Below, in pieces: positions 1 to 64,000 of a DNA stretch of 64,000 nt (position 1 is its first letter; the number at the start of each line of letters is the position of its first letter). Location of the stretch: positions 17,709 through 81,708 of IMG/VR virus record IMGVR_UViG_3300042324_002009, one strand, 5' to 3'. The translations under genes were made by a program, and so were the position numbers. The notes under the pieces were generated by a model. That model was not told the origin of the DNA and searched no databases. It worked only from the letters and a program-made list of their open reading frames with translations. Source of the DNA: a virus.

Positions 1-82
1 TTCTCTTATCGTTTGCAAGAATGTTTTTAACAATACTTACTGCCACGTTTAAAAAAGCATTTCCGTCTATGATTAGATTCAT
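1..82 (-). CDS. 5'-3' exonuclease / RNase H-like protein, N-terminal fragment
   Basis: Only the first 27 codons are in the window; the rest lies beyond base 1. Reading leftward from the ATG at 82-80 gives MNLIIDGNAFLNVAVSIVKN and then ILANDKR. An N-terminal hydrophobic strand followed by IDGN is typical of the PIN/FEN-like 5'-3' nucleases, where the Asp is a metal ligand (inference from the motif; the fragment is short). The next gene upstream ends 6 bases away, so the two are probably co-transcribed. In T4 the flap nuclease gene rnh lies close to gene 32, and a gp32-like gene is also nearby here, which adds modest support. The start has an A/T-rich leader and no Shine-Dalgarno sequence. It could also be another IDGN-starting protein. 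Confidence 0.5.
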   Translation of the reverse strand, partial: MNLIIDGNAFLNVAVSIVKNILANDKR

Positions 83-88
83 TTTATT

Positions 89-367
89 TTAATTAGTGGG
101 TTGTTTAGGAACTTGTAGTTTCTTTATTGCTTTTACAATAAGCTCAGATTCTTCTAGTGTAAATATTCCTTTAGCTTGGCAATGATTAGCTGAGGCTATT
201 AGAATAAGTACTGCATGTTCTGGAGTTAAATTTACCAAAAAGTTTTCATAATCTTCAAGATTACTATAACTAATTGAAGAAAGTAGAGTAGCTATTGGAG
301 CAGCCTCAGGTTGATTTGCGTCAACCTGAGGAGCTTCAACTACTGGTGGTGTTTTTGATTTTGCCAT
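89..367 (-). CDS. Small protein of unknown function next to the SSB gene
   Basis: A 92-residue protein that I do not recognise. Residues 1-25 are rich in Pro, Ala and Val and look disordered. Residues 30-85 look alpha-helical (LEDYENFLVNL, then a hydrophobic helix containing HAVLILIASANHCQ and an acidic helix with LEESELIVKAIKKL). There is no signal peptide or clear membrane span. It lies between the gp32-like gene and the exonuclease-like gene. In T4 the equivalent interval holds small replication or transcription accessory genes (59, 33, dsbA), so an accessory role is possible, but I see no sequence match to any of those three. The reading frame is clean and fits tightly between its neighbours, so the gene itself is likely real. 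Confidence 0.7.
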   Translation of the reverse strand: MAKSKTPPVVEAPQVDANQPEAAPIATLLSSISYSNLEDYENFLVNLTPEHAVLILIASANHCQAKGIFTLEESELIVKAIKKLQVPKQPTN

Positions 368-386
368 TTTGTAGTTTAATTATTTT

Positions 387-1439
387 TTATAAAGATGCAA
401 ATAAATCGTCTAAATCATCTGCTTTTGGGGCAGCTGCTTTAGCGGTAGGTTTAACTTCAGGTGCTGGAGCAGAGATTTCAAAGTCATCATCTAAATTAAT
501 TGATGAACTTACATTTTTTACTGCTGGAGCTGGAGTGAATTCAATATCTTCTCCAAGTGGTGCTTGTGTTCTAGCCACTGGCGCAGATAATTTAAAATGT
601 TTTTTCATTCTTTCATCTTTAGTATTTGCAACTAAATTGTCAATGATTTGTTTGTAAGGAATAATTGCTTTAATATAGTCAGCAACTTTTTCGTATTCAA
701 CATCAGTCCATTCCTTTAAGAAATATTGACTCATATCTGGTGAATTCTTTTTAAAGTATTCACTTACAAACTGCATAACCTTAGGTTCAGTAGAAACTGG
801 AATTTCTTTACCTTGAGTTGAGATAATTAATGGGCTAACTTCATTCATGAATTTACTAGCACTAAAATCTCTCCATGCTTTAGTCTTACGCTTAATAACC
901 AAAACAAAATCTTTACCAGTAGTAAGTGAGAATGGATTGATTTTTTGAGTAGTAACTAATTCCTGCTCAGGATTAATTTCTTGTTGGATTAGGTTATCAA
1001 TTGTATATCCATACGAATATATTTTGATTTTACCTTCCATTGTAGGAAATTGTGGATCCTTCTTGATATAAACGCAAGAATAGTAATTGTAGTAACGATT
1101 AAAATACTTTTGAATCTCTTCAACAATAGTAGGCTCTTCATTTTTTAATCGCTTTAATTCAAGATCAAGCGTCCAAAGAATTGATGATGCTCCTGTCGTT
1201 GATGGACAATCTACATACAACTTTTCGTTGGTTAAAGGGTTTATTAATTTAGCTGCATATTTTTTATAGCGGCTCTTAGTTGGATCGGTTACCCAAGGGA
1301 TAAAACGAATAACTGATTTGTAAATACCGTTTTGACCTTGGTCTGGACCGGGATTGTACATGTTGTCGTCGACTTTGCGACCAGCGGATGATGATTTACC
1401 TGAGAAATCATCGAGATTAAGATTGAATAGATCTTCCAT
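387..1439 (-). CDS. T4 gp32-like single-stranded DNA-binding protein
   Basis: A 350-residue protein resembling T4 gp32 (301 residues), which coats single-stranded DNA in replication and recombination. The core carries IRFIPW near residue 44, like the gp32 IMRFLP strand, followed by a Tyr/Lys-rich OB-fold segment (NRYYNYYSCVYIKKDPQFP, then EGKIKIYSYG) matching the gp32 pattern VVKDP..PENEGKVFKYRFG. The C-terminus is acidic and ends DDLDDLFASL, like the gp32 tail that contacts replication partners. Residues 280-340 form a Pro/Ala/Glu linker. The zinc-binding cysteine cluster of T4 gp32 is not evident; only isolated Cys residues remain (DCPS and YSCVY). The start at 1439 gives the expected N-terminus MEDLFNLNLDDF. 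It is the first readable gene of a minus-strand unit leading to the nuclease fragment. Confidence 0.88.
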   Translation of the reverse strand: MEDLFNLNLDDFSGKSSSAGRKVDDNMYNPGPDQGQNGIYKSVIRFIPWVTDPTKSRYKKYAAKLINPLTNEKLYVDCPSTTGASSILWTLDLELKRLKNEEPTIVEEIQKYFNRYYNYYSCVYIKKDPQFPTMEGKIKIYSYGYTIDNLIQQEINPEQELVTTQKINPFSLTTGKDFVLVIKRKTKAWRDFSASKFMNEVSPLIISTQGKEIPVSTEPKVMQFVSEYFKKNSPDMSQYFLKEWTDVEYEKVADYIKAIIPYKQIIDNLVANTKDERMKKHFKLSAPVARTQAPLGEDIEFTPAPAVKNVSSSINLDDDFEISAPAPEVKPTAKAAAPKADDLDDLFASL

Positions 1440-1498
1440 ATTGTTTATAATGTTTAATAATTTAATAGAATTGTACTAAAGAAATGTGAAGAGTTTTG

Positions 1499-1531
1499 AA
1501 AAAAAAAGGACGAGTTGTAAAACCCGTCCTT
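1499..1531 (-). terminator. Rho-independent-type terminator after the Hc1-like gene
   Basis: An inverted repeat pairs 1506-1512 (AAGGACG) with 1525-1531 (CGTCCTT). The stem extends inward through GTT/AAC past one mismatch. Read on the minus strand it is followed by a run of about nine T, and it lies 28 bases past the stop of the 63-residue gene. Confidence 0.85.
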
Positions 1532-1558
1532 AAATGTGAACTTTTTGTCTAATAAAAA

Positions 1559-1750
1559 TTAGGCTTTAGTATCAACTTTAGATTCTTGAACGTGAGTTCG
1601 GCCTTCTTGACAAAGAGCTTTAATGTCTTGAAGAACTTTACGAGTTCTAGTTCCAGCTGATTTATTTCCTTTTTCGTAGAATTTTCCAGCTTCTGCTTCT
1701 AATTGAGAAACTTGTTCCTTTAGCGATGTTAACCATGTAGGTGTTGTCAT
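1559..1750 (-). CDS. Histone H1-like Hc1-family DNA-binding protein
   Basis: A 63-residue basic, helical protein. The segment KFYEKGNKSAGTRTRKVLQD (residues 23-42) followed by IKALCQEGR matches the recurrent core of the Hc1/histone H1-like family found in Chlamydia and widely in Bacteroidota (KFYEKGNKAAGTRARK...LK.LAQEIR; pattern from memory). Such proteins bind DNA and compact chromosomes. The Lys/Ala/Pro-rich tail of chlamydial Hc1 is absent, and the length matches the short Bacteroidota versions. It has its own terminator, and about 54 A/T-rich bases separate it from the metalloprotease-motif gene upstream. In a phage it could organise virion DNA, remodel the host nucleoid or regulate transcription; the sequence does not say which. 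Acquisition from a Bacteroidota host is plausible. Confidence 0.82.
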   Translation of the reverse strand: MTTPTWLTSLKEQVSQLEAEAGKFYEKGNKSAGTRTRKVLQDIKALCQEGRTHVQESKVDTKA

Positions 1751-1804
1751 AATTTCAAATATTTTTTGTATCTTATATTTGAGAAATCCACCCGGTTTTA
1801 AATA

Positions 1805-2530
1805 TTAGTGATATTTGTTTGAAAATTTAGCTACTGGGTATACTTTTTTAGCAAAATCTATCCAAGTTTTCATAACCTTGTCAGCTTCAGATTGAGAAAT
1901 TACATTAGTCTCAATGAATGGCTGTAAATATTCTGTAAATTCCTGGTCAAGAGGTATTCGCTTCTTTTTAGCTGATGCATACATACCGGCAACCATTGCT
2001 GGAATTTCGTCAGATAATAAAAAGTAGTTATAATTATTTTGAGCACGGGTTCTGACTGCTTTTGGGGTATTAACAATATGTCCAGTCTTTTTATTTATGC
2101 CTTTTTGTAAAAGGTGCTCAAGTTCATGTCGTATATTGTCAATTAACTTATAATTTAATTCCGGATAACATTGAGGCTCTGCCTCTGGGCTAATATAGAG
2201 AATTATTTCAATTTCAGGTGATTCAGGCTCGTTTTCCTTTGGGATAAATGAATTTGCATCTATTGCAAAACCTTTATTTTCAAAATTAATTACCTCCCAA
2301 GGAAGTCTACTAAAATATTTAGATTTAGCTGGCTCAAATTCTTTAACTCTAGCTAGTTTAATTGATAGAGTAAATTCAAGTGGATTATCATATTCAAATT
2401 CTTTAGATATTTCTTTACCAAGCTTGGAACCAGCAGTTTTCTTAATTACACCAAATAAGTCTTTAGCAAAAACTGAGGCAAGTGAATCATATTTTGATTC
2501 AAATATAAATTGCGAAAACCTTTTTATCAT
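1805..2530 (-). CDS. Putative HExxH metalloprotease with a capsid-targeting-like N-terminus
   Basis: A 241-residue protein of unrecognised family. Residues 134-140 read RHELEHL and contain the zinc-metallopeptidase motif HExxH (H135, E136, H139). A third ligand is not certain; there is a conserved-looking acidic region, DEIPAM, near residue 193. The N-terminus MIKRFSQFIFES resembles the capsid-targeting sequence of T4 internal proteins (MKTYQEFIAEA), which the prohead protease gp21 cuts after the Glu of (L/I)xE. By analogy the cut here would fall between E11 and S12 (inference). It overlaps the gene upstream by 4 bases (ATGA), implying translational coupling, and both follow a late-promoter-like sequence. 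It may be a packaged and injected protease. A chance HExxH cannot be excluded. Confidence 0.65.
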   Translation of the reverse strand: MIKRFSQFIFESKYDSLASVFAKDLFGVIKKTAGSKLGKEISKEFEYDNPLEFTLSIKLARVKEFEPAKSKYFSRLPWEVINFENKGFAIDANSFIPKENEPESPEIEIILYISPEAEPQCYPELNYKLIDNIRHELEHLLQKGINKKTGHIVNTPKAVRTRAQNNYNYFLLSDEIPAMVAGMYASAKKKRIPLDQEFTEYLQPFIETNVISQSEADKVMKTWIDFAKKVYPVAKFSNKYH

Positions 2531-3111
2531 TTTTTAGATTTAATAAAATTTACGTCTAATTTATTGGTTGAAGGTGATAATTTAGAATCAAACTCTATAT
2601 CAATATCACCTTTGTCAATACCTAGTTTTTTAGCAGCCATTGCAGATTTTAGTTTATCATAAACTTCTTTATCTAAAAATCCTTTACCCCTAAGGGCATC
2701 AACTATATCAGTTTTCTTTGAATCTAATTGGCTATCGGTGATCCATTTATCTAAATCAGCTTGCTTAAGTTGATATTCTTTATAACGTTTAACTCCTCCG
2801 CCTCCAGTATAGTTAGAATGCCATTTTTTATCATCATCTACCAATACAATATTAATATCGCCAGTTTGACCAGCGGTTGGAGCTGGTGCATTTGGGTCTG
2901 GTGGTAATTCAGCAGTTGCAAATGGATCAGTTGAAGGTGGCGTCATTGATGTTGTTGGATCCGGTGAACTTACTGGAGCTGGTGCATTTTCATCAGGCAA
3001 TGGAGCAGCCTCAGTCTCAGTAGACGAAGGTGGCTCAACTGGTGGTGGAATAGGAGTAGGTTCATCTGCTTCTAATAATAGCTTAAATTGGTTAAAGTTT
3101 AGGATTTCCAT
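2527..3111 (-). CDS. Pro-rich acidic protein with a capsid-targeting-like N-terminus
   Basis: A 194-residue protein of unknown function. The N-terminus is MEILNFNQFKLLLEADEP. FNQF followed by LLEA resembles a T4 capsid-targeting peptide with an (L/I)xE/A prohead-protease site, here between E14 and A15. Residues 15-105 are strongly rich in Pro, Ala, Glu, Asp, Ser and Thr and should be disordered. Residues 105-194 are Lys/Asp-rich and look folded and helical (KRYKEYQLKQADLDKWI, then DALRGKGFLDKEVYDKLKSA). It is the first gene of a two-gene unit: the next start codon overlaps its stop. A TATAAATA box lies 21 bases upstream on the same strand. A role as an internal head protein is inferred from these two signals together. 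Confidence 0.7.
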   Translation of the reverse strand: MEILNFNQFKLLLEADEPTPIPPPVEPPSSTETEAAPLPDENAPAPVSSPDPTTSMTPPSTDPFATAELPPDPNAPAPTAGQTGDINIVLVDDDKKWHSNYTGGGGVKRYKEYQLKQADLDKWITDSQLDSKKTDIVDALRGKGFLDKEVYDKLKSAMAAKKLGIDKGDIDIEFDSKLSPSTNKLDVNFIKSKK

Positions 3112-3132
3112 AAATATAGTAATTGTTATGGT

Positions 3133-3140
3133 TATTTATA
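3133..3140 (-). promoter_or_regulatory. T4-late-type promoter box TATAAATA
   Basis: The minus strand reads TATAAATA, the exact T4 late promoter core, 21 bases before the ATG at 3111. No -35 element is needed in this promoter class. Confidence 0.7.
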
Positions 3141-3141
3141 C

Positions 3142-3170
3142 AAAAAAAGGGAGACAACTGCCTCCCTTTT
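3142..3170 (-). terminator. Rho-independent-type terminator after the ribonucleotide reductase gene
   Basis: A perfect 9-base stem pairs 3145-3153 (AAAAGGGAG) with 3162-3170 (CTCCCTTTT) around an 8-base loop. The minus strand continues into a run of seven T. It lies 22 bases past the reductase stop codon and directly abuts the late-promoter box of the next unit. Confidence 0.9.
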
Positions 3171-3192
3171 CATATTCAGTAGTTACTGTAGA

Positions 3193-5766
3193 TTAACCGC
3201 ACTTAGAATCACCGCAGTTCTTACAAGATAGGCAACCTTCTGTATAAACAAGTGCATCTGATCCACAAGATTTACAGGTTTTGCCAGAAACAGTAGTGCC
3301 GTCTTTTACAAACTTTTTAAGCATTCGTTTAACTCCAGCTTTCCAGGTAGTAATTAGGTCACCGTCTAGGTTTAAAGAATCCAATAATTCAATAACATAT
3401 GGTAATGGCATGCCATGTCGTAATACAGCAGAGATAGTTTTTGCCATATCATGATACTTTTCGTCAAATGCATGATTTAAGTTAGGGATTTTAATTGTTT
3501 CTCCAAGTTTATCAACATAGACTACGTCATATGAAGATTTTCCTTCTTTTTTAGTTCTAACAATTTTAACGGTTTCAACATAAGTTGGAATTGGAAAATT
3601 TTCATGTTGACCAGTAAATACCTCATATGGTTTCCCGTTTAGAAGTCCAATAAGTCCAACCCAACGTTCTCCGCTATTCATAAAGGTAGTAACTGAACCT
3701 TCTAATGATAGTGGTCTTTTTGGAGCCTGTGAATCGCTAAATAATTCCTGTTTTTTCTTATCGTCCTTTGAAACTAATACACCGGATCTAGAACCGTCTC
3801 GATAAATGGTACAGCCTTTACAGCCTTCTTCCCAAGCAGTCATATAAACTTGATTAACCAATTCTTCAGTAACGTGTTCTGGAAGATTCACGGTAACCGA
3901 AATTGAATGGTCAACCCATTGTTGAATCTTTCCTTGCATTCTAACTTTTTCTACCCAGTCAACATCATTTGCCATTGCTTTATGGTATGGAGACTTTTCA
4001 GTTAGTAACTGTATGGTGTCATCTGAGAGCTTTTCGATAATGTCTGATTCACCATTTGGAATGTATTTGTATCCTTCAATCTCAATCCATTTTTTAAAGC
4101 CGTGATGAAATACGTGATATTCTTCCCAATGATCCCCAACTGAATCAATAAAGTCAGATTTGGAATTTTTATCATTTGGATTAATTTTCTTTCGGCGTTT
4201 ATAAGATACCATAAAGGCAGGCTCAATACCTGAAGTAGTTTGAGACATTAACGAAACTGTACCAGTTGGTGCAATTGTCAATAGCGCAATATTACGTCTG
4301 CCGTATTTCATAAGATCTGAATATAGTTCAGCATCGTATTCTTTAATTCTTTCTAGGAATGGATGGCCTTCTTCTCTAGCTGCGTCCCATATTTTAAATG
4401 CTCCACGCTCTTTTGCTAGGGTATTAGATGAACGAAAAACTTCAAGTGCATAAGTTCTAGCAACTTCAACTGCAAAGTCAGTTGCTTTTTTAGTTCCATA
4501 ACGTAAACCTAATGCTGCAAGCATATCGCCTTCAGCAGTAATACCGACACCAGTACGGCGGCCTTCCATACATTTGGTTCGAATACGAAGCCATAGTTCA
4601 AGTTCAGTACGTTTAACGTCAGTAGATTCAGGATCACTGTCAATTTTAGAAATAATTGTATCAATTTTTTCAATTTCAAGATCAATAATATCATCCATCA
4701 TACGTAGTGCAATTTGAGCGTGTTCTTTAAATAAGTCAAAATCAAATTTTGCATTTTTAGTAAATGGATTAACTACATATGAATATAGGTTAATTGCTAA
4801 TAATCTACATGAATCGTCTGGACATAATGGAATTTCTCCACATGGATTAGTTGAAACTGTTTTATATCCTAAATCAGCATAACGGTCAGCAAATGATTCT
4901 CTAATTATTTGATCCCAATAAAGAATTCCTGGCTCTGCTGATTTCCAAGCATTATGAATAACTTTATTCCACAGAAGTTTTGGATCAATTACTTTGGTTA
5001 CTTTTGGAGAGTCAGAAAAAATTGGATATTGCTGAGTATACGGTTTACCTGCTTTAACCGCTTTCATAAAATCATCGTGCATTTTAAGAGAGATATTTGC
5101 ACCAGTAACTTTAGTACTATCAAGTTTAGCATCAACAAATGCTTCTGCTTCTGGGTGTCTAACTGAGCATGATAACATTAATGCTCCACGACGGCCACCT
5201 TGAGCAACTTCACGCGTTGAGTTTGAATATCTTTCCATAAATGGAATAATACCAGTAGAAGTTAGGGCTGAATTCTTAACTGGCAAACCTGCAGGTCGAA
5301 TATCAGATAAATCATGACCTACACCTCCACGGCGTTTCATTAATTGAACTTGCTCTTGATCTACTTTTAAGATTGCACCATATGAGTCAGATGATCCATT
5401 AACGCCAATAACAAAACAGTTAGACAATGATACTGTTTGATTATTATTTCCAATACCGCTCATTGGTGAACCTTGTGGAATAATATATTTAAACTTGTCT
5501 AATAGTGAAAAGATATATTCTTCGCTTAATGGATTTTTATATTTCTTTTCAACTCTTGCTAATTCTGATGCAATTCGACGATGCATCATTTCTGGATTCT
5601 TTTCGTAAAGATTACCGTCTGAATCTTTTAATGCGTATTTGTTAATCCATACACTGGCTGCTAAATCATCTCCATTAAAATACTCTAATGATGACGCATT
5701 TGCTTCTTCTCGGGTATACGTCATTTTAACCTCGGTTTCTGTTTCTAATACTGAATTGTCTATCAT
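3193..5766 (-). CDS. nrdJ: Class II (adenosylcobalamin-dependent) ribonucleotide reductase
   Basis: An 857-residue enzyme that reduces ribonucleotides to deoxyribonucleotides for phage DNA synthesis, using a B12-derived radical. Conserved elements are SNCFVIG with the redox Cys at about 117, the active-site segment NPCGEIPL (307-314; N307, C309, E311), DSCRLLAINL near 318, and PTGTVSLMSQTTSGIEPAF in the C-terminal half of the barrel. The C-terminus carries a Cys-rich, zinc-ribbon-like tail (C831, C834, C845, C848, C851, C856), which class II enzymes use for re-reduction and which sets them apart from class I. No small R2 subunit or NrdG activase is seen nearby, as expected for class II. Its own terminator follows. 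The host or environment must supply cobalamin. Confidence 0.93.
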   Translation of the reverse strand: MIDNSVLETETEVKMTYTREEANASSLEYFNGDDLAASVWINKYALKDSDGNLYEKNPEMMHRRIASELARVEKKYKNPLSEEYIFSLLDKFKYIIPQGSPMSGIGNNNQTVSLSNCFVIGVNGSSDSYGAILKVDQEQVQLMKRRGGVGHDLSDIRPAGLPVKNSALTSTGIIPFMERYSNSTREVAQGGRRGALMLSCSVRHPEAEAFVDAKLDSTKVTGANISLKMHDDFMKAVKAGKPYTQQYPIFSDSPKVTKVIDPKLLWNKVIHNAWKSAEPGILYWDQIIRESFADRYADLGYKTVSTNPCGEIPLCPDDSCRLLAINLYSYVVNPFTKNAKFDFDLFKEHAQIALRMMDDIIDLEIEKIDTIISKIDSDPESTDVKRTELELWLRIRTKCMEGRRTGVGITAEGDMLAALGLRYGTKKATDFAVEVARTYALEVFRSSNTLAKERGAFKIWDAAREEGHPFLERIKEYDAELYSDLMKYGRRNIALLTIAPTGTVSLMSQTTSGIEPAFMVSYKRRKKINPNDKNSKSDFIDSVGDHWEEYHVFHHGFKKWIEIEGYKYIPNGESDIIEKLSDDTIQLLTEKSPYHKAMANDVDWVEKVRMQGKIQQWVDHSISVTVNLPEHVTEELVNQVYMTAWEEGCKGCTIYRDGSRSGVLVSKDDKKKQELFSDSQAPKRPLSLEGSVTTFMNSGERWVGLIGLLNGKPYEVFTGQHENFPIPTYVETVKIVRTKKEGKSSYDVVYVDKLGETIKIPNLNHAFDEKYHDMAKTISAVLRHGMPLPYVIELLDSLNLDGDLITTWKAGVKRMLKKFVKDGTTVSGKTCKSCGSDALVYTEGCLSCKNCGDSKCG

Positions 5767-5796
5767 TTTTATTGTTTATTTTTAAGTTAATCTATT

Positions 5797-5839
5797 GAAA
5801 AAAGACAACTCTACCCCAGCGGTTTACTGAGGTAGGGTT
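5797..5839 (-). terminator. Rho-independent-type terminator after the S1-domain gene
   Basis: A 13-base stem pairs 5807-5819 with 5827-5839 (AACTCTACC...CAG with CTG.GGTAGGGTT; one mismatch and one G-T pair) around a 7-base loop. The minus strand continues into six T. It lies 2 bases past the S1-domain stop and about 30 bases before the reductase start. Confidence 0.87.
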
Positions 5840-5841
5840 AA

Positions 5842-7029
5842 CTATTGGATAAAATCGTATCTTAATTGTTTACGAATTGCATCAACTTTGTGAACTTTTA
5901 TTTGACCTGAGTCTGAAATTTTAGTTCTACCTTTTAGGTGATTTACATCACTCTTAAAAGTATTTTCGCCGTCCGGCATTATGATGGTAATTGAGAAATC
6001 AGATTTGTCTAATGAATAGGTTAAAGTTTGGCCTTCAATTTTGTTTTTAAGATCTTGCCATTGAAGTTGTTCTTGACCAATTTTATCATATGAATCGGTT
6101 AGGATTATACGAGGTTCGCCTTTTTTAATTATAACGTCCTTAACATAAAATTCAATAGTATCTCCAGAACGATATTGTTTACTAACCTCTTCATAATTTT
6201 CAAATTCAGTTTTATGAAGTAGTCCGGTAAAATAGTTTTGGAATTCAACAAACATTCCAAAGTCATATGGCTTATTGGTTAAAATACCTGTGTATTTTTC
6301 TCCAATATTAAGTTCATGTACTTTTTGAGGTAACGTCTGTTTAATATATTTCTTATATGAAACGATGAATAGATCATTAGTTGAATCGTAATTCTCAATC
6401 ATTACTGGAATTTCTTTATTCAAATATTCATTAAAGTCTCTAATTACGTTAGCGGCAGCATGCGAACCTGGTAAAAAGCATTTAACTGTTCCTTTATAGA
6501 GTGCAAGGTATCCGCCTTTAACAAGGTTAGTAACTTTGACATAGAACCATTTTTCTGTTTTTAAATAGTCTTCTAAATCTTCACGATGAGAAAGAGCAGC
6601 ACAACGTTTTTCTGAACCTAAGAAATCGCCATTATCATTTTTGTAAATAATAACTTTAAAACTGTGATTAACTTCATTGTGTACTAATAATGAAGGTTCG
6701 GAGCTAAATTCTCTAAATGGAACAAAGATTGTAGATAAAGATGCATTATCTTGAACTTCAATCATTTTCTCATCAAAGTCAATTTTCTTAGCAGTAACCG
6801 TACAGACCTTACCGAGTTCAAAATCTTTATTTGATGGTACAAATGAGGTTTTTGAATTTGATGAAAAGTACATGTCATACAATTCTTGAGCATAGGGCTC
6901 TTTACAGAAAATTTTAAGACCAGAACGTTGATCTTCTGGTGTCAATTTAATGGTTCGATTAAATTTAGAATTCCCTTGACTGAATAGTTGTTCAAAATCA
7001 ATTAATTCTCGGGTGTTGTCTTTTTGCAT
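5842..7029 (-). CDS. Ribosomal protein S1-like RNA-binding protein with three S1/OB-type domains
   Basis: A 395-residue protein. Three S1-like beta-barrel repeats are visible: about 70-128 (ELGKVCTVTAKKIDFDEKMI, then FVPFREF), 160-228 (YVKVTNLVKGGYLALYKG, then CFLPGSHA) and 242-314 (GEKYTGILTNKPYDFGMFVE, then TGLLHKTEF and a GDTIEFYVKDV strand). The third matches the classical S1 pattern best. In bacteria S1 brings mRNAs with weak or absent Shine-Dalgarno sequences to the 30S subunit. Most phage starts in this window lack such sequences, so a phage S1-like factor could favour viral translation (inference). An RNA-stability or transcription-elongation role is also possible. It is a single-gene unit with a strong terminator; its first 70 residues are unique. 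Confidence 0.75.
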   Translation of the reverse strand: MQKDNTRELIDFEQLFSQGNSKFNRTIKLTPEDQRSGLKIFCKEPYAQELYDMYFSSNSKTSFVPSNKDFELGKVCTVTAKKIDFDEKMIEVQDNASLSTIFVPFREFSSEPSLLVHNEVNHSFKVIIYKNDNGDFLGSEKRCAALSHREDLEDYLKTEKWFYVKVTNLVKGGYLALYKGTVKCFLPGSHAAANVIRDFNEYLNKEIPVMIENYDSTNDLFIVSYKKYIKQTLPQKVHELNIGEKYTGILTNKPYDFGMFVEFQNYFTGLLHKTEFENYEEVSKQYRSGDTIEFYVKDVIIKKGEPRIILTDSYDKIGQEQLQWQDLKNKIEGQTLTYSLDKSDFSITIIMPDGENTFKSDVNHLKGRTKISDSGQIKVHKVDAIRKQLRYDFIQ

Positions 7030-7082
7030 ATGTTATTGTTTAAACGTTGCTATTTAATTATACATAAAAAAAGTCAGTAGTT

Positions 7083-10000
7083 TTATGAAGTATGCATTCC
7101 TGGGTCAATAAAAATACTAGGTGACCATGCGGTCGGATAGAGTCCTGGCATTTTTGATTGGAACAGTAGAGTACCAGTTGAAGTTATACTTCCTCTCCAT
7201 GCAAGTTCATCTAAGAATATTGCAAATAATGGATTTTTATGAGTTAGTCTTTCCCATGGTGGAAGGTCATCTTGATTAAAAAATGGGCTTGACGCAATCC
7301 TAGCAACTTGAACTCCTGGCTTATTACCAAACGAACATGCAAGTATTGAAACTAAATATGCTAATTCTTTAACTACTGGCTCAGCAAAAGTAATAACTGG
7401 AATATATGCAGCTTTTAATAAATTAATTGCATCTAAATTTGCTAATTTAAGTTTACTTGAATTTGGTATTTTTAACTGAATTGCCATTATTGCTAATTTA
7501 ATTGGAAGAATATATGGATTGGCTGAATCAACTACGGTAAAACTTAAATCTTTTAAACTTTTAGTTAGTGATAAAATTGGGCCAACTATTGTTTTTAATG
7601 GTTCTAAAATTCCATCAATTGCAGTATTTAATAGGCCTTTAATTAATTCAACTAGGTCAGTTGAGGTAAGTAGTGCAAAATAACTAACAATATCAAGCGG
7701 TAACATTGGAATTTTTGGAAGCTTTATATTAAATCCATTAGGCAATGTTATTGAAACATATTTTGAAGATGTAGTAGTAGAAACTTTTGCAAATTCAGAA
7801 TTTCCACATGGAATCTGTCTAAGAATCTCTTTTAGCGAACTTGAGTTTGGTCCTTGATTGGCAGTTAACATATCACCAGCATCAGATAACATCCTAAGTA
7901 TTAATTCAAGTAAGTATGCAATTGCTAATTTAAGTAACGGTTTAATTACAATATCTAATGGTATTACTATTTGAATTGGAAACGGTACACCTAACGGATT
8001 TGGAGATTGTGGAACAGTTAATGCAGTTAATACTGGTAATATTATTGCTTGTGAAATTGATACAATGTCTGGTTTTTCCGGTAAAATAATTGGTGGAAGT
8101 AATCCAAGCAATGAATTAAATAAGGTGGTCACAGCAGAAATTCCAATTTCTTCAAGAGACTCTCCTAATAAACTTTTTAATACATCAATAGTTAAGCCGG
8201 ATAAAAGAGCATCAAGTAGTGCATTAAAAACTCCAAGAGCGGCAAGAACTTGTGGTGAAACTACCTCAAGTGGAGGTTGAGCCGCTGGGCAGCACGGAGC
8301 AGCTGGATCAAATAGTTTTAAATTAGGAGCAGCAACTGAAAGTGTAGTAAATGTCAAGGCTTTTTGAAGACGTTCTTTTCTTAATTTTGCAGCTTTTTTA
8401 ATCTTACCTTTCTCAACATCACTTAAGTTTGGATCAATATCTTCATCTGCTGGATTTGCATTTCCTTGTAAATAATCTAATGCTTTATTTGAATATTCTT
8501 TGATTGCTTTTTTAAATTCTCTAACGTCATCTGCTTTATTTAAGTTAAAAGATTTCTTACTCTTTAATTTAGTTGGATCAACTTGAGAGGCCATTCTTTT
8601 TATTTTTGCAATAAAATTAGTGGCGTCAATATCTGCACCTAATAAACCCTTTGCGGCTTTTTCAATAGTTGGTTGTAATCCACTAATCGCAGATGGTAAT
8701 TTTGGGTTAAGTTTAGTTGGGCTATCAGGAAAGGAAATTGTTCCTAATTTGATTTTATCAATATATTTATCAAAATCATCCAATACTCCTGAGATTTTAG
8801 AAGATAAGGTAATTGGGTCTAATGACCTTGCCGCTTTTTTAGATTCACGCTTCTTTTTTAAGTCTGATTCACCCTCGGCACCCATTACTTGGGACTCACG
8901 GTCCTTTCTGGTTTTATCCTTTAGTTTAGTAACTGCAGTTAGTTGAATTTCTCCTAATTTATTAAATTGAAGATTCATACTTCTTTTAAAATCTGCAATT
9001 TGTTTATCAAAATCATTTGACAAATCTAAATCTAGAAAGTTCATCATTTTTTCTAACTCGCCAGCGTATGATGCTATATAAGTAATTGGATCAACTTCAC
9101 CAATTGGGGTTCCGTCCCTTGTTGTAATATTAGGATTTTTGCCAAGTGCTAAAGTTGCAGCAAGTGCAGTAAGCCTAACCGCTTTTGATGCATTTCCAGA
9201 AATAGCTAATGGATTAACTAATGAACCTTTAATTAATTGCCCCTTAAATGGATTAGCTGGGTCAAGGCCTAGTGGATTTTCAGAGGCAGCAGTTTGATCA
9301 ATTTCAAATCCATATTTTATCGAAGTAGGCGTCATGTATACTAATGGAATATTGGGAGCAAGTAACATATACTTATTACCGTCTGGTGCAAAATATAGGA
9401 TATAAATGCTAGGTAATGGTATTCCAACTATTGCAATTGGCATTGTTAGGAAAGTAACAAGTGTGCCAACTGGGGTAGATAGTGTAAATAAGGTTCTCCA
9501 TTTTTGAGGTATTGGTATTAATGCAATACCTAATGGGGTTGGAATAATATTGTTAATTGGATAATATCTAAATAATGGAGCAGTTAAGTCAGGAATAGGT
9601 AAAAGGCTTACTTTATTTAATGATTTTGTAAATTCTCTCCAATAACAACTATTTGTCATATCTGGTAAACTTGCATCATTTCCGCCTAGCGTTCTAATGA
9701 ATAGTGGATCTTGTCCAAGTTTTTTCAGTGTTTCGGCTTCACAGTCTTTAGTTGGAATCGTGATTGCTGATGGCCCCTTAAAACATGCAACATCCGCAAT
9801 TCTTTTTGCTAGAACATCTGGATCCATTGAATTTTCCTTTATCTTTACCTCTAATAATCCAATTTCAGTATTACACTCTTTTATTTTTTCAAGTATTTCA
9901 GAATAGGCTTTAGTATAATAGGCTAATTTTTCTGGTAAAACTGAATCAACTGGACTGTATTTAAAATTTCCATTTGAATAAATGCTGGAAGTTTGAGCTC

Positions 10001-11447
10001 TATACGAAGTAGGCCTAGCTAATTTAAGCTGAACATCAGTAGTTCTTCTAAAAAAATCCGCAACTTCTCTTTTTGCAATAACTTTTAATTGATCAACTGT
10101 TGGTTTTATTTGATTTGGGAAAACCTTTTCAATTTCTGTCTTCTTTTTTATTTCAAGGGTTGAGTTTAGTTTTTCATAAAATTTTTCATAGGCCGCTTGG
10201 CTTTTAATATAAAATTGAGTATCTCCTTCCTTTATTGAAACAGGTGCATTTTCAATTCCTTTAAAAATTGGGTCAATTTTATTTGGATCAACTGAAAGAC
10301 CCCTTTCTGCTAATGTATAAAAATATTGAATTGGATTTGCAAATTTACGATATAGTCCAGGATAACCGTTTGATACTTTATTATATAGTGCTCCAGGAAT
10401 ATAGTCATAATTTGAAAATGGATTGGAATTTACAGAATCAATTGGGATACTTGAACAAAATGTTGCAAGAGTATTGTTAAATGGTTTATTAGTTAAATGC
10501 GTATTTTCTTTAACTGGAATATATCGATCAATTGATTCAGAACTGCCATCTTGTTTTATTTGCGGTACATTTATCGTAGTTATATCTAAATCAATTAATC
10601 TAACTCCAAAGGCTGCTGTAAATGCAGGAATATTAATACTAGCAGTAATTTGATCATTATCAAAATATGGAATAAATTGGCCGCTTATTTTTTTACATAA
10701 AGAACTGAGGGTTTGAGAAGTAGTCGATGCAGATCCAAGTGGAGGTAGTGAGCTAATTTTTTCGGATAGAGCATTGGTTGCTCCTTGTTTAGCAACACTT
10801 TGATTTTCTTCTGCAACAATTCTATTTTTACGAGCTTCATAATATAGTTTATAAGCTGAACCACTTATTAGAATATTATAGGCGTCTTCTGAAATAAGAT
10901 ATGTTAATATCTTATTCGAATCATATGTTGTAAATGTTTTAAAGGTTGAGTCACTTAAATTACGAATTATACTAAATGCATAATAATAATTACCATAATT
11001 GTTATAGTTATTAATATACTCATTCCAAATTTGATTTTCAATAGCTAGTGTTCGGGTATATTCATCAGTCCAATATAAGAATTGGGAAGTTAATGGTTCA
11101 ACGTTAGATATTGTAGAATTAAAAAAGTCTAGTCGTTCTTTGTAATACTCTGAAATAACTGTATAATGGTCAAGTGCTTCTTGTACTCGACCTTTAACTA
11201 CGGCAATTTCAATAGTAGTTGCCTGCTTTGCCATTTGATTAATTAAAATAGCCTTCACGTCTTCAACTCCTTGGTTAATACAATTGCCATTATCTGCTGG
11301 CATTGGAATTTTAACCTCTTTTGCAACTGGGGCAACTGGTTCAGGTAAACAGGCTTTTACATTAGCTAGGTCAGCATCAGTAAAAACAGGCGATGCAAGC
11401 TTTCCGCACTTAATATCATTAATTAGGCTTTTAAATGTGACGTTCAA
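7083..11447 (-). CDS. Very large protein of unknown function, likely virion-associated
   Basis: A 1454-residue protein of unrecognised family. Residues 1-330 look helical and Tyr/Asn-rich. The region 500-900 is mixed, and around 640-720 there are Pro-rich hydrophobic segments (LGIALIPIPQKW; IAIVGIPLPSIYILYFAP). The C-terminal third has repeated long hydrophobic helices with Pro (FPIQIVIPLDIVIKPLLKLA, then IAYLLELILRML). A Lys-rich, helical and probably coiled stretch lies near 830-960. No signal peptide or catalytic motif is apparent. Its size is like the plus-strand structural proteins, but its amphipathic Leu/Ile/Pro-rich composition is not, and a membrane-contacting or ejected tail component is one possibility. 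It lies between groEL and the S1-like gene, with only 53 bases to the latter. Confidence 0.7.
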   Translation of the reverse strand: MNVTFKSLINDIKCGKLASPVFTDADLANVKACLPEPVAPVAKEVKIPMPADNGNCINQGVEDVKAILINQMAKQATTIEIAVVKGRVQEALDHYTVISEYYKERLDFFNSTISNVEPLTSQFLYWTDEYTRTLAIENQIWNEYINNYNNYGNYYYAFSIIRNLSDSTFKTFTTYDSNKILTYLISEDAYNILISGSAYKLYYEARKNRIVAEENQSVAKQGATNALSEKISSLPPLGSASTTSQTLSSLCKKISGQFIPYFDNDQITASINIPAFTAAFGVRLIDLDITTINVPQIKQDGSSESIDRYIPVKENTHLTNKPFNNTLATFCSSIPIDSVNSNPFSNYDYIPGALYNKVSNGYPGLYRKFANPIQYFYTLAERGLSVDPNKIDPIFKGIENAPVSIKEGDTQFYIKSQAAYEKFYEKLNSTLEIKKKTEIEKVFPNQIKPTVDQLKVIAKREVADFFRRTTDVQLKLARPTSYRAQTSSIYSNGNFKYSPVDSVLPEKLAYYTKAYSEILEKIKECNTEIGLLEVKIKENSMDPDVLAKRIADVACFKGPSAITIPTKDCEAETLKKLGQDPLFIRTLGGNDASLPDMTNSCYWREFTKSLNKVSLLPIPDLTAPLFRYYPINNIIPTPLGIALIPIPQKWRTLFTLSTPVGTLVTFLTMPIAIVGIPLPSIYILYFAPDGNKYMLLAPNIPLVYMTPTSIKYGFEIDQTAASENPLGLDPANPFKGQLIKGSLVNPLAISGNASKAVRLTALAATLALGKNPNITTRDGTPIGEVDPITYIASYAGELEKMMNFLDLDLSNDFDKQIADFKRSMNLQFNKLGEIQLTAVTKLKDKTRKDRESQVMGAEGESDLKKKRESKKAARSLDPITLSSKISGVLDDFDKYIDKIKLGTISFPDSPTKLNPKLPSAISGLQPTIEKAAKGLLGADIDATNFIAKIKRMASQVDPTKLKSKKSFNLNKADDVREFKKAIKEYSNKALDYLQGNANPADEDIDPNLSDVEKGKIKKAAKLRKERLQKALTFTTLSVAAPNLKLFDPAAPCCPAAQPPLEVVSPQVLAALGVFNALLDALLSGLTIDVLKSLLGESLEEIGISAVTTLFNSLLGLLPPIILPEKPDIVSISQAIILPVLTALTVPQSPNPLGVPFPIQIVIPLDIVIKPLLKLAIAYLLELILRMLSDAGDMLTANQGPNSSSLKEILRQIPCGNSEFAKVSTTTSSKYVSITLPNGFNIKLPKIPMLPLDIVSYFALLTSTDLVELIKGLLNTAIDGILEPLKTIVGPILSLTKSLKDLSFTVVDSANPYILPIKLAIMAIQLKIPNSSKLKLANLDAINLLKAAYIPVITFAEPVVKELAYLVSILACSFGNKPGVQVARIASSPFFNQDDLPPWERLTHKNPLFAIFLDELAWRGSITSTGTLLFQSKMPGLYPTAWSPSIFIDPGMHTS

Positions 11448-11493
11448 TGAATTAGGTTCTTTATTTTATCTATCATTCTCTCTAAATAGAACA

Positions 11494-11521
11494 GCGCTTG
11501 TGAGGGTTACTCAACAAGCGC
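11494..11521 (-). terminator. Stem-loop after groEL, possible terminator
   Basis: A GC-rich inverted repeat pairs 11494-11504 (GCGCTTGTGAG) with 11510-11521 (CTCAACAAGCGC), with one bulged base and a 5-base loop. It lies about 27 bases past the groEL stop. No clear T run follows on the minus strand, so it may be a processing or stability hairpin rather than an intrinsic terminator. Confidence 0.55.
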
Positions 11522-11547
11522 CGATCTGTAATTGTAATTTAAAATTA

Positions 11548-13128
11548 TTAGATAGGTAGTTTGTCTTGTGGAATTTGTACCATTAGGCAATCAGTTGTGA
11601 TTAATAAGCCGGCAATTGAAACTGCATTTTCTAGAGCAGTACGAGTAACTTTAACTGGGTCAATAATTCCAGCCTCAAACATATCTACATACTCTTCAGT
11701 TTTTGCATTGTAACCAGGAGCTCCATTTTTAATTTTGTCCCAAACAATATCCGGATTAACTCCAGCATTTTCAAGGATTGTTTTAAATGGTTGAGCACAG
11801 GCTTTTTTAATTATTTCAATTCCCAATTCAATATCGCGGTTAGGCGAATGAATTGTAATTTGATCAATTGCTTTAAGTAGGGCAAGACCTCCACCTACAA
11901 CAATACCTTCTGCGATTGCAGAACGAGTTGCTCCAAGCGCATCATCAATACGGTCAGATTTTTCGCGAGCTTCAATTTCAGAAGTAGCTCCAATTTTAAT
12001 AATTGCAACACCGCCTTCAAATTTAGAAAGACGTTCTTTTAGTAAAATCTTTGGCGATTCACTTTCGCAAGCTTCAATTTGCTGTTTTAAATCAGTAGTT
12101 AATATTGCAATTGCTGCTGCGTCTCCATGACCTCCAATAATTGTGGTTGTATCAGACGTAATTGTTACTTTATCGCAACTTCCAACGTAATTGGCAGCAA
12201 TACTTTCTTTAAGAGTAACTCCATCCATTTCAGAAACAAGAGTTCCACCAGTTAAGGTTGCAATATCCTGTAATTTAGCACGGCGATTTTCTCCAAAACC
12301 TGGAGCTCTAACTGCAGCTACTCGTAGGGTACCCTGTAATTTATTAACCAACATTGTATTTAGGGCTTCTCCATCAACGCTATCACTAATAATAAGTAGT
12401 GGACGGCGCTGTTTATTTGAGAATTCCAAATATTGAATTAAGTCTGCAAGATTTGAAATTTTACCATCGTACAATAAGATAATGGGTTTTTCAAATTCAA
12501 CTGTATTCTTCTCTTGGTTATTTATGAAATATGGAGATAAGTAGCCATTTCCAAATAACATACCTTCAACGATTTCAACAAAGGTTTCGCCAGTTTTACT
12601 TTCGCCTGCTGTAATAATCCCGTCAAATCCAACTACTTTCATTGCATCTGCAATAATTTCGCCAATTTCCTCGTCATTATTTGCTGAAATAGTTGCTACC
12701 TGTTTGATTTTTTCAAAATCTTCAACTGGTATACTTTGAGATTTTAGGTTCTCAATAATTGCTTTCATACCGATTTCAATACCTTTCTTAAGGTCCATTG
12801 GATGAGCGCCGATTTCTACAAGTCGATTACCTTCAGTAAAGATTGCATGGGCCAGGACAGTTGCAGTAGTTGTACCATCACCTGCTTCTAGCGCAACTTT
12901 GTTTGCAACTTGCTTTACCATTTGGGCTCCAACATCTTCCATATAATTTTCGAGTTGAACTTCACGAGCAACGGTTACTCCGTCTTTTGTTATTGCAACG
13001 CCATTGTCACGAGCAATAACTACATTACGGCCGCGTGGCCCTAACGTAACTTTTACAGCATCTGCTAATGCATTAATACCGGCTGCTAAATGCTGTCTAG
13101 CTTCTGCTTTAAATTTAGTTTGTTTCAC
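11548..13128 (-). CDS. groEL: GroEL-type chaperonin (HSP60)
   Basis: A 526-residue group I chaperonin that folds proteins in an ATP-driven double-ring cage. Diagnostic segments are [16 protein letters not shown] and TKDGVTVA near residues 28-53, [11 protein letters not shown] near 85-95 (ATP-binding Asp and Thr), the apical segment with [34 protein letters not shown] with the hydrolysis-linked Asp, and VVGGGLALL. All nucleotide-contacting residues I can check are present. The Gly-Gly-Met tail of cellular GroEL is absent; the protein ends IPQDKLPI. No groES lies in the window, so it may use host GroES or a phage cochaperonin encoded elsewhere. Phage GroELs are known in some large phages and may help fold oversized virion proteins. 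It lies 16 bases downstream of the exonuclease gene, probably in one operon. Confidence 0.95.
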
Positions 13129-13144
13129 TTGTTATTTGATTATT

Positions 13145-13888
13145 TTACTTTATTATTATATCCGATTTTTCAATTTGGTTTAGGTTAGAAAGCTTTAATG
13201 CCACTTGAATTAGCGTAATAACGTCTTTTTGGCAGTATTCTTTAATTCCTTCAACATTTCCGGCCCAATAATTCTCATGCACTTGATCGCCTTTCATTGC
13301 ATCTTTGGGGGAATCTATTCCAAGAACAGTCGCTAACAGATCAAGAGATGTGAAACCTTCTTGCCATGCACCAAATGACCAAAGTTCTGAAGTATCAATA
13401 ATTGAAGTTTCCCAAGGTTTTTTATCCCATACTTGAAGAGGGGTCGCTGGCTCGATATTGAGAATAAATGCACGTTTACATAGGAATGGAACATCAAATC
13501 TTTTAACATTATGACCAGCAATCTTTACGCCGGTTTTTGAAAGAGCTGACATTAGTTTAAATGACTGACGTAAGATTTCAGCTTCGTCATCTCCGGAATA
13601 GGAAACAATTTGAGCAGTTGGCGCGCCATCTACAAATTTCATTTTGCCGAATGAAACACAAACAACTCTACCAAATTCAGCATGTAGAGCTGATTTCATT
13701 TGAAAAAGTTCTTCATCTGACTTGTCTTTATTATCTGGGTATTTAGCCCCTAACTGATTTTTAAGGATTTCTGCTTTAGCTGACCATAATTCTTGCATTT
13801 TAGGTGAAAGAGAATCAGCATGATTGACAGTACCGGCTGTTTCTATATCAAAAAACAGCATTTTTTCTAATTGATGTGGATCGAACAT
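13145..13888 (-). CDS. PolB-like DEDD 3'-5' exonuclease
   Basis: A 247-residue DnaQ-superfamily exonuclease. Exo I is LFFDIETAG (D14, E16). [12 protein letters not shown] follows near residue 70, Exo II is [14 protein letters not shown] near 125-138, and Exo III contains [10 protein letters not shown] near 218-227. The DIET start, the spacer with a Trp-containing helix (LWSAKAEIL) and the AEFGR.VC.S strand are typical of the predicted PolB-like 3'-5' exonuclease family (PF10108), which is frequent in Bacteroidota. No polymerase domain is attached, so it is a stand-alone nuclease for proofreading, repair or DNA turnover. It is the first gene of the minus-strand unit that continues into groEL and faces the divergent spacer. 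Confidence 0.87.
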
Positions 13889-14127
13889 GACTTTAGTGTT
13901 ATAAGTTAGGGTAATTATACTAATAAAGATAAAAAGTAGCCTTTAATTAGAAGCTAAGGGCTAAAGTTTACTTAATTCTTTATATTAATAAAATAAGTAG
14001 ACTAAGTATCAGAGTATCTGTTGCTACACCCACCCAACACCCTTATTCTACAGTACATTTTACAAAGGTTTTAAAGAAAACTAAAAAATAGTTCTTAGTA
14101 GAATATTTAAAATGATTAATATGAACC
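13889..14127. promoter_or_regulatory. Divergent intergenic spacer between minus- and plus-strand gene blocks
   Basis: These 239 A/T-rich bases separate the exonuclease/groEL unit from the resolvase/sigma-factor unit and must hold promoters for both. No [T/A/G]ATAAATA late box is present, so the flanking genes are probably not driven by the late sigma factor. A hairpin (13937-13963) and a C-rich patch (CACCCACCCAACACCC near 14027-14042) stand out. I could not assign a -10/-35 pair with confidence. Confidence 0.5.
13937..13963. other. Hairpin in the divergent spacer
   Basis: A 9-base stem pairs TAGCCTTTA (13937-13945) with TAAGGGCTA (13955-13963; one T-G pair) around a 9-base loop. An A run precedes it, so read on the minus strand it looks like a terminator, but no minus-strand gene lies upstream to be ended. 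It could be a 5'-leader structure or a protein-binding site. Confidence 0.45.
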
Positions 14128-14793
14128 TTGGTAGTAATAGGTATAGACTTTTCAATACAGTTTCCAGCTGTCTGCATTTGCAAAGACTTTAAAAGTCTGC
14201 ACTGGATTGCGTGCGTTAATACTAATACTACTAAAGCCCATCGAAAATTACTTGAAGATACTCAACTTCAATTTCCTGGTCTGGAATTTATATTTTTACC
14301 CCCAAAGAACTTTAAATACGATACTTACTCTGGTGTAGAACGTGCTAAATTAGCAAACTATTCACTATTAGTTGATACCCTAATAAATCGAGTAAAAGAA
14401 GTTATTAAACCTGAACCAGATCGAATCATTTCAATCGAAGGTATTGCGTATGGAGCTCAAGGTAATGCCCTATTAGATATAGCTCAGTCAACTGGTATGC
14501 TTAGAAAAAAGGTACTAGATGACTTATTAAATAATAAGCAAGAAAGTCTTTTCATATTTTCACCAGGCGAACTTAAAAATGCAATTGGCGCAAAGGGTAA
14601 TGCTGGTAAAATTGATGTTTACAAACAGTTTATGGAAACCCCACTTCTTGCAAAAGACAGTAGTTTACACAAAGTTTTAATTCAATATAATGATCAAATT
14701 ATTAAAAAAGACGTAGTAGGTTCGCCATTTATGGACATGATTGATTCATATTTAGCCGTTCTTAAGATCTACACATCACTAAAAGAATCCTAA
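14128..14793 (+). CDS. RuvC-like Holliday-junction resolvase
   Basis: A 221-residue RNase H-fold nuclease. Catalytic acidic residues fit the RuvC pattern: GIDFS (D7), ISIEGIAYG (E104), and FMDMIDSYL near the end (D203 and D206). SPGELKNAIGAKGNAGKIDV (145-164) matches the RuvC segment P..vK..vtG.G.A.K..v. Such enzymes cut branched recombination intermediates, which T4-like phages must resolve before packaging; T4 itself uses the unrelated endonuclease VII. The start is unusual: an in-frame TGA lies at 14122-14124, only one codon before the TTG at 14128, and no ATG precedes the conserved GIDFS, so TTG is the probable start. The next gene begins 4 bases after the stop. Confidence 0.85.
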   Translation: MVVIGIDFSIQFPAVCICKDFKSLHWIACVNTNTTKAHRKLLEDTQLQFPGLEFIFLPPKNFKYDTYSGVERAKLANYSLLVDTLINRVKEVIKPEPDRIISIEGIAYGAQGNALLDIAQSTGMLRKKVLDDLLNNKQESLFIFSPGELKNAIGAKGNAGKIDVYKQFMETPLLAKDSSLHKVLIQYNDQIIKKDVVGSPFMDMIDSYLAVLKIYTSLKES

Positions 14794-14797
14794 TCAA

Positions 14798-15217
14798 ATG
14801 GCAAAGGCTAAAGAAAGTAAGTATTACATTAACAACCGAGATTTCACTAATGAAATTATCCGGTGCAAGCATGGAATGCTTAATGAAGTGACCGGGTATC
14901 AGCACACAGCTGGAGAATTATCCCCTATTGCAATTAACTATTTTATAATTCTAGCAAATAGAGCAATTTTAAAATTAAGGTTTAGTAATCCGCTAGACAA
15001 AGAAGACTGTATCCAGTCAGCTCTATTAGATCTACTTAGGTACTGGAGAAACTTTAATGAAGAAAAATCAAACAATGCATTTGCCTATTTTACACAAATT
15101 GCAAAGAATGGATATGCAAAAGAATACAAGAAGATTTATAAACATATAGGCAAAGGCGAAAAAGTTGAATTTGTATCATTAAGCCATTCTGGCGAAAGTG
15201 AGATCTATACAATATAA
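14798..15217 (+). CDS. T4 gp55-like late-transcription sigma factor
   Basis: A 139-residue protein aligning by eye with T4 gp55 (185 residues). The N-terminus YYINNRDFTNEII corresponds to YNYVNNKELLQAII. The core DKEDCIQSALLDLLRYWRNF followed by EEKSNNAFAYFTQIAKNGYA matches the gp55 sigma region 2 segment GL.[22 protein letters not shown]. gp55 directs host RNA polymerase to TATAAATA late promoters, with gp33 and the sliding clamp as partners. The C-terminal region of T4 gp55 that carries the clamp-binding tail is shorter or absent here; the protein ends SGESEIYTI. It is co-transcribed with the resolvase and lies just before the virion gene block, whose units start with late-box-like sequences, which agrees well with its role. 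Confidence 0.87.
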   Translation: MAKAKESKYYINNRDFTNEIIRCKHGMLNEVTGYQHTAGELSPIAINYFIILANRAILKLRFSNPLDKEDCIQSALLDLLRYWRNFNEEKSNNAFAYFTQIAKNGYAKEYKKIYKHIGKGEKVEFVSLSHSGESEIYTI

Positions 15218-15265
15218 ACCAATATGTTACCAGCAATTTATAAATCCACTAGTACTAATACCCTT

Positions 15266-15273
15266 AATAAATA
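15266..15273 (+). promoter_or_regulatory. Late-promoter-like box AATAAATA
   Basis: AATAAATA lies 25 bases before the ATG of the 1112-residue virion gene, within an 81-base spacer. A weaker relative (TATAAATC) lies at 15239-15246. Confidence 0.6.
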
Positions 15274-15298
15274 AAGGTAAAGAGCTAGGTAATAACTC

Positions 15299-18200
15299 AT
15301 GGACATTAATAATTTAGTATTTTTTGATAAAAACGGTGAATCTTATAACTTTTCACAAAACGCCGATACTGGTGCTTGGGAAGGCTCTGACTATTTTTTA
15401 CCAATATCAACTGCACTATATGATGTTTCAAACCTGTTTATTCTTGAAAAAGTTGGAGATACTTATAAATTTCCAGTTTTAGAACCAGGTTCCAAATTAA
15501 CAGTTACTTGGCAAACTGCTGAATCCTCAGATAATTTTTTCTTATTTACAATTGCAAAAGAGGATCCACACACAGACTCACCAACCTACATAGAAAGACA
15601 AACTCGACTTGATATAACATATGATGATCTTTCGCCAGACGGATTTGTTGATCTGGATCTAGCGTATCCTTTACAGTTAAATGTAGGATTTTGTCCATCT
15701 GAGGAGGTTAGTTATAATCGAATCTTAAATATTCACTATGAAATTGGTTCAAGTAAGACATTAATTGCCTCTATTTACTTTTATGGTGAAGGCGAAGATG
15801 AAGATGAACGTTTTAGAATTTGGTTAGCCAATTTCGGAATCAAATTTAATAGAGAAGATGCTCTTTTACTAAAAGATTATGACCTAAAAGAAGGTTTACC
15901 TGATTGGACCCAAATCAACCAAGCCAGAAAGCAACTATTAGTAAACCGTGATCAAATTTATCCATACGTTGGTACGTATAAAGGACTTATTAATATTATT
16001 AATATTTTAGGCTACCGTGATGTACTTAGAGTAAAGGAATATTGGCAAGATCAAGATACAAAGTCTGGCTATTATGGAAAATATGCAATGGTTGATGTTA
16101 CTGACCTACTTACAGTTGGTTCAATTGACTCGTTAGACCTAGTTGACTTAAATGGCCAAATTAAAAAAGGTGGCAAGTTTAAAAAGACTGAATTTCTTGC
16201 ACTAGTTTACGAATTTTCAGTTGCTAGTGATGTTTATGATGATGATGGAGTTCCAGAAGTTGAATTTACCACTGATTTTACAGTAGATGAAATATTTTAT
16301 AAATTAAATCGACTTTCAACTAAATTAAAAACTGAAATTCTACCAATAAATGTTGTAATTAAGGACGTTATTGGAGAATTCATATATTTTAGTAAATTTA
16401 ATATTAGAAGTTGGTCAGATTCTGCATCAATTACTGAATTACAAATAAATGATGACTATAATACTGTAATTAATCATCCATCCTCTAAATCTCAATTACT
16501 ATTAATTAGAGATATTAAACCACTGTATCCTAAACTTAACGGAACCTCAGAATTTCCTGAAATTACATTTAATCAGACTGCAATTGTGCCATACGAAAAT
16601 AGGCAAAAATACACAATCTCAGAAATGCCAGATTTTATTACGGCAATTGCTGATTATTATGATGATATAAACCGATATGATTTTGAATTACACGGACAAA
16701 CTAATCCAACCGTAACTGGCGATGATATTGATGGAAAAGTAGGTTGCCCAATTACACTTGAAGCATATATTCCAGATTTTATGTTATCTGATCTAGATGG
16801 CTCTAAATTTGGCGATTTTACAGATGGTCATTTTACAATAGGCAATATCAGATACCGTAACGGTTATGAACTTGAATGGAATATTACTGGTCCTCAAGGC
16901 TATGTATTTAATTGGAGAAGTGCACTTGCAAATATAGTTAAAATTCCTCATATTTTACCGTATATTGGAGACTACTTAATTCAATCAACTGTTTATGATT
17001 TACAAGGAGGTCAAAATGTTAGTTATTTGCATGCAACGGTACTTAAGGAAGAGCCAATAATTGAAGTATTTATGAAGGTTCAAGATAAACCAAAATACCA
17101 AATTAAGGACTTATATAATATAACAATTGGCGACCTTGGAGATAGTCCACTCTATTTACCATTTGCAAATGTAGTTCAAGGAAATACGTTTAATTCAGGA
17201 TTATCTCAACACTATTTAGATTGGAATACCTATTCAAATAATTTTGGAGTAGGTAATCCACAAACTGAGTCTGAGATATTTACACCTGGCATTGGATTTG
17301 AATTAGTTACAAATTCTGCAAATTCGGCTAAATTACAATATGGAACCGGCTCAAGTCAAGAAGGCCAACCCACTCTTGGAGATTATCAAAATGCAACGCT
17401 TCAAGACCTAATTCTAAATAGACTATCTGATTTTTCATATACAGCTGACCGATTAAACGGATTTATAATTAAATTAAACACTGAATATCCAAGCCATACG
17501 TTAACTCATATCAATTTCTATTCAGATGATACGCTAGGAGCATATGCACTGGGTTCATATACTGATGCTGATGATTTAGCTGATCAGTTAAACACAGAGG
17601 CAGACGACTTAAATATTCAAGAATATAGATATGTTGCGGTAAACGAAAATATTCATGCTCATGCAAAGAGACAAGATAGGACTCTACACCGAGTTTTGGC
17701 CTTAACTTATCAAGGATCTCCTAGATTTACTGAACATGTATATACATTTAGTTATCCTAGATTAGTATATTCACCTACTTTAGTTAGTACCTTAAATTCA
17801 CAACTTTCTCAAATTGCCAAAGAAATAGATGAGGATTTATTATTTTTAAGTGTACCGTTTGACGATTGTTTGAGAAAGACTGGCGAAACATCTTATTCAA
17901 CTCGATCCTTTACTATCCCAAGCTCATTTCCTACGTCTGCAACATTTCCGCTAACTCGTCCTCAGGAATTTATAGTCGGTAAAAAAGTCAGAGCCTCAAG
18001 TATTTCAAGGCCTGCGGATTGGGCTGAAGGTATTGTTACTCAACCTTCTGATATAAATTCAATTTTTATAACCTTTTCTAATAGTTCATTAACTGGAACT
18101 CCTGTATCTGACTGGAAATTTGAGTATGTTGAAAGTATTGCTAATTTAACCCCAACCGAAGCAGTTGCTGGTACACCAGCCTATTGGATCAATAATCAAT

Positions 18201-18637
18201 TTGGAAACTATATTAGTTTTTCGTCAACAACTGATCCAACTGCAACTGTTATTGGGTTCTTACCGTCTAACCTAGACCAAAATACATTTAGTCTTTCCAA
18301 CTTAAAAACTGGACCAGATGGGCTGGTTGTTCCATTACACCAACCAGTATTTGCAGCAGTTGCAAATATTGAATCTAAAAAGGAGTGCATTTGGACACTA
18401 AGCCTATTTGGAAAAGAAGTCGTACAAATTAAAAATACTTCAACCTTTATTTGGAGATTTTCAGATCCTGGAGAATATTCACTAAATGTAAAAGTAACTG
18501 ATATTAATAACAACGAGTATACGCTAGTCACTAATTTTAATGCAATTCACGCAAATGGAATAAAGGACTATACTAAATACCTTGAAGGCACGCTTAATCG
18601 TCGCAACCTATTACACGGTTCCCGTCGATTTGCTTAA
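15299..18637 (+). CDS. Large virion protein with PKD/Ig-like modules, probable baseplate or tail component
   Basis: A 1112-residue protein of unrecognised exact family. Residues 165-260 contain an acidic stretch (GEGEDEDERFRIWLANFGIK) followed by QINQARKQLLVNRDQIYPYV and GTYKGLINIINILGY, a pattern I associate with phage tail/baseplate proteins of the gpI type (from memory, moderate trust). Near 520-590 there is a PKD-like beta-sandwich (LEWNITGPQGYVFNWRSA, later PYIGDYLIQSTVYDLQGG). A second lies near the C-terminus (STFIWRFSDPGEYSLNVKVT, then DINNN). There is no signal peptide. It is the first gene of the virion block and has a late-box-like sequence. The next late-box-like sequence overlaps its stop codon. 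Confidence 0.7.
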   Translation: MDINNLVFFDKNGESYNFSQNADTGAWEGSDYFLPISTALYDVSNLFILEKVGDTYKFPVLEPGSKLTVTWQTAESSDNFFLFTIAKEDPHTDSPTYIERQTRLDITYDDLSPDGFVDLDLAYPLQLNVGFCPSEEVSYNRILNIHYEIGSSKTLIASIYFYGEGEDEDERFRIWLANFGIKFNREDALLLKDYDLKEGLPDWTQINQARKQLLVNRDQIYPYVGTYKGLINIINILGYRDVLRVKEYWQDQDTKSGYYGKYAMVDVTDLLTVGSIDSLDLVDLNGQIKKGGKFKKTEFLALVYEFSVASDVYDDDGVPEVEFTTDFTVDEIFYKLNRLSTKLKTEILPINVVIKDVIGEFIYFSKFNIRSWSDSASITELQINDDYNTVINHPSSKSQLLLIRDIKPLYPKLNGTSEFPEITFNQTAIVPYENRQKYTISEMPDFITAIADYYDDINRYDFELHGQTNPTVTGDDIDGKVGCPITLEAYIPDFMLSDLDGSKFGDFTDGHFTIGNIRYRNGYELEWNITGPQGYVFNWRSALANIVKIPHILPYIGDYLIQSTVYDLQGGQNVSYLHATVLKEEPIIEVFMKVQDKPKYQIKDLYNITIGDLGDSPLYLPFANVVQGNTFNSGLSQHYLDWNTYSNNFGVGNPQTESEIFTPGIGFELVTNSANSAKLQYGTGSSQEGQPTLGDYQNATLQDLILNRLSDFSYTADRLNGFIIKLNTEYPSHTLTHINFYSDDTLGAYALGSYTDADDLADQLNTEADDLNIQEYRYVAVNENIHAHAKRQDRTLHRVLALTYQGSPRFTEHVYTFSYPRLVYSPTLVSTLNSQLSQIAKEIDEDLLFLSVPFDDCLRKTGETSYSTRSFTIPSSFPTSATFPLTRPQEFIVGKKVRASSISRPADWAEGIVTQPSDINSIFITFSNSSLTGTPVSDWKFEYVESIANLTPTEAVAGTPAYWINNQFGNYISFSSTTDPTATVIGFLPSNLDQNTFSLSNLKTGPDGLVVPLHQPVFAAVANIESKKECIWTLSLFGKEVVQIKNTSTFIWRFSDPGEYSLNVKVTDINNNEYTLVTNFNAIHANGIKDYTKYLEGTLNRRNLLHGSRRFA

Positions 18638-18643
18638 TAAATA
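18636..18643 (+). promoter_or_regulatory. Late-promoter-like box AATAAATA
   Basis: It overlaps the stop codon of the preceding gene and lies 25 bases before the next ATG, the same spacing as the box at 15266. The flanks are also similar (CTTAATAAATAAA in both). Confidence 0.6.
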
Positions 18644-18668
18644 AAAAAGACAAAAAATTACTTAAAAA

Positions 18669-19730
18669 ATGGCATTTACTAACCTAAATCTAAACACAAC
18701 ACCTTTATTAGAAACAACCTTTATTTCTGATATGCGACTAATCGTTAACGCTAACGTTGCTGTCGTTAAAGGTAAAGTTGAAGACTTAATCAATACTTTT
18801 GAATTTGATTTAACAAACAAATACATTGGGGTTGATAATTACTTTAACCAAGTTAAAACAAATAATGTAATCTTAGGAAATAGTATTTCCTTTATGGATT
18901 CAACCAATGTAATTGGAAGTTTAACTAAATCTACTGGAAAATCAATACTTTCAATTGATAGACTAGTTATTCAAGCTGGCGGATCAATTGATATGACTGG
19001 TACCGGCAATGCAATGGCCGTAAAGAAATTAGGAGTAGGTATGTCATTAGTTAATTTACAAAATGTTGCTCTATTTGCAGATGACGGCTTCTATGTAGGT
19101 TCTCCAGGTACTGCAACTCCTGCAAAAACTCAACTTTATGGAGAGACTTTATTGTTGGGCCAAGCAGTTACTCAAAGTACTGATACAGAAGCGGTTCCAA
19201 ATGTAATTACATTAACTGCTGAATCTACCTACTATCATAAGACTCTAGTTTTAAGTAAGTCAAGTAATCAATTCATTTATCTTACTCTTAGAGCTGGAGA
19301 TGCAAGTCCTAGTGGAAAACCAGTTTACTTATTCCTAATGGAAGATGCAGCAAACCGCCCAAATCCAGGACAAAGTTTTACTATCATAATTAAAGATTAT
19401 AAAGATTCAGGCGGAGTAACTGCAGTACCAATGGCAAACTGGGGAGATATTCGTATTGCTCCAGGTTATATTGACGGAACAAATACTCAAGCTTTAATAA
19501 ATGGTGGAACTCATTCAACTGCTGCAACCTCTGCAAATGCGGTAACCTTTGCACTAGCTAATCAATATATTGAAATGTATAATACCTCAATACAGCCAGA
19601 TCTTGGTGGATTTTTAAGCTTTGGTGCATCAGTTACATTAACTAAATTCCAAAATTTACCAGCAATTGGAACAGTTACCGATGCAAGATTTGTTATTACC
19701 GGATCACACAATATTACACTAGTAAACTAA
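18669..19730 (+). CDS. Virion protein of unknown function
   Basis: A 353-residue protein of unknown family. An N-terminal helical part (SDMRLIVNANVAVVKGKVED, then LINTFEFDL) is followed by a Gly/Thr/Asn-rich beta region (SLTKSTGKSILSIDRLVIQ, then AGGSIDMTGTGNAMAVKKLG) typical of trimeric phage fibres or decoration proteins. The C-terminal 150 residues are beta-rich and end GSHNITLVN. No enzymatic motif is seen. It lies 15 bases upstream of the 725-residue gene and probably shares its transcript. A small fibre or adaptor is a reasonable guess from position and composition. Confidence 0.7.
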   Translation: MAFTNLNLNTTPLLETTFISDMRLIVNANVAVVKGKVEDLINTFEFDLTNKYIGVDNYFNQVKTNNVILGNSISFMDSTNVIGSLTKSTGKSILSIDRLVIQAGGSIDMTGTGNAMAVKKLGVGMSLVNLQNVALFADDGFYVGSPGTATPAKTQLYGETLLLGQAVTQSTDTEAVPNVITLTAESTYYHKTLVLSKSSNQFIYLTLRAGDASPSGKPVYLFLMEDAANRPNPGQSFTIIIKDYKDSGGVTAVPMANWGDIRIAPGYIDGTNTQALINGGTHSTAATSANAVTFALANQYIEMYNTSIQPDLGGFLSFGASVTLTKFQNLPAIGTVTDARFVITGSHNITLVN

Positions 19731-19745
19731 TTTAACTAAATACCT

Positions 19746-21923
19746 ATGGCAGTTGCACCACTAATAAAACCAATACAAACTCAAAAAGGAATGTTTTATA
19801 CATTCCAGAGTTCTATTGAAGATTTAAGTTTAACCTTTAATAATAATACAAATAAGTTTAAATTTTCTAAATTTGCTCTATTGCGTATTCCAGAAATTGG
19901 AATCCCAACCTCTATGACAACTGATAATAAAAGTCAGTTTTTTGCACAAGGTGAAACTCCAATATTTTCAAATCTATCAAATAATGAAAATTTAAACCTA
20001 GCAAATAGTTTTCAAAACTATGCGCTTAATCTTGAAAGTCTATTAATTTCCCAAACTTCTTATAAAAGAGAAAAGAAATTAAATGTATCTGAGAGAGTAT
20101 TTTGGAAATGGTTAAAAGAAACCGGTGCAATTCGTTGGAGAGATTCAAATACTACTGAAGTTATTCAAACTTTACCAGTCGGTGACAGCCGTTGGAGTGA
20201 AGACTGGTATGATCCAACCTTAACTACGTATGACCGAGTTGTTAAATATATTGGCGAAATTGATGTAGTAAACTCAGTTCGTAGTAAAGATAATTCTTAT
20301 AGTGAATTGTATATCCATGTACCAACAAACGTAGGTGCAACTCCAACTGTGCTATTTCAGTCAAAACCTGATGAGAATTACGGACCTGATATGATTATTG
20401 TAAATACTCCAGGCGATCCACTTGATCTTGAATATCTTAATGGCAGACACTATAATGATACTCATCCATTTACTGGAATGAGCTTACAAGCTTTTTACGA
20501 TTTAGATGCAAATATAGTTGACAATTATATTTCAGATACACTAACAGTACAGCCAATTTCTACTGGATTTTGGTGGGGACCTCGCTCTGTTCAAAATGCA
20601 TATTATACAGATAGAGCAGAATATTTTGGAACACCATATGGTGGAGTACTAACGTCTGCGCCTAAACGTCAAAGAATTTTTAAAGACTACCCAGCCTCAT
20701 CTAGATCAGTTGAATATATCAGATCTACTCATGATGGTATGACTATTGACTTTAATTTATCAAATTACTTATTAGCTCAACAAAATACAAATATTAAATC
20801 ATTTGCTCAATTAAATGATAGTTATACAAACAGCGATTTTGAGTTTAACGCAATTCTTGTTTATTATGATGTATACGATCCATCACCAACCGCTGTTGCT
20901 GGTACTGAACCGGTTACTGTAACTAATTTGTATGGAGTTTACTTCTTAAATAAAGTAGTTCAAAGCGGTAGTGAACATATCATACCAATGATAACTAAGA
21001 ATAAGCCAGACACCATTAATAAAACAAATGGAAATGCTTTTGCTTTTAAGATAAACTTAAAATTTGATACATCAATTGAAGACGTAGCTGTTGAAAAATC
21101 AGTTAATGACTATAGCACAGTTGCTCTAGAATTATTTTATGATGTATTAACGGAAATGCGATCATTACAAACCAAATTTAATGATAAACTACTTGAACTT
21201 GAATCTTTAAAAACCGATGTTGATTTAGCAAAAGATGCGCTACTAAATACTACTTCGTTAACTAGTATTTCTACTAGACTTAGTAATCTTGAAACAACCG
21301 TTGCTGCCTCAACTTCTGCTTTTGCTGAAGCTACTTCAATAATGATGTTAATTGACAGTGTAAATAGTAGAATTGATGAACTATTAAGCGGTACGGTTTC
21401 ATTACAGATAAAATATAACACCGATTCATTTAAACCTGGATATGGTATGGTTTTAGATAAAACTATCCCAGGCCAAATTGTATTTGCCTCAGGCGTTCAA
21501 ACCTATTCAGTAATTAATGAAGTTGATTTTAGCGTTAATGTACAAGGAGAAAAATATGTAAACTTAGGAATTGGTGGAACCCAAATCCGTCATCTTAAAT
21601 TAAACGGCTCAGGTAATCCAATACCATTTACTCTTACTAGAAATTTAACTCTATTCATTGATGATTCTGTAAATTCATGGAAATTAGGTCAAACCTTAAG
21701 AATTGTTTGTGATTCGCAAATCATTCCGAGTACTTACACAATTACCGTAAAAACAGATTCACAAAATATAACAAATTCACTTTCGTCTTATAATACAATA
21801 ATTGCACAATTAAATGCGGCAGATTTTCCTACAACATATGGAAGAACTGGTACAACTATTATTGATATTATATGTACAAATGCTAAAACTTTAACGTTTA
21901 GCGTAGATAAAATAATAAGATAA
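19746..21923 (+). CDS. Virion structural protein with C-terminal coiled coil
   Basis: A 725-residue protein of unrecognised family. Residues 110-300 contain aromatic-rich segments (RVFWKWLKETGAIRWRDSN; GFWWGPRSVQNAYYTDRAEY). Residues 455-545 form a heptad-like coiled coil (LFYDVLTEMRSLQTKFNDKL, then LELESLKTDVDLAKDALL), suggesting a trimeric or fibrous assembly. Residues 590-725 look like a small beta-rich end domain. The leader contains AACTAAAT, as do the leaders of the next two genes, and no Shine-Dalgarno sequence. It is 4 bases upstream of the 1211-residue gene, so the two are co-translated or coupled. A baseplate wedge or fibre connector role is plausible but unproven. Confidence 0.72.
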   Translation: MAVAPLIKPIQTQKGMFYTFQSSIEDLSLTFNNNTNKFKFSKFALLRIPEIGIPTSMTTDNKSQFFAQGETPIFSNLSNNENLNLANSFQNYALNLESLLISQTSYKREKKLNVSERVFWKWLKETGAIRWRDSNTTEVIQTLPVGDSRWSEDWYDPTLTTYDRVVKYIGEIDVVNSVRSKDNSYSELYIHVPTNVGATPTVLFQSKPDENYGPDMIIVNTPGDPLDLEYLNGRHYNDTHPFTGMSLQAFYDLDANIVDNYISDTLTVQPISTGFWWGPRSVQNAYYTDRAEYFGTPYGGVLTSAPKRQRIFKDYPASSRSVEYIRSTHDGMTIDFNLSNYLLAQQNTNIKSFAQLNDSYTNSDFEFNAILVYYDVYDPSPTAVAGTEPVTVTNLYGVYFLNKVVQSGSEHIIPMITKNKPDTINKTNGNAFAFKINLKFDTSIEDVAVEKSVNDYSTVALELFYDVLTEMRSLQTKFNDKLLELESLKTDVDLAKDALLNTTSLTSISTRLSNLETTVAASTSAFAEATSIMMLIDSVNSRIDELLSGTVSLQIKYNTDSFKPGYGMVLDKTIPGQIVFASGVQTYSVINEVDFSVNVQGEKYVNLGIGGTQIRHLKLNGSGNPIPFTLTRNLTLFIDDSVNSWKLGQTLRIVCDSQIIPSTYTITVKTDSQNITNSLSSYNTIIAQLNAADFPTTYGRTGTTIIDIICTNAKTLTFSVDKIIR

Positions 21924-21927
21924 CTAA

Positions 21928-24900
21928 ATGGCAGCAGACAAATCATCATTAAGCGATTACTTAGCTGAGCTCGGTGTCGATATTAATAATCTTCAAGAAT
22001 TTTTACTTAAACTTTCTTTAATATTATCAACCAAGTCAGACTCGGTTACAATTAACCAAACTTTACAAGATGGGACAACCGCAAAGTATCTAGTACCATC
22101 ATTTGGTTACTTAAGCGGCCGTGTTAATAGCATAGAGCAAAAATTCAATGATTTATTAACAGGCAATGCTAATCAATTTGGCGTTAAAGATGCGGAAGGT
22201 AATTTAAAAACCTTTGAATTAAAAGACATATCCGCAGTTATTTCTGATTTAGAAAATGTTAGTAATTCTGGAGTTACGTTACCTGCAAACTTTAATTATA
22301 AAACAAACTGGTTTTTTGAATCATTTTTAAATCCATTACTCTATATTAATGTAGATACTTCTACAATTACAGCTGACTCAGATATTAATAAATTTGAGGT
22401 TAAACGACTAATTATTACAAGTAAAACTCAAGCTAATTTAGATTATTTTGATGCAACATATAAAGGCAAAAATGATTTAGTGTATGCAGATGTAATTAAA
22501 GATTTAGGTACTCGAATAATTGACTATTTTGAAGATGAATCTGAGGTTGAATTACCTCCATCTAAAAATACAGTTAGAGGAACCTTTGATATATTACAGG
22601 TTTTAGAAGATTCTTCAACTGAACTAATTGGTGGTCAAACCCTAAGTAATGCAATTCGTAGATATAAATTAAATACTCTAAGATACTCAACAATTTCAGG
22701 ATCAACTACGGTTGACAAATTGTTGGCTGAAGGAGACATATTGCTTGCATCAGATAATTCAGAATTTAAAGTTAAAACAATTGATGCCAATTCAAAAACC
22801 GTAATTTTATCGTTAATTTTTGGAACAGCAGGTTTAAAAAAAGGAGCTGCCGAGCTAAGAATAAAACCTCAATTAACTAAAGAATCAATTATTCAAGTAA
22901 ATTTAGGATATAATGAAAGAAACCTGATTTTCTTACGCCCAATTAGTAATAGGCTTTCAATAACAACTGATCAATACTCTAAAGGGTTTGGAATATTTAC
23001 TAATGAATTGAATATTACTATGAATAATGGTAATCAATTATCACTAACTGATTTTTATACAACATATGTTTCAGATTTTGGAATGCTTTTCCTAAGTTAT
23101 GCAAAAGAAAAAAAGCTTCCATCTTCGCTTGGCCAAATTCCAAATAGGGTAGCAATTTCAGCAGATAATTTTAAAGTTATTCAAACTGACCAACATATTC
23201 AAGATGCCGATAATACATTAGCCATCAAACAAAAGATTTCAGCAAAGGAACAAGCGGTTGCTCAAATTAGAGAAATCGATACTCAAATTTCGGCAGCTAG
23301 AGCTAACTTAAACACAAATGCGTCTTTAAATGAATCACAAAGGTTAAAGTTACAAAAAGATTTATCAACATTTTCTGATACAAGAGCAACGCTAACTAAT
23401 ACTCAACAGAGTTTAATTTCAGATATTACAACTTCGATTAAATCAACTCCAAGTTTTATAACTAATCCAAGCTATAGAGTTAGAGGTTTTTGGGCAATCC
23501 CAGAGCCGCTTAGTAGTGCTTATGGAGTTCAACAAGTTGCTCAATTTAAAATAGCATATCGTACACTAAGTAAAACTGGTAATTCAAAAACAGCTGATCA
23601 ATTAGAATTTGTTGATGCGGCTGGTAATAGAGTAACTGGAGCATTTTCTCCATGGACTGAATATTTATCAAAAGCTAGAACTAAGACATTAAATCCATTA
23701 ACTGGATTCTATGAATGGGCCGATGAAAATATTTCGGATCCAAATCAAGTTAATGCAAACCAATTAGATATTCCAATTAAAAAAGGCGAAGTTATTGAAA
23801 TCAGAATAAAAAGTTTGTCTGAAGCTGGTTGGCCTGATTCTCCAGTTGAATCTGACTGGTCTGATACTATTTTAATAGAATTTCCAGCTGGTATTGAAAC
23901 TGCTGAAGACGCAACTATTGTTTCTCAACAAGCCTTTGCCGACGAAACCAGAATAAATTTCCAATCTGAGTTAAATGCAAAAGGTTTAGATATTCACTTA
24001 AGTTCTGCATTCACTACTCGTGATAAATATTTTGCTCATAAATCTGAAGATATTGCAAGCGGCTTTTTTGCTAGTGATGGAAGCGTAGTTGATCTTTATA
24101 CAAAGGTCAAAAGTATTTCAGATTCAATTAGTGCTGTACAAACATCTTTATCAACTGGAGCAGGCGCTCTATCTGTAAGTATTGTAGACCAATCTGGAAA
24201 TCAACAAACTATTACTAATGGCCAATCATTGGAATTATTTGCTGGATATTATAAAGATTTAATTAAAGATACTAGCGTTGTCCCAGTAGTATATAATCAC
24301 GGTAGAGTATTAGCAACTCAATACCTAATTCAATTACAAAACACTTCGCAAACTCCACTACAATTAATTTCTACACTAAATGGAGGACTTGCTGAAATTG
24401 CACCATCTACTAATGCCTATACTAATCCAGCGGTTAATTACCATGCCAATTTAAGATATGATAGGGCTCCATTAGTTATCAATAACTCAGTTAGCTCAAG
24501 TATTGGTGGATTTGTACAGAAAGACGGGTATCAATCGTCTCAAGTTAGGAGTCAATATATTTACGCAAGATACAAAAGTGTAACTTTAGCAAATTTCCTA
24601 TATTCTGGAGATAAACAAGGCGGTAGTGCTGGTACACCAAGTACTTATGGAGATGGAGATTTTGCAGGCGTTGTATATTCAGCATCAACTTCCAACTATA
24701 CGTATGCTGGTATAACTATCGGTTCTACTAAAGTTCCATATTCGTCTGGTCATTATTTACCATTTAATCCAACCACTGCAACTCCGCTATATACTGGAGC
24801 GGCTGTTACTAATACAAATATTTGGAATGGTGTAGTTACATCAAATGTCCCAGAAGGTGGAGGCCAAGTTAGTGAATTTTGTATTCATAAAAGCCATCCA

Positions 24901-25563
24901 AGCATTATTGCTGGTGGATCAGCAAATATTACTTGGAATAACTCAACCTATAATGTGTCTAGACCAACATATTCAGTTGCCGAGACAATTCAAAAATATT
25001 TACCATTTAGTCATGCAATTCATTTTGAAACAACTGAGGCTGAATCTCAAAATGTTTTTGGAGCAAATTATTATGAGCAAGCAGTTTATGTAAAACCAGC
25101 TTCCGTAATCTTAGGCACGACTGCAGTTAATATGAGAGAAAATCAATATCCTATTAAAATGGGATTTGTAAATAGCGATGAATGGTTAGTTGGAAAATAT
25201 ACATGTGGAGCATATTTGTATATTGCACCACAGTCGCATACTACTATTTCAGTAGACGGCCTTAGCCCAGCCGGCTCTCAAAAAATGTTAGACTTTGGCG
25301 CTGAATCCGCTATTAAAATTCCGCTAATTTTTCAATTTAGAGCATCTGATAAATTAGGATATGTCGGCGGATGGAGATCAGCCGTTCCTGCTGGATTAAA
25401 AAACGTAAGATACGCTAAGAAATTAGGTATTGATATTTACTCATTAAATTCAGTATTCTCATTTGATGTTTTAGTTAGAACTCAATACGAAAAAGAAACT
25501 GCAGTTGTTACTCCAGTTAGCGCTCTAGCAGTTTCATCAACTGGTATTGGTGCTTCTGCTTAA
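21928..25563 (+). CDS. Large virion protein with coiled coil and FnIII-like domain
   Basis: A 1211-residue protein. Early residues (1-110) are helical (LSDYLAELGVDINNLQEFLL). Residues 430-505 form a Gln/Ala/Leu-rich coiled coil (KEQAVAQIREIDTQISAARA). Residues 515-655 resemble a fibronectin type III-like sandwich (GVQQVAQFKIAYRTLSKTG near the start; VIEIRIKSLSEAGWPDSPVE, then SDWSDTILIEF at the end). The C-terminal half is Ser/Tyr/Gly-rich beta structure. FnIII-like modules are common in tail proteins and often bind cell-surface sugars. It lies in a tight run between the 725- and 1944-residue genes (gaps of 4 and 15 bases). Its exact tail role is unknown. Confidence 0.72.
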   Translation: MAADKSSLSDYLAELGVDINNLQEFLLKLSLILSTKSDSVTINQTLQDGTTAKYLVPSFGYLSGRVNSIEQKFNDLLTGNANQFGVKDAEGNLKTFELKDISAVISDLENVSNSGVTLPANFNYKTNWFFESFLNPLLYINVDTSTITADSDINKFEVKRLIITSKTQANLDYFDATYKGKNDLVYADVIKDLGTRIIDYFEDESEVELPPSKNTVRGTFDILQVLEDSSTELIGGQTLSNAIRRYKLNTLRYSTISGSTTVDKLLAEGDILLASDNSEFKVKTIDANSKTVILSLIFGTAGLKKGAAELRIKPQLTKESIIQVNLGYNERNLIFLRPISNRLSITTDQYSKGFGIFTNELNITMNNGNQLSLTDFYTTYVSDFGMLFLSYAKEKKLPSSLGQIPNRVAISADNFKVIQTDQHIQDADNTLAIKQKISAKEQAVAQIREIDTQISAARANLNTNASLNESQRLKLQKDLSTFSDTRATLTNTQQSLISDITTSIKSTPSFITNPSYRVRGFWAIPEPLSSAYGVQQVAQFKIAYRTLSKTGNSKTADQLEFVDAAGNRVTGAFSPWTEYLSKARTKTLNPLTGFYEWADENISDPNQVNANQLDIPIKKGEVIEIRIKSLSEAGWPDSPVESDWSDTILIEFPAGIETAEDATIVSQQAFADETRINFQSELNAKGLDIHLSSAFTTRDKYFAHKSEDIASGFFASDGSVVDLYTKVKSISDSISAVQTSLSTGAGALSVSIVDQSGNQQTITNGQSLELFAGYYKDLIKDTSVVPVVYNHGRVLATQYLIQLQNTSQTPLQLISTLNGGLAEIAPSTNAYTNPAVNYHANLRYDRAPLVINNSVSSSIGGFVQKDGYQSSQVRSQYIYARYKSVTLANFLYSGDKQGGSAGTPSTYGDGDFAGVVYSASTSNYTYAGITIGSTKVPYSSGHYLPFNPTTATPLYTGAAVTNTNIWNGVVTSNVPEGGGQVSEFCIHKSHPSIIAGGSANITWNNSTYNVSRPTYSVAETIQKYLPFSHAIHFETTEAESQNVFGANYYEQAVYVKPASVILGTTAVNMRENQYPIKMGFVNSDEWLVGKYTCGAYLYIAPQSHTTISVDGLSPAGSQKMLDFGAESAIKIPLIFQFRASDKLGYVGGWRSAVPAGLKNVRYAKKLGIDIYSLNSVFSFDVLVRTQYEKETAVVTPVSALAVSSTGIGASA

Positions 25564-25578
25564 AATAAAAACTAAATA

Positions 25579-28500
25579 GTGATAGATCAAAATTTAACAT
25601 ATACCCGAATTGCTGAAAGAAATGTTAGTTTTCAATTACTTAGAACTAACCCAAAATTAACAACTAATATAAAATTAACAGTTGATTCAGGTGGTGATTT
25701 ATGGCTTAACTCAATTAATGCAAATTCTCAATTATCTAGCCAAAAATATAAGAGATTTGCAATTTCTGAAACTTCTAATCATGAAGTTAACTTATACCGA
25801 TTTTATGATAATGGAAAAACCCCAACCTCAATTTCATATCAGTTAGGCTCAACTATTGGATTAAATGCAATTGCGAAAGATTTAAAAGATCAATATGATT
25901 TTGATCTATATACAAGTGGAGCTAAATATTTAACGGATAAGCAATATTCTGAGAAATTTACATATTTTGCACCAATTTATTTAGATAAAGTACTACCTGA
26001 AAAATTTGTAATTTTTAAAATACCTGGAGCTTCCAATTATACAGCTGGCGCAGGAAGAGAACTTTACAATAATGGAACTGGTTCAACTCAAAAATTTGCA
26101 ACTGACTTATTTACAAATGCCGAAGTTATAAAGGTATTTGACCTAAGTGAATCTTCTAAACTTGGAAAATACATACACAATATTTCAAAAAATCCAATGT
26201 TTACCCAAAATCCACTTTATGTTAATTATAAAGATGGTGGATATTCAATTTATAGAGGAGCTTCAATTTCTTCAGGTACCTATGTTGAATTACCTGAATT
26301 AATTAGTAGTGTACTAAGCCGATCATTACCTTTATTAAAAGTTGAACAATTTGTAACATTAGGTTTTGAAAGAAATAATATAGTTCATCCAAAAATTTTA
26401 AATTTAGAATTTTTATTTGACGACATTACTGCAAACCCATATGAGTTTAACCGATATTTTGGAGTTTATTGCAACGATATTGATCTTGAAACTTTTGAAT
26501 TTGATTTAGCTAAAATGTATGAATTAAGCTTATCTGAAAATACTGCAGATAATGATCAAACATTTTCAACTAATTTTACACAATCTGATGATATTTCATT
26601 TACTTTAACTAACTCAACTGGTGTTAAATTACGCGGCTATGGATTATCAAAAAATTTATCAGATATTTATTATAATCGCACAAGTACAAATACTTTATTT
26701 TTTCCATATTTAAAAACTAAAAATAATCAAATACATTTAATTAAACCACTATCTTGGAATCAAACAGATACCTTAGTTGATTTTCAATTAGATGATAACC
26801 AATTTGATTTAGGCTTAGCATTTGGGCCAACTGACCTAATTACTCAAGAAACTGCTGAATTATCAAAATTAGATACTAAAGCTACAATTCTTATTCAAGT
26901 CTTTAATACTCCGCAACACCTAGATAAGCTACGAATATATCATCCAAGCGGATCAATGTTTAGTATAACTGATAGTGGCGGCAAATATGATGAACTTGTT
27001 TTTGTATCTGGCTATTTTGTAGATAACGAAAGTTATTCATTATCATATTTATCAAGTGGTGAATCTGTAATATACGTTAATGCAGATAAAGATTTAGAAC
27101 AAATTGCTCAAGCAATTGTTGATATTGCAAGTGACTTTAAAGATTCCTCAATTACTGGGATACGAATGAATAATCATGCATTTATTCAAACTCAAAGTTA
27201 TGGAAATACTTTTGGTTCATTAAAAGTTAGATCGTTAGAAGCTGTCTCAATTCTTCCTAAGTTTAAAATAAACGATAAAGTTACCGGTGATTTAGTTTTT
27301 GCAGATGGCGGATTTTTAAATAGGCCTCATCCAATTATTGCATTAGGTAATGCAACTAAATTAGCTAATCAATTAGATAATATTGTAGTGAAAACAAATC
27401 AAAATTGGTCAAAAATTAGCCGAATTTGTAATTTAGCAGACCCGATTAAAACCGGCCTTTCATTAACTGACCAACTCACCGCAATTACTGATTTTAAAAC
27501 AAAAGCCTCAATTCAATTAGTCGATAATGAGACAATTAGATTTGATCATGGTAAAATTGAAATAAGAAAAAATTTCAAACCTTCAATTGGAGTATTATCT
27601 ATATTTGAAACAATGGATTTTAATTTCTCAACATATACTAGTGACTATTCTAGAAATTTATTATTGGACATTTATAAAGATTTTTTTATTCCAGAAAATA
27701 CACTATTGTTAGATTTTACTAAGTATACATATCAATTAGTTGGTGATGGTACTGTTAATATAAACGGAATAGACTATTCAGATTCAGCTACTTTAATTTG
27801 GCAAAATACTTCAACTATATCCAAATATAATGTTAGGTCAAATGGGCCTAGTGGAAAACCTATTTTGATATATGGTTTAAAATTACCAGCCTCGTCTTCT
27901 ACCAGCAGTAATAGATTAGATATTCCATATTTTGATGAATCGCAAGATGCTTTAAATTATATTGGCCCATTTTCAATAAAGGCAGATCATGTTGCAATTG
28001 ACCCAACTTTACCAACCTACTCATATCGAGACAAGTTTTTACAAAGTAACTTATCTAGTGAGTATCATGCATATTTAGAAAATTATACAACTGATTTTGC
28101 AATAGACGGTCGCGTAATTCCGTATATTACCAAATGGGGAATTACTGACTCAACTGATGTTAGAGATAACTCATATCGACTAAATTCAGATATTCTTTTT
28201 GGAAAGGATAATTTTGGGCCATCTCATAGAGAGACCTCGGCTACTCCTGAAAAGCTAACGCATGAATGGTTTTATATTGAATCTGATTTTGGTTATACCA
28301 AAGATATTTCACTAGCTAGAAATAATTTTTACTATTTTGATCAACCTTTAATAATTAATGAATTAATTAATTCGGATACATATTTTAATAATTACTTTAC
28401 ATATCTTCCAACAATTGATGGACAGTATAATTCTATCAATAACTTAGAATACTCATCAACTGATAATATTCAAGTAGGACGACCTCAATATCGATATTCA

Positions 28501-31413
28501 TTATTATCTAAAAACGAATTTAGTAAACAATATGAAACTGTTTTTAAAGGTTCGCTATTTAGATTTTATGAATTATCTACTAGCCAAACACCAGTTTTAA
28601 ATTCAACCCGATTTGAAGATTACAAATTCACAGTATTACTAAAACCAATTAAAGAAGAACCAAATTTAGTTAAACAGCCAGTTAAATATAGAGTAATTGA
28701 AAACACCAATTCCAAATCAATAACCGTATTAATTGAATTAGCGCTAGGATATAAGTCACAACTTAATAATTCAATATTTTTAGAAGGTTGGATTAACGGA
28801 AGTGAAAGTGCAATTAGTCAATCTACTTTATTTAGCGGTTCGCTTAAATCAGAACCACTTACTTATAATATTGACGTAGATAGCACGGCAATTTCTTTAG
28901 CCACTTACCAAAATCAAATCTCTGGGCTTTCACTAGTTCCAGGATTAGAATTAGGTCAAACTATTCATATTACATATATTGAACCTGTAACTAATCGTAC
29001 CCTATCAACCATTATTGCAACGCCTGGGTCAGATGTATATAATGCAATTCAATTAGAAAAAATTGCGTCTGGAGATAAATTGGGACCTAGAGTATATGCA
29101 AAAGTTCAAAAAAATGCGTCAATGATTTTATCAACAGGTTCATATAGTTGCTCTACTATTACTGCCTATTTTGAAGATATTTGGGAAAATGGAAATCCTG
29201 ATTTACCAATAAGTTCTGGTCAAATTTATGAACAAACAAATTATGCACCAGTTATTCCAGGACCTCCTTCTGCCGCTGAGTTTAATTCAAGCACAACTAA
29301 TTTAATAATTAGCAATACCTCAATGACCGATCCAAGTAATCAGTACTTTAGTGATTCGATTGGATCTGATCAATCTTCAAAGCTTGATAAATTATTTAGC
29401 ACAGCAGCCCTTCCAAGATTTAGTTTAGCTACCAGAACCGGTGGGTATTATGAAATATTCTTTAATATAGTTTCACAAAATACTCCAGCTGACGCTAATA
29501 CTTATGATATTAATGTAGTACATTCATCTGGTATCCTTAGCTCAGCTCCAGGTTCGCCTGCGTATGAGGAGCCTTTAATATTTAAAGCGGACTGGTTTAT
29601 TCCAGAATATACTGATTCAAATTCTCTTGCCGCTGCTAATTTTACCGTTGAAAATTCGGTAGCATATTATGATTCAATGCTTGGTGATTATCGAATAGAA
29701 TTTAATGAAAACTCTGTGTCAAACCTAACTCACTCATTTTTATATTATGCAAAGAGTAAAAAATATAATAATAAAATAGATGCATATTCTACAATTAAAT
29801 TATCTAGAGGAGTTAATTTATCAAGTAGCGGAATTTATGTAAATTTATCACTGATACCTGAATATGCTGAAACCTTACCGCTAATTGGACTTGAATCTTA
29901 TGATACTTCAGCTGATTCTGAAATTAATCAAATTAGTACAGGTTTTGCACCATTGTATATTATTAAACCTGGAGAAAAAAGTATATTAGTACAAAGAGCT
30001 ATTGGCGCGCCATTAACAGTAGATGCCTTATCATCAAGCTCTTACAATGATGGAATTTCTGGAGCATTTCAAAATGTTATTAATTTTATTGGATTCGGCC
30101 CAGCCTTATCATTAGTTAATCCGTTACCTAATGCATTAGGCGATATTCCAAGTTTTACATATACTGAACAAAGTTTACCAAGCGGAATTACCTTAGATTG
30201 GATTGATAATGCAAATCAATTTCAAATATTTGGAGGTATTAATTATTTTCAAAAAGTATTTGAAAATTTATCATTTGCAAAATTCTTTCAATTACTTGAT
30301 AAAAACCAGGATGCAATAAGTTGGGAATCATATACTAATGGCATTCTAACTAATTATAAAACACTATCTATTGAAATACTTGATGCCGATACCATTAGTA
30401 AATCAACAGTTATTAGTATTACACCAGATCAAGTAACAGAAGGCCGTATTAATACAACCGCTGGTTATTCATTAACTGAACGACCTTCTAAACCGTATGA
30501 AGTTAACCGATATTCTGCAGAATATGAAATAATTACAAAACCAGTTGCCGGTTTTAAATATAATTTTTCAATAAATTCAAATAGCTTACCTGGAGCAAAT
30601 ATTTGTTTTAACCCAGAAGTTGATAATTTCTTTATTATTCCAGATTTTGAATATGTTAAATACTCAACACAAAATATTCTATCCCTTGAAAATAGTCAAA
30701 ATTATTCAGCCGTTTATCCATTAATTAATGAGACCCCAATTTCTCGTACAAACTTTAATAGTTTAGCATCAAGTTGGGATTATAATTATCATTTTGAATC
30801 ATTAAATAAGAGTGAATCGACTGGTGTTGCTGGCAGTAAAAGAGTTGTTGAAGACTATTCGTTTATTTCAAAATTAATAAATCTGCCAAATGAATTTTTA
30901 ATTGAAGATTTTACATCAATTGAACTTACTCAAAGCCTCTTCAATATCTCACAAGCTGCTGAAGCTGATATTGTATACGCTAATTATCCAGAACAAGTTA
31001 AATTTAAAATTAACACAGCCTCTTTAATTACTAAACACTTATCAAATAACGGATTACGTTCAGAATTCCAAAAGTTTTTTAAATATGAGGACGGTTCTCA
31101 AATTAGCCTAGACTCTGACTTTTTAGGAGAATTAACCTTTGAAGAGTTTCTTTCTCAATACTGCCTACTTAATTTAATTAAATTATATAGAGTAGACAAT
31201 TTTGAATTCTATGAATTGGATGATAGAACGATTCAGGGTAACTTAGTTGAATTTAATCAGGTCAGTTACAATTCACTTAATAACTTAGGTTATGACTTAA
31301 TCAAGAATATTAGAATAAATAATACCAAATCAAGAGTAGTAGAGGGTTCTATCCTATTAAAACCTAATACTGGAGTTAAATTGGTTCCAAAAATAAAAAT
31401 TAAATTCATTTAA
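25579..31413 (+). CDS. Giant virion protein of unknown function (GTG start)
   Basis: A 1944-residue protein that I do not recognise. It is rich in Ser, Asn, Tyr, Leu and Ile with little Cys and no long hydrophobic segment, consistent with an extended beta-rich tail or baseplate protein. The N-terminal 200 residues have alternating beta strands (RNVSFQLLRTNPKLTTNIKL, later LDKVLPEKFVIFKIPGASNY). The C-terminus ends with basic strands (GVKLVPKIKIKFI). The start is GTG at 25579: the leader AAAACTAAATA precedes it and no ATG gives a better N-terminus. Its last base is the first base of the next start codon (TAATG), implying coupled translation. Its length exceeds the T4 baseplate proteins, suggesting a large, complex tail tip. 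Confidence 0.72.
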   Translation: MIDQNLTYTRIAERNVSFQLLRTNPKLTTNIKLTVDSGGDLWLNSINANSQLSSQKYKRFAISETSNHEVNLYRFYDNGKTPTSISYQLGSTIGLNAIAKDLKDQYDFDLYTSGAKYLTDKQYSEKFTYFAPIYLDKVLPEKFVIFKIPGASNYTAGAGRELYNNGTGSTQKFATDLFTNAEVIKVFDLSESSKLGKYIHNISKNPMFTQNPLYVNYKDGGYSIYRGASISSGTYVELPELISSVLSRSLPLLKVEQFVTLGFERNNIVHPKILNLEFLFDDITANPYEFNRYFGVYCNDIDLETFEFDLAKMYELSLSENTADNDQTFSTNFTQSDDISFTLTNSTGVKLRGYGLSKNLSDIYYNRTSTNTLFFPYLKTKNNQIHLIKPLSWNQTDTLVDFQLDDNQFDLGLAFGPTDLITQETAELSKLDTKATILIQVFNTPQHLDKLRIYHPSGSMFSITDSGGKYDELVFVSGYFVDNESYSLSYLSSGESVIYVNADKDLEQIAQAIVDIASDFKDSSITGIRMNNHAFIQTQSYGNTFGSLKVRSLEAVSILPKFKINDKVTGDLVFADGGFLNRPHPIIALGNATKLANQLDNIVVKTNQNWSKISRICNLADPIKTGLSLTDQLTAITDFKTKASIQLVDNETIRFDHGKIEIRKNFKPSIGVLSIFETMDFNFSTYTSDYSRNLLLDIYKDFFIPENTLLLDFTKYTYQLVGDGTVNINGIDYSDSATLIWQNTSTISKYNVRSNGPSGKPILIYGLKLPASSSTSSNRLDIPYFDESQDALNYIGPFSIKADHVAIDPTLPTYSYRDKFLQSNLSSEYHAYLENYTTDFAIDGRVIPYITKWGITDSTDVRDNSYRLNSDILFGKDNFGPSHRETSATPEKLTHEWFYIESDFGYTKDISLARNNFYYFDQPLIINELINSDTYFNNYFTYLPTIDGQYNSINNLEYSSTDNIQVGRPQYRYSLLSKNEFSKQYETVFKGSLFRFYELSTSQTPVLNSTRFEDYKFTVLLKPIKEEPNLVKQPVKYRVIENTNSKSITVLIELALGYKSQLNNSIFLEGWINGSESAISQSTLFSGSLKSEPLTYNIDVDSTAISLATYQNQISGLSLVPGLELGQTIHITYIEPVTNRTLSTIIATPGSDVYNAIQLEKIASGDKLGPRVYAKVQKNASMILSTGSYSCSTITAYFEDIWENGNPDLPISSGQIYEQTNYAPVIPGPPSAAEFNSSTTNLIISNTSMTDPSNQYFSDSIGSDQSSKLDKLFSTAALPRFSLATRTGGYYEIFFNIVSQNTPADANTYDINVVHSSGILSSAPGSPAYEEPLIFKADWFIPEYTDSNSLAAANFTVENSVAYYDSMLGDYRIEFNENSVSNLTHSFLYYAKSKKYNNKIDAYSTIKLSRGVNLSSSGIYVNLSLIPEYAETLPLIGLESYDTSADSEINQISTGFAPLYIIKPGEKSILVQRAIGAPLTVDALSSSSYNDGISGAFQNVINFIGFGPALSLVNPLPNALGDIPSFTYTEQSLPSGITLDWIDNANQFQIFGGINYFQKVFENLSFAKFFQLLDKNQDAISWESYTNGILTNYKTLSIEILDADTISKSTVISITPDQVTEGRINTTAGYSLTERPSKPYEVNRYSAEYEIITKPVAGFKYNFSINSNSLPGANICFNPEVDNFFIIPDFEYVKYSTQNILSLENSQNYSAVYPLINETPISRTNFNSLASSWDYNYHFESLNKSESTGVAGSKRVVEDYSFISKLINLPNEFLIEDFTSIELTQSLFNISQAAEADIVYANYPEQVKFKINTASLITKHLSNNGLRSEFQKFFKYEDGSQISLDSDFLGELTFEEFLSQYCLLNLIKLYRVDNFEFYELDDRTIQGNLVEFNQVSYNSLNNLGYDLIKNIRINNTKSRVVEGSILLKPNTGVKLVPKIKIKFI

Positions 31414-33941
31414 TGTCAGTAGTCATAAACCTTAAGGAAATATTCTCAACAGACAGTCAAATTGACGTCTCTAGTAAAGTAAATTTTAACTTTAATCAAC
31501 TAATTGCACTTGGTTTTGGTCAAATCGGGCTAACTGGTAACCCCGGTATACAAGGCCCAGCTGGCCCAATTGGTCCAGACGGAATTCAAGGTCCAATCGG
31601 CACTGTTATTTTTGGAGATACTCCAAGCTCAACCACTGCGCCAGCAAGTCCTCCAAGTGGAATGGTTACTGGCGATCTATTAATTACGTCAGACTCAATT
31701 ATCCGAAAAATAGTTTCAGGCACGGGCTGGGAAAAACTAACTGATTTTAATTCTCTAGTGGTAAGCGCCTTAGGTTCAAATGCTTCGCCATTTGTTAAAT
31801 TAACCGGAACCTCTAGAATAATTAAACCTAGAATTACATCAGGGTTGGATTTAACTAATGCTAGTAGCCCTGCCCCAAATTACCAAACTCCTGGATTGGG
31901 CACAAATAACCAAACAGTTCTCTATAATTTTAATGAACTTAATACAAGTTCAGTAATTATAAATGGGTCAGGTAATATTGTAATTAGCTCAAATGGTTCA
32001 AGTACAGTTTCATTTGATGCAACAAGTGGCGGTATTAATCTTACTACTAATTTAATTACCGGATTAAGTGTATCTGGCCACGGATTAGTTAATAAACAGT
32101 ATATTACATATTCAGCCGGAACTGGAACAGTAGTTGGCGGATTAACTAATTATTCAGGATACTATGTGCTATACGTTGATGACTACACTTTTAAATTATG
32201 CGATACTGAATTAGACGTTGATAATAATAACCCAAAAGACCTTACTAGTTATGGTACTGGAACTCAAACTATATTAACATATCCTTCAACTGCTGAAAAA
32301 ATATTTCCAGCAACTGCAAACTTATCACTGTATTCGGTATTTGGAAGCGCTGCTACTCAAGCAAAAGAATTTGCAAGTACAGCCAAAGGATACAGACATC
32401 AACTTGAATTAGGATCAGTTGATGCATTACCTACTGCATATAGCGGAATTGCCGGTACAACTTATGTAATTAGTCCAAGTTTCGAAAATTTAAAGGTCAA
32501 AAAATACCGAGTAGGTAGTTATAGCGGAAGTGAAGATTATCCTGGAACATATTATCTAAGAGCTGAATACGATCTATCCTCAGCTGGTGGAACTACAGCT
32601 GAATCATTTTCTCCAAGAAGAAATAGTGAGCAAATTTGGAAAATCAATAAGATTGCAACCACTCAAGCCTCAGGTCAAACCTTTGAGCTTAAATTAACCA
32701 ATTCAAATTTATTAGCAGTTAACGAAAGCGGTAGCGGAGTTAGCGTTGACGGTTTATTATTAAAGCGTGGAGTATTAGATGGAGGTGGAGGTTCTGGGTA
32801 TATTGGATTTGGATTTGACCCAAGCGATGCAACTAAAGCTAAACTCGATGCGTCCAGCGGAATTACTAAATTTTCATTTGATGGAGTCAAGCTTGAATTA
32901 AAAAACGGAACAGATTTTGCAACATTTGAAATAGATACAGCAATCTTTGATGGAGATCCGTGTTTATTAATTACTTCACCGTTTAATAAAGTTGAATCGG
33001 TTACTGGAGCATCATATGAAACAATTAGCAGTGTTAAAGTAGAAACAATCAGTGGTAGTAAAACTGAAACCATTGGCGGTAGTAAAACTGAAACTATTAC
33101 TGGTAATAAAAGTGTTACTTCTGCTGCTTCAACTCATACTGTTTCAACTGGTAATAACTATACAATCACAACAGTTAATGGAAATATCCAATTAACTTCA
33201 ACTGATTCTAGTAAATTTATTGCACTAAATAACGCAATTAAAGTACAAGCAAATCGTCTTGCACAAGGTCTACCTTTTCCAACCACTCAAGTTCCATCAG
33301 CTGATGCGAATACTCTTGATGATTATGAAGAAGGAACTTGGGGAGGAGCTGGTAATTCAAGTTTATTATATGTTAGCCGAACTTGGAACGTCGTATCAGG
33401 TATCCTTGGTTACCAAGACAGTGGCTGGCTTGATGTAACTAGCGAATATGTGTCAGGAACATCAAGTGCAATTGCTGAAAAATCTAATCAATATACTAAA
33501 ATTGGAAATCTAGTAACATTTACTGTAAACTATCTTGTCAATATTGAGTACATTTACTTAGCCACTGGCGCTGCGCCATTACCAATTGATATTGGCGGTG
33601 GAGGCGGTGGTGCCACTAGCACGTATGCTGGAGATTCCTTTGAAGCTCCATTAGGTATTAGATTGCCATTCCCTCCCAAAGCAAATTCCCCAATCAATGC
33701 GCGAGGGATTGTCTTAGGGGATTCTGCCGCCATTGGAAGTATTGAAGTAGCCCAAATTGGCGACGCTGATCCAGCCGGTTATCATATTGCTGCATTATCG
33801 TGGCTTGACGCTGATGGCCTTTCATCAGCGTTGAGTCCATATACTCCAGGGGCTGCAGTTTCAATAGGTCTAGGTGGGTCTCCAAGTCCAACTATTCAAC
33901 TTCAAATGGCAATCACCATTAGCTATTTTGCAGCCGATTAA
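31413..33941 (+). CDS. Tail-fibre/receptor-binding protein with short collagen-like stalk
   Basis: An 842-residue protein. Residues 39-63 are a short, proline-containing collagen-like run (GNPGIQGPAGPIGPDGIQGP), unlike the proline-free repeats of the later fibres. Residues 520-580 contain a repeated beta-helix-like motif (VETISGSKTETIGGSKTETI) followed by a THTV/YTIT ladder like the needle segments of phage spikes. The phrase ANTLDDYEEGTW near residue 631 is a signature I know from many phage tail-fibre and tailspike proteins, where it precedes the C-terminal domain. Residues 640-842 form that final domain, with a Gly-rich loop (DIGGGGGGATS). It ends tail-to-tail with the minus-strand gene, overlapping it over TTAA. 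Confidence 0.82.
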   Translation: MSVVINLKEIFSTDSQIDVSSKVNFNFNQLIALGFGQIGLTGNPGIQGPAGPIGPDGIQGPIGTVIFGDTPSSTTAPASPPSGMVTGDLLITSDSIIRKIVSGTGWEKLTDFNSLVVSALGSNASPFVKLTGTSRIIKPRITSGLDLTNASSPAPNYQTPGLGTNNQTVLYNFNELNTSSVIINGSGNIVISSNGSSTVSFDATSGGINLTTNLITGLSVSGHGLVNKQYITYSAGTGTVVGGLTNYSGYYVLYVDDYTFKLCDTELDVDNNNPKDLTSYGTGTQTILTYPSTAEKIFPATANLSLYSVFGSAATQAKEFASTAKGYRHQLELGSVDALPTAYSGIAGTTYVISPSFENLKVKKYRVGSYSGSEDYPGTYYLRAEYDLSSAGGTTAESFSPRRNSEQIWKINKIATTQASGQTFELKLTNSNLLAVNESGSGVSVDGLLLKRGVLDGGGGSGYIGFGFDPSDATKAKLDASSGITKFSFDGVKLELKNGTDFATFEIDTAIFDGDPCLLITSPFNKVESVTGASYETISSVKVETISGSKTETIGGSKTETITGNKSVTSAASTHTVSTGNNYTITTVNGNIQLTSTDSSKFIALNNAIKVQANRLAQGLPFPTTQVPSADANTLDDYEEGTWGGAGNSSLLYVSRTWNVVSGILGYQDSGWLDVTSEYVSGTSSAIAEKSNQYTKIGNLVTFTVNYLVNIEYIYLATGAAPLPIDIGGGGGGATSTYAGDSFEAPLGIRLPFPPKANSPINARGIVLGDSAAIGSIEVAQIGDADPAGYHIAALSWLDADGLSSALSPYTPGAAVSIGLGGSPSPTIQLQMAITISYFAAD

Positions 33942-34729
33942 ACTTTAAGTTTAAATGGAATCGGTTTCTTTTTTTCAAGTAGTCGATTACAGTCTAGTAA
34001 GACATTTGCATCAAAGCCGTGGCTTGGATTCATTATTTTATTTAGTAGAATAATATCTTTAGTTAAGGATATTCCATCAGATAAAACAACATGATCCGTG
34101 CCGGAAACTACAATAACATTTTTCTCAGGTTGAAAATCATTAAGCCCAGGTTTTTCAGTAAGCAATCTATCTCTAAATTCGCTATTCTTAAGCCCAGGTA
34201 AAGTCAACACAGCCTTTCGGCTAATTGAATAGCCTAAACTGCGATTACTTTTTGTATTTAAGGTATAAATTTCATAACGATCTAATTTAGTAGACTTACA
34301 AACAATATAGATCTTTTCCTGTTTATGGATATTTGTATTATTAAAATGAAAGTGCAAATTTTCAAGAACTGGAATCTGTTTTTCTAAATACTTTTGCATT
34401 ACCTCAGATAGGATTTTAGATCCCATTTTCATGATTGCCTTACCATTAGAGTCATCCGATTGGGCAAGTTGAGTTACCACATCCATTAAATGAGAGTGAG
34501 CCCTAACCACATTCAAATGTGAATCGTAGACTTTTTTATCTGCGATTATTGTATTAATATTTAGATAATGAAAAACAATTTCGTAAAAGTTTAGAAAGTC
34601 ATCCTGTAAATTAGTGAGATACTTTTTTTGTGCGTCTAGTAAGACGTACGTATAGTATTCAAGATCAACAAAGTTAGCCTGACATAGCCACATTGGGTCT
34701 AGTACAAGCTTCGGGTTTAGAGGTTTCAT
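33938..34729 (-). CDS. Lone minus-strand protein of unknown function inside the virion block
   Basis: A 263-residue protein that I do not recognise. The N-terminal half is helical (LVLDPMWLCQANFVDLEYYT; DAQKKYLTNLQDDFLNFYEI). The C-terminal half is mixed alpha/beta with YIVCKSTKLDRYEIYTLN and NVIVVSGTDHVVLSDGIS. No catalytic motif, signal peptide or membrane span is clear. It is the only minus-strand gene after 13.9 kb. It has its own late-box-like sequence (34750-34757), back-to-back with that of the next gene, and ends by overlapping the convergent fibre gene by 4 bases with no space for a terminator. An assembly factor or regulator is possible; the sequence does not decide. Confidence 0.72.
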   Translation of the reverse strand: MKPLNPKLVLDPMWLCQANFVDLEYYTYVLLDAQKKYLTNLQDDFLNFYEIVFHYLNINTIIADKKVYDSHLNVVRAHSHLMDVVTQLAQSDDSNGKAIMKMGSKILSEVMQKYLEKQIPVLENLHFHFNNTNIHKQEKIYIVCKSTKLDRYEIYTLNTKSNRSLGYSISRKAVLTLPGLKNSEFRDRLLTEKPGLNDFQPEKNVIVVSGTDHVVLSDGISLTKDIILLNKIMNPSHGFDANVLLDCNRLLEKKKPIPFKLKV

Positions 34730-34749
34730 TGATACCCCGATTTTATTAT

Positions 34750-34757
34750 TATTTATT
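34750..34757 (-). promoter_or_regulatory. Late-promoter-like box AATAAATA (minus strand)
   Basis: The minus strand reads AAAATAAATAA, 20 bases before the ATG at 34729. It is divergent from the box at 34782, only 24 bases away. Confidence 0.55.
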
Positions 34758-34781
34758 TTGGGTAAAGACGTAATACTCTGC

Positions 34782-34789
34782 GATAAATA
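34782..34789 (+). promoter_or_regulatory. Late-promoter-like box GATAAATA
   Basis: GATAAATAAC lies 17 bases before the ATG at 34807. The same GATAAATAAC string recurs at 42597. Confidence 0.6.
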
Positions 34790-34806
34790 ACAAAAAGATC
34801 AAATTA

Positions 34807-36870
34807 ATGCAAGTAATCGCTTACAAGATCATTCCGGAGCCAGATAAGAACTCGGTCACCTACAGTAAAAATTATAGAATTTTTTCTGCAGCTGAACCTA
34901 TCCCTGGGGCTGTGAAAATTGTAGGTTTTAGTGAATCCGTTGACCTGGGTTCGGCTTTGCCCCAATATTTGATTCGTAAGTTTAGATATTCATTTGATAT
35001 GGGCAATTGGTCACTATGGTATGAACTAGATCCAGCTGATTTAACTAATATTGAAGACTTGTTATTTAATGAAGCTGATGTATTTTTTGAAGTCAAATAT
35101 GAATATGACGATACTACCTATAATTCATTAGCTACTGCATTAACTGTTAATTTTGTAAAATTTAATATTCAAAGTACCAGTGTCTCTGAATCTTTATATA
35201 CTCCAACTGTGTATTGCTCATCTGAACGTTGCCCAGCAATTGTTGCTGAGCGCGAAGCCTCATTTAAACCATATGAAGTTGGAACTGCAATTGGAATTGC
35301 CAAAGAATTAAGTTATCAAACTACTAAAATCTTTGGGCATGAAGTTGTCTATTTTAAAACTGAACCAGACCGTACTGGCGGAGATTTTATATTTAAGGAA
35401 TGGACACTATTTGAAACAGTTGACCGTAAATGCGTAAAAGTTGTTGTACCCAATAATACTTTTCCAGATAATAAGCCCCAATTTACTGAATTTGGAATTG
35501 ATTTTGAAGTTCCGTTTGAAATTCATATTGACCATGTATACTTTCAGTCAATATTTGGACCAGGTACCCAACCTCGTAAAAGAGACTATATGTACTTTCC
35601 ATTAACTAATCGAATGTATGAAATTCAAGGTTCATATCTGTATCGTGGATTTATGATGGAGCCATTATATTGGAAAATACAGTTAACTAAATTTCATCCA
35701 AACATTGATATGTTAATGAAAGCTGGTGATCGTGTATTCCTAGACAATATTATTATTTCTAGTGATCAGCTTTTTGGTAAACAGGCAGAGGTTCAGAAAA
35801 AAGATGCTCTTGATAAACAGCAATATAAAACAATTTCCAATAGGTTTGATGAAACACGTAGATCGTTACATCCTGACTTAACTAACCGAATATTAGATCA
35901 CACATTTAATTATTCTCCATTAATTGAGTATTACTATGATATGAGCGGCGTAAAACAGGTGATTGCAAATTATACAATTGCATCAAACGGAAATTCGGAA
36001 GATCAATACTTAACCCCTGATGCTCCATATTCAGTTTATGCATATGAAGGTAGTAATATATTTAGTGCATGGCAACGTCGCCAGCTAAATACTGGAGATA
36101 CTAATATTGGGACGTCAAGCCAAGCTACTGTTAAAATGGACGGGCCTAAGGATTCATACACTGCTCTTGGTAAATATGTAGTAGTTGAAGGTTATAAAAA
36201 TTTGGCACTAAACCCAACCAAGCGCCAATCAATTACAGTTAATGCAGGTGGAGCTCTTCAATTTAAACAGTCAGAGCATGCGGTTGTATATAAAGCAGTT
36301 GCCTCAACTGATAATACTCCAAATATGACATTTAGTGCCTTAATTAAATTTAATAGGGGCACCCAGGATATCCGAATATTGGATGGATATGATAACTTAT
36401 TAAGTAAAGGATTAAGAGTAACCTGTTCACTCGTAGATAATAGTGGAATACCATATTCAACCTTCTACGTACAAATTAATGGTAGCTCTTATACTTTTAT
36501 TGTTGGTGATTTAGCCTATGATAAATGGTATTCATTAATTGTGCCAGTATCATCGCAATATGGACAATTACAACTTAACCTATATTCGTTTGGTCAAGAT
36601 CCAGCAAATATCAAGAATTTTAATAGTTTAGTTAGTGTATATACAGGATCAGCTAATCCTGGAAACTTTACATTTGTGACTGACCAAAATTGGGCACTAC
36701 CATCCGCAAATTATTCAATTGCAAATATCCGATTGTTTAATACAATGGTTCAGCCAGAAGATCATGAATTTATAGTAAGTCAATTATTCATACGAGACGA
36801 GTCTCTACTTGAACTAATTGATAATGCTCGACCTAGATTAAATGTACCATTTATTGCAATAAACAGTTAA
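34807..36870 (+). CDS. Virion protein with C-terminal lectin-like domain
   Basis: A 687-residue protein. Residues 1-110 are beta-rich. Residues 115-340 include Tyr/Phe-rich strands (DYMYFPLTNRMYEIQGSYLY). The last 200 residues look like a concanavalin/LamG-type jelly roll (MTFSALIKFNRGTQDIRILD, then YDKWYSLIVPVSSQYGQLQL, later YSIANIRLFNTMV), a fold that often binds carbohydrate; this is a pattern judgement, not a proven match. It is the first gene of a unit with its own late-box-like sequence, and the amidoligase-like gene follows after 8 bases. A tail or baseplate protein that touches the host surface is likely. Confidence 0.7.
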   Translation: MQVIAYKIIPEPDKNSVTYSKNYRIFSAAEPIPGAVKIVGFSESVDLGSALPQYLIRKFRYSFDMGNWSLWYELDPADLTNIEDLLFNEADVFFEVKYEYDDTTYNSLATALTVNFVKFNIQSTSVSESLYTPTVYCSSERCPAIVAEREASFKPYEVGTAIGIAKELSYQTTKIFGHEVVYFKTEPDRTGGDFIFKEWTLFETVDRKCVKVVVPNNTFPDNKPQFTEFGIDFEVPFEIHIDHVYFQSIFGPGTQPRKRDYMYFPLTNRMYEIQGSYLYRGFMMEPLYWKIQLTKFHPNIDMLMKAGDRVFLDNIIISSDQLFGKQAEVQKKDALDKQQYKTISNRFDETRRSLHPDLTNRILDHTFNYSPLIEYYYDMSGVKQVIANYTIASNGNSEDQYLTPDAPYSVYAYEGSNIFSAWQRRQLNTGDTNIGTSSQATVKMDGPKDSYTALGKYVVVEGYKNLALNPTKRQSITVNAGGALQFKQSEHAVVYKAVASTDNTPNMTFSALIKFNRGTQDIRILDGYDNLLSKGLRVTCSLVDNSGIPYSTFYVQINGSSYTFIVGDLAYDKWYSLIVPVSSQYGQLQLNLYSFGQDPANIKNFNSLVSVYTGSANPGNFTFVTDQNWALPSANYSIANIRLFNTMVQPEDHEFIVSQLFIRDESLLELIDNARPRLNVPFIAINS

Positions 36871-36878
36871 CAACACAT

Positions 36879-38231
36879 ATGTATAAAGATTTAACAAAAA
36901 GCCAGCTATTCGATAATGTAAAATTAGGATTTGAATTTGAATTCTTTTCTCCAATTTTACGTGCGGAATTAGCTGAGAAATTAACAACCATTTTAGGTAA
37001 AAAGGTAATTAGCACCAATGAGTATGGTTCAGATATTCCAGTAAGCTATGATACTTTTAAAATTGAACCTGATTTTTCAGGTGGATTTAAAATGAATGAG
37101 CTAATTACTGGCGTAATGCCGTATAATGAAGCAATTCACGTATTATATAAAGTCTTAAATTTCATTGATGAAAACGGCTTTACTACTGAAAGAACTGGAT
37201 TACACATAAACCTGTCATTAAATGAATTTGATCTTGGGCTAAATGAGCGTCTGCAAAATCTAAATGTATTTAAGTATATTCTAGGTCTTAACGAAGAGAA
37301 AATATTTGAATTATGGCCATCTGCTAAATCAAGAATTCAAAAAATTTATAAAAATTCAGTTAGCAATATTTACCCTAAAACTAAATTCTTGGCTGAGACC
37401 TCAATCGATTATGCCCGACCAAACAGTCCACTTGATTTTTTATATCCTCAATCAAAGTATTTTGGTTTAAATTTTGAAAAGTTAAATGAAGGCTATTTAG
37501 AAATTAGATATGCTGGTGGAATTGACTATCAATTAAAAAGAGCAAGCGCAACTGAATTAATTAATTATATTGCTGAATCTCTGTACAATACGCTTCAAGT
37601 AAATCACTCATATTCAATTGATGAACAAAAGAAAGTTTACGAAGTGATGAAAAAGCAGAGAGAAAATACTTTAGCTATTAAAACTTATGAAAATTTCAAA
37701 AAGAATTTTCCAGAAATAGAATTATTCATTGACTTAAGAGATGATCCGCGAATTATTGAATCTAATTATCTAAATCTTCGTGAAAAGCTATTTGACTTAA
37801 TCACTTTTGGCAAAATCAAAAAGGGCCAAGTAAATTATGATACTCAAAATAAAAGGGTTCAATTAAAAGAGTCTAAATTAGAAGAAGGCTTTGGAATTCA
37901 TGACATTGATATTATAAATTGCAAAATTGAAGCCGAAATTTCTAACTGTACTCTATATGGGTGCAAAGTTAGATCATCACATATCACTGAATGTAGAATC
38001 TTAACCAGCAATGATATTAGATATTGTCATTTAGATGATTGTTTATTTGAGAGAGGGTGTCATAACCGAATTGACTTAAGCTATATTAAGAGTTCGCCTG
38101 AAGCAATTATATATGCAGACTTAAATGAGTGTATTGTTAGATCAGGAATTATTGCACTTGATTCAAAAGTTGATAATAAAACCGAAATTCTGTCCGGTAG
38201 TGCAAAAGGCAGTAAAAATCAAATAAAATAA
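36879..38231 (+). CDS. Putative amidoligase fused to a beta-helix-like repeat domain
   Basis: A 450-residue protein. Residues 15-250 fit the amidoligase/carboxylate-amine ligase pattern of the glutamine-synthetase fold: LGFEFEFF (E19, E21), EPDFSGGFKMNELITG (63-78; D65, E74) and a helix leading to TGLHINLSL (H109), like the family's GxExE, D.S..G.E and GxHxH elements. YLEIRYAGG near 205 is a further conserved-looking strand. Such enzymes are predicted to join carboxylates to amines, for example to modify peptides. Residues 345-440 are a Cys/Ile/Arg-rich repeat (CKIEAEISNCTLYGCKVRSS, then HITECRIL) resembling pentapeptide or beta-helix rungs. It lies between virion genes, so it may modify a virion protein or cell-wall peptide (inference). 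Confidence 0.62.
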   Translation: MYKDLTKSQLFDNVKLGFEFEFFSPILRAELAEKLTTILGKKVISTNEYGSDIPVSYDTFKIEPDFSGGFKMNELITGVMPYNEAIHVLYKVLNFIDENGFTTERTGLHINLSLNEFDLGLNERLQNLNVFKYILGLNEEKIFELWPSAKSRIQKIYKNSVSNIYPKTKFLAETSIDYARPNSPLDFLYPQSKYFGLNFEKLNEGYLEIRYAGGIDYQLKRASATELINYIAESLYNTLQVNHSYSIDEQKKVYEVMKKQRENTLAIKTYENFKKNFPEIELFIDLRDDPRIIESNYLNLREKLFDLITFGKIKKGQVNYDTQNKRVQLKESKLEEGFGIHDIDIINCKIEAEISNCTLYGCKVRSSHITECRILTSNDIRYCHLDDCLFERGCHNRIDLSYIKSSPEAIIYADLNECIVRSGIIALDSKVDNKTEILSGSAKGSKNQIK

Positions 38232-38249
38232 TGAATGGATCTGAAAGTT

Positions 38250-38257
38250 AATAAATA
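38250..38257 (+). promoter_or_regulatory. Late-promoter-like box AATAAATA
   Basis: TTAATAAATAACT lies 21 bases before the ATG of the mucin-like gene. Confidence 0.6.
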
Positions 38258-38278
38258 ACTGAAATCCTTTAACCGAAA

Positions 38279-41200
38279 ATGGCAGTACAACTAAAAATCT
38301 CAAGTATTAAATCAATCAATGGTTCAAGTTTAAATACCATCATTGATTTGTCTAATTTCAACTTTAGCACAATTAAATCAGCAATTGATGAATTCTTAAC
38401 CTCAATTAATTATTCTCAAGTAGATGGTGAGATTGCAGTTGATATTCAAGGAATCTCAACCAATTCAATTATTATCAGAAATGGTTTAACTGTATATGGT
38501 ACTCAACAACAAAATGGCAGCTATCCTGAAGTAATTAAAATGTATCCAACTGGTGCAATCACTGCAAAGAACGTTGTAGTTGAAGATGTACTTGAAGGAA
38601 AACGTCTTAGACTTAAGGTGTATGGAGTACTTCCACCAACTGCTGTTCCTGGTGAAATTGTTTATATTACTGCGCAGAATGGAAGAGTTGAAGGTTTTTA
38701 TGGATATTTACAGTCGACTGGTTGGTGTTTACTTAGCTGCGGCGGAACTGGCGAAGGTATTTGTACAGCATCGGTTACTAGGTCAGTTACTCCAAATGTA
38801 ATATCTGGAGATGGAGAATTATTATCACCTGGTCTATTACCAATACCTGCACCAATTGCAACAACCATGTACTTATTATTTGTTAATGGTCATCAAATAA
38901 CTATTGGAGATGGAGATATTAGCGCCAGTGCCTATTTTAGTAAAGATGGTGGAGTTACTGCAACTATATACGCTCAAGTCGATGTGACTGACGAACTTTA
39001 TTGGAACACAACCTCTGCTGGTTATGGATTAGATAGCGGAGACTTTGTTACCTTAATGTATTCAACAGTTGATGCAAATTGTGCTGGAGCAAATGGTACT
39101 ATTTGTATAACTAATATTTTAACTGCAGGTAATACTGAGTCAGTATTTGCTCAAGTTGGAGTTGATGTTATTATGGAGGATCCAGCTTCAGCTAATTGCC
39201 CAATTACTGTGTGCACTTTACCAATTCCAACAATTGAGCCAGAGGGAATTGATTTACCATATGGATATTTTTTAACTAATTCAGTTTTGGCTTTTGATAT
39301 TTCTACTAGCTGCGCAGGTTGTGCACTTATTGGATTTGGATTACCTCAAACAATGACTGAAACTGAATTTGATTCAGTTAGAATTTTTGAAGAAATTAGC
39401 GGAGTTTATACAGACGTTACTATTTTAACTGGACCGTATGCTCCAAATTATTCTACTCGTACAATTTATGCAGAGATTTGCGATTTTGGAGCATTTTATT
39501 TGATACCAGTAGACTCAGCGATACCAACTACAACTACGACAACTGCTGCGCCTACTACCACTACTACTGCTGCTCCAACTACCACTACTACAACTGCGGC
39601 GGCAACCACTACTACAACGGCTGCACCTACTACTAGTACAACAACCGCTGCACCTACTACTAGTACAACAACCGCTGCTCCGACTACTAGTACAACAACG
39701 GTTGAGCCTACGACTACAACAACGGTTGAGCCTACGACTACAACAACTATTGAGCCTACGACTACAACTACCACAACTAGAGTTGACCCTACTACTACAA
39801 CAACTGAGGCTCCGACTACTAGTACAACAACTGTTGCTGAAACTACTAGTACAACAACAGTAGGTGAAAGAACTACCACTACTACAACTAGGTCAGGCGA
39901 AATAACTACAACTACCACAATTAGTTGTGATGGATTTATTGCAACTATTAATGGACCTGGTCCATTTGATATAATACTAGATGGCTTTGATGGAATTGGA
40001 TATACAATTACACAAGATGGCTCAGATATTACATCCGGTACTCTACCGGATTCTTTACCTGGAATCGGATTAGCAATTGAAAAGCTTTTAACAATTACGT
40101 TAGCGAATGGATGCGTATTTACCTATGCATTTGACGAAGGTTTAGGGACTTGGGAGTTATTTACTGGATCAACTACTACAACGACAACTGAGGCTGCAAC
40201 TACTAGTACCACAACTGCCGCTCCTGAGCCAGCTACAACCACAACAACGGTAGCTCCTACTACAACAACAACAACTGAGGCTTCAACTACGAGTACCACA
40301 ACTAAGGCTGAACCTACTACAACTACAACAACACTGACGGAAATATTTAGAAGTATAAATTGCGAAACTTCAACTGTTATAAATATTGACTTTACTACAA
40401 TATTAGCAATAACTCCAGAAATTGGACAAGTTTATTACTTAACATTTGACGACAGTAGCGAGGGTTGTTATACAATATTGTCAAGTGCTACTGGAACTGC
40501 TAATCGTATTGCAAATACAGCAAGCGATCCTATTGCTGACTGTATGAGCTGTCTACCAACTACAACTACAACAACAATAGCCCCTACTACAACTACCACA
40601 ACTGAACCAATATCCGAACCTACGACTACTACAACACTAGAGCCTGGGCTTACCACTACTACAACCGCTGAACCTAGGCCTACAACTAGTACAACAACGG
40701 TTGAACCTACAACTAGTACAACAACGGTTGAACCTACAACTAGTACAACAACGGTTGAACCTACAACTAGTACAACAACGGTTGAGCCTACTACAACTAC
40801 CACAACAACGGTTGAGCCTACTACAACTACCACAACTGAACCAATATCCGAACCTACGACTACTACAACAACGGTTGAACCTACAACTACTACAACAACT
40901 AGAGTTGACCCTACTACAACTACCACAACTGAACCAATATCCGAACCTACGACTACTACAACAACGGTTGAGCCTACTACAACTACCACAACTGAACCAA
41001 TATCCGAACCTACGACTACTACAACAACGGTTGAGCCTACAACTAGTACAACAACTAGAGTTGACCCTACTACAACTACAACAACGGTTGAGCCTACAAC
41101 TAGTACAACAACGGTTGAGCCTACAACTAGTACAACAACAATAGCCCCTACTACAACTAGTACAACAACGGTTGAACCTACAACTAGTACAACAACAATA

Positions 41201-41572
41201 GCCCCTACTACAACTAGTACAACAACCGTTGAGCCTGAATTTGAAACTACTACAACCACAACAGCTGAGCCTACAACTACCACTACAACGGTATTTGATG
41301 GAGAAGTTACAACTACGACTACCGCAAATCCTTGCAACTGTGTATCCGTTGAAAATACAATGGATGGACCAAACGACTTTGACTATACAGACTGTGACGG
41401 TAATTTACAAATGACTCAAATTGCAGCATTTACTACAGTTAGTTTATGTGTACTTAGCTATCCGGATAATGCAATATTTAATGTTACCCCAAGCGGAAGT
41501 TGTGCATTTAATGGAGAAATTTGGAGTTGCGTAATTGGTGAAACTACTACAACTACAACAAGGCGACCATAA
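38279..41572 (+). CDS. Mucin-like Pro-Thr-rich surface protein with Cys-containing modules
   Basis: A 1097-residue protein. Residues 1-415 are a folded, beta-rich N-terminal region that probably attaches it to the virion. Then come three tracts of Thr, Pro, Ala, Val and Glu (about 416-545, 638-685, 760-1015) built from units such as PTTTTTAA, PTTSTTTVE and TEPISEPTTTTT. These resemble mucin domains, whose Thr residues are O-glycosylated in eukaryotes. Between and after the tracts lie small Cys-containing modules (SCDGFIATINGPGPF; FRSINCETSTV; NPCNCVSVENTMDGPNDFDY), probably Ig-like with disulphides. It ends TTTTTTRRP. The gene directly downstream encodes a candidate glycosyltransferase. No Sec signal peptide is apparent, which agrees with a virion rather than a secreted protein. 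Confidence 0.8.
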   Translation: MAVQLKISSIKSINGSSLNTIIDLSNFNFSTIKSAIDEFLTSINYSQVDGEIAVDIQGISTNSIIIRNGLTVYGTQQQNGSYPEVIKMYPTGAITAKNVVVEDVLEGKRLRLKVYGVLPPTAVPGEIVYITAQNGRVEGFYGYLQSTGWCLLSCGGTGEGICTASVTRSVTPNVISGDGELLSPGLLPIPAPIATTMYLLFVNGHQITIGDGDISASAYFSKDGGVTATIYAQVDVTDELYWNTTSAGYGLDSGDFVTLMYSTVDANCAGANGTICITNILTAGNTESVFAQVGVDVIMEDPASANCPITVCTLPIPTIEPEGIDLPYGYFLTNSVLAFDISTSCAGCALIGFGLPQTMTETEFDSVRIFEEISGVYTDVTILTGPYAPNYSTRTIYAEICDFGAFYLIPVDSAIPTTTTTTAAPTTTTTAAPTTTTTTAAATTTTTAAPTTSTTTAAPTTSTTTAAPTTSTTTVEPTTTTTVEPTTTTTIEPTTTTTTTRVDPTTTTTEAPTTSTTTVAETTSTTTVGERTTTTTTRSGEITTTTTISCDGFIATINGPGPFDIILDGFDGIGYTITQDGSDITSGTLPDSLPGIGLAIEKLLTITLANGCVFTYAFDEGLGTWELFTGSTTTTTTEAATTSTTTAAPEPATTTTTVAPTTTTTTEASTTSTTTKAEPTTTTTTLTEIFRSINCETSTVINIDFTTILAITPEIGQVYYLTFDDSSEGCYTILSSATGTANRIANTASDPIADCMSCLPTTTTTTIAPTTTTTTEPISEPTTTTTLEPGLTTTTTAEPRPTTSTTTVEPTTSTTTVEPTTSTTTVEPTTSTTTVEPTTTTTTTVEPTTTTTTEPISEPTTTTTTVEPTTTTTTRVDPTTTTTTEPISEPTTTTTTVEPTTTTTTEPISEPTTTTTTVEPTTSTTTRVDPTTTTTTVEPTTSTTTVEPTTSTTTIAPTTTSTTTVEPTTSTTTIAPTTTSTTTVEPEFETTTTTTAEPTTTTTTVFDGEVTTTTTANPCNCVSVENTMDGPNDFDYTDCDGNLQMTQIAAFTTVSLCVLSYPDNAIFNVTPSGSCAFNGEIWSCVIGETTTTTTRRP
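39523..41319 (+). repeat. Thr-codon-rich tandem repeats (ACA/ACT/ACC) encoding mucin-like tracts
   Basis: Degenerate direct repeats encode PTTTTT-type units in three blocks (about 39523-39915, 40168-40335, 40555-41319). A longer unit encoding TEPISEPTTTTT recurs four times between about 40600 and 41030 with near-identical DNA (for example CCAATATCCGAACCTACGAC), which suggests recent duplication. Confidence 0.9.
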
Positions 41573-41611
41573 CTTACCTAAACTCTATTAAGGTAGTTAG
41601 TATAATTTATT

Positions 41612-42565
41612 ATGTTAACAAAGAAGACTATTTTTATATCAGCACAGCCTGACCATCAATACTTCCATTGGCAAGTTGAGGTGGTAATCCACAATTTTAT
41701 GAAAAATGGAATTAATCCAAATTGGATAGAAATTCTATTTGCCTATAATGACGAGCCTAGCCAAGAAGGTCTTGCCCTAGCTAGAAAATATCCAATGGTT
41801 AGATTCTTTTTCTATAAAAAAAGAATAACTCAAAACTTTGGATACATTCCAATTCTTAGGCCTGATATTCTTGAACAGCATTGGATAAAATATCCAGAAT
41901 TACGTGGTGAAACCGTTTTTTATCATGATTCAGATATTATCTTTAGAGAACTTCCAGATTTCGACTCAATGCATGACAATTTATATTGGTATGTAAGTGA
42001 TACCGTTTCTTATATTGGCGCAAATTATATTAAAAGTAAATCAGAAGACCTATTCATTGACCTTTGTAGTTTAACAAAAATTTCTCCTGAAATAGTAGAA
42101 AAAAATCAAGAAGGGTCAGGCGGTGCTCAATATTTAATGAAAGGCGTTACTTCTGACTTTTGGAAAGAGGTAATTTCAGATTCATTAACTATGTATAAGT
42201 ATATGGCAGATAGAGAAAGTCAAGAACGCAATACATTAACACCAGAAGAGTTAAAAATCTATAATCCTGTACAAAAATGGTGTGCGGATATGTGGGCAGT
42301 TCTTTGGGGTGGCTGGAAAATTGGTGCACAAACAATAATTACACCTGACTTAAATTTTAGTTGGGGAACTTCCTCAATTGAGGATTATGACCGTTGTACA
42401 ATTATGCATAACGCTGGAGTAACAGATGATAGAAAACCTGATCTTTTTTATAAAGCAGATTATCGAGAATCAAGCCCGTTTAATGCGGATCTTTCAAATA
42501 TTAAACCTAATACAGCTTCTGCTAAGTACGTAGATGCAATAATTTACGCAAAAGAAAATAGATAA
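41612..42565 (+). CDS. Putative GT-A-type glycosyltransferase
   Basis: A 317-residue protein. Residues 6-45 give a beta-alpha-beta start (TIFISAQPDHQYFHWQVEVV; WIEILFAYNDE) like nucleotide-sugar enzymes. ETVFYHDSDIIF (100-111; D106 and D108) is a DxD-type metal/nucleotide-sugar motif after a hydrophobic strand. DNLYWYVSDTVSYIGANYI and later WCADMWAVLWGGWKIGAQT and MHNAGVTDD resemble the acceptor-side pattern of hydroxyproline arabinosyltransferase-like enzymes (from memory, tentative). No membrane anchor or signal peptide is seen, so it would act in the cytoplasm during assembly. It lies between the mucin-like gene and three Ser/Thr-rich collagen-like genes, the obvious candidate acceptors. 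A role in cell-surface or DNA glycosylation is also possible. Confidence 0.62.
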   Translation: MLTKKTIFISAQPDHQYFHWQVEVVIHNFMKNGINPNWIEILFAYNDEPSQEGLALARKYPMVRFFFYKKRITQNFGYIPILRPDILEQHWIKYPELRGETVFYHDSDIIFRELPDFDSMHDNLYWYVSDTVSYIGANYIKSKSEDLFIDLCSLTKISPEIVEKNQEGSGGAQYLMKGVTSDFWKEVISDSLTMYKYMADRESQERNTLTPEELKIYNPVQKWCADMWAVLWGGWKIGAQTIITPDLNFSWGTSSIEDYDRCTIMHNAGVTDDRKPDLFYKADYRESSPFNADLSNIKPNTASAKYVDAIIYAKENR

Positions 42566-42587
42566 ACCGGATCTGCCTTATCGCATA

Positions 42588-42597
42588 CAGTATACTG
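42588..42597. promoter_or_regulatory. 10-base palindrome overlapping a late-promoter-like box
   Basis: CAGTATACTG is a perfect palindrome whose last base begins the GATAAATA box. It could be an operator or a chance short palindrome. Confidence 0.3.
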
Positions 42598-42604
42598 ATA
42601 AATA
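42597..42604 (+). promoter_or_regulatory. Late-promoter-like box GATAAATA
   Basis: GATAAATAAC lies 31 bases before the ATG at 42636. An out-of-frame ATG at 42620 opens a 7-codon frame that overlaps the gene start. Confidence 0.58.
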
Positions 42605-42635
42605 ACTGTAGGTAGAAAAATGCAAGTCCAGTATA

Positions 42636-44633
42636 ATGTCTAATAAACTCAAAATAAAACAGGTTGATCTTAGCAACCTAAGTCAAGATAATTCATTAAA
42701 TAAGTTTTTGGTAGTTGATGCTGCTGGTAACGCTTATTATAGTGATTCTCCTGGTGCCGGTTCTGGTGGTTCTGGCTCAAATGGTACGTCGGGTACTTCA
42801 GGTACAAGTGGCCAAGACGGTTCAACTGGTACATCAGGCTCAGATGGAACTTCTGGTACTTCAGGTACAAGTGGCCAAGATGGTTCAACTGGTACTTCTG
42901 GTTCAGATGGAACTTCTGGTACTTCAGGTACAAGCGGTCAAGATGGTTCAACTGGTACTTCTGGTTCAGATGGAACTTCTGGTACTTCAGGTACAAGCGG
43001 TCAAGATGGTTCAACTGGTACTTCTGGTTCAGACGGTACGTCAGGTACTTCAGGTACAAGCGGTCAAGATGGTTCAACTGGTACTTCTGGTTCAGACGGT
43101 ACGTCAGGTACGTCCGGTTCTTCTGGAACAAGTCCATTAGGTTTTTCTTCTGGTACTTCTGGTTCAGATGGAACATCTGGTTCAGACGGTACTTCAGGTA
43201 CAAGCGGAGAAGCAGGTTCTTCAGGTTCAGATGGAACTTCAGGTACAAGTGGCCAAGACGGTTCAACTGGTACTTCCGGCTCAGACGGAACAAGCGGTAC
43301 TTCAGGTATAGATGGAACTAATGGTTCAGACGGAACTTCAGGTACTTCTGGAATTGATGGAACTAATGGTTCAGATGGAACTTCAGGTACTTCTGGAATT
43401 GATGGAACTACTGGTTCAGACGGAACTTCAGGTACAAGCGGACAAGACGGTTCAACTGGTACTTCTGGTTCAGACGGAACTTCTGGAACAAGTGGTGATA
43501 CTTTTACTTATCCAACTGATTTAATTGTTTCATTAACTGGAGGTAGAACTTTTGGACGTTATGTAAGCGGTAGTACTATTCCAGCAACTGGAAAAACTGC
43601 AGCTGAGGTAATTAGTTTAGCAATTGCTGAGCCAATTACTCCAACTGTTGCTCTAACTTCTAGCACATCAATTGCGTTTAATCAAACAGCAATTAGTAAT
43701 GTTCTAAATTTTAGTCATACTATAAATAGTTTAGGAGCAACAATTAGTAGTGTTTCTCTTGAATGGCGAAGAGGCGGTGCAGGTTCATGGGTAGTTTTAT
43801 CAACCTCAACTACTACGCCAAGTACATTTACACATTCACTCACCGATACTAATTATAATACCTCTGCTTTTAATTACAGATATATTGTAACTGATTCAAT
43901 TGGTGCAACTGCGACTGCTACTTTAAATATTACGCCAATCGCATATTCAGCACCATCAATTTCCTTAACAGTTGCTGCAGTTTCAAGTACTTCACCTGAA
44001 ACAAATACAAAAAGAGAAAAAGGAAATATTAATACTAATTTAAGCGGAACTATTACCAGAAATAGTGTAAACAGTGCCTTATCTAGTTATACTTTACAAT
44101 ACTCATTAAATAATAGTTTATGGGTAGATATTGGATCAGAGGTATCAATTGGTCCAGGTACTTCAAGCATTACATTAACTAATCATAATGATATTACGTT
44201 ATTTGCGTCAACTACCATCTATTATAGAGTAAAAGTAATTGATGCATATCAAACATCCTTATCAAGTTTTGCAACTGGTGGAAATACCACAGTTAGTTTT
44301 TTAAATCTAATATTTTACGGACCATCATCCGCAGTTCCAACAACTTCAAGTGATATTAGAGCACTAGGATCCCGAATATTTACGGATGGAAGTAATCCAT
44401 TTAATTTATTAACGGGTACTACTCAAATCAATTTTACAGCAGCAATGCCAGCTACACTAAGTTTAAGCAGTGTAGTTGACTTAGATGCATTAAACGCAGA
44501 TATTACTGGAAATTATGTTTTATCAACATTTAATGTAGTTGACTCCTACGGTACTAACGTATCGTATCGTAACTATACCATGACAAATGCGACTCCTTAT
44601 GGAACATCGCATCGACACCAAATAACTAGATAA
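42636..44633 (+). CDS. Collagen-like fibre protein 1 (665 residues)
   Basis: Residues 1-40 form a short attachment domain ([20 protein letters not shown]). Residues about 41-288 are uninterrupted Gly-X-Y triplets (GTS, GSD, GQD, GST, GID, GTN), with one short break (TSPLGFSSG) near residue 168. They contain no proline and no basic residue in the main tract. Residues 289-665 are a beta-rich region with an Ig/FnIII-like pair ([20 protein letters not shown], then a [16 protein letters not shown] strand) and a final domain ending [10 protein letters not shown]. Collagen-like stalks in phages form trimeric fibres. The next gene starts 6 bases after the stop. A host-contacting fibre is the likely role. 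Confidence 0.85.
42773..43495 (+). repeat. Gly-X-Y coding repeats, Asp-rich type
   Basis: Degenerate 9-base and longer units encode [20 protein letters not shown] 57-base unit encoding exactly this phrase is repeated five times at the start (42800-43100) with only synonymous changes. Confidence 0.93.
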
Positions 44634-44639
44634 TAGAAT

Positions 44640-47600
44640 ATGTCATTAACTCCAGGATTACAATTACCGTATGGTATACAGCCGGTTAACCCAGTACCAG
44701 TAGATGCTTGGTCCGGACCTTATACCGGGGCAAACGAAACTGCTGCGATTGCTGCAGCAAATACAGCGATCCTTTCAGCCATCCGTTTTCAATCAATGGA
44801 AGTCCGCCTTATCTTCGGCGGCAGCTCTCATAAATATTGGTACCGTGATGGAGTATTAGATACAGATTTAGTAGAATTTGCATCAGGTAGTGGAACTGCT
44901 GGCACAGCCGGTAGTGCAGGAACAAGCGGAACCTCTGGAGCCTCAGGCTCAGATGGAACTTCAGGTACTTCAGGTATAGATGGAACTAATGGTTCAGACG
45001 GAACTTCAGGTACTTCTGGAATTGATGGAACTAATGGTTCAGATGGAACTTCAGGTACTTCAGGTATAGATGGAACTAATGGTTCAGACGGAACTTCAGG
45101 TACTTCTGGAATTGATGGAACTACTGGTTCAGACGGAACTTCAGGTACTTCTGGAATTGATGGAACTAATGGTTCAGATGGAACTTCTGGAACATCAGGA
45201 TCAGATGGAACAAGTGGTACTTCAGGTATTGACGGAGTCTCTGGAACAGATGGTAGCTCAGGTACTTCAGGAGAATCCGGCTCAAATGGAACAAGTGGTA
45301 CTTCAGGAGAATCCGGCTCAAATGGAACAAGTGGTACTTCAGGTTCAAATGGAACAAGCGGTACGTCAGGTATAGATGGAACAAATGGTTCAAATGGAAC
45401 TTCCGGTACAAGCGGTATTGATGGAGTCTCTGGAACAGACGGTAGCTCAGGAACTTCTGGCGAATCAGGTTCAAACGGGTCAGATGGTACGTCCGGTACG
45501 TCAGGCTCAAATGGAACTAGTGGTACTTCAGGTTCAAACGGTACTTCTGGAACTTCTGGTTCCAATGGCTCAAACGGGTCAGACGGAACTTCGGGTACGT
45601 CAGGCATTGACGGAGTCTCTGGAACAGATGGTTCTAGTGGAACTTCAGGAGAATCAGGCTCAAATGGAACTTCTGGAACTTCCGGTTCAGATGGTACAAG
45701 CGGAACTTCAGGTTCAAATGGAACTTCTGGTACGTCTGGAATAGACGGAACAAATGGTTCAGACGGAACTTCCGGTACTTCAGGTATCGATGGAGTCTCT
45801 GGAACTGACGGTAGCTCAGGTACTTCAGGAGAATCAGGTTCAAATGGTTCAGATGGAACAAGCGGAACTTCAGGATCAGATGGAACTTCAGGATCAGATG
45901 GAACATCTGGTACGTCCGGTATAGATGGTACAAATGGAGAAGATGGTTCTTCTGGAACAAGTGGTAGTTCAGGCCTAAGCGGCGTAGACGGTTCAAGCGG
46001 AACTTCAGGCTCAACTGGTTCAGATGGTACTTCAGGTTCAAATGGAACAAGTGGAACTTCAGGATCAAATGGAACAAGTGGAACTTCCGGTACTGCTGGA
46101 ACTTCTGGAACAAGCGGAATAGACGGAACAAACGGTTCAGACGGTACTTCAGGAACAAGTGGAATAGACGGAGTCTCTGGAACAGATGGTAGCTCTGGAA
46201 CTTCTGGCGAATCAGGTTCAAATGGAACAAGTGGAACTTCAGGTATAGATGGAACTAATGGGTCAGATGGAACAAGTGGAACTTCAGGTATAGATGGAAC
46301 TAATGGGTCAGATGGAACAAGCGGTACCTCAGGTACTTCAGGAATAGACGGAGTCTCTGGAACAGACGGTAGCTCAGGTACTTCTGGAGAATCAGGTTCA
46401 AATGGGTCAGACGGTACCTCAGGTACTTCAGGTTCAGATGGAACAAGCGGTACTTCAGGCTCAGACGGAACAAGTGGAACTTCGGGTATAGACGGAACTA
46501 ATGGTTCAGATGGTACTTCTGGTACTTCTGGTATCGATGGAGTCTCTGGGACAGATGGTAGCTCAGGTACTTCAGGAGAATCAGGTTCAAATGGTTCAGA
46601 CGGTACATCAGGTACTTCAGGTATAGATGGAACTAATGGGTCAGACGGTACTTCAGGTACTTCAGGCATAGATGGAACTAATGGTTCAGATGGAACAAGT
46701 GGTACTAGTGGAACTTCAGGTATTGATGGAGTCTCAGGAACAGATGGTTCAAGCGGAACTTCTGGCGAATCAGGTTCAAATGGTTCAGATGGAACTTCTG
46801 GTACTTCAGGATCAGATGGTACATCAGGTTCAGATGGTACTTCAGGTACTTCAGGAATAGATGGAACTAATGGTTCAGATGGTACTTCGGGTACTTCTGG
46901 TATCGATGGAGTCTCTGGGACAGATGGTAGCTCAGGTACTTCTGGAGAATCAGGTTCAAATGGTTCAGATGGAACTTCTGGTACAAGTGGAATAGACGGA
47001 ACAAACGGTTCAGATGGTACAAGTGGAACTTCAGGTTCAGATGGAACAAGCGGTACATCTGGCTCAAACGGATCAGACGGTACTTCTGGAACTAGCGGTA
47101 TTGATGGAGTCTCTGGAACAGATGGTTCTAGTGGAACTTCCGGTTCAGAAGGCACAAGCGGAACTTCCGGTTCAGATGGTACTTCTGGAACTAGTGGTAT
47201 AGATGGAACAAATGGATCAGATGGTACAAGCGGTACTTCAGGCTCAGATGGAACTAGTGGTTCAGATGGAACTTCTGGTACATCAGGAATAGATGGTACT
47301 TCAGGCTCAGATGGTTCTTCTGGAACAAGTGGTAGCTCTGGTTTAAGTGGCGTAGATGGTTCTTCTGGAACATCCGGTTCTATTGGAACTTCTGGAACAA
47401 GCGGTACATCAGGTACATCAGGGTCAGATGGTACTTCTGGTTCAAATGGTACTTCTGGAACAAGCGGGTCAGACGGTACTTCTGGAACAAGCGGGTCAGA
47501 TGGTACTTCAGGAACAAGCGGGTCAGATGGTACTTCCGGTACTTCTGGATTAGACGGAACAAATGGTTCAGACGGTACTTCCGGTACAAGCGGAACTTCA

Positions 47601-50600
47601 GGTATAGACGGAGTCTCAGGAACAGATGGTAGCTCAGGAACTTCTGGCGAATCAGGTTCAAATGGAACAAGTGGAACTTCAGGTTCAAACGGATCAGATG
47701 GAACAAGCGGTACCTCAGGCTCAGATGGAACTTCAGGTACTTCAGGTATAGATGGAACTAATGGTTCAGATGGTACTTCAGGTACAAGCGGTATTGATGG
47801 AGTCTCTGGAACAGATGGTTCTAGTGGAACTTCTGGCGAATCAGGTTCTAATGGAACAAGCGGTACGTCAGGTTCAAACGGGTCAGATGGAACTTCAGGA
47901 ACTTCCGGTTCAGACGGTACTTCTGGTACATCAGGTTCAGATGGTACAAGTGGTACATCAGGTTCAGATGGTACTTCAGGAACTTCAGGTTCAGATGGTA
48001 CGTCAGGAACAAGTGGAACTTCTGGTTCAGATGGTACTTCTGGTACTTCAGGATCAGACGGTACAAGTGGAACTTCTGGAATTGATGGAACAAATGGTTC
48101 AGACGGTACTTCAGGTACAAGCGGAACTTCAGGTATCGATGGAGTCTCTGGAACTGACGGTAGCTCAGGAACTTCTGGAGAATCAGGTTCAAATGGAACC
48201 TCTGGTACTTCAGGCATAGATGGAACTAATGGTTCAGATGGTACAAGTGGAACTTCAGGTTCAGATGGAACAAGCGGTACTTCAGGTTCAAACGGATCAG
48301 ATGGAACTTCTGGAACTTCTGGTATTGATGGAGTCTCTGGAACAGATGGTTCTAGTGGAACTTCTGGTTCAGAAGGTACAAGCGGTACTTCTGGTATTGA
48401 TGGAACAAACGGATCAGATGGAACAAGCGGCACGTCAGGAATAGATGGAACAAATGGTTCAGATGGTACGTCAGGTACTTCAGGCTCAGATGGTACTTCT
48501 GGAACAGATGGTATAAATGGAACAGATGGTTCTAGTGGAACCTCTGGTAGTTCAGGTCTAAGCGGAGTAGACGGTACTTCTGGTACTTCAGGTTCAGACG
48601 GTACTTCTGGTACTTCAGGTTCAACTGGTACTTCTGGTACTTCAGGTTCAGACGGTACTTCTGGTACTTCAGGTTCAGACGGTACTTCTGGTACTTCAGG
48701 TTCAGACGGTACTTCCGGTACTTCAGGTTCAGACGGAACTTCAGGAACTTCGGGAATAGACGGAACAAGCGGTTCAGATGGAACAAGCGGTACCTCAGGT
48801 ACTTCAGGAATAGACGGAGTCTCTGGAACAGATGGTAGCTCAGGAACTTCAGGAGAATCAGGTTCAAATGGTACTTCAGGTACAAGTGGAACCTCTGGTA
48901 CTTCAGGTTCAGATGGAACAAGCGGTACTTCAGGCACAAGCGGTTCAGACGGTACTTCTGGAACAAGCGGCACCTCTGGTTCAGACGGAACCTCTGGTAC
49001 TTCTGGTTCAGACGGAACCTCTGGTACTTCTGGTTCAACTGGTACTTCAGGTACTTCAGGCTCAACTGGTTCAGATGGAACTTCAGGCACAAGCGGAACT
49101 TCAGGGTCAGACGGAACCTCTGGTACTTCCGGTACTTCCGGTATTGATGGAGTCTCTGGAACAGATGGTAGCTCTGGAACTTCTGGCGAATCAGGTTCAA
49201 ATGGTACTTCTGGAACAAGTGGAACTTCAGGTTCAAACGGTTCAGACGGAACCTCAGGTACTTCAGGTATTGATGGAACAAATGGATCCGATGGAACTTC
49301 CGGTTCAGATGGAACCTCTGGTACTTCCGGTGCAAATGGTATTTCAACTAGTGTATTCTATTATGAAGCTAAAGATAATGCACAATCAGGTAATCCTGGA
49401 GATGGTCATATTCTTTGGAATAATGCAACACAAATTAGTGCAACCCAAATAAACATAAATCATTTAACGGATGCTCCAATAACTGATATTGATATATTTT
49501 TAGCTCTATTACAAGTAGGTCAACAATTAACAATTCAAGATCGAAACAATAGTGCAAATTATCAAGTATGGGTTATTAATGGAGCAACTACCTTAATTAC
49601 TGGAGCCTCCAATTACTGGACTGTTCCAGTTGCACTAGTTAGTTCTGGTGGTACTCCACAGTTTGCAAATAATCATGAAATTTTCTTAGCCATAATTGCT
49701 GCAACTGGTTCTAGTGGCACAAGCGGTACTTCAGGCTCAACTGGTACTTCAGGAACTTCAGGTTCAACTGGTACTTCCGGTACTTCAGGCTCAACTGGGT
49801 CAAATGGAACTAGCGGAACATCAGGTACTTCAGGCTCAGACGGAACAAGCGGTACTTCAGGTACTTCCGGTATTGATGGAGTCTCAGGAACAGATGGTTC
49901 TTCAGGTACAAGCGGAACAACTGGTACTTCCGGTACTTCAGGTTCAGACGGAACCTCTGGTACTTCAGGTTCAAATGGTTCAGTTGGAACTTCCGGTACA
50001 AGCGGAACAACTGGTACTTCCGGTACTTCAGGTTCAGACGGAACAAGCGGTACTTCTGGTTCAACCGGCACAAGCGGAACCTCTGGTACTTCTGGAACAA
50101 GCGGAACTTCTGGTTCAACTGGGTCAGATGGAACATCAGGCACAAGCGGAACTTCTGGAATAGACGGCGTCTCTGGAACAGACGGTAGCTCTGGTACATC
50201 AGGCGAATCTGGCTCAAATGGAACTTCTGGAACAAGCGGTACTTCAGGTTCAACTGGAACAAGCGGAACTTCTGGTACTTCTGGTACATCCGGTTCAACT
50301 GGTACTTCGGGTACAAGCGGAACTTCCGGTTCAACTGGTACTTCGGGTACAAGCGGAACTTCCGGTTCAACTGGAACTTCAGGCACAAGCGGAACAAGTG
50401 GAACTTCAGGCACAAGCGGTACTTCAGGTTCTGATGGTACATCAGGAACAAGCGGAACTTCTGGTATTGATGGAGTCTCTGGAACAAACGGTAGCTCAGG
50501 AACTTCGGGAGAATCAGGCTCAAACGGTACTTCTGGAACATCCGGTTCAACTGGAACTTCGGGAACTTCTGGTTCAACTGGAAGTTCAGGAACATCAGGC

Positions 50601-51986
50601 TCAACTGGTACATCTGGTACTTCCGGTTCAACTGGTACATCTGGAACTTCTGGCTCAACTGGTACATCTGGAACTTCTGGCTCAACTGGTACATCTGGTA
50701 CTAGCGGTACTTCCGGTTCAAGCGGTACTTCTGGAACTTCAGGTTCAACTGGAACTTCGGGAACATCAGGTTCAACTGGAACAAGCGGAACTTCTGGTAG
50801 TTCTGGTACATCGGGTTCAACTGGTACTTCAGGTTCAACTGGAACATCAGGAACTTCTGGTTCAAGTGGATCAGACGGTACTTCTGGTACTAGCGGTACG
50901 TCCGGTATTGATGGAGTCTCAGGAACAAATGGTAGCTCAGGTACATCAGGTTCAGCTGGAACAAGCGGAACATCTGGTACTTCTGGTACCTCTGGTTCTT
51001 CAGGAACTTCTGGTTCAAACGGCTCAAGCGGAACTTCTGGTTCAAATGGCTCAAACGGTTCTTCAGGAACTTCAGGTTCTAATGGATCAAGCGGAACTTC
51101 AGGTTCTAATGGATCAAGCGGAACTTCAGGCTCAAATGGTTCTTCTGGAACTTCAGGTTCTAATGGATCAAGCGGAACTTCTGGTACTTCAGGTTCAACT
51201 GGAACAAGCGGAACTTCTGGTTCAGATGGTTCATCTGGAACATCAGGTATTGATGGAGTCTCTGGAACAAACGGCTCAAGCGGAACGTCGGGTTTAACTG
51301 GTACTTCGGGCTCAGACGGTTCAAGCGGTACTTCTGGTGGAACTGGTACTTCAGGCTCAAACGGTTCAAGTGGTACTTCCGGTACATCTGGTTCAAGCGG
51401 AACTTCGGTTTCAGTATCCGGTACTCAATCTCAATATACGGTATTTGGTGCAGGTGGAACCACTGTAGTTGATTCAACCTTTGGTATATTTGAAGATACT
51501 ACACTAGATGCCCTATTAATTGGAACCCAGGCTGTTGCTGAAATGCCAAATGAAGTAGTATACAGCCGCCATCAAAATATAACGACTGGAGTAAAACAGG
51601 CTCATTCAAATATTTTATACTCTGATCCAATTTCAGCCTTTGGCTCTGCTGGCTTAAAAATTGATATTGTAAATAATAAATCATTTGAGTTTAATACAGT
51701 GGATAGAATATATGGTATTCAAATTTATATGATAGGTAGTGCGGGAGGCTCTAATGAGGTTGATTATCGAATGTATAGCGGAGCTGTTAAAAATATTGCT
51801 GGAACTGTTTCAATTGTTGGAAATGGATTTACTGAAATTACGCTTGCTCAAGATTCAGTACTTTGGGTATCTATCCCAACTTTTACAATAAGTGGAGCAA
51901 TTTTACTTATTAATATTGCAAATAATACATCTGACCAAATCGCAATTGCTGCACGAGTTGAAATAATTAGTGATGGATTGATATAA
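44640..51986 (+). CDS. Giant collagen-like fibre protein 2 (2448 residues)
   Basis: Residues 1-84 are a folded N-terminal domain (PYGIQPVNPVPVDAWSGPYT; YWYRDGVLDTDLVEFA), probably a virion-attachment module. Residues 85-1567 are Gly-X-Y triplets, dominated by [15 protein letters not shown] and GES. Residues 1568-1689 are a non-collagen insert (STSVFYYEAKDNAQSGNPGD). Residues 1690-2256 are triplets again, now mainly GTS/GST/GSS. Residues 2257-2448 form a beta-rich C-terminal domain, perhaps the trimerisation or receptor part. The triplet tracts contain no Pro, Lys or Arg but many Asp and some Glu, so the fibre is strongly acidic. A phrase IDGVSGTDGSSGTSG recurs at least ten times as a higher-order block. 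The length is far above typical phage collagen-like fibres. Confidence 0.87.
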   Translation: MSLTPGLQLPYGIQPVNPVPVDAWSGPYTGANETAAIAAANTAILSAIRFQSMEVRLIFGGSSHKYWYRDGVLDTDLVEFASGSGTAGTAGSAGTSGTSGASGSDGTSGTSGIDGTNGSDGTSGTSGIDGTNGSDGTSGTSGIDGTNGSDGTSGTSGIDGTTGSDGTSGTSGIDGTNGSDGTSGTSGSDGTSGTSGIDGVSGTDGSSGTSGESGSNGTSGTSGESGSNGTSGTSGSNGTSGTSGIDGTNGSNGTSGTSGIDGVSGTDGSSGTSGESGSNGSDGTSGTSGSNGTSGTSGSNGTSGTSGSNGSNGSDGTSGTSGIDGVSGTDGSSGTSGESGSNGTSGTSGSDGTSGTSGSNGTSGTSGIDGTNGSDGTSGTSGIDGVSGTDGSSGTSGESGSNGSDGTSGTSGSDGTSGSDGTSGTSGIDGTNGEDGSSGTSGSSGLSGVDGSSGTSGSTGSDGTSGSNGTSGTSGSNGTSGTSGTAGTSGTSGIDGTNGSDGTSGTSGIDGVSGTDGSSGTSGESGSNGTSGTSGIDGTNGSDGTSGTSGIDGTNGSDGTSGTSGTSGIDGVSGTDGSSGTSGESGSNGSDGTSGTSGSDGTSGTSGSDGTSGTSGIDGTNGSDGTSGTSGIDGVSGTDGSSGTSGESGSNGSDGTSGTSGIDGTNGSDGTSGTSGIDGTNGSDGTSGTSGTSGIDGVSGTDGSSGTSGESGSNGSDGTSGTSGSDGTSGSDGTSGTSGIDGTNGSDGTSGTSGIDGVSGTDGSSGTSGESGSNGSDGTSGTSGIDGTNGSDGTSGTSGSDGTSGTSGSNGSDGTSGTSGIDGVSGTDGSSGTSGSEGTSGTSGSDGTSGTSGIDGTNGSDGTSGTSGSDGTSGSDGTSGTSGIDGTSGSDGSSGTSGSSGLSGVDGSSGTSGSIGTSGTSGTSGTSGSDGTSGSNGTSGTSGSDGTSGTSGSDGTSGTSGSDGTSGTSGLDGTNGSDGTSGTSGTSGIDGVSGTDGSSGTSGESGSNGTSGTSGSNGSDGTSGTSGSDGTSGTSGIDGTNGSDGTSGTSGIDGVSGTDGSSGTSGESGSNGTSGTSGSNGSDGTSGTSGSDGTSGTSGSDGTSGTSGSDGTSGTSGSDGTSGTSGTSGSDGTSGTSGSDGTSGTSGIDGTNGSDGTSGTSGTSGIDGVSGTDGSSGTSGESGSNGTSGTSGIDGTNGSDGTSGTSGSDGTSGTSGSNGSDGTSGTSGIDGVSGTDGSSGTSGSEGTSGTSGIDGTNGSDGTSGTSGIDGTNGSDGTSGTSGSDGTSGTDGINGTDGSSGTSGSSGLSGVDGTSGTSGSDGTSGTSGSTGTSGTSGSDGTSGTSGSDGTSGTSGSDGTSGTSGSDGTSGTSGIDGTSGSDGTSGTSGTSGIDGVSGTDGSSGTSGESGSNGTSGTSGTSGTSGSDGTSGTSGTSGSDGTSGTSGTSGSDGTSGTSGSDGTSGTSGSTGTSGTSGSTGSDGTSGTSGTSGSDGTSGTSGTSGIDGVSGTDGSSGTSGESGSNGTSGTSGTSGSNGSDGTSGTSGIDGTNGSDGTSGSDGTSGTSGANGISTSVFYYEAKDNAQSGNPGDGHILWNNATQISATQININHLTDAPITDIDIFLALLQVGQQLTIQDRNNSANYQVWVINGATTLITGASNYWTVPVALVSSGGTPQFANNHEIFLAIIAATGSSGTSGTSGSTGTSGTSGSTGTSGTSGSTGSNGTSGTSGTSGSDGTSGTSGTSGIDGVSGTDGSSGTSGTTGTSGTSGSDGTSGTSGSNGSVGTSGTSGTTGTSGTSGSDGTSGTSGSTGTSGTSGTSGTSGTSGSTGSDGTSGTSGTSGIDGVSGTDGSSGTSGESGSNGTSGTSGTSGSTGTSGTSGTSGTSGSTGTSGTSGTSGSTGTSGTSGTSGSTGTSGTSGTSGTSGTSGTSGSDGTSGTSGTSGIDGVSGTNGSSGTSGESGSNGTSGTSGSTGTSGTSGSTGSSGTSGSTGTSGTSGSTGTSGTSGSTGTSGTSGSTGTSGTSGTSGSSGTSGTSGSTGTSGTSGSTGTSGTSGSSGTSGSTGTSGSTGTSGTSGSSGSDGTSGTSGTSGIDGVSGTNGSSGTSGSAGTSGTSGTSGTSGSSGTSGSNGSSGTSGSNGSNGSSGTSGSNGSSGTSGSNGSSGTSGSNGSSGTSGSNGSSGTSGTSGSTGTSGTSGSDGSSGTSGIDGVSGTNGSSGTSGLTGTSGSDGSSGTSGGTGTSGSNGSSGTSGTSGSSGTSVSVSGTQSQYTVFGAGGTTVVDSTFGIFEDTTLDALLIGTQAVAEMPNEVVYSRHQNITTGVKQAHSNILYSDPISAFGSAGLKIDIVNNKSFEFNTVDRIYGIQIYMIGSAGGSNEVDYRMYSGAVKNIAGTVSIVGNGFTEITLAQDSVLWVSIPTFTISGAILLINIANNTSDQIAIAARVEIISDGLI
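44893..51407 (+). repeat. Gly-X-Y coding repeat array, Asp-rich to Ser/Thr-rich
   Basis: About 6.2 kb of degenerate 9-base-period repeats in two blocks (44893-49340 and 49707-51407). Synonymous Gly, Ser and Thr codons vary, yet the core GGAGTCTCTGGAACAGA within the IDGVSGTDG phrase is nearly invariant, as expected for block duplication. Long stop-free frames on the other strand and frames are by-products. Confidence 0.93.
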
Positions 51987-52001
51987 TACTGGCCTATCTT
52001 A

Positions 52002-52009
52002 AATAAATA
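52002..52009 (+). promoter_or_regulatory. Late-promoter-like box AATAAATA
   Basis: CTTAAATAAATAATA lies in the 81-base spacer before the last gene. It is 58 bases from the ATG, farther than the other boxes, so this is the weakest of the set. Confidence 0.45.
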
Positions 52010-52067
52010 ATATTGATCAGTAAATAGGCTAAGATTCAGTCTATTCAAAAAAAAGAAATTAAGCTAG

Positions 52068-55000
52068 ATGTCATATAAAATAACTTCGCCAGGTGGTGTT
52101 GAACTTAACGATAGTAGTGCAAATCCAAAGCTAGGATTACTAATTCCAACCATTGACGATATTACCAATGCAAGTGGATCAGCTAAAGAAGGTTCTGTAA
52201 TCTATAATAAATTAGATAATAATATTTATAGGTTTACTGGTGCAGCCTGGGAGTCAGCTGCTGGTAGTTCAGGCACAAGCGGTACATCTGGTTCAAGCGG
52301 AACTGCTGGTACTTCAGGTTCTAGTGCAATTGATGGTATTTCAAATGAGTCGTTTAATTCTTCATTAGTTACTGCATTTACTAATACCACTAATGATAGC
52401 GAAGTTATTACAATTGTAAATCAATTAAGTACTAAAATTGTTATTGGTGGATATTTTACAACTTTTAAAGGTGCTACCCGAAAGAGTTTAGTTAGATTAA
52501 ATATTGACGGTTCTGAAGATATTGGATTTTATTCAAATTTAGGTACAGGTTTTAGTGCTGGAACTTATGTTGAAACAGTTAGTGTTCAAGCGGATGAAAA
52601 ACTTATAATAGGTGGAGACTTTACCACATTTAATACTAATACCCGAAACCGCTTAATCCGATTAAATTCAAATGGTACAGAAGATACTGCATTCTATACA
52701 AACTTAGGTTTGGGATTTAATGGAACAGTTATTCAATCCGCTGTTCAAGCCGATGGAAAGATTTTAGTAGGTGGAGTATTTACCACATTTGATGGAAATA
52801 CCCGAAACCGCTTAATCCGATTAAATTCAGATGGTACAGAAGATACTGCATTCTATACAAACTTAGGCTCAGGTATTACTTCTCAAGTTAATGCAATTAC
52901 AATTCAATCTGATAATTCTATATTAATCGGTACAGCAGCTGGCCTAATTAAATTAAACGCAAATGGAACATTAGACTCAGCATTTAATTCAAACTTAGGT
53001 TCAAATGCAGTTGATATACTTGCAATTGCGTGTCAAGCCGACGGATTAATATTAGTCGGCGGCGGATTTACTACATTTAATGGAACTACTAAAAATGGTC
53101 TAATCCGATTAAATTCAAATGGTACGGAAGATACTGCTTTTTATACTAAAATAGGAACAGGTTTTACTGGAGCATTTACCCCACTTGGATTCACAATAAA
53201 TGTTCAATCAGACGGTCGTATACTTGTAGGTGGAGGTTTTGATTCATTTAATGGAGGTACTCGTCATAAGTTAGTTAGATTATTTGCAGATGGTACAGAA
53301 GATATTAGATTCTATGCCGCATTAGGAAGCGCCGTAGGCCCAGGTTCTCCAAGTGGATCTCAAATTAATACAATTTTACTTAAGAATAATTTAATATTGG
53401 TAGGCGGAGCTTTTACTACATTAAACGGAGTTACTCTAAACAATTTATTTTCTTTATATAATAATTCAAACTTATCATCAGGGACAGTTGGTTCAAGCGG
53501 ATCTAATGGAACTAACGGTTCTTCAGGATCAAGCGGAACCTCTGGAACTTCTGGTGAATCTGGTTCTAATGGAAGCTCTGGAACTTCAGGTTCCAACGGC
53601 TCAAATGGTTCTTCGGGTACTTCAGGTTCCAACGGATCACATGGTAGCTCAGGTACTTCCGGTACTTCCGGATCAAATGGTAGCTCAGGTACTTCAGGTT
53701 CTAACGGATCTAATGGTTCAAGCGGAACTTCAGGTTCTAATGGTTCTTCAGGAACAAGTGGAACTTCAGGTTCTAACGGATCTAATGGATCAAGCGGAAC
53801 TTCAGGTTCAAGTGGTTCTAATGGTAGCTCAGGAACATCAGGTTCAAGTGGTTCTAATGGATCAAGTGGAACTTCCGGCTCAAATGGATCAAGTGGAACT
53901 TCAGGTTCTAATGGATCAAATGGAAGCTCAGGAACTTCTGGTTCTAACGGTTCTTCTGGTACGTCAGGTACATCAGGTTCTAATGGATCTTCTGGAACTT
54001 CAGGTTCTAATGGATCAAATGGAAGCTCTGGAACTTCTGGTTCTAATGGTTCAAGTGGAAGCTCTGGAACTTCTGGTTCTAATGGTTCAAGTGGAACTTC
54101 TGGTAGTTCTGGTTCAACTGGAACAAGCGGAACATCAGGTTCAAACGGTTCTTCAGGTACATCAGGTTCTAACGGTAGCTCAGGAACTTCTGGTTCTAAT
54201 GGATCTAACGGTTCTTCTGGAACATCAGGTACTTCAGGTTCTAATGGCTCTTCTGGTACTTCAGGTACTTCTGGTTCAACCGGCTCAAACGGTAGCTCAG
54301 GAACTTCAGGTTCAAATGGTTCTAATGGAAGCTCAGGAACTTCTGGAACTTCCGGCTCAAATGGTTCAAGCGGTACATCTGGTTCTAATGGAAGCTCTGG
54401 AACATCAGGTTCTAATGGCTCAAACGGTAGCTCAGGAACATCAGGTTCTAATGGCTCAAACGGTAGCTCAGGAACAAGCGGTACATCTGGTTCAAACGGT
54501 TTAAATGGAAGCTCAGGTACATCCGGATCAAATGGTTCTTCAGGAACTTCAGGTTCAAACGGTAGCTCAGGTACTTCAGGTACATCAGGTTCAAATGGTT
54601 CAAGCGGAACAAGCGGTTCAAATGGTAGCTCAGGAACATCTGGGACTAGTGGTTCTAATGGATCTTCTGGAACATCTGGTTCAAACGGTTCTTCCGGAAC
54701 TTCAGGTTCTTCTGGAACATCTGGTTCTAATGGATCAAATGGAAGCTCTGGTACATCAGGCGAATCTGGCTCAAATGGAACTTCTGGAACAAGCGGTACT
54801 TCAGGTTCAACTGGAACAAGCGGAACTTCTGGTACTTCAGGAACTTCAGGTACAAGCGGTTCAAATGGTTCTTCCGGAACTTCCGGTTCTAATGGAAGCT
54901 CTGGTACATCTGGTTCTAATGGCTCAAATGGAAGCTCTGGTACTTCAGGTTCTAATGGATCTTCTGGTACTTCAGGTTCTAATGGATCAAATGGAAGCTC

Positions 55001-58000
55001 TGGAACTTCAGGTTCAAATGGTTCTTCAGGAACTAGTGGTACTTCAGGTTCGAATGGCTCAAATGGTAGCTCAGGAACTTCTGGTTCTAATGGGTCTTCT
55101 GGTACAAGTGGTACTTCTGGAACTTCTGGTTCAAATGGTTCTTCAGGAACTTCAGGTTCTAATGGCAGTTCAGGTACTTCAGGTTCAAACGGTTCTTCCG
55201 GTACTAGCGGTACTTCTGGTTCAAATGGTTCTTCTGGAACAAGCGGTTCAAATGGTTCAAACGGATCATCCGGTACTTCAGGAACTTCAGGTTCAAACGG
55301 ATCAAATGGTAGCTCAGGTACTTCAGGTTCAAACGGTTCTAGTGGAACATCTGGTACTTCTGGGTCAGATGGAACTTCTGGAACTAGTGGTACTTCAGGT
55401 TCAAACGGCTCAAATGGTAGCTCTGGAACAAGCGGAACTTCTGGTACATCAGGTTCAAATGGTAGCTCTGGAACGAGTGGTTCAAATGGATCAAACGGTA
55501 GCTCAGGTACATCAGGTTCAAATGGTAGCTCTGGAACTTCAGGTTCTAACGGGTCAAATGGATCATCTGGAACATCTGGTTCTAATGGATCAAATGGAAG
55601 CTCTGGTACTTCAGGAACAAGCGGTTCAAATGGATCATCTGGTACTTCAGGAACTTCAGGTTCAAATGGAAGCTCTGGAACATCTGGTTCTAATGGTAGT
55701 TCAGGAACATCAGGTACATCAGGTACGTCTGGAACATCAGGTTCAAATGGCTCTTCTGGAACTTCCGGTTCTAATGGCTCAAATGGTTCTTCTGGAACTT
55801 CCGGCACAAGCGGATCAACCGGTTCTTCAGGAACAAGTGGAACATCAGGATCAAATGGATCAAGCGGTACTGCTGGTTCTTCTGGAACAAGCGGATCAAA
55901 CGGTTCTTCCGGTACTTCAGGTTCAAATGGTTCAAGTGGAACTTCCGGTACTTCAGGTTCAAACGGATCACATGGTTCTTCTGGAACTTCAGGTTCAACT
56001 GGTTCTTCTGGAACAAGTGGAACCTCTGGAACTTCAGGTTCAACTGGTTCTTCTGGAACAAGTGGAACCTCTGGTACTTCTGGTTCAACTGGAACTTCAG
56101 GAACATCAGGTTCAAACGGCAGCTCAGGAACTTCTGGAACATCAGGTTCAAACGGCAGCTCAGGAACAAGCGGTTCTTCAGGAACTTCGGGTACTTCAGG
56201 TTCTAATGGTTCTTCTGGAACATCCGGTACTTCCGGTACATCTGGTTCAAACGGATCAAGTGGTACTTCTGGTTCTAATGGATCAAATGGAAGCTCAGGA
56301 ACTAGTGGCACATCCGGTTCAAATGGCTCTAATGGAAGCTCTGGTACTTCAGGTTCTAATGGATCAAATGGTAGCTCTGGTACATCAGGTACTTCTGGAA
56401 CATCCGGCTCAAATGGTTCTAACGGAAGCTCAGGAACTTCTGGTTCAAGTGGTACCTCAGGTACTTCCGGTTCTAACGGCTCTTCTGGTACTTCAGGCTC
56501 AAACGGTTCTTCTGGAACTTCAGGGTCAAATGGATCAAACGGTTCTTCTGGTACAAGTGGAACTTCAGGTTCAAATGGAACAAGCGGAACTAGCGGTTCT
56601 AATGGTTCAAGCGGAACTTCAGGTTCTAATGGATCAAGCGGAACCTCAGGTACTTCAGGAACATCCGGTTCGAATGGTTCAAATGGATCAAGCGGTACTT
56701 CAGGTTCTAATGGATCAAATGGAAGCTCGGGAACTTCTGGTTCTAATGGAAGCTCAGGTACGTCAGGTTCTAATGGTTCAAGTGGAACATCTGGTACTTC
56801 AGGTTCAAACGGCTCAAACGGTAGCTCAGGAACTTCAGGTTCTAATGGTTCAAGTGGAACCTCAGGTACTTCAGGTTCTAACGGAACCTCAGGAACATCA
56901 GGCTCAAATGGATCTAATGGTAGTTCAGGTACATCAGGTTCAAATGGATCTAATGGAAGCTCGGGAACAAGTGGTACATCAGGAACATCCGGTACTTCAG
57001 GTTCTTCTGGAACATCAGGCACTTCCGGTTCAAACGGTTCTTCTGGAACTTCTGGTTCTAATGGATCAAACGGTAGCTCAGGTACTTCAGGTTCTAATGG
57101 CTCTTCTGGTACTTCTGGAACATCAGGTTCAACTGGTACATCAGGAACATCAGGTTCAAGTGGAACTTCTGGAACTCGTGGTACATCAGGTACGTCAGGG
57201 ACAGCCGGTTCTTCTGGAACTTCTGGCACAAGCGGATCTACTGGAACCTCAGGAACAAGTGGAATAAGCGGAGTAGATGGATCTAATGGTACATCAGGAA
57301 CCTCCGGCACCTCAGGTTCGAATGGATCTTCTGGAACAAGCGGAACATCTGGCTCTAATGGTTCTTCAGGATCAAGTGGAACCTCAGGAACATCTGGTTC
57401 AACTGGTACTTCTGGAACAAGCGGCTCAACTGGAACTTCTGGAACGTCAGGTTCTTCTGGAACGTCAGGTTCTTCTGGAACTTCTGGAACAAGTGGTACA
57501 TCAGGTTCAAACGGTTCAAGTGGAACTTCAGGTTCTAACGGCTCAAACGGTAGCTCAGGAACTTCTGGAACAAGAGGTACGTCTGGAACAAGCGGTTCTA
57601 ATGGCTCAAGCGGTACTTCTGGAACTTCAGGCTCAACTGGTACTAGTGGTACTTCAGGTTCAAATGGTTCTTCCGGTTCAAGCGGTACCTCAGGTACTTC
57701 CGGTTCTAATGGCTCTTCTGGTACTTCAGGTTCAAACGGATCAAATGGTTCTTCTGGAACTTCAGGTTCAAATGGATCAAATGGTAGTTCCGGTACATCT
57801 GGTACTTCTGGTTCTAACGGATCAAATGGTACTTCAGGCTCAAATGGTTCAAACGGTTCAAGTGGAACTTCAGGTTCTAATGGATCTTCTGGAACATCTG
57901 GTACCTCTGGTTCTAATGGTTCTTCAGGAACCTCAGGTTCAACTGGCTCAAATGGTTCAAGTGGAACATCAGGTTCAAACGGTAGCTCAGGAACTTCAGG

Positions 58001-61000
58001 TTCTAATGGATCAAATGGTTCAAGCGGAACTTCAGGTTCAAATGGTTCTTCTGGAACTTCAGGCTCAAATGGTTCTTCTGGAACTTCAGGTTCTAATGGA
58101 TCAAACGGTTCATCTGGAACTTCAGGTTCTAATGGATCAAGTGGTACATCTGGTTCAAACGGTTCTTCTGGAACTTCAGGTTCTAATGGTTCTTCTGGAA
58201 CAAGCGGAACCTCCGGTTCTAATGGTTCTTCTGGAACAAGCGGAACCTCCGGTTCTAATGGTAGTTCAGGTACTTCAGGTTCTAATGGATCTAATGGTTC
58301 TTCTGGTACTTCAGGTTCTAATGGATCAAACGGTTCATCTGGAACTTCTGGTTCTAATGGCTCAAGTGGTACATCTGGTTCAAACGGTTCTTCTGGAACT
58401 TCAGGTTCTAATGGATCAAATGGAAGCTCTGGTACTTCAGGTTCTAATGGATCAAATGGAAGCTCTGGAACTTCAGGTTCTAATGGATCAAATGGAAGCT
58501 CTGGAACTAGTGGAACCTCAGGGTCTAATGGTTCAAATGGAAGCTCTGGAACTTCAGGCTCAACTGGTACTTCAGGTACATCAGGTTCTAACGGTACTTC
58601 AGGAACTTCAGGTTCAAATGGTTCAAGCGGTACATCAGGTTTAAATGGCTCAAATGGTTCAAGTGGAACATCAGGCTCAAATGGTTCTTCTGGAACTTCA
58701 GGTTCTAATGGATCTTCTGGAACATCTGGTACCTCTGGTTCTAATGGTTCTTCTGGAACAAGCGGAACCTCCGGCTCAAATGGATCAAATGGTTCTTCTG
58801 GTACTTCTGGAACCTCAGGAACAAGCGGAACAACTGGTTCAACTGGAACAAGCGGAACTTCAGGTTCAAGTGGATCAATTGGAACAAGTGGAACTAGTGG
58901 AACTTCAGGTACATCCGGTTCAAACGGTTCTTCTGGAACTTCAGGTTCTAATGGATCAAATGGAAGCTCAGGAACTTCGGGTTCTAATGGAAGCTCAGGT
59001 ACTTCAGGTTCAAATGGATCAAACGGTTCTTCAGGAACTTCAGGTTCAAACGGCTCTAATGGAAGCTCAGGTACTTCAGGTTCAAATGGATCAAACGGTT
59101 CTTCAGGAACTTCAGGTTCAAACGGCTCTAATGGTAGCTCAGGTACGTCAGGCTCAAATGGATCTAATGGTAGCTCGGGAACTTCAGGTTCTTCTGGAAC
59201 AAGAGGTACGTCAGGTACTTCCGGTACTAGTGGAACCTCAGGTTCTAATGGTAGCTCAGGAACTAGTGGAACCTCAGGTTCAAGCGGCTCAAATGGTTCT
59301 TCTGGAACTTCTGGAACATCTGGTTCTAATGGTAGTTCAGGTACTTCTGGTACATCTGGCTCTAATGGATCAAATGGTTCTTCTGGTACTTCAGGTTCTA
59401 ATGGATCAAACGGAAGCTCAGGTACATCAGGTTCTAATGGTTCTTCTGGAACAAGCGGTAGCTTAGGAACTTCTGGAACATCAGGTTCAAGCGGCTCAAA
59501 TGGTTCTTCTGGAACTTCTGGAACATCTGGTTCTAATGGTTCTTCTGGTACTTCTGGTTCAAATGGATCAAACGGAAGCTCAGGAACATCAGGTTCTAAT
59601 GGATCGAGTGGAAGCTCAGGAACGTCAGGTTCTAATGGTTCTTCTGGAACAAGCGGTAGCTTAGGAACTTCTGGAACATCAGGTTCAAACGGCTCAAATG
59701 GTTCTTCTGGTACTTCTGGTTCAAATGGATCAAATGGTTCTTCTGGTACTTCTGGTTCAAATGGATCAAACGGAAGCTCAGGAACATCAGGTTCTAATGG
59801 ATCGAGTGGAAGCTCAGGAACGTCAGGTTCTAATGGATCAAGTGGAACTTCCGGTTCAAGTGGAACTTCTGGTTCTAATGGATCAAACGGAAGCTCAGGA
59901 ACTTCAGGTTCAAATGGTTCTTCAGGAACTTCAGGTTCAAATGGCTCAAATGGTTCAAGTGGAACTTCAGGTACTTCAGGTTCAAATGGATCAAACGGTT
60001 CAAGCGGAACATCAGGTTCAAATGGATCTAATGGATCAAGCGGAACATCCGGTACATCTGGTTCAAACGGATCAAATGGAAGCTCAGGAACTTCAGGTTC
60101 AAACGGCAGCTCTGGTACGTCAGGTACATCTGGTTCAAACGGATCAAATGGTTCTTCAGGTACTTCAGGCTCTAATGGATCTTCTGGAACTTCTGGTTCT
60201 AATGGCTCAAGCGGTACATCCGGCTCTAATGGTTCAAATGGTAGTTCAGGAACTTCAGGTTCTTCTGGAACAAGAGGTACTTCTGGTACTTCTGGTACTA
60301 GTGGAACTTCAGGAACATCAGGCTCAAACGGATCAAATGGTTCTTCTGGAACATCTGGAACTTCAGGTTCAAACGGCTCAAATGGAAGCTCTGGAACTAG
60401 TGGAACCTCAGGGTCTAATGGTTCATCTGGAACTTCTGGTTCTAATGGTTCAAGCGGTTCATCTGGTACTTCTGGAACAAGAGGTACTTCTGGAACTTCT
60501 GGTACTTCAGGTACTTCCGGTTCTAATGGTTCTTCTGGAACTTCTGGTACTTCCGGTTCTAATGGTTCTTCTGGAACAAGTGGTACGTCTGGTTCAAATG
60601 GATCAAATGGAAGCTCTGGTACCTCTGGTTCTAATGGATCAAACGGAAGCTCAGGAACTTCAGGTTCTAATGGCTCAAGTGGAACATCTGGTTCAAACGG
60701 ATCAAATGGAAGCTCTGGAACTTCTGGTACATCTGGTTCAAATGGCTCAAGCGGAAGCTCAGGAACTTCAGGCTCTAATGGAAGCTCAGGAACGTCGGGT
60801 TCAAACGGATCAAACGGTTCTTCAGGAACTTCTGGTTCAAGCGGTACATCCGGTTCTTCTGGCACAAGAGGTACTTCAGGTACTAGTGGTACCTCAGGTA
60901 CATCAGGTTCAACTGGTACTTCTGGAACAAGCGGTACTTCTGGTTCTAATGGATCAAATGGAAGCTCAGGAACTTCAGGTTCAAACGGTTCAAACGGGTC

Positions 61001-64000
61001 AAGCGGAACTTCAGGTTCTTCCGGCTTAACTGGTAGCTCAGGAACTAGTGGAACTTCCGGTTCTAATGGTTCTAGTGGTACATCAGGTTCAAACGGTTCT
61101 AATGGTTCTTCAGGAACGTCAGGGTCAAACGGTTCTAACGGTTCTTCAGGAACGTCAGGGTCAAACGGATCTAATGGTTCTTCTGGAACTTCAGGTTCTA
61201 ACGGTAGCTCAGGAACATCTGGTTCAAATGGATCAAACGGTAGCTCAGGAACATCTGGTTCAAATGGCTCTAATGGTAGCTCAGGAACTTCAGGATCTTC
61301 AGGAACAAGAGGTACTTCAGGTACTTCTGGTACTAGTGGAACTTCAGGTTCAAACGGTTCATCTGGAACTTCAGGAACAAGCGGTTCAAACGGTTCAAGT
61401 GGAACTTCAGGTTCTAATGGATCAAATGGAAGCTCAGGAACTTCAGGTTCAAACGGTTCTTCTGGCACATCAGGTTCTAATGGTTCTTCTGGAACTTCAG
61501 GAACCAGAGGTACTTCTGGTACATCTGGAACAAGCGGAACTTCCGGTTCAAACGGATCAAACGGAAGTTCTGGTACATCAGGTTCTAATGGCTCAAATGG
61601 ATCAAGCGGTACTTCTGGTTCTAATGGCTCAAATGGTAGTTCAGGAACTTCAGGTTCTAATGGATCAAATGGAAGCTCTGGTACCTCAGGGTCTAATGGT
61701 TCTAATGGTTCTTCTGGAACTAGTGGAACTTCAGGTTCTAATGGATCTTCTGGAACATCTGGTACTTCAGGTTCTAATGGCTCAAACGGTAGCTCTGGTA
61801 CTTCCGGCTCAAATGGTTCTTCAGGAACATCTGGTTCAAATGGATCAAACGGTTCAAGTGGAACGTCAGGTTCTAATGGTTCTTCTGGAACTTCAGGAAC
61901 AAGAGGTTCTTCTGGAACTTCGGGAACAAGCGGAACATCAGGTTCAAATGGTTCTAACGGCTCAAGTGGTACCTCAGGTTCTAATGGATCAAATGGTTCT
62001 TCTGGAACTTCTGGTTCTAATGGATCAAATGGTTCTTCTGGAACTTCAGGTTCTAACGGTAGCTCAGGTACTTCCGGTTCTAACGGCTCAAGCGGAACCT
62101 CAGGTTCAAACGGCTCAAATGGTTCAAGTGGAACTTCAGGTTCAAACGGCTCAAATGGTAGCTCAGGAACATCTGGTTCAAACGGAAGCTCAGGAACTTC
62201 AGGTACTTCAGGTTCAAATGGTTCTAATGGCTCAAGTGGAACATCAGGTTCAAATGGTTCTTCAGGAACATCAGGTTCAAATGGATCAAACGGTTCAAGC
62301 GGTACTTCTGGTTCAAATGGTTCAAACGGTTCTAGTGGAACTTCAGGTACCTCAGGCTCTAACGGCTCAAATGGTAGCTCAGGAACATCCGGCTCAAATG
62401 GTTCTTCAGGAACTTCTGGAACAAGAGGTACTTCAGGTACTTCTGGTTCAAACGGTAGCTCAGGAACATCCGGCTCAAATGGTTCAAACGGTTCAAGCGG
62501 TACGTCTGGCTCAAACGGTTCTTCGGGAACTTCTGGTTCAAATGGTAGCTCAGGAACCTCTGGTTCAAACGGTTCAAGCGGTAGCTCAGGAACATCCGGC
62601 TCAAATGGTTCAAACGGTTCAAGCGGTACTTCTGGCTCAAATGGAAGCTCAGGTACTTCAGGTTCTAATGGTTCTAACGGAAGTTCTGGTACATCAGGTT
62701 CAAATGGCTCAAATGGATCTTCAGGTACATCAGGTTCAAATGGTTCTAACGGAAGTTCTGGTACATCAGGTTCAAATGGCTCTAACGGAAGTTCTGGTAC
62801 ATCAGGTTCTAATGGTTCTTCAGGAACTTCCGGCTCAAACGGCTCAAACGGCTCTAGTGGAACTTCTGGTTCAAATGGCAGTTCCGGTACTTCAGGAACA
62901 CGTGGTACTTCTGGTACATCCGGTTCTAATGGAAGCTCAGGAACGTCCGGCACATCAGGCTCAACTGGAGCAAGTGGAGCAGCAATTAGTGACGGTTGGG
63001 ATTGGGGTACTCCATTAGCCAGTACTAAAATTTATAGTAATAATGGTAATTTAGATGCTGCAACTTCTCTATTAAACATAGCGGAAGTTTCATTAACTTC
63101 AACCAATTATAGTGGAGTGTATCCATCAATTGGTACTGGCACACTAATTAAGACAAATGGTGGAATTGGTGGTCAAATTGTATATTATAGAACAACTGGT
63201 GTAGGTTTTGATACTGGAATATATTGGGAATTTCCAGTAACTTATGTTTCAGGTACACCTTGGACGCCATCTGCTGGCACTGATATTATTGTTGACATAT
63301 CTGCTGCAGGTGTATCAGGCTCGTCTGGTACTTCAGGAACACGTGGTACTTCAGGTACTTCAGGCTCAAATGGTTCTTCTGGAACCTCAGGTTCTAATGG
63401 ATCAAATGGAAGCTCGGGTACATCAGGTTCTAATGGTTCTTCTGGAACTTCAGGTTCTAACGGATCAAACGGTAGCTCTGGTTCTTCTGGAACACGAGGT
63501 ACGTCAGGAACCTCTGGTACATCTGGTTCAAACGGTTCTTCTGGAACATCAGGTACTTCAGGTTCTAATGGCAGCTCAGGTACATCAGGAACTTCAGGAT
63601 CAGCTGGTACTAGTGGTACAAGTTTTATATGGAAAGGTATTTGGGTTGGTGGTACTCTTTATGCGATTAATGATGTAATTTCATTTAACGGAAGTTCTTA
63701 TATTTCTATAGTATCAAGTAATATAGGAAATAACCCGTCTACTAGTCCAGCGCAATGGACGCTAATGGCATCTGCTGGGTCAAACGGCTCATCAGGTACA
63801 AGTGGTACATCAGGCTCAAATGGTAGCTCTGGAACTTCTGGTTCAAATGGCTCAAATGGAAGTTCTGGAACTTCAGGAACAAGAGGTACTTCTGGAACTT
63901 CTGGTTCAAATGGATCATCTGGTACTTCTGGTACATCCGGTTCAAACGGTTCTTCTGGAACTTCTGGTTCTAATGGATCAAATGGCTCATCAGGTACAAG
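52068..64000 (+). CDS. Giant collagen-like fibre protein 3 with N-terminal beta-propeller, partial at 3' end
   Basis: An open frame runs from the ATG at 52068 through the window end: at least 3977 codons without a stop. Residues 1-65 form an attachment-like domain; 66-85 are a short GTS run. Residues 105-470 hold seven repeats of (L/I)xGGxFTTF.....R.RLIRL, most followed by NGTEDTAFY, the delta-60/DUF5122 beta-propeller pattern. Residues 473-3639 are Gly-X-Y triplets dominated by GSN, GSS and GTS, with GTR from the middle on. Residues 3640-3748 are a folded insert (WDWGTPLASTKIYSNNGNLD), then triplets. Residues 3851-3903 are a CBM5/12-like module (WKGIWVGGTLYAINDVISFN, later AQWTLMAS), then triplets again. 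The checked points (53481, 58621, 63000) are all in one frame. I infer a very long host-binding fibre. Confidence 0.85.
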   Translation, partial: MSYKITSPGGVELNDSSANPKLGLLIPTIDDITNASGSAKEGSVIYNKLDNNIYRFTGAAWESAAGSSGTSGTSGSSGTAGTSGSSAIDGISNESFNSSLVTAFTNTTNDSEVITIVNQLSTKIVIGGYFTTFKGATRKSLVRLNIDGSEDIGFYSNLGTGFSAGTYVETVSVQADEKLIIGGDFTTFNTNTRNRLIRLNSNGTEDTAFYTNLGLGFNGTVIQSAVQADGKILVGGVFTTFDGNTRNRLIRLNSDGTEDTAFYTNLGSGITSQVNAITIQSDNSILIGTAAGLIKLNANGTLDSAFNSNLGSNAVDILAIACQADGLILVGGGFTTFNGTTKNGLIRLNSNGTEDTAFYTKIGTGFTGAFTPLGFTINVQSDGRILVGGGFDSFNGGTRHKLVRLFADGTEDIRFYAALGSAVGPGSPSGSQINTILLKNNLILVGGAFTTLNGVTLNNLFSLYNNSNLSSGTVGSSGSNGTNGSSGSSGTSGTSGESGSNGSSGTSGSNGSNGSSGTSGSNGSHGSSGTSGTSGSNGSSGTSGSNGSNGSSGTSGSNGSSGTSGTSGSNGSNGSSGTSGSSGSNGSSGTSGSSGSNGSSGTSGSNGSSGTSGSNGSNGSSGTSGSNGSSGTSGTSGSNGSSGTSGSNGSNGSSGTSGSNGSSGSSGTSGSNGSSGTSGSSGSTGTSGTSGSNGSSGTSGSNGSSGTSGSNGSNGSSGTSGTSGSNGSSGTSGTSGSTGSNGSSGTSGSNGSNGSSGTSGTSGSNGSSGTSGSNGSSGTSGSNGSNGSSGTSGSNGSNGSSGTSGTSGSNGLNGSSGTSGSNGSSGTSGSNGSSGTSGTSGSNGSSGTSGSNGSSGTSGTSGSNGSSGTSGSNGSSGTSGSSGTSGSNGSNGSSGTSGESGSNGTSGTSGTSGSTGTSGTSGTSGTSGTSGSNGSSGTSGSNGSSGTSGSNGSNGSSGTSGSNGSSGTSGSNGSNGSSGTSGSNGSSGTSGTSGSNGSNGSSGTSGSNGSSGTSGTSGTSGSNGSSGTSGSNGSSGTSGSNGSSGTSGTSGSNGSSGTSGSNGSNGSSGTSGTSGSNGSNGSSGTSGSNGSSGTSGTSGSDGTSGTSGTSGSNGSNGSSGTSGTSGTSGSNGSSGTSGSNGSNGSSGTSGSNGSSGTSGSNGSNGSSGTSGSNGSNGSSGTSGTSGSNGSSGTSGTSGSNGSSGTSGSNGSSGTSGTSGTSGTSGSNGSSGTSGSNGSNGSSGTSGTSGSTGSSGTSGTSGSNGSSGTAGSSGTSGSNGSSGTSGSNGSSGTSGTSGSNGSHGSSGTSGSTGSSGTSGTSGTSGSTGSSGTSGTSGTSGSTGTSGTSGSNGSSGTSGTSGSNGSSGTSGSSGTSGTSGSNGSSGTSGTSGTSGSNGSSGTSGSNGSNGSSGTSGTSGSNGSNGSSGTSGSNGSNGSSGTSGTSGTSGSNGSNGSSGTSGSSGTSGTSGSNGSSGTSGSNGSSGTSGSNGSNGSSGTSGTSGSNGTSGTSGSNGSSGTSGSNGSSGTSGTSGTSGSNGSNGSSGTSGSNGSNGSSGTSGSNGSSGTSGSNGSSGTSGTSGSNGSNGSSGTSGSNGSSGTSGTSGSNGTSGTSGSNGSNGSSGTSGSNGSNGSSGTSGTSGTSGTSGSSGTSGTSGSNGSSGTSGSNGSNGSSGTSGSNGSSGTSGTSGSTGTSGTSGSSGTSGTRGTSGTSGTAGSSGTSGTSGSTGTSGTSGISGVDGSNGTSGTSGTSGSNGSSGTSGTSGSNGSSGSSGTSGTSGSTGTSGTSGSTGTSGTSGSSGTSGSSGTSGTSGTSGSNGSSGTSGSNGSNGSSGTSGTRGTSGTSGSNGSSGTSGTSGSTGTSGTSGSNGSSGSSGTSGTSGSNGSSGTSGSNGSNGSSGTSGSNGSNGSSGTSGTSGSNGSNGTSGSNGSNGSSGTSGSNGSSGTSGTSGSNGSSGTSGSTGSNGSSGTSGSNGSSGTSGSNGSNGSSGTSGSNGSSGTSGSNGSSGTSGSNGSNGSSGTSGSNGSSGTSGSNGSSGTSGSNGSSGTSGTSGSNGSSGTSGTSGSNGSSGTSGSNGSNGSSGTSGSNGSNGSSGTSGSNGSSGTSGSNGSSGTSGSNGSNGSSGTSGSNGSNGSSGTSGSNGSNGSSGTSGTSGSNGSNGSSGTSGSTGTSGTSGSNGTSGTSGSNGSSGTSGLNGSNGSSGTSGSNGSSGTSGSNGSSGTSGTSGSNGSSGTSGTSGSNGSNGSSGTSGTSGTSGTTGSTGTSGTSGSSGSIGTSGTSGTSGTSGSNGSSGTSGSNGSNGSSGTSGSNGSSGTSGSNGSNGSSGTSGSNGSNGSSGTSGSNGSNGSSGTSGSNGSNGSSGTSGSNGSNGSSGTSGSSGTRGTSGTSGTSGTSGSNGSSGTSGTSGSSGSNGSSGTSGTSGSNGSSGTSGTSGSNGSNGSSGTSGSNGSNGSSGTSGSNGSSGTSGSLGTSGTSGSSGSNGSSGTSGTSGSNGSSGTSGSNGSNGSSGTSGSNGSSGSSGTSGSNGSSGTSGSLGTSGTSGSNGSNGSSGTSGSNGSNGSSGTSGSNGSNGSSGTSGSNGSSGSSGTSGSNGSSGTSGSSGTSGSNGSNGSSGTSGSNGSSGTSGSNGSNGSSGTSGTSGSNGSNGSSGTSGSNGSNGSSGTSGTSGSNGSNGSSGTSGSNGSSGTSGTSGSNGSNGSSGTSGSNGSSGTSGSNGSSGTSGSNGSNGSSGTSGSSGTRGTSGTSGTSGTSGTSGSNGSNGSSGTSGTSGSNGSNGSSGTSGTSGSNGSSGTSGSNGSSGSSGTSGTRGTSGTSGTSGTSGSNGSSGTSGTSGSNGSSGTSGTSGSNGSNGSSGTSGSNGSNGSSGTSGSNGSSGTSGSNGSNGSSGTSGTSGSNGSSGSSGTSGSNGSSGTSGSNGSNGSSGTSGSSGTSGSSGTRGTSGTSGTSGTSGSTGTSGTSGTSGSNGSNGSSGTSGSNGSNGSSGTSGSSGLTGSSGTSGTSGSNGSSGTSGSNGSNGSSGTSGSNGSNGSSGTSGSNGSNGSSGTSGSNGSSGTSGSNGSNGSSGTSGSNGSNGSSGTSGSSGTRGTSGTSGTSGTSGSNGSSGTSGTSGSNGSSGTSGSNGSNGSSGTSGSNGSSGTSGSNGSSGTSGTRGTSGTSGTSGTSGSNGSNGSSGTSGSNGSNGSSGTSGSNGSNGSSGTSGSNGSNGSSGTSGSNGSNGSSGTSGTSGSNGSSGTSGTSGSNGSNGSSGTSGSNGSSGTSGSNGSNGSSGTSGSNGSSGTSGTRGSSGTSGTSGTSGSNGSNGSSGTSGSNGSNGSSGTSGSNGSNGSSGTSGSNGSSGTSGSNGSSGTSGSNGSNGSSGTSGSNGSNGSSGTSGSNGSSGTSGTSGSNGSNGSSGTSGSNGSSGTSGSNGSNGSSGTSGSNGSNGSSGTSGTSGSNGSNGSSGTSGSNGSSGTSGTRGTSGTSGSNGSSGTSGSNGSNGSSGTSGSNGSSGTSGSNGSSGTSGSNGSSGSSGTSGSNGSNGSSGTSGSNGSSGTSGSNGSNGSSGTSGSNGSNGSSGTSGSNGSNGSSGTSGSNGSNGSSGTSGSNGSSGTSGSNGSNGSSGTSGSNGSSGTSGTRGTSGTSGSNGSSGTSGTSGSTGASGAAISDGWDWGTPLASTKIYSNNGNLDAATSLLNIAEVSLTSTNYSGVYPSIGTGTLIKTNGGIGGQIVYYRTTGVGFDTGIYWEFPVTYVSGTPWTPSAGTDIIVDISAAGVSGSSGTSGTRGTSGTSGSNGSSGTSGSNGSNGSSGTSGSNGSSGTSGSNGSNGSSGSSGTRGTSGTSGTSGSNGSSGTSGTSGSNGSSGTSGTSGSAGTSGTSFIWKGIWVGGTLYAINDVISFNGSSYISIVSSNIGNNPSTSPAQWTLMASAGSNGSSGTSGTSGSNGSSGTSGSNGSNGSSGTSGTRGTSGTSGSNGSSGTSGTSGSNGSSGTSGSNGSNGSSGT
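52638..52867 (+). repeat. 159-base direct repeat within the beta-propeller region
   Basis: About 71 bases starting AATACCCGAAACCGCTTAAT at 52638 recur at 52797 with one substitution (AAT/GAT). The offset is 159 bases (53 codons), one propeller blade. It looks like a recent in-frame blade duplication. Confidence 0.85.
53484..62984 (+). repeat. 9.5-kb Gly-X-Y coding repeat array, Asn-rich type
   Basis: Continuous degenerate 9-base-period DNA encodes GSNGSSGTSG-type triplets. It differs from the upstream arrays in using AAT/AAC (Asn) where they use GAT/GAC (Asp). Arg triplets (GTR) appear first near 57175 and then at irregular 150-1600 base intervals. Copy number in such an array is vulnerable to assembly collapse. 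Confidence 0.93.
63313..64000 (+). repeat. Further Gly-X-Y blocks separated by a carbohydrate-binding-like module
   Basis: The triplet repeats resume at 63313-63618 and from about 63778 to the window end. They flank a folded module (63619-63777) that resembles the small CBM5/12-type domains found in phage fibres. The array continues past the window. Confidence 0.88.

Follow-up and report, generated by a model that had tools for sequence, protein, structure and literature searches.

A predicted phage glycosyltransferase, gained and lost together with a polythreonine tail in one major-tail-protein family, probably coats phage particles with sugar

A predicted glycosyltransferase (GT) and a polythreonine tail are gained and lost together in one tested family of phage major tail proteins, and this joint gain and loss indicates that the enzyme probably coats phage particles with sugar. 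Very probably, the enzyme, of 317 residues, O-glycosylates runs of threonine on virion proteins, the acceptors being the adjacent mucin-like protein of 1097 residues or the threonine tails of relatives. The enzyme would be a phage-encoded, nucleotide-sugar-dependent GT-A glycosyltransferase working in the infected cell, and the acceptor tag would be a run of about five to nine threonines, often followed by xxP. In the phage of the window, the acceptor would be the adjoining mucin-like protein; in relatives, it would be the polythreonine C-termini of the major head and major tail proteins, and in other relatives, small threonine-tailed proteins encoded just before the enzyme gene. The outcome would be a sugar-coated particle. 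We infer that the GT is chemically active and transfers a sugar before assembly, with a benefit that may lie in shielding, solubility or adhesion.

The window, the whole stretch of DNA that was analysed, comprises 64,000 nucleotides and ends where the 81,708-base virus record ends. A sequence-only reading had described a mucin-like protein, a glycosyltransferase and collagen-like fibres in this order, and the open reading frames, all on the plus strand, bear it out. The mucin-like protein (38279..41572; 1097 aa), the proposed sugar acceptor and presumably a virion protein, consists of 30.4% threonine and 6.9% proline in translation. Its N-terminal part (about residues 1-407) is conserved and precedes threonine-rich blocks at 39500..39934, 40154..40357, and 40541..41341, the last of about 267 residues (30-residue windows with at least 50% threonine). 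It contains 31 runs of five to seven threonines, most commonly spaced by VEP or AAP; no other frame in the window has a run of five. The threonine codons are mixed (ACT 143, ACA 132, ACC 30, and ACG 29), so the tracts are not a pure nucleotide repeat. The protein matched no Pfam family above its cut-off and no PHROG at E≤0.01. Its C-terminus is RRP, after the threonine run, and a pattern search of the window for a threonine run ending at a stop codon gave no match. The enzyme gene (41612..42565; 317 aa) is followed by a collagen-like Gly-X-Y fibre protein (42636..44633; 665 aa; PF01391, E 6.3e-33), which may be a second acceptor, by a collagen-like fibre protein of 2448 residues (44640..51986), which may also be an acceptor, and by a third collagen-like frame of Gly-X-Y repeats (52068..63998), which has at least 3977 residues and is still open where the record stops. 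The repeat composition claimed earlier, with Thr/Pro tracts and Ser or Thr in about every Gly-X-Y triplet, agrees with the counts: Ser or Thr occurs in 1818 of 1886 triplets (69/80, 631/684, and 1118/1122) and Pro in none. A second count of the 1887 triplets of the window found zero Lys and zero Pro.

The 317-residue protein is likely a GT-A fold glycosyltransferase, as predicted with confidence from its structural model. Structure prediction was the check proposed in the sequence-only reading, and Foldseek and VIA-align agree on the predicted fold. The AlphaFold2 model has a pLDDT of 96.6 and a pTM of 0.93. The best of the 50 listed Foldseek matches is UGGT (E 2.3e-7), and we take all 50 to be glycosyltransferases of the GT-A type. 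VIA-align gives Z 15.0 for glycogenin (rmsd 3.7, 226 aligned), 14.2 for LgtC, and 13.8 for GlyE. A separate Foldseek search gave weak ZU5/GAIN-like matches only (best E 1.8e-4, TMq 0.24), which were not used as evidence. The DxD-type motif YHDSDIIF, also reported earlier, is present at residues 104-111, and D106, D108, H266, and K281 are invariant in 61 of 61 aligned rows. The GT8 C-terminal motif is HxxGxxKPW; in the alignment of the present family, H266xxG269 is invariant, KPW is not at the expected spacing, and K281 is invariant. The protein matches the phrog_4417 profile, whose function is unnamed, over residues 8-312 (E 2.7e-64). It has no Pfam match at E≤1, and a Pfam search of 20 family members at E≤1 returned nine weak families, none of them a glycosyltransferase family (the GT8/Glyco_transf_8 profile was unmatched). 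The Pfam and NCBIfam models gave no significant match to family members, and PADLOC and PDB sequence searches gave no usable family assignment. Enzymatic activity itself is predicted only, which would suit a non-glycosidic role common to the enzyme and the threonine tails, for example an inactive GT-like chaperone that binds the tails; this is highly improbable, and the invariance of the DxD, His, and Lys residues in all 61 rows would be unusual for a pseudo-enzyme.

The association of GT-A enzyme and threonine runs extends far beyond the window phage. Of 100 distinct phage-side relatives, 89 have an open reading frame with a run of at least five threonines adjoining the GT gene, mostly directly upstream; the sequence-only reading had proposed co-occurrence with Thr/Ser-rich repeat fibres as a check. 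Such a frame is adjacent in 54/59 distinct Bacteroidetes-side and 35/41 distinct Bacillota-side enzymes, and lies within three frames in 56/59 and 37/41; the two phage groups also take in a MAG contig (L149) and a phage whose name refers to Arcanobacterium, and L194 was scored as a miss since its GT frame was not selected. One scan of relatives covered the best 80 of 271. At position -1, the runs occur in 52/59 Bacteroidetes-side and 35/40 Bacillota-side cases, whereas the eleven remaining positions up to six frames away give 28/447 and 40/408 (Fisher 1.9e-42 and 7.6e-26, both overstated by shared ancestry). In Bacillota phages, the runs are C-terminal tails of the major tail and major head proteins. 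A tblastn search (E≤0.01) gave 74 phage records that contain a GT relative, and 15 named phages among them were read around the GT. A polythreonine tract lies directly beside the gene in 13; the other two have a weaker TTVKPTTVAP tail (L070) or a tail 1.9 kb from the GT (L569). Isolates from food bacteria that carry tail and GT include Lactococcus phage CHPC971 and Lacticaseibacillus phage PLE3. The N-terminal part of the 1097-residue protein has 28 relatives, 12 of which have a frame ending inside the locus. The GT is downstream in all 12 of these scorable cases, which leaves no negatives for comparison; its open frame begins after 25-38 bases in 11, and after 999 bases in L032, where the threonine tract is in the frame between.

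A matched comparison within the major-tail-protein family is free of discordance: tail and GT are both present in 15/72 loci, neither is present in 57/72, and none has one of the two alone (Fisher 8.7e-16). The loci were the best 80 of 119, less eight with under 1.5 kb downstream, none of which had a tail or GT. After dereplication, 14/51 carry both (Fisher 1.6e-14). On a tree built without the tail, the pair requires at least four, and most simply eight, state changes. The GT was absent from the whole records of all 50 tail-less relatives searched (of 57), and the same query finds it in 8/100 other records. All 15 GT-positive loci have a second C-terminal threonine tail, on a frame whose end lies some 1.4-1.8 kb before the tail protein; in the one locus tested, this frame encodes a major head protein (E 8.4e-43 to phrog_10), and in L324 the upstream frame has only 115 residues. 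A third threonine tail, whose protein was checked against PHROG in one locus, occurs in 7/15. Among the 65 GT-negative loci, a C-terminal run of at least four threonines was found in one (L328). Phage glycosyltransferases acting on DNA and on host serotype are known, according to PMC12619734, and the present enzyme could likewise modify host surface polysaccharide (superinfection exclusion), teichoic acid or phage DNA, its position in the structural block being incidental. This is very unlikely, as it leaves unexplained both the discordance-free pairing with the tail and the threonine runs on differing adjacent acceptors (tail, head, and small proteins).

Collagen-like fibres do not emerge as the defining substrate. 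A pattern scan yielded at least 120 stretches, of which 28 failed the rule for Gly-Thr-Ser (GTS) collagen; the GT is absent from 91 of the remaining 92 loci and from 45 of 50 whole records (those of 50 loci among the first 63 with collagen). Among pattern loci, the GT is present in 12/91 with threonine tracts versus 1/92 with GTS collagen (p 0.0012). It is unlikely that the GT sugar-coats the Ser/Thr-rich fibres and stabilises proline-free triple helices, with the threonine-tract protein incidental. The GT of the window does adjoin a Gly-Thr-Ser collagen gene, most of L002-L034 have Gly-X-Y proteins 3' of the GT, and five of the 50 GTS-collagen records hold the GT. Among L002-L066, however, long Gly-X-Y runs are confined to L002-L034, the window's side, with none flagged around the GT in L035-L066, and the matched comparison concerns threonine tails. 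The earlier proposal that the enzyme decorates these fibres is partly supported, by the predicted fold and by gene linkage to threonine-run proteins, and is unsupported for collagen as a specific target. Homologues regularly lacking repeat-rich fibre genes, named in the sequence-only reading as evidence against it, were found for collagen and not for threonine tracts in phages.

O-glycosylation of threonine runs remains the preferred reading, and tracts and enzymes also occur apart. A DNA pattern scan for threonine gave at least 120 stretches; 29 without an in-frame tract, none with GT, were dropped, leaving 91 loci. The GT is absent from 79 of these and present in 12; the tract frame abuts it in 11, and in L290 the locus edge truncates the GT, and the tract is 1.4 kb on. 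Whole records were searched for 50 of the first 57 threonine-tract loci, those without GT in the locus, and the GT was absent in 47, many of the records being fragments. The distinct phage enzymes of L035, L036, and L040 have no tract within three frames, and their in-frame tracts are some 9 kb distant or in another part of the record. Record G064 holds the GT, and the stretches of it that were read showed no in-frame threonine tract. The loci of L150 and of eleven chromosomal Bacteroidetes homologues lack a threonine tract, so the GT family is not restricted to polythreonine. Fifty proteins neighbouring orphan tracts, at 23 loci and almost all taken from a list of 103, include one GlcNAc-transferase family (PF11397), one GT25, and two 2OG oxygenases, too few candidates to claim alternative enzymes.

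The balance tips slightly towards polythreonine tails being portable glycosylation tags. A tail and its dedicated GT would form a module of two parts that phages of Bacteroidota and Bacillota acquire or lose as a unit, and the tails would sit on virion proteins unrelated to one another: head and tail-tube proteins, small Ig-like proteins, and mucin-like proteins. In some phages, frameshifting would tag only a fraction of the subunits, with a +1 shift at CCC-TAA in the tail protein and a -1 shift where the head protein ends; bacterial peptide-modification clusters would share the enzyme family. Under this proposal, an unnamed family of phage proteins, and likewise the low-complexity threonine tails on head and tail proteins, acquire a function that can be tested. 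If it is true, sugar-coated virions of phages that infect gut, food, and aquatic bacteria could be recognised from sequence, which would bear on antibody recognition, on adsorption, and on how phages are purified. It would also supply a compact protein glycosylation system with a short tag.

The enzyme resembles GT8 and related GT-A enzymes (glycogenin, LgtC, UGGT, and pneumococcal GlyE) in fold (VIA-align Z 13.8-15.0), DxD, and C-terminal His, but shares only 5-14% identity with them in the listed structural alignments. Acceptors of mucin-type O-glycosylation are threonine runs with proline, and the composition of the window protein is similar. The likeness is one of acceptor composition; unlike the mucin-type system, that of the window would act in the bacterial cytoplasm. 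Giant viruses combine a virus-encoded transferase with collagen-like proteins, with chemistry via hydroxylysine, whereas the Gly-X-Y triplets of the window have no Lys. No literature on polythreonine phage tails or the phrog_4417 family was found in titles and abstract openings, where subscription journals are mostly uncovered; the name 'prophage pi2 protein 34' occurs once in PMC8768576. No mycobacteriophage appears by name among the 74 phage records that tblastn found to contain a GT relative (E≤0.01), six of which are labelled 'Bacteriophage' only. The C-termini of the capsid and tail-tube proteins of mycobacteriophages are reported to be glycosylated, according to PMC12619734 and PMC11256854 on Freeman et al. 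(2023, Cell Host Microbe). Virion glycosylation is therefore precedented, and the polythreonine variant would be new. Both systems have phage-encoded glycosyltransferases; the threonine tails found here are on both head and tail proteins and may carry sugars. The present system differs from that of mycobacteriophages in the host phylum and may differ in the polythreonine tag beside the GT.

The virus record is 81,708 bases long and the window takes up its final 64,000; an ORF check found every gene of the sequence-only reading in place. The mucin-like protein (38279-41572, 1097 aa) is conserved in its N-terminal part, also has three Thr-rich blocks, and contains 31 Thr runs, each five to seven residues long and most commonly spaced by VEP or AAP. 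The gene of the 317-aa protein, the predicted glycosyltransferase (GT; 41612-42565, + strand), starts 39 bases past the stop of this ORF, and 70 bases separate its end from the first of three collagen-like ORFs downstream. The last of these is truncated by the record end, and the Gly-X-Y triplets of the three have Ser or Thr in 1818 of 1886 and Pro in none. Very long antisense or alternate-frame ORFs (53360-62953 on the minus strand and others inside 42670-63018) appear to arise from the repetitive Gly-X-Y DNA and not to be genes; an example encodes EPEVP-like repeats over 3197 aa. Upstream of the mucin-like gene are a neck/head-closure-like gene (34807-36870) and an amidoligase-like gene (36879-38231; PF12224, E 2.7e-7, and a weak pentapeptide-repeat match); an ORF of 449-459 aa occupies the latter position in the window-clade loci extending that far.

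The 317-aa protein belongs to phrog_4417, annotated "unknown function" in the sequence library searched, and Pfam and NCBIfam gave no significant match among 20 family members tested. Its predicted model, built with 61 sequences from the window and fetched loci, has a mean pLDDT of 96.6 and a pTM of 0.93. The 50 Foldseek matches listed against the PDB are glycosyltransferases throughout, including UGGT, WbbM, xyloside xylosyltransferase, alpha-1,3-galactosyltransferase, glycogenin, LARGE1, and LgtC. In VIA-align, glycogenin scores highest (Z 15.0, 226 residues aligned at rmsd 3.7); LgtC reaches Z 14.2 and GlyE Z 13.8. These structural matches are GT-A enzymes, of the retaining type. Residues D106, D108, H266, and K281 are invariant in 61/61 aligned sequences. 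The predicted structure thus bears out the GT-A fold proposed earlier.

Loci with a GT relative were surveyed for ORFs with five or more consecutive Thr (a T5 run), scored by position within six ORFs. Such an ORF lies directly upstream of the GT in 52/59 loci on the Bacteroidetes side of the phage relatives, compared to 28/447 other positions, and in 35/40 on the Bacillota side, compared to 40/408 (Fisher 1.9e-42 and 7.6e-26, both overstated because the loci share ancestry). On either side of the GT, it is present in 54/59 and 35/41 loci, respectively. Seven loci have no T5 run within three ORFs. Three of them (L035, L036, L040) are mutual near relatives with in-frame tracts about 9 kb off or elsewhere in the record, and L070 has a TTVKPTTVAP tail instead. 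L181 contains a 50-aa Thr tract 24 bases upstream of the GT that ORF selection overlooked, and L194 has a tract 1.8 kb upstream, its GT frame being itself unselected. In the seventh, the Lentilactobacillus fungorum locus L189 (5140-6982), the two proteins preceding the GT have Ser/Ala/Thr tails and no poly-Thr, which suggests that acceptor preference has drifted. Around the GT of 15 named phages, inspected from 74 with a relative, a poly-Thr tract immediately adjoins the enzyme in 13; the remaining two are L070, with its weaker tail, and L569, with a tail only at 1.9 kb.

A matched control comprised viral-contig relatives of one major tail protein, retrieved with the Thr tails removed from the query. 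Among 72 loci with sufficient downstream sequence, 15 have both tail and GT, 57 have neither, and none has one alone (Fisher 8.7e-16; after dereplication 14 and 51, 1.6e-14). The GT open frame starts at most 36 bases past the tail-protein stop in all 15 positives. A tree built without the tail needs 8 label changes, at least 4 of them forced by well-supported branches. For 50 of the 57 tail-less loci, a sequence query of the entire record found no GT; the same query was positive in 8/100 other records. In all 15 positives a second ORF, whose end lies about 1.4-1.8 kb upstream, is also tailed; the single such ORF identified encodes a head protein. Seven positives have a third tail, borne by a protein of roughly 105 aa (phrog_749 in the single case identified), and among the 65 remaining loci such a third tail occurs only in L328, neighbouring a positive clade. 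Poly-Thr tail and GT travel as a pair in this major-tail-protein family.

Poly-Thr tracts are not exclusive to the phrog_4417 enzyme. Among 91 loci in which a DNA pattern scan located an in-frame tract, 12 contain the GT, which abuts the tract ORF in 11. Whole-record searches of 50 loci without it, many of the records being fragments, added 3 more. An equal scan for Gly-Thr-Ser collagen-like repeats found the GT in 1/92 loci (p 0.0012 against 12/91), and a profile-led scan of 2.9 million contigs yielded at least 271 GT relatives. Long Thr tracts with no phrog_4417 found occur in L221, L226, L248, L258, L270, and similar phage contigs. The 50 neighbour proteins of GT-less tracts include one GlcNAc-transferase (PF11397), one GT25, and two 2OG oxygenases, possibly alternative modifiers.

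The sequence-only reading also named the collagen-like fibres as substrate, and this part is weaker: among L002-L066, long Gly-X-Y repeats near the GT are confined to the window's side (L002-L034). The GT is present in 5/50 Gly-Thr-Ser collagen records searched whole: Thr tracts adjoin it in two, lie in frame elsewhere in another two, and are absent from the inspected stretches of the fifth, G064. Collagen may be an additional acceptor in the window's clade.

The tract bearer is a large mucin-like protein in the window's relatives. In Bacillota phages and prophages, tracts are often short tails, e.g. ending YPTTTTTTTTGA, at the C-termini of the major tail protein (phrog_88, Phage_TTP_1) and of the major head protein (phrog_10, Phage_capsid). 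Enterococcus phage 4995_1 has the GT downstream of a head protein with the C-terminus TTTTTTKPTTTTTTTQA, and the Lactobacillus phages inspected have small Thr-tailed proteins upstream. In phages named in their records as Staphylococcus SA2 and RQ1 and Arcanobacterium TPWB06 (L071:9111-9924, L075:9158-9920, L565:4223-4925), the tail protein terminates in Thr-Thr-CCC-TAA, from where the +1 frame leads straight into a long Thr-rich tail upstream of the GT, a possible programmed frameshift yielding a tagged long form. Enterococcus phages VPE25 and 9183 (L068:7287-8620, L564:3580-4870) have a -1-frame Thr tail past the head-protein stop, and the 9183 junction, GCC CCA AAA GGG TAG, is a possible slippery site.

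Eleven Bacteroidota chromosomal homologues (L151-L159, L170, L171) form a single clade and have no Thr tract within the locus. Nearby are a C39-peptidase ABC transporter (L157), a LanC-like gene (L153), and a small Cys/Thr peptide (L170), single examples that resemble a peptide-modification setting and, as gene context, fit a family acting on peptides. Several GT frames extend into a further domain, which in L153 is weakly Glyco_transf_7C-like.

Beyond the predicted fold, residues, and linkage, we infer the chemistry, donor, timing, and benefit: late in infection, the GT would move sugar from a nucleotide donor onto the side chains of exposed Thr runs, either on the folded virion subunits or on the flexible tails of these subunits, prior to or during assembly. 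The titles and abstract openings searched mention neither poly-Thr tails nor the phrog_4417 family. Virion glycosylation is not general, since glycoprotein staining was negative in ten phages, as reported in PMC12894461. The 74 phage records with a GT relative include none named as mycobacteriophage. Mycobacteriophage capsid and tail tube subunits are reported to be glycosylated at their C-termini, and the glycans are described as a shield (Freeman et al. 2023, as cited in excerpts of PMC12619734 and PMC11256854). The pairing of poly-Thr and GT would be a new variation on this already reported virion glycosylation.
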